A DNA stretch of 21,516 bases. Origin: a virus. The position numbers were made by a program, and so were the translations under genes. Shown here piece by piece: positions 1 to 21,516 of the stretch. How positions within the stretch are numbered: the stretch's first letter is position 1; every line of letters begins with the position of its first letter. The stretch is from IMG/VR virus record IMGVR_UViG_3300031952_000174, positions 1 through 21,516 of that record; one strand, 5' to 3'. The notes beneath the pieces are model-generated. The model worked only from the letters and a program-made list of their open reading frames with translations, ran no database searches and was not told where the DNA came from.

Positions 1-1311
1 TTCTTTCCAACCCGAATCAACAACCAAATATACATCATGGACAAGGGATTTATAATTAGAAGCTTTTAAAACTTTGTGCATTAGCGAGGTTTTATCAACA
101 CTCCCCCATGCGGTGTTTGAAACTGCGTCTTCCGACTTATTAACTTGTATCGCTTCACCCTTACCCATATCTTCGGCAGCAAAATCCTCTTCAACAATTT
201 CTTCCCAATATTCCCAATCTTTCAAATCGGAATTATCAGAATTTTCTGAAGCTTTAGCTGTGCTACCAGCATTTTTAACCCATTTTCCATCTTCTACATG
301 GTGGGTTTTTCTAAATGAGCTAATTGCAATAGCCCAACCGTTTTTCTCTTTGTCTACACCAATCGAATCTGCTTGTCTAGCAATTGCGTTAGCTTGAGCG
401 ATAGAAATGGGAGGGTCTATTCCCTTTAAAGCCGGATTTATATCTGTTTTTGACTTATAGGGGAATGTGATAAGTTCGCCGTTTATTTTTTCTACCGTTT
501 TTTCTGCCCATTCTTTACTATAATCTCCGCCCCAAAGTAACCAATCGACGGTTTCCTTGCTGTTTTTATGTGTGGAAAAATAATTGTTGATTTCTTTTAC
601 CTTTTGAGGGGTTATTATTTTGTTTTTAGTTAAATAACGAGCAAAGGCAACGCCCGTAGATGTACCGCCTCCCTCTTCTTTACGAATACCGAGACCTTTT
701 TCTGCGCTATCTCTTATTTTACTAGGAATTATAATTTCGGTGAAAGAAAATTCTTTCTCTAAATCCTCTTCATATTCTTTTGTAAAAGATAGAATGCTAG
801 CATTAGCCAAGGGTATCGCGGGGGTTACATAACTTCCTAGAACCGTTACTCCTTCATATCTAAAATCGAGAAGTTCTGTTTTCCCATTTCCTTTAGGTTG
901 AGTTTTATACACGCTCATTTCGACACTGACAGGTTTTTTGCCTCCGTCTCTTTTGAAGAAGCTTAACAGTGGACCAGTATACCTTTTCCACACATAAGCT
1001 ATAGCTGATAACATTGTTCTTCCGTCTTCCAGTTTTCTGCTTTTGACTTCGGCACTTTCTGGAATAAACCCACATGGGGATTCCTCCGAATCGTGGGTGT
1101 ATGCGTCATCTAAAACCGAATCATATTTCCAAACAAGAGGGCAGTTCTTGATTGTATTCGCTGTTTTGAGAAGAGTTTCTTCAGAAACGTACATGTCATG
1201 AAGATTATCCCCTGAAGCAAAAAAATCTAGACTTAAAAGAGCAAATTTAGAATCGGGATTTTCCTGAATCATTTCGACGTTTTCTATATCAAAACTAATT
1301 TTTTTTATCAA
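1..1311 (-). CDS. Prohead protease / scaffold-like head morphogenesis protein, C-terminus cut by window edge
   Basis: An open frame of 437 codons runs without a stop to base 1. The start chosen is TTG at 1311, because AGGAGG lies 6 bases upstream; the first in-frame ATG is 13 codons later and has no such site. Residues about 15-190 look like a phage head-maturation protease: His73 in a T-H-D-S context followed by C-G-F-I-P, then P-V-S-V-E-M-S (Ser129/Ser133), a His...Ser arrangement typical of these proteases. Residues about 220-290 match a segment often seen in phage proteins: a G-L-x-I-R-K-E-E-G-G-G-T-S-T-G start, R-Y-L-T-K, then W-L-L-W-G-G-D. A further segment contains N-G-W-A-I-A-I-S-S-F-R-K-T-H. 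It lies downstream of portal, where protease and scaffold genes normally sit. The family call is by motif only, and the catalytic Ser is not certain. Confidence 0.68.
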   Translation of the reverse strand, partial: MIKKISFDIENVEMIQENPDSKFALLSLDFFASGDNLHDMYVSEETLLKTANTIKNCPLVWKYDSVLDDAYTHDSEESPCGFIPESAEVKSRKLEDGRTMLSAIAYVWKRYTGPLLSFFKRDGGKKPVSVEMSVYKTQPKGNGKTELLDFRYEGVTVLGSYVTPAIPLANASILSFTKEYEEDLEKEFSFTEIIIPSKIRDSAEKGLGIRKEEGGGTSTGVAFARYLTKNKIITPQKVKEINNYFSTHKNSKETVDWLLWGGDYSKEWAEKTVEKINGELITFPYKSKTDINPALKGIDPPISIAQANAIARQADSIGVDKEKNGWAIAISSFRKTHHVEDGKWVKNAGSTAKASENSDNSDLKDWEYWEEIVEEDFAAEDMGKGEAIQVNKSEDAVSNTAWGSVDKTSLMHKVLKASNYKSLVHDVYLVVDSGWKE

Positions 1312-1336
1312 ATTTAACCTCCTCTCTTGGAATTTT

Positions 1337-1531
1337 TTATAATATAGACAATATTCTTACATCTAACGGCATATGTTTAATACACTCTTTTAGCTTGTCT
1401 GTTTTAGCAAAATAGAAATTACCATATCTGTCAAAACTCATTAGGGGTATTTGACAGTGGCGTATAAGCCAACTCTTAACATATTTATTGCATTTATATT
1501 TTTCTTGAATTATTTCTGGATTCGTAATCAT
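1337..1531 (-). CDS. Small 64-residue protein, function unknown
   Basis: The start is ATG at 1531, 9 bases after the ferritin stop codon. The likely Shine-Dalgarno is the GGAGG formed by the last two Gly codons of ferritin, about 13 bases upstream, which is long and suggests translational coupling to ferritin. The protein is basic, with a K-Y-K-C-N-K-Y segment, a R-H-C-Q-I-P-L segment, and R-Y-G-N-F-Y-F followed by a K-T-D-K-L-K-E-C-I-K helix. That layout (helix, a turn with I-P, a Y-G-x-F-Y-F strand, helix) loosely resembles small winged-helix or excisionase-type DNA-binding proteins, but this is weak inference. It is followed after 25 bases by the protease-like gene. The tight packing supports a real gene. 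Confidence 0.6.
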   Translation of the reverse strand: MITNPEIIQEKYKCNKYVKSWLIRHCQIPLMSFDRYGNFYFAKTDKLKECIKHMPLDVRILSIL

Positions 1532-1540
1532 GACATATAT

Positions 1541-2029
1541 TTATCCTCCTATGGAGTCGCTCCATACTTTTACATGCCACCAGTCGTCCCCGCAGAGTAC
1601 GGCATTATCCAAAAAAGTTGTGGCTTCTTCGTATTCTTTTTGCTGTTTAGCAATCATTTCCCGCATTTTTTGTTCAACTACATAATTATTATCTTCCATT
1701 GCCAACTTAAGAATTTCCCCGATACTTGTGGTCGTGAGTATTTCTCTATCTAAATAAAGTTGTGCTAAGCCCACGATTGAAATAAATTGTGTATTTATTT
1801 CATCAATTTCAGGAATAAATACATCAGCATTTAAATCAGTTAACAGAGAAACAAATTCTTTGCCGTGTCCTATCTCTTCCTCGTGTTGGGTTTCAAAAAG
1901 TTTTGCGAGATTATCCAAACCTTTATTACGCAAAAAAGCACACATAAACATATAAATATTTGCATTGTGAAACTCATGCCCTATTTGCTCATTTAGTGCA
2001 CTTCTTAGACTTTCTCCTATAAGTGTCAT
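1541..2029 (-). CDS. Ferritin (non-haem, FtnA-like)
   Basis: A 162-residue four-helix-bundle ferritin, an iron-oxidising and storage protein that normally forms a 24-subunit cage. Visible ferroxidase ligands are Glu19 in the first helix (N-E-Q-I-G-H-E), Glu52 and His55 (E-E-I-G-H), Glu96 (D-R-E-I-L), Gln129 and Glu132 (K-Q-Q-K-E). These correspond to E. coli FtnA E17, E50, H53, E94, Q127 and E130, so a diiron centre should form. The FtnA third-site residues E126 and E129 are replaced by Lys128 and Lys131. The C-terminus ends in an unusual D-D-W-W-H-V-K-V-W segment and S-D-S-I-G-G. AGGAGG lies just upstream of the ATG. It sits between a small endonuclease gene and a 64-residue gene inside the head cassette, which is an unexpected place for ferritin. 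The ferritin identification is firm; its role in the phage is unknown. Confidence 0.92.
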   Translation of the reverse strand: MTLIGESLRSALNEQIGHEFHNANIYMFMCAFLRNKGLDNLAKLFETQHEEEIGHGKEFVSLLTDLNADVFIPEIDEINTQFISIVGLAQLYLDREILTTTSIGEILKLAMEDNNYVVEQKMREMIAKQQKEYEEATTFLDNAVLCGDDWWHVKVWSDSIGG

Positions 2030-2068
2030 ATTTTACCTCCTCTCTTTGTTTCTAATTATTTTCATAGA

Positions 2069-2407
2069 TTAAGAGATTTTTTCAATAAAAGATATTGCTT
2101 CTTTAATTGTTTTTATTTTTCTCAAATCGATTTCTATATATGTTCCGTTTATGTTTGCAAATTTCTTTTTTAATCTATCTTTTTCTTTTTGAAATATAAG
2201 TTCTTGTTTTGAAGTTGTACCGTTTCGTTTAGCCTTCATTTTGTGCCAATTTTGTATACTATAATGCTGGATTCCGTTAATTTCGATATATATTCCATTA
2301 ATAATTGGATTTTCTCCTTGAGAAATATAAATATCATAAGGAAGCCAACGACCCGTGTTTGGATTTTTTAAAATTTTATATTCCGTTTTGGCATTATAAT
2401 TTTCCAC
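2069..2407 (-). CDS. PD-(D/E)XK / Vsr-like endonuclease, probable free-standing homing endonuclease
   Basis: A 112-residue basic protein starting at GTG 2407, inside the last codons of the portal gene (14-base overlap). No ATG is available before residue 56, and the ribosome binding site is poor, so translation is probably coupled to portal. Core motifs are L-P-Y-D-I-Y-I (candidate catalytic Asp) and I-Y-I-E-I-N-G-I-Q-H-Y, the E-x-[DN]-G-x-Q-H-Y signature of Vsr-like endonuclease domains, followed by a K-E-K-D-R-L-K-K-K-F helix and a G-T-Y-I-E-I-D strand. Such domains occur in phage homing endonucleases placed between structural genes. The upstream helix that carries another acidic residue in many relatives is missing, so this may be a minimal or N-terminally truncated form. 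The cleavage site cannot be inferred. Confidence 0.68.
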   Translation of the reverse strand: MENYNAKTEYKILKNPNTGRWLPYDIYISQGENPIINGIYIEINGIQHYSIQNWHKMKAKRNGTTSKQELIFQKEKDRLKKKFANINGTYIEIDLRKIKTIKEAISFIEKIS

Positions 2408-4112
2408 CGCGCTCTAGATTTTGTCCACCCGCTTGTCCTTCGGCAGTTTCATCGCTTATCTTTGATACATCTTTTCTAGGTCTTCCTGCTTCTGGTGTAT
2501 CCGTAGTTTTTCCCTCTGGTTTAGCCGTAGGTTTAACTACAGGTACACCCGGCGCAGGTTTAGGATTTAATTTAGCCTGTACTTTAGCAGCATCTTGTTG
2601 ATTTTTAGCGGCTTGGTCGGCTAAATCCATTTGTTGTTTACCAGTTATTTCTGCCATCTGTTTTTGACCTTCGAGAGCAGGTGGAGCAAGCAAATCCATA
2701 AAACCAGTTGCTTTTGCTTCTTCCAAGTGTTTCCTAAATTGAGCAGGTTTCATTCCAATTGCCGCACCAATCTTTTGAGGTAAAATAATTCCCACATTAA
2801 ACAAAGTCATTATAGATTCTAATCTTTGTTGTCTGTTTAAAAAGAACTGTGTACCCTCAAAACTAAATCTGAATTTGAATGATTTTGTATATTTATTGAC
2901 AAGATAATTCATAAAAATATTAAACTGGTCATATAATGCTGTCATCATTTGCTCATCGACATTTAAGCTTAATTGGGTTTCGAGAACATTGGGTTTAATA
3001 TCACTTGTAAATATCAAGTTTGTATTTACACCACTCGAAGCCAAGGTTGTTTTTAAGTAACTATCATACAACTCATTTTCTGAGTCAAAACTAATACCCT
3101 TCATGTCTTCCAAAGGCGCAGAAGCAACTTTAATAGCCTCATTAATAGAACTTTTAACCAATGCCAAGAACTTACCTAGTAAATCGGGGCTAATGGCAAT
3201 CATATCTTTTACGCTTGCTTTGGCATCTCTATTTAACATTGGAACTTGACCAATAATCATTTTACTTGCCGCAGCCATGCTTGCGCTCTTTTGAAGATTA
3301 CGCATCAAAGATTGCAAAATTAAATCACTAAATAAAGGGGTAAAATATGGTAATCTGGTTGCCAGTTCCGGAGAATATTTAAAACACACGCCCACGCTTA
3401 TAGGCACATCAACCCAATAAATCCAAGTCGAATCTCTAAATTCTGGTGGCATAGAGGGCATATATGGTTTTGCCTTGTTTCCGTTTACCCATATGTCCTT
3501 ATATTTCTTCTTAAAGAAATCGGGGTACATATTAATGTCAACTCCGGGCAATAAGAACCAATACATATTAAAGCTGAATAAGAAACCACCCTCCCATCTT
3601 CCGGTTATTTTGCAATAATCAGCAGGGAGTTCTTGCAAAATAACAGCATCTCCCAAGTCTCTAATAACACCGAAATACGCATCGTTTCTTACCATTTGCT
3701 TAACGGCAATAGATAATTCTTTTTTATAAGCAAATTTATCGAGAATATCTTCTACTGCCCTCAAGTCTTTTTTATATTTTGGAGTGTCGTAGTCTTTAGG
3801 TTCAGCATCCGATGTGTAGGTAACATCAAATGCAAGCATATCTGCCATATAAGTAATAAGACGCTTATAAACCATCGACCTCATTTCAAAATCTTGAGAG
3901 AAGGCACGAAGTTGTAATTCATTGTCTTTAGGATTAGTTATTGCCTGATTGAGAGTCTCCTCGGTAGCAGCCATAGGATTCAAAGTGATGTCCCTCATTC
4001 TGCTGCTGATTAGGTCGGGGTTCAAATAGCTCGTATATCCACGAGCGAAGGATATCATGTCCCATATAGTTGCTTCATCAAGCAAAACCTCTTCTTCTTT
4101 ATTGTCTGTCAT
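2394..4112 (-). CDS. Portal protein
   Basis: A 572-residue protein whose size, position and composition fit a phage portal, the dodecameric ring at one capsid vertex through which DNA is packaged and the tail is attached. It lies directly downstream of the large terminase, the usual order. The body (residues about 60-470) has many aromatic and basic segments, with a long helix-rich middle containing L-I-L-Q-S-L-M-R-N and N-V-D-E-Q-M-M-T-A-L-Y-D-Q-F. The last 100 residues are a Gln-, Lys- and Pro-rich low-complexity tail (G-K-Q-Q-M, then repeated K-P), as in many portals. ATG 4112 is 6 bases after a GGAGGG site and directly abuts the TAA of the preceding 22-codon ORF. The call rests on context and overall pattern rather than one diagnostic motif. 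Confidence 0.82.
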   Translation of the reverse strand: MTDNKEEEVLLDEATIWDMISFARGYTSYLNPDLISSRMRDITLNPMAATEETLNQAITNPKDNELQLRAFSQDFEMRSMVYKRLITYMADMLAFDVTYTSDAEPKDYDTPKYKKDLRAVEDILDKFAYKKELSIAVKQMVRNDAYFGVIRDLGDAVILQELPADYCKITGRWEGGFLFSFNMYWFLLPGVDINMYPDFFKKKYKDIWVNGNKAKPYMPSMPPEFRDSTWIYWVDVPISVGVCFKYSPELATRLPYFTPLFSDLILQSLMRNLQKSASMAAASKMIIGQVPMLNRDAKASVKDMIAISPDLLGKFLALVKSSINEAIKVASAPLEDMKGISFDSENELYDSYLKTTLASSGVNTNLIFTSDIKPNVLETQLSLNVDEQMMTALYDQFNIFMNYLVNKYTKSFKFRFSFEGTQFFLNRQQRLESIMTLFNVGIILPQKIGAAIGMKPAQFRKHLEEAKATGFMDLLAPPALEGQKQMAEITGKQQMDLADQAAKNQQDAAKVQAKLNPKPAPGVPVVKPTAKPEGKTTDTPEAGRPRKDVSKISDETAEGQAGGQNLERGGKL

Positions 4113-4181
4113 TTATACCCTCCTCTCCGCCCAATATCTCTCTAGAGATTCGGACAATTTTTTCTCGATTTTTTTTGTCAT
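4113..4181 (-). CDS. Possible 22-residue mini-ORF between terminase and portal
   Basis: An ATG at 4181, 9 bases after the terL stop, opens a 22-codon frame whose TAA is immediately followed by the portal ATG. The peptide is highly charged and amphipathic, beginning M-T-K-K-I-E-K-K and ending Y-W-A-E-R-R-V. The portal ribosome binding site lies inside its last codons, an arrangement typical of a leader or coupling ORF in a compact phage operon. Its own ribosome binding site is weak (GGTGA 4 bases upstream). It could be a real micro-protein, a coupling device, or chance. Confidence 0.42.
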   Translation of the reverse strand: MTKKIEKKLSESLERYWAERRV

Positions 4182-4190
4182 TTTTCACCA

Positions 4191-5498
4191 TTATCCTGAT
4201 ATTATTTGTGAGACTCCTAGAAAAGCTTCAATATCGTCCCATTCTGAATTTTTTTCTTGTAATAAATCCAAATCCATCAGACTTATGTAATAATTCATAT
4301 AGCTTACTGAAGTATAACGGTCTTTCCGAGAACCAGCGGGTTCAATTAGTTTAACTAAACCTTGTGCCGGAGCCATTTCTAAAGCGATGCTTTCGTTTAT
4401 AAACAAACTTGTTTGTAAATGCGCTTGTAAAAGATATGCTCTTATTCCGGTATCGTCTTGGTCTAAAATATCCTTATTACCCGACTTTATTAAGAATTCT
4501 TCTTCGCTATTATCATCAATTAGGAATGTGATTAATTTTTTCTTTAATCTTTCTCTGAACTTTACTGCAATTAAAGAGTTTAGAGGTGCGGTAGCAGAAA
4601 TTGGGAATATACACTGTACAGCGCCCTGCCCAATAGTTCTAGTAATTAATTCATCGTATACTTTTGTATCTACGTTTATGGAATTCATTACTGTATAAGC
4701 GGGGTACTCTACACCTCTTATCTCATCTTTTGTTACCGCAGTTAATGCGTCGAAAACTGAAATTCCAGCATTTGCAAGGTCAAGTACCAGTACATCTCCT
4801 TGAAACTCCTCATAGATTTGTTTTATTCTTAATGCTTGTAAATTCGTATTTTTACCGTTGTGGGATTCCATGTAAACTACTTCGGTTAACCAGCCTCTTT
4901 TACTTGGTAATAATCTTCCACAGGTTATAATTGTATTGTCATTTGTCGAACCTGCTCGCATAGCTACATCAACAGAAACAATGCGCATTTCATCGCTTAG
5001 TTTTGGTATATCGTAATTATTTTTTCTGGTAGTTATGTAAACTTCATCTCGAATAGGTCTCCAACTTCTCTTTATACTTCTTTCGAATAAACCAAGTTTG
5101 TAGAACGATAAAGAGGATGACCCATATGGAATATTTCCGTATTCCATAAGAAATGTTATGGGGTCCATGTTGGACCTCTCTCTTATCATCTGATTTTTTG
5201 TTTTTATACCATGATGAATTGAAATCGGGTAATCCAAAAACAATGCTTTGGTATTAGTATCCCCGTCTGCAATCATTTTTAAGAATTTCTTCGTTTCTGG
5301 ATACCATTCATATGATTTATAATGTGCAGAAGAAATAATAATCTCTTGTGGTTCCTCTCTAAGTTCTGCAATTTCTGAATACTTAGGGTTTTTCATAAAA
5401 GGTGCTTGTCTTGATACAAGAAAAGGACGAATAATAGAATCTATAATTTCATTAGGTATTAAACGTCTTTCTTCTAAAACTGTTACATTGCTGCGGTG
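4191..5498 (-). CDS. terL: Terminase large subunit, exon 2 (Walker B and nuclease domain)
   Basis: This second exon supplies residues 175-609 of the spliced terminase, the packaging motor ATPase and headful nuclease. It opens with H-R-S-N-V then Walker B V-T-V-L-E-E (residues about 179-184, catalytic Glu), followed by R-R-L-I-P-N-E-I-I and R-P-F-L. An S-S-A-H-Y-K-S-Y coupling motif follows. The C-terminal RNase H-like nuclease has its first Asp in I-V-S-V-D-V-A (about residue 351), a second acidic motif in V-L-D-L-A-N-A-G, and a third in Q-D-D-T-G. The frame is open for 22 further codons upstream (to ATG 5564), but those lie in the intron, lack a ribosome binding site and do not resemble terminase. 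The exon boundary at 5498 is inferred from intron folding and frame. The portal gene follows after a 22-codon mini-ORF. Confidence 0.9.
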   Translation of the reverse strand, partial: HRSNVTVLEERRLIPNEIIDSIIRPFLVSRQAPFMKNPKYSEIAELREEPQEIIISSAHYKSYEWYPETKKFLKMIADGDTNTKALFLDYPISIHHGIKTKNQMIRERSNMDPITFLMEYGNIPYGSSSLSFYKLGLFERSIKRSWRPIRDEVYITTRKNNYDIPKLSDEMRIVSVDVAMRAGSTNDNTIITCGRLLPSKRGWLTEVVYMESHNGKNTNLQALRIKQIYEEFQGDVLVLDLANAGISVFDALTAVTKDEIRGVEYPAYTVMNSINVDTKVYDELITRTIGQGAVQCIFPISATAPLNSLIAVKFRERLKKKLITFLIDDNSEEEFLIKSGNKDILDQDDTGIRAYLLQAHLQTSLFINESIALEMAPAQGLVKLIEPAGSRKDRYTSVSYMNYYISLMDLDLLQEKNSEWDDIEAFLGVSQIISG

Positions 5499-6475
5499 CA
5501 TTTTGTTATCTGTAAAGTTTTTTATCTTTACATTCTTGAAATTTTTTTCTTTCAAGTTCAGCATATCTTTTTACCCTATAAGGGTAGGCGCACTCTTGGA
5601 GATATTATATTCTCATAAACATATATGAGATTCAAACCTTACTACTTTTTGAAATTTAATGATTTAATTTATATTTCATACAATCGATTAAAGAGACATA
5701 TGGATTTACTATTGATAAAAAATCTTCTGTTTTTCTAGCTGGTATATAAAGTCTTAAATGTTCTCTGTCTTTGTGGAGACTAGATTCAAAATTATATTTT
5801 TCATTAAAATATTTTTGTATATTTAATTGACTTTCGCTATCAAATCCTTGAATATGTAGAAATATACATTTTGTTTTATTTCGACCATCTTTGTGTTTTC
5901 GAATAGATAGCGTTCCATCATCCATAAACCAAACAGAAATTCCAATAGGGGTTAATTGGTCCAAAATACTATATGGAACAATCTTTTTTTTATTTTCATA
6001 CATTTCTTTATGTATATTTGTTATAAAGGTATGTGAACCGAGAATAGAATGAAACATCTTATAGATTTTATTTTTGTTTCCTTCAAAAATAGCTTTTCCA
6101 GAAAAAACAGAATCTATTTCTCGTGTCCAATAATTTTTATGCAAATTTTCTTTTAGTATTTCCATTTTCCATATCATATAATCGTATTGTTTTGGATTAT
6201 GGGTACAACCAATATTGTAATTTATGGAATTTTTGCCTAAATGGAGATATCCATCTCCAAGCAACATTCCAATTATAAAACTTTTTAAATCTTCTTTTGA
6301 TAAAATCATTTTAAATTTCTCCTTTGCCCAAAGAGCAAATATAATAAAAAGTAATAACTCTATGCGTTGCGTGTGAATAATTTATTAAAATTATTTTTCC
6401 ACTCGGGTTAGCGTCTCAGCTTTCCCGTTTCTTGCGCCATTTTTAATAAGCATTACTGCTTATTGAAGCCATTTG
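5499..6475 (-). ncRNA. Group I self-splicing intron (IA-like) in terL
   Basis: A complete set of group I helices can be drawn (plus-strand coordinates). P1: exon GAGGU 6476-6480 with GCUUC 6465-6469, giving the U.G pair at the 5' splice site. P2: 6457-6464/6445-6452, 8 bp. P3: 6433-6438/5587-5592. P4: CGGG/CCCG 6424-6427/6404-6407. P5: 6419-6421/6410-6412. P6 with an 8-bp extension: 6388-6395/6376-6383. P7: GCAUA 6361-6365 with UAUGC 5561-5565. P7.1: 6346-6357/5639-5650. P7.2: 5624-5630/5611-5617. P8: 5581-5586/5572-5577. P9: 5550-5556/5535-5541. P9.1: 5526-5532/5511-5517. The intron ends in G at 5499. Removing 977 nt joins G-G-R-G to H-R-S-N-V in frame. The extra P7.1/P7.2 helices point to subgroup IA. 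The folding was done by eye; a covariance-model match would confirm it. Confidence 0.88.
5656..6309 (-). CDS. LAGLIDADG homing endonuclease encoded in the terL intron
   Basis: A 217-residue two-motif LAGLIDADG protein. The first motif is F-I-I-G-M-L-L-G-D-G (residues 11-20, Asp19) and the second is S-V-W-F-M-D-D-G (residues 125-132, Asp130/Asp131). The L-T-P-x-G-I-x-x-W-F-M-D-D-G form is characteristic of the LAGLIDADG_2 family of intron-encoded endonucleases. It would cut intron-lacking terL genes at the intron insertion site and so spread the intron by homing. The ATG at 6309 follows AAGGAG by 8 bases, so it has its own translation start. The ORF lies between the P7 5' strand and P3, in the loop of a peripheral P7.1 helix, so it does not interrupt the ribozyme core. 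Both acidic motifs are intact, suggesting activity. Any additional role in splicing (maturase) cannot be judged. Confidence 0.93.
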   Translation of the reverse strand: MILSKEDLKSFIIGMLLGDGYLHLGKNSINYNIGCTHNPKQYDYMIWKMEILKENLHKNYWTREIDSVFSGKAIFEGNKNKIYKMFHSILGSHTFITNIHKEMYENKKKIVPYSILDQLTPIGISVWFMDDGTLSIRKHKDGRNKTKCIFLHIQGFDSESQLNIQKYFNEKYNFESSLHKDREHLRLYIPARKTEDFLSIVNPYVSLIDCMKYKLNH

Positions 6476-6997
6476 ACCTCTACCGCCTTCTCCACTTACT
6501 ACAACATTAATCTTTGAACCATTATAAAAATCCATGCGCCATTGATTTTGATTTGAAACAAGGTTGGAACATTCTCTAGCAATATTGGGGTGTTCATCTC
6601 GTAGAGACCTGCATTTTTCAGAAATAATAAGACCCGCTTGTGCTTTTGTAGAAGAAGCTAAGGCAACAGTAGTGCCGGGATATAAAATACATCTCGCAAT
6701 AGCATACACGGCGATTAACCATGACTTTGCACTAGCACGAGAGGCTATGCCTACAAACTCTGTTGACCTAGCCATTAAATTTAACCAAAAGCGTTGATAA
6801 GGGTATAGCGAGACTTGCATATAATGCTCTACAAAATACGATGGGTTTTGCCTATAGAAGCTGGTCCAACTTTTTATACGGTCACGTTTTTGTTTTGTCA
6901 TTTCCTTTTCGCTAAGAAATTTTAGGGATTCATTACTTCGAGAATAGGGCTTCATTTTTTTAAGCGGAGGGGTTTTTGATTTTTTGAATTTTTTCAT
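6476..6997 (-). CDS. terL: Terminase large subunit, exon 1 (Walker A)
   Basis: This exon supplies residues 1-174 of the packaging ATPase. The start is taken at ATG 6997, which has GGAG 7 bases upstream; an in-frame ATG at 7030 has no ribosome binding site and overlaps the upstream gene. Visible motifs are an adenine-binding Q-like motif L-Y-P-Y-Q-R-F-W-L-N-L-M (64-75) and Walker A A-S-R-A-S-A-K-S (85-92), a form common in phage terminases. The exon ends after G-E-G-G-R-G. Without splicing the frame runs only 10 codons into the intron before a stop, which would give a truncated protein with no Walker B or nuclease. The start is 16 bases after the stop of the 319-residue zinc-ribbon gene, so the two are likely co-transcribed. 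Confidence 0.9.
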
Positions 6998-7013
6998 ATC
7001 TTTTCTCCGATTT

Positions 7014-7973
7014 TTAATTTGTTTCCTCATCGAGATTCACAAAATTATTTACTTCTCTATCGTCAAATTCTCTTTCTATTTCTTCATTTTCGTCAACGTT
7101 AAAATCACGGCTTCCTGTAATAAATCCCCTGAGAGGGCGAACAATATACTTTTGAAAATATTCCTCGGTGTTACCCACGTCTCTGTAAATCTCTCCACGC
7201 GGGTCGGATTTTAGCCATTGGGCTGGTTCTTCGCGCTCTATGTCCGCAATCCATTGTCCGAAACTATCCCCTCCTGCGTTTAAAGCATTAGCTTTAGCTA
7301 CATTCGGAGAAATAGCCAATTTTGTCATTAGTTCTTGTAATTCTTTAACTAGTTTTATCGTATTGTTTCCGGCTAATCTCTCTTTTTTAATGTCTAAAAG
7401 ATTAAAACACACTTGCTTCAAAAGAACAACTTCTGCCCGGGTGTCCGTAGAATGGGTTTGTTTAAATTCTGCAAATTCTTTTTCTAAAAATAAAACATCT
7501 TCTTCTGGAATATCGTTTCCCCAAAATTCTATAACGTCTTGGGGGATGGGTATTTTTTTAATATCCACCTGTTTTTCAGTAAAAATTGTTCCTACATCCT
7601 CATATTGAAAATCGTTTATTCCCCCTTTATCCATCGACTTTTTAGTTGCTGTCAATTTCATCAAGTAGATGGAAAAAATAGCACTTACATTTTTACCATT
7701 ATCTATTAAAGTCTGTATGTGAGCTTTTGTGGCATCAAGAGCCTCATTGGTAAACCTAACATTCAGCGCTTGACACATGCGGTGGGTGGTTTTTTCCATA
7801 CTTTCATATTGTTGATAAAAATAATCGTATAGGTCCCCAATACATTTTTTGCAGACCGAAAATTTTCCATTTTTATCTATAATCATTCCGTCATAGGCAT
7901 TATAAAAATTATCAGCCGACAGGACCTTCATGCATTTTCGACAGTAGTATTTTTCTTTTTCATTATTTTCCAT
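7014..7973 (-). CDS. Zinc-ribbon protein, candidate terminase small subunit or packaging factor
   Basis: A 319-residue protein with an N-terminal four-Cys zinc ribbon, C-R-K-C at residues 11-14 and C-K-K-C at 41-44, spaced by about 26 residues. The middle is helical (E-F-A-E-F-K-Q-T, then L-V-K-E-L-Q-E-L-M), and the C-terminus is strongly acidic (repeated D-E-N-E-E, then D-D-R-E-V). It sits immediately upstream of terL, the usual position for the small terminase subunit, which recognises the packaging site. The zinc ribbon would suit DNA binding and the acidic tail would suit protein contacts. The length is greater than most small terminases (100-200 residues), and I do not recognise a specific family, so the role is inferred from position. 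The ribosome binding site is weak (AAAGG). Confidence 0.55.
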   Translation of the reverse strand: MENNEKEKYYCRKCMKVLSADNFYNAYDGMIIDKNGKFSVCKKCIGDLYDYFYQQYESMEKTTHRMCQALNVRFTNEALDATKAHIQTLIDNGKNVSAIFSIYLMKLTATKKSMDKGGINDFQYEDVGTIFTEKQVDIKKIPIPQDVIEFWGNDIPEEDVLFLEKEFAEFKQTHSTDTRAEVVLLKQVCFNLLDIKKERLAGNNTIKLVKELQELMTKLAISPNVAKANALNAGGDSFGQWIADIEREEPAQWLKSDPRGEIYRDVGNTEEYFQKYIVRPLRGFITGSRDFNVDENEEIEREFDDREVNNFVNLDEETN

Positions 7974-8008
7974 TTTATTTTACCTTTATAAAATTAGACT
8001 TTTATATA

Positions 8009-8036
8009 TTCTGGCGGAGTACGACCCCCGCCAGAA
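8009..8036 (-). terminator. 9-bp perfect inverted repeat (terminator or operator)
   Basis: Arms 8009-8017 and 8028-8036 are perfectly complementary (TTCTGGCGG/CCGCCAGAA) around a 10-base loop. This is the most GC-rich stretch of the intergenic gap and lies just after the nucleosidase stop. On the minus strand it is followed by an A/T run but no clean U-tract, so it is an imperfect intrinsic terminator. Because the predicted -10 box ends 3 bases before it, it could instead be an operator. Confidence 0.5.
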
Positions 8037-8038
8037 CA

Positions 8039-8068
8039 ATTATATACAAACCCTATATTATTTTTCAA
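8039..8068 (-). promoter_or_regulatory. Promoter-like sequence upstream of the packaging genes
   Basis: On the minus strand TTGAAA (8063-8068) is separated by 18 bases from a perfect TATAAT (8039-8044). It overlaps the end of the nucleosidase gene and would start transcription near 8032, inside the adjacent inverted repeat, driving the zinc-ribbon gene, terL, portal and downstream genes. In DNA this AT-rich such matches arise by chance, so this is a moderate call. Confidence 0.38.
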
Positions 8069-9014
8069 GTCCTATTTTGTAGTTATCAATAAAAGCTAAA
8101 GTAACAGCAGCCGAGTTATCAGCGGCAAGTTGGAAGAAAGTCCCAATTTGATTTTCTCCCTCTCCTCCTCCTGCAAGGTCACTGAGCGACCTAAAGCCAA
8201 GGAAAGGAATTTCGTTTGAATAAGCTACCTGTGCAACAGCGGCTGTTTCCATAGATAAAGAATCTGCGGTAAATGTTGCCCATACATACTCTCTAAATTC
8301 CGCATTATCGACAAAGGTTTGACCGTCTACTCCATTTCCACCAATTTTAATTATGGGTTGTTTATCTAAACAAACACCATCAGGGGTACATTTTTGAAGA
8401 AGTGTTTCTGGAATTGATTTTGTATATGAAAGCAATTCTTGAGAAACAGGAAACCAGAACATAGATACTCCTTCATCGGGTATAGCACCTTTTTTGTTGA
8501 CTGTAACTGAATTAGGAAACATCATCCCGTAATTCGGAAATTCTGGTATTCCCCCAAAAGGTAAAATAAATTCTCCATCAACCTCACGAGCAAAAGTCAT
8601 TTCTTGATATTGCGCCCATTGTGCGGGTATAACAACATCACCAATATTTAAGCTTGGATTAACTCCTCCGGCAATACCTGAGAAAATTAAATCCCTCACA
8701 TTGAAATTGTCAAAAAGAAGTTGGGTGTTACTGGCAGCGTTAACCATACTGACCCCGCTAAGAAAAAGGACAACATCAACCCCGTGAATGTTCCCCGTTG
8801 TAAATGTTTTACCGTTTAAAACATATTCGGTTTTGTCGGTGGTTTCCGAAAGCAGGATTTCAAGCTCACTATCAAAGGCGGATTCTACGCCAAGTCTAGG
8901 GGTGTTATCTAAAAGCCCCCCGGATTTTATTATGGGGAGCGAATATGCAAATGTTGCCACAAGAGCTATGACCAGAACTAGAATAACTACAATATAAACT
9001 TTATTACTTTTCAT
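8058..9014 (-). CDS. Exported or membrane-anchored MTA/SAH nucleosidase-family protein (PNP_UDP_1)
   Basis: A 318-residue protein of the purine nucleoside phosphorylase / 5'-methylthioadenosine-S-adenosylhomocysteine nucleosidase superfamily, which cleaves the N-glycosidic bond of nucleosides. Residues 6-29 form one hydrophobic segment after a short basic start, a signal anchor or signal peptide without a lipobox Cys. Family motifs are S-G-V-S-M-V-N-A-A (86-94), S-G-I-A-G-G (112-117), S-M-E-T-A-A (254-259, ribose-binding Glu256) and S-L-S-D-L-A-G-G (276-283, catalytic Asp279). A C-T-P-D-G-V-C pair suggests a disulphide and extracytoplasmic folding. ATG 9014 has an AGGAGA site. The enzyme class is clear; the exact substrate is not. 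It lies between a virion structural gene and the packaging genes, an unusual place for such an enzyme. Confidence 0.88.
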   Translation of the reverse strand: MKSNKVYIVVILVLVIALVATFAYSLPIIKSGGLLDNTPRLGVESAFDSELEILLSETTDKTEYVLNGKTFTTGNIHGVDVVLFLSGVSMVNAASNTQLLFDNFNVRDLIFSGIAGGVNPSLNIGDVVIPAQWAQYQEMTFAREVDGEFILPFGGIPEFPNYGMMFPNSVTVNKKGAIPDEGVSMFWFPVSQELLSYTKSIPETLLQKCTPDGVCLDKQPIIKIGGNGVDGQTFVDNAEFREYVWATFTADSLSMETAAVAQVAYSNEIPFLGFRSLSDLAGGGEGENQIGTFFQLAADNSAAVTLAFIDNYKIGLEK

Positions 9015-9030
9015 ACTTTTCTCCTATTTT

Positions 9031-9087
9031 TTATGATTTTTTTAAAGCATTGTAAACAGCGAGCGGGTCGTAGTAATTTATTTTTAT
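9031..9087 (-). CDS. Possible 18-residue ORF with AUA start
   Basis: In the 104-base gap before the nucleosidase gene, an AGGAG (9097-9101) is followed 9 bases later by ATA at 9087, opening a frame that ends with TAA at 9031. The peptide is I-K-I-N-Y-Y-D-P-L-A-V-Y-N-A-L-K-K-S (Met first if AUA initiates). There is no ATG, GTG or TTG between the preceding in-frame stop and this point. A good ribosome binding site with no other start to serve, and a non-random peptide (Y-Y-D-P-L-A-V-Y-N-A-L), suggest translation from a rare AUA codon. It may instead be a remnant of a larger gene. Confidence 0.35.
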   Translation of the reverse strand: MKINYYDPLAVYNALKKS

Positions 9088-9118
9088 ATATTTACTCTCC
9101 TATAATAAAATTCAGATT

Positions 9119-9400
9119 TTATCTTTCTTTTACGTCTATCTTAATCGTTCTTTCGTCCACCCTGCTTGCGCTTGTTGTCATTTTACAAGCTATAGAATAT
9201 CTTGTTCCAACACAACCGCTAGTTAACCATGCAACAACGCTCCCGGTTATTGTGCTTGTACTATAAAGATTAACTATTCCGCAGGGGGAAGTGTCTATTA
9301 CATAATCAGAAATAGTTTCACCATTATCCAGCCACTGTGACCAATCAAAACCATAATCTAATGTTGCATTCGGGTCTTTAATAAAAACATTTGATGACAT
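9119..9400 (-). CDS. Small phage structural protein (fibre/tail adaptor-like)
   Basis: A 93-residue beta-rich protein beginning with K-D-P-N-A-T-L-D-Y-G-F-D-W-S-Q-W-L, then G-E-T-I-S-D-Y, and ending R-V-D-E-R-T-I-K-I-D-V-K-E-R. This K-D-P-[DN]-A-x-L-D-Y-x-x-D-W-S-x-W-L opening with an R-x-D-x-R-[ST]-I ending is a pattern I recognise from small proteins conserved in many tailed phages next to tail-fibre or head genes, probably an Ig-like fold that binds fibres or decorates the virion. Its ATG overlaps the stop of the 723-residue gene (TAATG), and its GGAGGTGAT ribosome binding site encodes the G-G-D C-terminus of that protein, so expression is coupled. The assignment to a virion role is inferred from the family pattern and context. 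Confidence 0.72.
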   Translation of the reverse strand: MSSNVFIKDPNATLDYGFDWSQWLDNGETISDYVIDTSPCGIVNLYSTSTITGSVVAWLTSGCVGTRYSIACKMTTSASRVDERTIKIDVKER

Positions 9401-11571
9401 TAATCACCTCCCGCTATATAAATTGTTCTATCCTTATTGTCATTTCTTACTATAAAAGTTATTCTATTTTCATGCTTAATATAATATACCCTGTTTTCGT
9501 ATTCAATAATATCGTTTCTATTTTCAGCTTCAATATATAATCTTCTATATTCTATATAAATTGTTCTATCTTTATTGTCATTTCTTACTATAAAAGTTAT
9601 TCTATTTTCATATTTAATATAATATACTCTGTTTTCGTATTCAATAATATCATTTCTATTTTCAGCTTTAATATATAATCTTCTATATTTACCAGAAGTC
9701 ATTAAAAAATAAGTTAAGTGAAGCGCAAAAGCGATTTGTACTTGAATAGTATTATCGATTATTAAACTAAAAGTTAGTACATATGGGCTTAATGTTATAT
9801 TACCAGAGATTTGTGTTTGAATAGCATCATCGGTCTCTAAACTAAAAATAGGTGTTGTCCATGTTAAATTGTCTGATATTTGGGTTTGTGTAACATCCTG
9901 AACTATTATACTATAATGAGAACTTAATATTATATCTTCAACAACTTGCAATTGAAAAACATAATCAACTTTTAATGTATAATAAACAAATAATGTTACG
10001 CTATTCGAAGTTTGAACATGAACAGTATTATTAATTGCTAATATTTGATGCTGAATTAATTCTACTTTGTCGCCCGTTTGTAATTGGGTTGTATTATTAA
10101 CCGTTAATATATGATGCTGAATTAAAGCAATTGCATTAGCGATTTGTAGTTGAGTAGAATTATTAACTGCTAAAGTATAGTGTTGACTTAATACTATATT
10201 ATTGCTGCTTTGCAATTGAATTGCGTTTTGTACAGTTAATATTTGATGTTGCGTAAGATTTACATTTCCAGCAGTTTGTAATTGTATTGTGTTCTGTACT
10301 GGAAGTGTACCACCCTGAGCCAAGTTTATATTATCAGAAATTTGTAGTTGTGTAGCATTTTGAATTATTAATATCTGATGCTGTGTTAATGCCACATTTT
10401 CAGAAGTTTGTGCTTGAACAACATTATTAATTGCTAAGACCCGATGTTGAATTAAAGCTATCTTATCGCTAATTTGTGACTGAGTAGCACTATTTACAAC
10501 TAATACCCGATGTTGAATTAAAGCTATATTATCGCTAATTTGTGACTGAGTAGCACTATTTACAACTAATACCCGATATTGTGTCAATACTATATTATTA
10601 CTGGATTGTAATTGACTTGTGTTGTTTATTGCTAAAACTTGATGTTGAGTCAAAACTATGTTATTAGAAGTTTGTAATTGTGTAGCATTTTGTACTGTTA
10701 ATACATAATCTTGAGTTAAATCAACTTTATCGCTTGTTTGCGCTTGAGTTGAATTTTGTATAACCAATACTTGATGTTGAGTTAATATTACAGCATTAGA
10801 TGTTTGTAGCTGTATAGCGTTGTTGACTAAAATTGTATAATATGCAAATAATATAACATTGTCAGATGCCTGTGTTTGCACCGTATTATTAATAACCAAA
10901 ATATAATGTTGTATTAATAAGATATTATCAGAAGTTTGTAATTGTGTTGTATTACTTGTTACTAAAATATAATGTTGTGTTAATGCTACATTATTGCTGG
11001 TTTGTAACTGAGTAGCATCTTGAATTGTCAATATTCGATGCTGTGTTAATGCTACATTATCACTTGATTGTGCTTGCGCAACATTAACGACTGTTAAAGT
11101 ATAATAAGCAAGTAAGACTACATTATCACTAGTATGTGACTGAGTAGCATTATTTGTAATTAATATTTGATGTTGTGCTAAAGATATATTATTACTGGTC
11201 TGTAACTGAGCAACACCCTGAATAGTCAATACTTGATGTTGTGTTAATACTACATTTTCACTTGTTTGTGATTGAATAGAACTGTTAACTACTAATAAAT
11301 AATCCTGAATTAAAACTATATTTTCAGAAGTTTGTGCTTGTGTGGCATTAGTAACTGTTAAAGTATAATGAGCAAGCAAGACCACATTATTACTAGTATG
11401 TGACTGAGTAGCATTATTTATAACTAATATTTGATGTTGCGTTAAGGCTACATCGTCACTGGTCTGTACTTGGGTAGCATTATCAACACTTAAAAAAGGG
11501 ATTTCACTTCCAAAGTCAATATTGAAAGCAGCCCCCGGATTTAATAGTTTAATATCATGGGAGTATGCCAT
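9400..11571 (-). CDS. Repeat protein with about 26 copies of a 22-residue unit, likely fibre or virion surface protein
   Basis: A 723-residue protein. Residues 1-28 are unique (M-A-Y-S-H-D-I-K-L-L-N-P-G). Residues about 29-610 are tandem 22-residue units with core A-T-Q-x-Q-T-S-x-N-V-x-L-T-Q-H followed by a hydrophobic strand ending in V-N-N. Residues 629-719 are two nearly identical 46-residue blocks rich in E-N-R (Y-R-R-L-Y-I, E-Y-E-N-R-V-Y-Y-I, then D-R-T-I-Y-I). The alternating polar/hydrophobic pattern and absence of Cys fit an elongated beta-structured fibre. It shares both the 22-residue unit and the E-N-R motif with the giant protein two genes upstream, so the two are paralogous. The start has GGAGG 7 bases upstream. 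The function is inferred from architecture and from its place beside structural genes; no enzymatic domain is visible. Confidence 0.78.
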   Translation of the reverse strand: MAYSHDIKLLNPGAAFNIDFGSEIPFLSVDNATQVQTSDDVALTQHQILVINNATQSHTSNNVVLLAHYTLTVTNATQAQTSENIVLIQDYLLVVNSSIQSQTSENVVLTQHQVLTIQGVAQLQTSNNISLAQHQILITNNATQSHTSDNVVLLAYYTLTVVNVAQAQSSDNVALTQHRILTIQDATQLQTSNNVALTQHYILVTSNTTQLQTSDNILLIQHYILVINNTVQTQASDNVILFAYYTILVNNAIQLQTSNAVILTQHQVLVIQNSTQAQTSDKVDLTQDYVLTVQNATQLQTSNNIVLTQHQVLAINNTSQLQSSNNIVLTQYRVLVVNSATQSQISDNIALIQHRVLVVNSATQSQISDKIALIQHRVLAINNVVQAQTSENVALTQHQILIIQNATQLQISDNINLAQGGTLPVQNTIQLQTAGNVNLTQHQILTVQNAIQLQSSNNIVLSQHYTLAVNNSTQLQIANAIALIQHHILTVNNTTQLQTGDKVELIQHQILAINNTVHVQTSNSVTLFVYYTLKVDYVFQLQVVEDIILSSHYSIIVQDVTQTQISDNLTWTTPIFSLETDDAIQTQISGNITLSPYVLTFSLIIDNTIQVQIAFALHLTYFLMTSGKYRRLYIKAENRNDIIEYENRVYYIKYENRITFIVRNDNKDRTIYIEYRRLYIEAENRNDIIEYENRVYYIKHENRITFIVRNDNKDRTIYIAGGD
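9414..9689 (-). repeat. 138-bp tandem duplication in the 3' end of the 723-residue gene
   Basis: Two direct copies, 9414-9551 and 9552-9689, differ at only 6 of 138 positions by my count, and all six differences are transitions. The unit is exactly 46 codons, so the frame is kept. It duplicates the E-N-R motif block at the C-terminus. Confidence 0.9.
9742..11487 (-). repeat. Tandem 66-bp (22-codon) repeat array in the 723-residue gene
   Basis: About 26 degenerate in-frame units. On the plus strand each is seen as a recurring TGATGTTGAGTTAA-like word plus a GTTTGTAATTG-like word at 66-base spacing. Two adjacent units near 10439-10570 are almost identical, showing recent unit duplication. No spacers intervene, so this is a coding repeat and not a CRISPR array. 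Confidence 0.92.
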
Positions 11572-11585
11572 AACTGCACCTCCCT

Positions 11586-13565
11586 TTAAACTGCTAAGGC
11601 ACTAGCAGACCTTCCTATATGAGTTCCATCTTGACTTGCTGAAGCATAAACGGGATAGACATTATCAAAAATATTCAATGTATAAGAACCGCTAGAGGTG
11701 CTCAAAGCAGACCCGCTCCAGGCATTATCTGTAGCTCTTATCACATCCACTAGCACATTTGAACCACTTGCGGCAGGATTTGAAAATGAACCGCTCACAA
11801 CAAAAGTATTGCTATGATGAGTCAGATACATCTTCAACCAAAACAACGCTGCGGTGGAATAGTGCGCACGATATTTTCTTGCGCTTTCGATGTTCATTTG
11901 CCCTATATGTAAATTATCTTGGTTGAAACTATCGAGACCCGCTCCGATTTGTTTATAAGTTGCTAATTCACCATCATTACTATGTACAAATACATCAATA
12001 TTTCTCCAACCGTCCCCGTTAAATTCTCCAGCTAGTTTTTCAGAATGAATAGAAATCCCATTAACCGCTGCTCCCCATCTAGAACCGATTTCATAACCAA
12101 CACCGTTTAGAAAATATTCGGGGTTTACAATTGTAGGTGTTCTTTGTGTTGCCGTTGCAATTTCGTTCATAGTAGCCACAGCACCGGAAGTTGCTTGGGA
12201 AGCCAAAAACCAAATAGTCGTATGGTTGTGGGCTTTCTCTTCTTGCGGAGAAGAGGCGGAAGTATAATTAATATAAGTTAGACCGACCAAACTATTAACC
12301 GTTGCGGCAACACTTGTATAGACTTTAAGATTAAGGGTATTTTTACCTCTCGCTAAAGTAAAACCTGAATTATGGTCAACTCTATGTACGAGAGCATGTC
12401 CACCAGAGTTAACCAGAGCCGTGAGGGTATATGGTCTTGCTGTTTGTCCTCCCGCTAAAAGATTGAAAGTAGCACCGCCCGCAGATTGCGCATAGAATAA
12501 AACGCCAGATTGTGCTAATATTGGATTAGGCTCTTCTACCCATAAATCCCTTTGAAAATAATTTCCATCGGCGGATGTAGTTGACCCCACATAACCGGGA
12601 TTTGTATCTAAAGGTAATATTACCGAGTTCATTACACTTGCGGAGGTTGAGTCATATTCATAGGTTACACAATATAATCCTCCAAATGTATCAAATCTTG
12701 TGGCAGTACTTGAATATGCTTTAAAAGCACTGGCTGCGCTTGCACTGATTGAATAGGGGGTTATTACTACACCAGAACCATTGGTATATTTGGTTAACCA
12801 AATATCATAAAAATAAGTCCCTGTATTCAATGCTTGTTCCAAATAACATCTTGATGCTGCTGTATTATTGTTTATCTGATAAAGTGCCCAAAAGTCTGTT
12901 GTTGCCGCACCCCCGTCATTACCAAACATTTCAAACCAAGTCGATAAATAGGTCTTATTTGTTTCAGGAAGAAATGTATCTAAAGCTGGAATTTGATTGG
13001 CGGGGGCGGGCGTTGTACCTCCCGTTCCTATTTCAATTGCGGTAGCAATTAAAGGCGAACTTCCGCTTTGAATAGGAACACGTACAGTTTTTACACTTCT
13101 TGAACCTGAACTATCATATTCATAAGTTATAATTAATTTTGCTGTTAGATTTTCGACATCGGCTGCTGTAGCTGTTGCTATGGCGAGACTGGCTTGACAG
13201 CTTTGGCTTGCGCTTGCTCCAAAGTTTGAAACAAAGTAATTGGTAACATCTCGAATAACTAGACCCGCCTCATGGTCGCCTGTATTGGCTTGTGCGGTAG
13301 GGGAAAAATCTACATCACTAGCTGCCGCAACACCGAGCCTAATACCCATACGCCAGCCAGAAACATTATAAACAGTGGTAAAAGCATCACGCCAGCCACA
13401 TTCCAGTATTACTGATTTGAAGGTTCTCGATGTTATTTCTGGTATAGTTAAACCAATCAAAGGAAAATCCCAACGTGTAGACGCTCCCAGCGATGTACCA
13501 GTTGTTATGTTGCTTCCAGTGGTAGCAAAAACATATTCAACAGTTTTTTCAGCATCAGCAGCCAT
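11586..13565 (-). CDS. 659-residue beta-rich virion structural protein
   Basis: A protein rich in Ala, Ser, Thr and Asn with no signal peptide. It contains two or three related beta-sandwich-like stretches with recurring T-Y-E-Y-D-S-[ST]-[GS] segments (near residues 150 and 300) followed by V-x-[IL]-P-[IL], suggesting duplicated domains. The C-terminal about 75 residues (G-S-F-S-N-P-A, W-S-G-S-A-L-S-T, S-Y-T-L-N-I-F) resemble a carboxypeptidase-regulatory-like or Ig-like fold, as is common in phage receptor-binding and tail proteins. The start is ATG 13565 with GGAAGG upstream. It lies between the two 22-residue-repeat proteins with gaps of 36 and 14 bases, so the three are probably one structural unit. 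I do not recognise a specific family; a host-contact or neck/tail surface role is inference. Confidence 0.68.
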   Translation of the reverse strand: MAADAEKTVEYVFATTGSNITTGTSLGASTRWDFPLIGLTIPEITSRTFKSVILECGWRDAFTTVYNVSGWRMGIRLGVAAASDVDFSPTAQANTGDHEAGLVIRDVTNYFVSNFGASASQSCQASLAIATATAADVENLTAKLIITYEYDSSGSRSVKTVRVPIQSGSSPLIATAIEIGTGGTTPAPANQIPALDTFLPETNKTYLSTWFEMFGNDGGAATTDFWALYQINNNTAASRCYLEQALNTGTYFYDIWLTKYTNGSGVVITPYSISASAASAFKAYSSTATRFDTFGGLYCVTYEYDSTSASVMNSVILPLDTNPGYVGSTTSADGNYFQRDLWVEEPNPILAQSGVLFYAQSAGGATFNLLAGGQTARPYTLTALVNSGGHALVHRVDHNSGFTLARGKNTLNLKVYTSVAATVNSLVGLTYINYTSASSPQEEKAHNHTTIWFLASQATSGAVATMNEIATATQRTPTIVNPEYFLNGVGYEIGSRWGAAVNGISIHSEKLAGEFNGDGWRNIDVFVHSNDGELATYKQIGAGLDSFNQDNLHIGQMNIESARKYRAHYSTAALFWLKMYLTHHSNTFVVSGSFSNPAASGSNVLVDVIRATDNAWSGSALSTSSGSYTLNIFDNVYPVYASASQDGTHIGRSASALAV

Positions 13566-13601
13566 AAGCGCCTTCCTTTTTTATAATCATGTTATTGTGT
13601 A

Positions 13602-16600
13602 TTATAAAACCCCTCTTCTATTATCATTATCATCAACCCAAGGAGGTATAACATAGAATCTATTTTCTGCTTTAATTGTATAACTCCTATCCTCGAATAT
13701 AATAATATATGTCCTAGAACTAGGTGTCTCCAATACTCGGAAATAAATCAAAGCAATTTTCGTGGCTATTTGTGCTTGGGCAGCGTTATTGATTATTAGA
13801 GTATAATAATTAGAAGTTATTATTATATTATCGCTAGTTTGTTTTTGAACAGTGTCTTGAACAACAAGAATAACTCTTGATATTATATCGCTAGTTGTTT
13901 GTAATTGTACAGCATTGTTGACTATTATAGTATAATGTGCGAATAATACCACATTTTCAGCGGTTTGAGGTTGAATAGCGCTATTGGTTATTATGCTATA
14001 GTGGGCAAATAATGTTACCTTGCCCGCCGTCTGTAATTGAATGGTATTATTAATTATTAGAATATAATGTTGAATTAAAGTTATACTATTTGCTGTTTGC
14101 AACTGAATAGCGTTTTGTACTTGCAATATTTGATGCTGTATTAAAATTACACTATCAGAGGTTTGTAATTGAACAGCATTATTAACCGCCAAAACACAAT
14201 GCTGAAGTAATATCACATTGTTGGAAGTTTGTAATTGAGTAGCGTTGTTAACTGTTGTTAAGATAAAGCGATAAACTAAAGTTATATTATCTGCTGTTTG
14301 CAACTGAAGAGCGTTTTGTATTACTATTACATGATGTTGTATTAAAAGTATATTATTTGCTGTTTGTAGTTGTATAACATTTTGAACTGATAATATATGA
14401 TGTTGAGTTAAAATTATACTGTCTGCTGTTTGTAATTGAATTATACTATTAATTACTAAGACATGATGCTGAGTTAAAATTATACTTTCAGAAGTTTGTA
14501 TTTGGATTGTATTTTTAACTGCTAAAATATAATTTTGAGATAATGCTATATTATCAGAGGTTTGTAATTGAACAACATTATTAACCGCCAATATATGATG
14601 TTGGATTAAAACTATATTGGTTGATGTTTGCAGTTGAGTTGCGTTATTAACTGTTAATACATGATGCTGTATTAAAATTACATTATCAGAGGTTTGTAGT
14701 TGGGTTGCGTTATTAATTGTTAATACATGATGTTGAGTTAAAACAATATTGCCCGCTGTTTGTAATTGAGTTGCATTATTAATTGACAACACATGATGCT
14801 GAACTAATACTATATTTTGAGCGGTTTGTAATTGAATAGCATCTTGTATTGATAAAATACCCGCCGTCGCAAGTATTATATTTTGAGCGGCTTGTAATTG
14901 AGTAGAATTTTGAACAGATAATATCTGATGCTGAATTAATACTATATTTTCAGATGTTTGTAATTGAGTAGCACTTTGGACAAATAATATCTGATGTTGT
15001 GTTAATATTACATTTTCAGACGTTTGCGGCTGTATAGAATTATAAACTGTTATAGCATAATGTGCAAATAAAATTGTATTTTCTGCTGTTTGCGCTTGAG
15101 TAGCATTATTAACTAATAATACTTGGTGTTGAGTTAGAATTACGTTTTCCGAAGTCTGTAATTGGGTTGTATTATTAATTGTTAAAATATAATGTTGAAT
15201 TAATGTTACATTTTCAGAAGTTTGTAATTGAGCAATATTATTGATAGCCAATACTTGATGTTGAGTTAATGTTACATTATCGGCAATTTGAACTTGAATA
15301 ACATTATTGATAACCAACACTTGATGTTGAGTTAATGTTACGTTATCAGCAATTTGAACTTGAATAGCGTTATTGACTAAAAGATAACCCGCAAAATGTT
15401 GGGTTAGTTCTATATTATTGCTGGTTTGTAATTGAGTAACATTTTGAACTGATAATATATAATGCTGTGTTAATTCTACATTATTTACAATTTGCGTTTG
15501 GATAGCATTTTGCACTTCCAAACTAAATGCAAGCATGTGCTGCGTTAATATTACATTCTCGGAAGTTTGTGGTTGTGTTGCGTTTTGAACTGTTACAATA
15601 TAGTGTGCAAATAATATTGTATTATCGGAAGTTTGCAATTGAGTTGCGTTTAAAACAACCAAAACATAATGCTGAACTAGATTTATATTGCTTGCAGTTT
15701 GAGACTGAGTAGAGCCATTGATTAACAGGATTTGATGTTGTATCAACCCGATATTATCGGAAGTTTGCAATTGTGAAGCGCCGCCGACCAATAATACTTG
15801 ATGTTGAATCAATACAATATTTTCTGCAACTTGCAAATGGATAGCACTATTTGTTGATATGTTATAATGTTGTGTCAATCCAACGTTATCGGCGCTTTGT
15901 AGATGTGTAGCATTACTAGTCGTCAATATCTGATGTTGAGTTAATACAATATGCTGTGCTGTTTGTGTTTGAGCAGCATTTTGTACAACCAATAAACCAA
16001 ACATATGAGCAATCAGGGTTATATTATCTGCTGTTTGTAATTGAGTAGCATTACTGATTGCTAGTATATGGTGCTGTGTTAATGCAACATTTTCGACAAC
16101 TTGATATTGTGTAACATTGTTAATAACCAATATCTGATGCTGAATTAATGTTATATTTTCAGATGTTTGACTCTGAATAGCATTATTAATTGTTAATATA
16201 TAATGAGCAAATAATGTTATATTCTCACTGGTCTGCGACTGTGTTGCATTTTGAATAACTAATACTTGGTGCTGAGTTAATGTAACACCATTTGCAGTTT
16301 GTAGTTGGATTGTATTCTGAATACCCAATACTTGATGCTGTATTAATATTATACTATCCGAAGTCTGCCCCTGTGTAGTATTGTTGGTTATTAATATTTG
16401 ATGCTGAATTAGTGCAATAGTATCAGAGGTTTGCGATTGGATAGTGCCTTGGACAACCAATACCTGATGTTGAGTAAGCAAAATATTGTCTGAGGTTTGT
16501 AATTGGGTTGTATTCTGTACTGCCAAACTGTAATGTGCAAATAATGTTATATTGTCTGATGCTTGAGCTTGAGTAACATTGTTTACTACTATAACATAGT

Positions 16601-19600
16601 GAGCCAGTAATCCTACAGCATCAGAAGTTTGCGCTTGCGTTGCACTACCGATTATCAAAATATGATGTTGTGTTAATGCTATATTTTGAGAACTTTGTAG
16701 TTGAGTAGAATTATCAACTAATATATTATAATACCCTTGATAATTTAGTATTATATTATTTGCGGTTTGAATTTGGGTAGAATTATTAACTATTATTTGA
16801 TGTACAACTAATAAAACCTTATCCGCTGTTTGTGATTGTGTAGTATTATTAATCGATAAAACGTAATGTTGGGTTAAAGCAACATTGTCGGAAGTCTGTG
16901 TTTGTGTAGCATTGTTAATTATTATCTGGTGTACAACTAATAAAACTTTATCGGAAGTCTGAACTTGGGCGGCATTGTTAATCCCCAATACTTGATGTTG
17001 AGTTAGAACTACAATACCTGATGTTTGTAATTGTATTGCACTTTGAATTGTAAGTAGATAATCTTGAGTTAAAAGAATATTGTCAGATGTTTGTAATTGT
17101 GTAGAAGAAGCAATAACCAAAATTTGATGTTGAGTTAGAACTACAACACCGGAAGTCTGTAATTGTATTGCACCTTGAATTGCTAATAAATAATTTTGAG
17201 TTAAAACTACAACACTAGAAGTTTGTAATTGAATTGCATTAGCAACTACTAATACTTGATGTTGAGTTAAAACTACATTTCCCGAAGTTTGTAATTGTGT
17301 AGCATTATTGACCAATAAACCATAATGCTGAATCAGAACTATGTTATCGGAAGTTTGTAACTGAATAGCATTATTAATACTCAATACTTGATGTTGAAGC
17401 GGGATTATGCTATCCGATGTTTGATTTTGAATAGCGCTGTTTACTACAATAGCATAGTGAGCAAATAATATTGTGGTATCAGAGGTTTGAAGCTGAATAG
17501 CATTATTGATTCCCAATACTTGATGCTGAGTTAAGGTTATATTGTCTGATGTTTGCGCCTGTGTTGCGTTATTTACTACTATGTTATAATGAGCAAACAA
17601 TATTATGTTTTCGGCGGTTTGCGCTTGAATGGAACTATTAACCGACAATACTTGATTCTGAGTTAATGCTATGTTCTCGGATGTTTGATTCTGAACAGCA
17701 TTATTTATTACTATACTATAATGTGCAAAAAGTGCAACGTTATCAGAAATTTGTAATTGGGGTGTATTTTGAACAATCAATATCTGGTATTGAGTTAAAA
17801 TTACATTGCCTGATATCTGCAATTGAGTAGCATTATTAACCCCTAATACTTGGTGCTGAGTTAATGCTATTGTCTCGGCAGTTTGTGTTTGTGAAGCACT
17901 ATTGACTAGTAATACTTGATGTTGAGTTAAAGCTACTTTATCTGATGTTTGAGCTTGGGCTGTGTTATTTACCCCCAACACTTGATGTTGAGTTAATACT
18001 ATGCTCTCAGATATTTGACTCTGAACAGCATTATTTATTACTATACTATAATGTGCAAAAAGCGCAATATTATCGGAAGTCTGTAATTGTATTGTACTTT
18101 GAACAATTAATATTTGATGTTGAGTTAATGTTACATTACCCGATGTTTGTGATTGAGTGGTATTATTAATCACTAACGCTTGATGCTGAGTTAGTGCAAC
18201 TATTTCGGTAGTTTGTGCTTGTGTGGTGTTATTAACCACTAATACTTGATGTTGAGTTAAAGCTACTTTATCCGATGTTTGAACCTGCGCCGTGTTATTT
18301 ACCGCTAACACTTGATGTTGAGTTAAAATCACATTTTCAGAAGTATGCACTTGAGTGGCATTGTTAATTGTTATCGAATAATGGGCGCTTAAGATTACGT
18401 TCTCTGATGTTTGTGCTATAGTACAATTATTAACTACCAGTGTGTAATGAGCGGTTAATACAACATCACCCGCCGTATGAATTTGAGTAGCATTATTAAC
18501 CAATATGATATAATGCGCACTCAAGATTATGGCTCCCGATGTTTGTGTGTGTACTGTATTTTGGACGGATAATAGATAATTTTGAGTTAATACAATATTA
18601 TTTGAAGTGTGTACATGAATAGAATTATTGAGAATTAACGATGCTTCGATTGAATGGTATATAAGATTTAGATGGGGAGAAATTTCATATGGGAAATAAT
18701 CTAAAGGCATACCAAACATGCCAAAATATTCATTTCTCAATATATAATCAACTATACCAGTAATAATTTCTAATGTTATCTGCCCTTGTGTTGTATTATT
18801 AACTATTAATACCCAAACCCGAACTATAATTATTTTATCAGAAGTTTGTACCTGAGTGGCATTGTTAATCATCAATGCATGATGTTGGGTTAAAACTATA
18901 TTATCGGGAGTTTGTAATTGAATAGATGCATTGATAGCCAATATTTGATGTTGGGTTAAAGTTACAGTTCCCGAGGTTTGTAATTGAGTAGTGCTATTAA
19001 CCTTCAATATCTGATGTTGAGTTAAAGCTATAATTTCCGAAATCTGTGCCTGAATAGCATTGTTAAGTACTAGAGGAGTATAGTGTTGAGCCAGAGCTAC
19101 AGTATCTGAAACTTGCAACTGAGTTGCAGTATTAACAACTAGAACTTGATGCTGCGTTAAAGTTACAATTTCAGATGTTTGTAAGTGGATTGCGGCATTG
19201 GCTGCTATAGCTCCGCTTGGAATTATTATTACACTCCCGGCGGTCTGTAACTGAGTGGCACTATTAATTACTAAGATATTATGTTGAATTAAAGCGACAT
19301 TGTTGGCGGTCTGTAATTGAGTAGAAATATTAACAAACAAAATTTGGTGTTGGGTTAAAACAACAATTTCAGAAGTCTGTGATTGAGTGGCATTATTAAC
19401 TGTAATTGAATAGTAAGCGAATAGTGCAACATTCCCGCTTGTTTGTAACTGAGTAGCAATAGCAATTGCTAAAAGCTGATGTTGAGTTAGTAATATATTA
19501 TCTGCTGTTTGAGCTTGTGTCGCATTGCTTATGGTTAATATTTGATGTTGGGTTAAGGCTACAGCGCCAGAAATTTGTAACTGAGTAGCATTGTCGGCTA

Positions 19601-21516
19601 TAATTGAATAGTGAGCAAATAATGCAATATTGTTGCTTGTTTGTAACTGAGTAGAAGTACCAACTGCCAAAAGCTGATGTTGAGTTAATAATACATTATC
19701 CGATGTTTGAGCTTGTGTTACATTATTTACAATTAATATTTGATGCTGAGTTAACGCGAGAGTGCCGGAAGTCTGTAATTGAATAGATGTATTGATAACC
19801 AACACCTGATGTTGAGTTAATATCACATTTCCAGAAGTCTGCAATTGAGTAGTGTTATTAATTGCTAATATCTGATGTTGAGTTAAAGCTATAGTTTCCG
19901 AAGCCTGTGCCTGAATAGCATTATTGAGTATTAGAGGGGTATAGTGCTGAGCCAGAGTTACAATATCTGAAACCTGCAACTGCGTTGCAGTATTAGCGAT
20001 TAAAGCTTGATGTTGCGTTAAAGCTACAGTTACAGATGTTTGTAAGTGTATTGCTGTGTTGGTTGCTATAGCCCCGCTTGGAATTATTGCCGCGCTGTCG
20101 GCGGTTTGTAACTGACTGGCGCTATTAATTACTAAAATATTATGCTGTGTTAAAGCAATATTATTAACGGTCTGTAATTGAGTAGAAGTATTAACAAACA
20201 AAATTTGATGCTGAGTTAAAGTTACAGTTCCCGAAGTTTGTAATTGTGTAGTGGCGACAATTGCCAAAACCTGATGCTGAGTTGGAGATATATTATCTGA
20301 AGATTGTGATTGTGTTGTTCCTTGAACTATAAGCAAATAATCTTGGGCTATTGCTATTTTATCAGAAGTCTGTAACTGAGTAACCCCATTGACAAACAAT
20401 ATCTGATGTTGTATTAAGTCTACACTTCCAGATGTTTGTAACTGAGTGGCATTATTGACTATAATTGAATAATGAGCAAACAATGTAACCCTATCGCTTG
20501 TTTGCAACTGACTAGCCCCATTAACCACTAATATCTGATGCTGTGTTAGGGCGACAATACCAGAAGCCTGTAATTGTGTTGCTCCTTGAACTGTAAGGGA
20601 ATAATCTTGGATTAATGTTATTTTATCAGAAGCCTGTAATTGAGTAGCATTGCCAATCACCAATACTTGATGCTGAATTAAACTTACAACATCCGATGTT
20701 TGTAGTTGGGTCGCATTTTTTACTATTATTTGATGTACAATTAATAAAACATTGTTTGATGTTTGTAACTGAGTAGAATCTTGAACCGTAAGTAAATAAT
20801 CTTGGATTAAGGCTATGGCGTCCGAAGTTTGTAGTTGAGTCGCATTCTTTACTATTATTTGGTGTACAACTAATATAATATTATTTGATGTTTGTGCCTG
20901 AGTAGCGCCCTGAACCGTAAGTAAATAATCTTGGGTTAAGGCTACAACATCCGAAGTTTGTAATTGTGCAGCACTACCAATCATTAATATTTGATGTTGG
21001 GTTAATGCCACAACTCCGGAAATCTGTGATTGAGCGGAATTATTGACCGTTAATGTAACTGTTCCTGAATAATATGTTAGTGTCGGTTTCTCAGAAGCCT
21101 GTAGTTGAGTAGTGCTATTGACTACAATTGAATAATGAGCAGACAACGCAACATTTTCACTTATTTGTAATTGAGTAGCAATAGCAACTGCCAAAATTTG
21201 ATGTTGAGTTAAAGCAACAATTCCGGATGTTTGTAAATGAGTAACACTTTGAACTGTAAGTAAATAATCTTGAGTTAAAGCGACATTATCAGAAGTTTGT
21301 AGTTGAGTCGCATTCTTTACTATTATTTGGTGTACAACTAATAAAACATTATTTGATGTTTGTAACTGAGTAGCGCTTTGAACTGTAAGGGAATAATCTT
21401 GAGTTAGTGCTACAGCGCCCGAAGTTTGCGCTTGAGTTGCATTCTTTACTATTATTTGGTGTACAACTAATAAAACATTATTTGAAGTTTGTGATTGTGT
21501 AGCACCGCTAACTACT
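13602..21516 (-). CDS. Giant 22-residue-repeat protein (fibre/adhesin-like), N-terminus beyond window
   Basis: An uninterrupted frame of about 2,637 codons, open to the right edge, so the true start is outside. A TTG at 21194 could be taken as a start, but the repeat continues in frame upstream of it. About 115 units of 22 residues are visible. The first strand is [NS]-x-T-Q-x-Q-T-S. The second half comes in recurring types: T-Q-H-Q-x-L-x-V-N, T-Q-D-Y-x-L-T-V-Q, F-A-H-Y-x-I-x-V-N, and a 21-residue V-V-H-Q-I-I-V-K-N form. One non-repeat island of about 40 residues interrupts the array (18640-18763). The last about 50 residues are unique, with E-D-R-S-Y-T-I and A-E-N-R-F-Y-V-I motifs and an acidic/basic end. 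Composition is dominated by Q, T, N, S, V, I, L and A. It fits a very long extracellular fibre or solenoid; attachment to host or surface display is inferred. Confidence 0.85.
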   Translation of the reverse strand, partial: VVSGATQSQTSNNVLLVVHQIIVKNATQAQTSGAVALTQDYSLTVQSATQLQTSNNVLLVVHQIIVKNATQLQTSDNVALTQDYLLTVQSVTHLQTSGIVALTQHQILAVAIATQLQISENVALSAHYSIVVNSTTQLQASEKPTLTYYSGTVTLTVNNSAQSQISGVVALTQHQILMIGSAAQLQTSDVVALTQDYLLTVQGATQAQTSNNIILVVHQIIVKNATQLQTSDAIALIQDYLLTVQDSTQLQTSNNVLLIVHQIIVKNATQLQTSDVVSLIQHQVLVIGNATQLQASDKITLIQDYSLTVQGATQLQASGIVALTQHQILVVNGASQLQTSDRVTLFAHYSIIVNNATQLQTSGSVDLIQHQILFVNGVTQLQTSDKIAIAQDYLLIVQGTTQSQSSDNISPTQHQVLAIVATTQLQTSGTVTLTQHQILFVNTSTQLQTVNNIALTQHNILVINSASQLQTADSAAIIPSGAIATNTAIHLQTSVTVALTQHQALIANTATQLQVSDIVTLAQHYTPLILNNAIQAQASETIALTQHQILAINNTTQLQTSGNVILTQHQVLVINTSIQLQTSGTLALTQHQILIVNNVTQAQTSDNVLLTQHQLLAVGTSTQLQTSNNIALFAHYSIIADNATQLQISGAVALTQHQILTISNATQAQTADNILLTQHQLLAIAIATQLQTSGNVALFAYYSITVNNATQSQTSEIVVLTQHQILFVNISTQLQTANNVALIQHNILVINSATQLQTAGSVIIIPSGAIAANAAIHLQTSEIVTLTQHQVLVVNTATQLQVSDTVALAQHYTPLVLNNAIQAQISEIIALTQHQILKVNSTTQLQTSGTVTLTQHQILAINASIQLQTPDNIVLTQHHALMINNATQVQTSDKIIIVRVWVLIVNNTTQGQITLEIITGIVDYILRNEYFGMFGMPLDYFPYEISPHLNLIYHSIEASLILNNSIHVHTSNNIVLTQNYLLSVQNTVHTQTSGAIILSAHYIILVNNATQIHTAGDVVLTAHYTLVVNNCTIAQTSENVILSAHYSITINNATQVHTSENVILTQHQVLAVNNTAQVQTSDKVALTQHQVLVVNNTTQAQTTEIVALTQHQALVINNTTQSQTSGNVTLTQHQILIVQSTIQLQTSDNIALFAHYSIVINNAVQSQISESIVLTQHQVLGVNNTAQAQTSDKVALTQHQVLLVNSASQTQTAETIALTQHQVLGVNNATQLQISGNVILTQYQILIVQNTPQLQISDNVALFAHYSIVINNAVQNQTSENIALTQNQVLSVNSSIQAQTAENIILFAHYNIVVNNATQAQTSDNITLTQHQVLGINNAIQLQTSDTTILFAHYAIVVNSAIQNQTSDSIIPLQHQVLSINNAIQLQTSDNIVLIQHYGLLVNNATQLQTSGNVVLTQHQVLVVANAIQLQTSSVVVLTQNYLLAIQGAIQLQTSGVVVLTQHQILVIASSTQLQTSDNILLTQDYLLTIQSAIQLQTSGIVVLTQHQVLGINNAAQVQTSDKVLLVVHQIIINNATQTQTSDNVALTQHYVLSINNTTQSQTADKVLLVVHQIIVNNSTQIQTANNIILNYQGYYNILVDNSTQLQSSQNIALTQHHILIIGSATQAQTSDAVGLLAHYVIVVNNVTQAQASDNITLFAHYSLAVQNTTQLQTSDNILLTQHQVLVVQGTIQSQTSDTIALIQHQILITNNTTQGQTSDSIILIQHQVLGIQNTIQLQTANGVTLTQHQVLVIQNATQSQTSENITLFAHYILTINNAIQSQTSENITLIQHQILVINNVTQYQVVENVALTQHHILAISNATQLQTADNITLIAHMFGLLVVQNAAQTQTAQHIVLTQHQILTTSNATHLQSADNVGLTQHYNISTNSAIHLQVAENIVLIQHQVLLVGGASQLQTSDNIGLIQHQILLINGSTQSQTASNINLVQHYVLVVLNATQLQTSDNTILFAHYIVTVQNATQPQTSENVILTQHMLAFSLEVQNAIQTQIVNNVELTQHYILSVQNVTQLQTSNNIELTQHFAGYLLVNNAIQVQIADNVTLTQHQVLVINNVIQVQIADNVTLTQHQVLAINNIAQLQTSENVTLIQHYILTINNTTQLQTSENVILTQHQVLLVNNATQAQTAENTILFAHYAITVYNSIQPQTSENVILTQHQILFVQSATQLQTSENIVLIQHQILSVQNSTQLQAAQNIILATAGILSIQDAIQLQTAQNIVLVQHHVLSINNATQLQTAGNIVLTQHHVLTINNATQLQTSDNVILIQHHVLTVNNATQLQTSTNIVLIQHHILAVNNVVQLQTSDNIALSQNYILAVKNTIQIQTSESIILTQHHVLVINSIIQLQTADSIILTQHHILSVQNVIQLQTANNILLIQHHVIVIQNALQLQTADNITLVYRFILTTVNNATQLQTSNNVILLQHCVLAVNNAVQLQTSDSVILIQHQILQVQNAIQLQTANSITLIQHYILIINNTIQLQTAGKVTLFAHYSIITNSAIQPQTAENVVLFAHYTIIVNNAVQLQTTSDIISRVILVVQDTVQKQTSDNIIITSNYYTLIINNAAQAQIATKIALIYFRVLETPSSRTYIIIFEDRSYTIKAENRFYVIPPWVDDNDNRRGVL
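18640..18763 (-). other. Non-repetitive island inside the giant repeat array
   Basis: The stretch encodes about 40 residues (G-I-V-D-Y-I-L-R-N, E-Y-F-G-M-F-G-M-P-L-D-Y-F-P-Y, then I-Y-H-S-I-E-A) that bear no resemblance to the 22-residue unit and are rich in Tyr, Phe and Met. The array resumes in frame on both sides. The insertion point matches the turn position where other units carry short extra residues. Confidence 0.8.
18970..20211 (-). repeat. Higher-order duplication, 861-bp offset
   Basis: Segments of about 380 bases at 18970-19350 and 19831-20211 are closely related at a constant offset of 861 bases (287 codons, about 13 units). Both contain the same two atypical units in the same order, one with I-P-S-G-A-I-A and one with A-Q-H-Y-T-P-L. 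This shows block duplication beyond single-unit slippage. Confidence 0.75.
21311..21516 (-). repeat. 129-bp two-unit repeat at the right edge
   Basis: A 21-codon V-V-H-Q-I-I-V-K-N unit and a 22-codon T-Q-D-Y unit alternate as a 43-codon dimer. The word beginning CATTCTTTACTATTATTTGG recurs at 21311 and 21440, and similar copies lie near 20715 and 20845. The array clearly continues past the window edge. Confidence 0.8.

Follow-up and report, generated by a model that had tools for sequence, protein, structure and literature searches.

A ferritin with a complete diiron centre encoded in a recurrent head-operon slot of uncultured phages

Introduction

Phages are usually linked to iron through the iron of their tails or through Dps carried as cargo. 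For the Dps encoded by Gratiaviridae and by Lactobacillus plantarum phages, relief of oxidative stress was the proposed role (PMC8008677, PMC6669764). The protein described here, which is encoded in a 21,516-base IMG/VR virus record (the whole stretch analysed, hereafter the window), is likewise a ferritin-superfamily protein carried by phages; unlike it, phage Dps belongs to the Dps lineage and, in the Lactobacillus phages, is encoded near DNA metabolism genes and outside the head operon. Encapsulated ferritin (EncFtn), also a ferritin-superfamily enzyme, is linked to an HK97-fold encapsulin shell (PMC5012862). EncFtn has two main helices, whereas the window protein, which is known from its sequence and a structural model, is a full four-helix ferritin. 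The classical non-heme ferritins (FtnA and those of P. furiosus and A. fulgidus) share with it the four-helix bundle, the long BC loop, the diiron ligands and Tyr24, with TM scores of about 0.83-0.87. However, the window protein is only ~22-28% identical to them, has no E helix, has replacements at E126 and E129 and is encoded in a phage head operon. Two predicted phage ferritins in BFVD, A0A8D9C9X5 and A0A8S5Q7U4, have the ferritin fold, with TM scores of 0.84-0.87 to the window model and 19-23% identity.

The nearest described genes by location occupy the same slot, from the portal to a phrog_3313-like protein, in two cultured phages. In Enterocloster phage PMBT24 the gene (ORF39) is called 'ferritin', a name that stands in a gene list among other functions (PMC11035940), and in Thomasclavelia phage TR-TP1 it is called 'Ferritin domain-containing protein'. 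Structural models of relatives from their family show this fold as well. We found the slot to be occupied by three deep lineages, A (that of the window), B and C, and unlike the window protein, the PMBT24 and TR-TP1 proteins belong to type C, in which the diiron ligands are lost. Phage Dps, phage ferritins in structure libraries and the PMBT24 copy, annotated 'ferritin' without comment, are thus already known; in the open-licence literature we found no paper describing a conserved slot, three lineages, loss of the diiron site or swapping.

Results

The type A ferritin gene of the window (1541..2029, minus strand) encodes 162 aa, predicted to form a four-helix bundle with the full set of diiron ligands, without an E helix and with a short, Trp-rich C-terminal tail, CGDDWWHVKVWSDSIGG. 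The protein matched the Pfam Ferritin family PF00210 with E 1.3e-19 (71 bits against a cut-off of 24.5), and its best solved relative by sequence was the P. furiosus ferritin. The strong ribosome-binding site of the original prediction was confirmed as GGAGGT (2035..2040, minus strand), 5 nt ahead of the ATG. The predicted ferroxidase ligands are intact as well: in an alignment with the E. coli and P. furiosus ferritins, entered by hand, and eight cellular ferritins from plasmid records, the diiron-centre residues E17, Y24, E50, H53, E94, Q127 and E130 (FtnA/PfFtn numbering) were all kept. The hand-entered P. furiosus sequence matched the stretch shown in the structure-relative search. The third iron site of FtnA is formed by E49, E126 and E129 together with E130 (for the ligand roles of both sites, see PMC7762939); the window protein keeps E49 and has Lys at both E126 and E129, so that two of the four ligands are absent. 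The description 'FtnA-like' is therefore loose: the diiron ligands match those of E. coli FtnA, but the third site does not, and to the FtnA equivalog NF007638 the protein scored 34.6 bits, below the curated cut-off of 178.

The AlphaFold2 model (pLDDT 85.5) has helices at residues 5-34, 38-64, 84-111 and 115-152, a long BC loop of 19 residues (65-83) without a BC helix, and a disordered C-terminal tail. An E helix was sought in the model and the alignment, and none was found. The top PDB matches in Foldseek were the A. fulgidus and P. furiosus ferritins (1s3q and 2x17; TM about 0.83-0.87). Since a short BC helix in the B-C loop marks Dps (PMC3179174), and this helix is missing from the model while the best Pfam and Foldseek matches are ferritins, the protein does not fit Dps. 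EncFtn, a two-helix chain with the diiron site between subunits, is likewise a poor fit given the full four-helix bundle with all ligands in one chain. Assembly as a 24-mer is uncertain because of the lost E helix; the human H chain lacking this helix still assembles and oxidises iron, while E. coli Bfr lacking it is a dimer (PMC3179174).

The minus-strand packaging and head operon runs in the order phrog_3314 protein, split terminase, portal, 112-aa ORF, ferritin, orf64 and phrog_3313 protein. The portal (2394..4112, minus strand; phrog_2739, E 3.6e-54) and the phrog_3313 protein (1..1311, minus strand; E 2.2e-18) are the conserved flanks of the ferritin slot. The latter runs off the window after its N-terminal 437 aa and has 760 aa in a longer contig. 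The original prediction had placed the ferritin between the portal and a protease-like gene. The region was right; however, the 112-aa ORF and orf64 intervene, and the supposed protease had no match in Pfam and matched only phrog_3313, of unknown function. The tight spacing described earlier holds towards orf64 (1337..1531, minus strand), a conserved neighbour of 64 aa with no function assigned that begins 9 nt past the ferritin stop, but not towards the portal, from which the ferritin is parted by the homing-endonuclease-like 112-aa ORF (2069..2407, minus strand; phrog_9084, E 7.3e-7), which is missing in most relatives.

Several other features of the operon were observed. The large terminase gene is split into ORFs 6443-7030 and 4191-5564 (minus strand) around a LAGLIDADG ORF (5656-6309), while in several relatives the two parts overlap without an insert. 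An intron-like invader is the likely cause of the split (4191-7030, minus strand); no Rfam intron model reached threshold there. A 318-aa protein resembling MTA/SAH nucleosidases (PF01048; 8058-9014, minus strand) is encoded immediately upstream of the packaging genes; it has an N-terminal hydrophobic segment and is possibly exported or membrane-bound. Giant repeat proteins (9400-11571 and 13602-21194, minus strand), with units such as NATQLQTSDNVVLTQHQILVI, perhaps have a tail fibre or surface role; in G001, a longer contig, the larger one extends to 3,394 aa.

The search for portal-adjacent ferritins that had been suggested revealed a recurrent slot, and the view of a ferritin gene within a phage head cassette was borne out by the PF00210 match and by the conserved flanks. 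Dozens of independent contigs repeat the order portal, ferritin, 64-aa ORF and phrog_3313 protein. When IMG/VR was scanned for ferritin, 23 loci with 58-100% ferritin identity were obtained, and nearly every contig that was long enough had the portal before the gene and orf64 and the phrog_3313 protein after it. In most relatives the portal directly abuts the ferritin, the gaps to neighbours are short or overlapping, and most type A ferritin genes are preceded by a purine-rich motif like GGAGGT. A chimera at this locus was excluded by two further IMG/VR records with the same junctions and with a ferritin and portal identical to those of the window, as well as by many more records with window-like junctions and 58-88% ferritin identity. 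A portal scan, which was not selected for ferritin, gave 63 distinct portals, 48 of them with a readable slot: 23 held type A, 13 type B and 3 type C, and 9 were without ferritin, i.e., the ferritin fold was present in 39/48, counts that come from metagenome contigs with some near-duplicates and are affected by ORF calling. Some 'empty' slots contain ORFs of 107 aa and 313 aa, for which Pfam gave no match. The G007 and G008 contigs (143-176 kb) had no match to a ferritin family. In 12 long records searched for a second ferritin or rubrerythrin, the rubrerythrin matches proved to be the same ferritin again, and one ferritin match below the cut-off lay within a 1,647-aa frame of G002. Four human-fecal contigs filed as 'Bacteriophage sp.' (MT836766, MT838721, MT839617 and MT838998; L017, L020, L021 and L022) look like fragments of bacterial chromosomes and were rejected on account of their neighbouring genes; two-component system, aldolase and thioredoxin reductase-like genes lie beside their ferritin.

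The slot stands a few genes ahead of the capsid gene. The capsid candidates are phrog_4088 proteins (L143:7919-9070, minus strand; L138:11235-12359), and phrog_4088, for which no function is listed, probably represents the major capsid protein in the ferritin-carrying group because its match in Enterocloster phage CB473P1 shares place and length with the PMBT24 'major capsid protein' gene. It also matches proteins of G001 and G003. The latter, a ferritin-carrying phage contig of 90,410 bases (L138-L142), has 28 predicted tRNA genes clustered at ~64-87 kb.

Types A and B are only ~30% identical, yet the seven diiron-centre residues are invariant in 35/35 sequences (23 A and 12 B), while the third-site residues vary. 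Both types have a short phage-specific tail in place of the cellular E helix. A tree of A, B and 15 cellular ferritins resolved three clades (supports 100/98, 100/98 and 99/96), which argues against a recently acquired host gene. No cellular ferritin above 30% identity was found in the plasmid records searched for a donor. The phylogeny that had been proposed for finding the donor instead placed A and B outside the cellular clade and gave no recent one. Type C was first recognised from CB473P1, whose gene in this slot is annotated as hypothetical. A rank-based scan for this type found no members with a single-protein query and two with an alignment query. The model of one member, L127 (pLDDT 89.9), matched ferritins in Foldseek with TM of about 0.77-0.87 and E ~1e-4. 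The kinship of type C appeared in a profile comparison of the broader alignments A6 and A5 (probability 94.5, E 7.7e-8), while the narrow alignments A3 and A1 gave a probability of 7.5.

The contents of the slot are exchanged. Between L059 (type B) and L009 (type A), the DNA is 84-85% identical on both sides and only the ferritin gene fails to match; the homologous flanks thus enclose a one-gene replacement of B by A. In L082, which lacks the ferritin, the flanks are 80% and 88% identical to those of L048, and a clean deletion scar, made up of the ribosome site and the gene's initial 10 nt, remains. The slot state changes at least 15 times on the portal tree, a quick tree with some long branches. 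Moreover, type A has two tail forms in its last 15-17 codons, CGxDWWxVKVWSDSIGG and xPEWWQVALWDAAGG, which switch at least six times on a tail-free tree of type A, three of these switches being forced by well-supported branches. L012 and L014 are ~97% identical over 9 kb but differ in a short tract, located where the ferritin gene ends, that swaps the tail. GIY-YIG endonucleases adjoin the ferritin gene in L054 and L101.

The median dN/dS was 0.145 for the type A ferritin, 0.127 for the portal, 0.138 for the phrog_3313 protein and 0.236 for orf64, rough values from a pairwise counting method with high dS. Judged from the sequences, the diiron ligand set is under purifying selection. Two scans of GTDB genomes for a host or prophage (one with the portal alignment, one with the type B ferritin), both of which use short peptide patterns, found nothing, and no anaerobic ribonucleotide reductase was found as a host clue. 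Where the host of a portal relative is named, the relative is mostly a phage of Bacillota; this and the strong ribosome sites suggest that the window virus infects a member of the Bacillota.

Discussion

The reading that we tentatively prefer, at a probability of roughly 0.45, is that the window gene is an exchangeable fitness gene whose product, a phage ferritin expressed late and competent in catalysis, removes Fe2+ and peroxide in the infected cell. The ferritin would be made late, together with the head proteins, as its tight position inside the portal-to-capsid operon suggests, and its subunits may assemble as a small cage or a lower oligomer. The diiron centre would oxidise Fe2+ with O2 or H2O2 and hold the ferric iron, which could spare the host and the replicating phage DNA some Fenton damage during virion assembly. 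Iron oxidation is indicated by the intact ligands, which are under selection in two deep lineages. Alleles would be exchanged when the conserved genes on either side recombine, perhaps aided by the homing endonucleases adjacent to the slot. Dps of gut phages has been interpreted along these lines (PMC8008677). The oxidative protection or iron management of the original prediction is plausible from the sequence.

This late cytoplasmic ferroxidase is ranked ahead of a virion enzyme. The position between the portal and the phrog_3313 protein would also fit a virion component and counts against the cytoplasmic reading. It is possible, though less probable, that the ferritin is a putative virion protein, in or on the head with the portal and scaffold, that protects the packaged genome or is delivered with it in an encapsulin-like manner. 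Its fixed place few genes before the capsid gene, the occupation of that place by three deep lineages and the phage-specific tail that replaces the E helix in A and B and is swapped alone are all consistent with this, and a predicted ferritin was found by mass spectrometry in the unrelated phage Sajous1 (PMC10892097). However, the precise absence in L082, the contigs G007 and G008 without a ferritin match, and the swaps of A for B and of tails between otherwise homologous neighbours argue against it. A ferritin gene that some close relatives lack and that is exchanged on its own is no fixed part of the head machinery, and the L082 scar favours a dispensable fitness gene over an essential structure; in-place swapping, loss and a ligand-free lineage likewise favour an exchangeable fitness gene over a core structure. 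Recombination between conserved flanks can account for the fixed slot that the three lineages share, without a virion role. A variant that we hold somewhat more doubtful is that the head carries its own ferroxidase, with two ligand-intact lineages and one ligand-free lineage competing for a dedicated slot and the exchangeable C-terminal tail setting the binding place. The idea of a docking tail was unsupported: the 375-aa capsid candidate is identical in L012 and L014 despite their differing tails, so no co-adapted docking partner is seen.

In type C, one His is kept in the diiron ligand columns and otherwise only scattered acidic residues occur; most members retain no ligand other than, at most, a single His, and the C-terminal half is still recognisable. 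A fold and slot kept without ligands suggest that, for some phages at least, the role does not depend on iron. This could be extended to a role in head assembly, as a scaffold or chaperone with the ferritin fold, with type C (Foldseek E 1e-4, TM 0.87) as its pure form and A and B keeping an inherited metal site for stability, but such a role is improbable for the group, given that every diiron ligand is invariant in the deeply diverged A and B while the third-site residues vary, and that the gene was cleanly lost in L082. We consider it more improbable still that late ferritin acts as an iron sink, either to deprive the cell or superinfecting phages of iron or to store it until lysis releases it; the head-operon position and the complete diiron centre would fit, and the search for iron genes covered ferritin and rubrerythrin models. 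A sporadic cargo lately taken from a host and of no particular use to the phage, which the exchange and loss of the gene as a unit could suggest, is very improbable and was already disfavoured by the deep phage-only clades, the purifying selection and the 39/48 filled slots, and of the decayed active site that was to mark such cargo, only the ligand loss of type C was found, A and B being intact in 35/35.

Conclusions

In a widespread group of uncultured phages, the head operon has a dedicated position for a full ferritin. The catalytic centre of this protein is kept in two deep lineages and lost in a third, and the gene is swapped between close relatives. Within the phage life cycle, iron handling therefore appears to be a component that is under selection and yet can be exchanged. 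Phage iron management during infection, or a ferroxidase in the particle, becomes directly testable, with PMBT24 and TR-TP1, which carry type C, as the ligand-free contrast.

Follow-up and report, generated by a model that had tools for sequence, protein, structure and literature searches.

Phage appendages with parts comparable to those of the locus presented here have been described in several viruses. In the podophage GP4 (PDB 8JOU), Gp77 (PF23148) is the fiber-tail adaptor and Gp80 (PF23140) is fiber I. The neck of Shigella virus Sf14 (9C39) carries the whiskers gp30/gp31 as neck appendages (PMC11821841). LSH1 possesses an extra structural module (gp34-gp36) in which a polysaccharide-lyase-like N-domain precedes a C-terminal part that is beta-helical, poorly predicted and suspected to be repetitive, and one protein of this module matches 8JOU (PMC13243795); it is likened to the present fibre by description. 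Most characterised side fibres attach by their N-terminus (PMC13243795).

The DNA analyzed here, referred to as the window, is a whole virus record of 21,516 bp. The original prediction missed this, as well as the completion of the giant repeat gene in a second record, IMGVR_UViG_3300035701_000059 (contig G001; 47,683 bp or 47.7 kb), which comes from a different dataset. The following features of the fibre cluster were assigned:

13602..21515, minus strand: giant repeat fibre, C-terminal 2,637 of 3,394 residues, about 114 units of 22 aa
18610..18790 (approximate), minus strand: long break in the repeat array, the single one within the window (residues ~910-966)
13605..13720, minus strand: C-terminal tail of the giant, proposed virion anchor, with the 9-residue motif R-T-Y-I-I-I-F-E-D-R-S-Y-T-I-K-A-E-N-R-F-Y-V-I
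11586..13565, minus strand: protein of 659 aa, encoded between the fibre genes, without family match
9400..11571, minus strand: another repeat fibre gene (723 aa), with about 25 copies of the 22-residue unit of the giant
9119..9400, minus strand: Gp77-type fiber-tail adaptor, 93 aa (PF23148 E 1.5e-20; PDB 8jou_D E 2.9e-7)
G001:32145-34415, upstream and outside the window: the missing 757 N-terminal residues of the giant

The giant ORF probably encodes the base and the stalk region of a modular neck or tail fibre that is anchored by its C-terminus, carries an N-terminal adhesin and has a beta-rich stalk of tunable length. The extremely long fibre of the original prediction is thereby supported.

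Within the window, the ORF comprises 2,637 codons, is 5′-open at the window edge and ends with the stop codon at 13602-13604. The identity at a lag of 22 residues was 0.42, compared to a shuffle maximum of 0.12, and the next peaks were found at lags of 44 and 66. Using a position-specific matrix built from the units of this ORF, 114 units were identified, covering 2,508 of 2,638 positions, with an exact spacing of 22 in 96 cases. This agrees with the original prediction of more than 2,600 codons consisting almost entirely of about 115 copies of one 22-residue unit. Charged residues, which had been described as few, account for 4.9%; the claimed absence of cysteine was not confirmed, as two were counted. 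A further ORF at 9400-11571(-), built from this unit as well, had been overlooked.

The repeat pattern of the giant ORF is real coding sequence. The other five frames of the region contain 169 to 288 stops, and the divergence among the units is highest at the third codon position (0.55, compared to 0.43 and 0.32). The phage is known solely from metagenomic contigs, which is the point in favour of the array being an assembly artefact from expanded repeats. The probability of this is close to nil, since three contigs in all are concordant: G001 differs from the window ORF at 2 of 7,914 nt, and contig G002 matches it over its own part, the datasets being numbered differently and their samples not necessarily independent. 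The expanded or collapsed repeats that had been named in advance as a possible refutation are thus excluded by two further contigs. In addition, the mean identity between the units is 57% (nucleotide) and 45% (amino acid), with no neighbouring pair above 0.90, and at this divergence expansion or collapse by an assembler is hardly possible.

As expected from the start lying off the window, the gene could be completed from G001 (24231-34415(-)), resulting in a protein of 3,394 aa and 367 kDa. It is composed of two N-terminal domains of about 220 aa, about 125 units and a C-terminal tail with the 9-residue motif. The same domain is present twice, at residues 1-230 and ~310-530 (E ~1e-88 to each other), and no match to it was found in the family libraries. 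The break at residues ~910-966 contains the insert ...YILRNEYFGMFGMPLDYFPYEISPHLNLIYH..., and a similar insert is present in the relative G006.

For the fold of the unit, nine units were modelled with AlphaFold2 using 19 aligned segments. The prediction is all-beta, with two strands per unit and no helix. The best of five models reached a pLDDT of 73 and a pTM of 0.72, the others a pLDDT of 51 to 62. Since AlphaFold2 is documented to over-predict beta-solenoids from repeat sequences (PMC11795689), the model alone is insufficient to establish the fold. A Foldseek search with the unit model gave no significant match, every E-value being above 0.01; the weak matches were mostly beta-helices or beta-solenoids, and further ones were 'Curlin associated' phage proteins and, at rank 16, FapC. 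Collagen-like and coiled-coil fibres, from which the unit had been distinguished in the original prediction, were both rejected: the former on account of a glycine content of 2.2% and the lack of Gly-x-y runs (no run of four G-x-x), the latter on account of the all-beta prediction without helix and the period of 22 rather than 7.

A leucine occupies unit positions 10 and 16 in 76-91% of the units, positions 8 and 18 mostly remain hydrophobic, and changes in unit length are concentrated between positions 11 and 15. This looks like the pattern expected of a strand-turn-strand unit. A flexible, low-complexity Q/T/N-rich tether, serving as a floppy leash for the N-terminal domains, would fit the modest AlphaFold2 confidence, with a single model of five above pLDDT 62, and the documented solenoid bias. 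It would also fit phage Mae-JY04, in which the C-terminal anchor and the adaptor are paired with unrelated repeats, so that the repeat might serve its purpose irrespective of its fold. Such a tether is nevertheless considered rather unlikely, as the strict register of 22 and the conserved leucine and hydrophobic positions extend across 49 diverse phages and the length changes look like those of a folded unit in which a turn between the strands tolerates variation. The repeat may adopt a beta-solenoid fold, as predicted by a model of modest confidence.

In curlin (CsgA), the repeat unit has about 22 residues, contains two strands and has Gln residues spaced by 11 positions. The present unit shares the length, the two strands and the Gln spacing, which, along with the weak structural matches to 'Curlin associated' phage proteins and FapC, would be in line with a curli-like functional amyloid, i.e. 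a cross-beta solenoid with Gln/Asn ladders whose units may also join between molecules into an adhesive matrix or inter-virion contacts. This reading is improbable: the repeat of the window differs from curlin in that neither the giant nor the 723-aa ORF gave any match in Pfam at E up to 1, curlin included, and all Foldseek E-values exceed 0.01. Most relatives have His instead of Gln, so the Gln ladder is not conserved. Identity with curlin was rejected on the basis of the Pfam result.

Next to the predicted beta-solenoid, the distribution of the repeat was analyzed. It is common in IMG/VR as a [HQ]x[HQ]TADNVxLTQxHxLxVxDA unit. The unit, written as a degenerate DNA pattern, matched 33 times in the window (0 expected) and in about 20 further contigs of an IMG/VR scan, the proteins of which carry the unit as QxQTSDN or, often, as HxHTADN. 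Phage repeats of the H-x-H-T-A-D type, which the original prediction had put forward as a family perhaps without described structure, do exist. No convincing match and no family model for the repeat were found in Pfam, PHROGs and NCBIfam, a PDB sequence search with the repeat and the C-terminal tail yielded no credible match, and a literature search gave no publication describing a phage fibre repeat of 22 residues. Scans with protein patterns from the 723-aa ORF and the Mae-JY22 protein revealed no further relatives. The unit is a member of a widespread, unnamed phage fibre repeat family adjoining neck and tail fibre genes. The number of units ranges between 4 and about 125, the giant of the window being the largest seen. 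A third repeat protein of G001 (772 aa) has another globular domain embedded within the array.

The search of cultured phages identified the 22-residue unit in the Microcystis phage Mae-JY22, the sole isolate found with the whole module. Its hypothetical protein (PP438414, XAI95683) contains 7 copies of the 22-aa unit (HxHxxDA type), a weak lectin-like match in the N-domain and a 9-mer C-terminal tail, with a 123-aa partner and Gp77 encoded nearby. It differs from the giant in the number of units (7 compared to 125) and in being annotated merely as hypothetical; the ORF used here begins upstream of the annotated start. A related 22-residue repeat of a different type, LTADNVExASETTAPEIGQTHA, was observed in gp11 of Octadecabacter virus DB2 (L072:6778-8304), close to a relative of the 123-aa partner, which suggests a wider superfamily.

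In most repeat-bearing contigs, a 123-aa protein adjoins the repeat gene. The linkage was examined by searching IMG/VR with this partner alone, so that the loci were unselected for repeats. A 22-periodic ORF on the same strand was found in 49 of 65 distinct partner loci, many within about 50 nt of the partner, and 10 of the 16 loci without it have less than 2 kb of sequence downstream (mostly truncated contigs). None of 19 random IMG/VR loci had a 22-periodic ORF (Fisher p 1e-9), this control being small and its loci shorter on average than the partner loci. The matrix derived from the window detected at least 4 units in all 49 partner-linked repeat proteins (4 to 32 each).

No convincing match for the partner was found in Pfam, PHROGs and NCBIfam. 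Its predicted structure (pLDDT 94) gave Foldseek matches with a prob of 1.00 to the Sf14 neck (9c39_K, E 7e-4), the Bas63 connector (9MT4) and 7-7-1 tail fibres, and a weaker one to the GP4 fiber I (8jou_a, prob 0.84); HHalign of the partner against Gp80 resulted in a prob of 60%. The sequence identity to the best fold matches, those of Sf14 and Bas63, is only about 11-12%, and the matched Sf14 chain K may or may not be one of the whiskers. These neck and fiber folds place the repeat-fibre module, by inference, at the neck or tail, and from its gene neighbours the giant is presumably present on the virion.

The locus further resembles GP4 in that a Gp77 homologue adjoins the repeat fibres and that Gp80 paralogues are located upstream on the contig carrying the complete giant. 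Two genes of this upstream tandem run in G001 were tested, and both contain Gp80 'fiber I' domains (PF23140 E 2.4e-57; 8jou_a E 1.1e-8). Judging by a weak match to a major tail protein in G001, the phage may be long-tailed, which would distinguish it from the podophage. The fibre linked to Gp77 here also differs in having about 125 units of a repeat without PDB match; the comparison with GP4 covered Gp77, Gp80 and the partner, which weakly resembles fiber I in fold.

The C-terminus of the giant consists of the tandem 9-residue motif R-x-Φ-x-Φ-x-x-E-[ND]-R. The same block occurs twice in the 723-aa fibre, within a 138-bp tandem duplication (95% identical, 9414-9689), by which the putative anchor is itself duplicated, and the Gp77 gene at 9119-9400 follows directly downstream. 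In the relatives, a different type of C-terminal tail is often accompanied by a different small gene downstream. Gp77 was found with 9-mer tails, BppU_N-like proteins (matching Pfam below threshold) with other tails, and a 183-aa protein with 'GGGxxIxxMMHYxRLRSK' tails. L031 and L048 have a common N-domain (5e-27) and repeat, but differ in tail and adaptor, with a 9-mer tail and Gp77 in L031 and a different tail and a BppU-like gene in L048. In the isolated phages Mae-JY04, BcepMigl, BcepIL02, Itty13, Atu_ph08 and PBC5, the 9-mer tail is found with other repeats in the gene before Gp77; several Gp77-bearing mycobacterial, Gordonia and Rhodococcus phages have no 9-mer tail. The association of tail motif and Gp77 over all loci (15/6/8/29, p 2.6e-4) is inflated by loci found through Gp77, and in the partner-selected loci with the strict motif (7/5/8/23) it is marginal (p 0.05). 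That the tail type tracks the adjacent adaptor is suggestive, not proven. In the virion of the Bcep22-like phage JC1, the Gp77 homologue gp55 was found by mass spectrometry, the upstream gp54 being unlisted (PMC9144972). A search of the PDB with BcepMigl gp57 for an 8JOU fibre chain gave no match.

The gene order and these module swaps point to attachment by the C-terminus. Attachment by the N-terminal domains, with the 9-residue motif at the distal tip as in classical fibres, would correspond to the usual polarity of characterised side fibres (PMC13243795), and the duplicated N-domain of the giant could be a docking domain. This arrangement is unlikely, given that the C-terminal tail follows the type of the adjacent adaptor gene and that the N-domains differ between phages, many showing no detectable relationship despite a common repeat and adaptor. 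They include a lectin-like one in the relative L047 (Laminin_G_3, 2.9e-22); the match of the Mae-JY22 N-domain is weaker (Laminin_G_3, 2.3e-4). A common N-domain superfamily had been suspected by eye, for which HHalign gave no support. The N-domain of the giant itself is without match, and a role in receptor binding is proposed from its position.

With attachment by the C-terminus, the two N-terminal globular domains of about 220 aa would form the distal adhesin and the ~125 units of beta-rich repeat the stalk, with a length of about 60 nm if one unit corresponds to one 0.48-nm solenoid rung. The tandem R-x-Phi-x-Phi-x-x-E-x-R 9-mers would dock on the downstream-encoded adaptor Gp77 and fix the fibre by its C-terminus. 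The 123-aa whisker/fiber-I-like protein, encoded with the fibres across phages, may be part of the appendage, and the stalk length would vary by gain or loss of whole 22-aa units. More tentatively, the family may constitute a widespread undescribed appendage class, characterized by a beta-solenoid stalk of 22-residue rungs, C-terminal neck or tail attachment via interchangeable tail/adaptor pairs, an N-terminal lectin-like tip and a reach set by the number of rungs (4 to ~125).

The 22-aa repeat fibre, the whisker-like partner and the tail/adaptor pair form a recognisable module, present in dozens of uncultured phages and one cultured Microcystis phage. Neither repeat nor partner has an existing family model. 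The module allows such genes to be annotated as fibres, and from the tail/adaptor pairing it can be predicted, in a testable way, by which small adaptor a given fibre is held. The reversed polarity is offered as a hypothesis, and the range of unit numbers raises the question of how phages set the reach of their fibres.

The 659-aa protein encoded between the two fibre genes, without convincing match in Pfam and PHROGs, is likely another appendage component. Directly downstream of the fibre cluster, an NAD-dependent sugar-nucleotide epimerase-like gene was observed in two relatives (L031:5278-6012, PF01370 1.2e-53; L051:3003-4016). Between the fibre adaptor and the terminase, the window encodes a nucleoside phosphorylase-superfamily protein (8058-9014(-), PF01048 9.7e-40), the N-terminus of which apparently bears a membrane or lipoprotein signal; the protein is also found in L031.

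The gene of the terminase large subunit (window 4191-7030) is split, its two ORFs flanking a gene for a LAGLIDADG endonuclease (5656-6309, PF03161 1.7e-31), and an Rfam search for a group I intron at this site gave no match. In L031 and L051, this site is occupied by another endonuclease-like gene; the terminase of G006 is intact. A ferritin-like protein is encoded near the portal gene (window 1541-2029(-), PF00210 1.3e-19), with similar ORFs in G006 and L051. In the relative L027, a 785-aa protein (16532-18889(-)) gave a match (2.5e-11) to PF05183, a family of RNA-dependent RNA polymerases, and contains a DFDGD motif.
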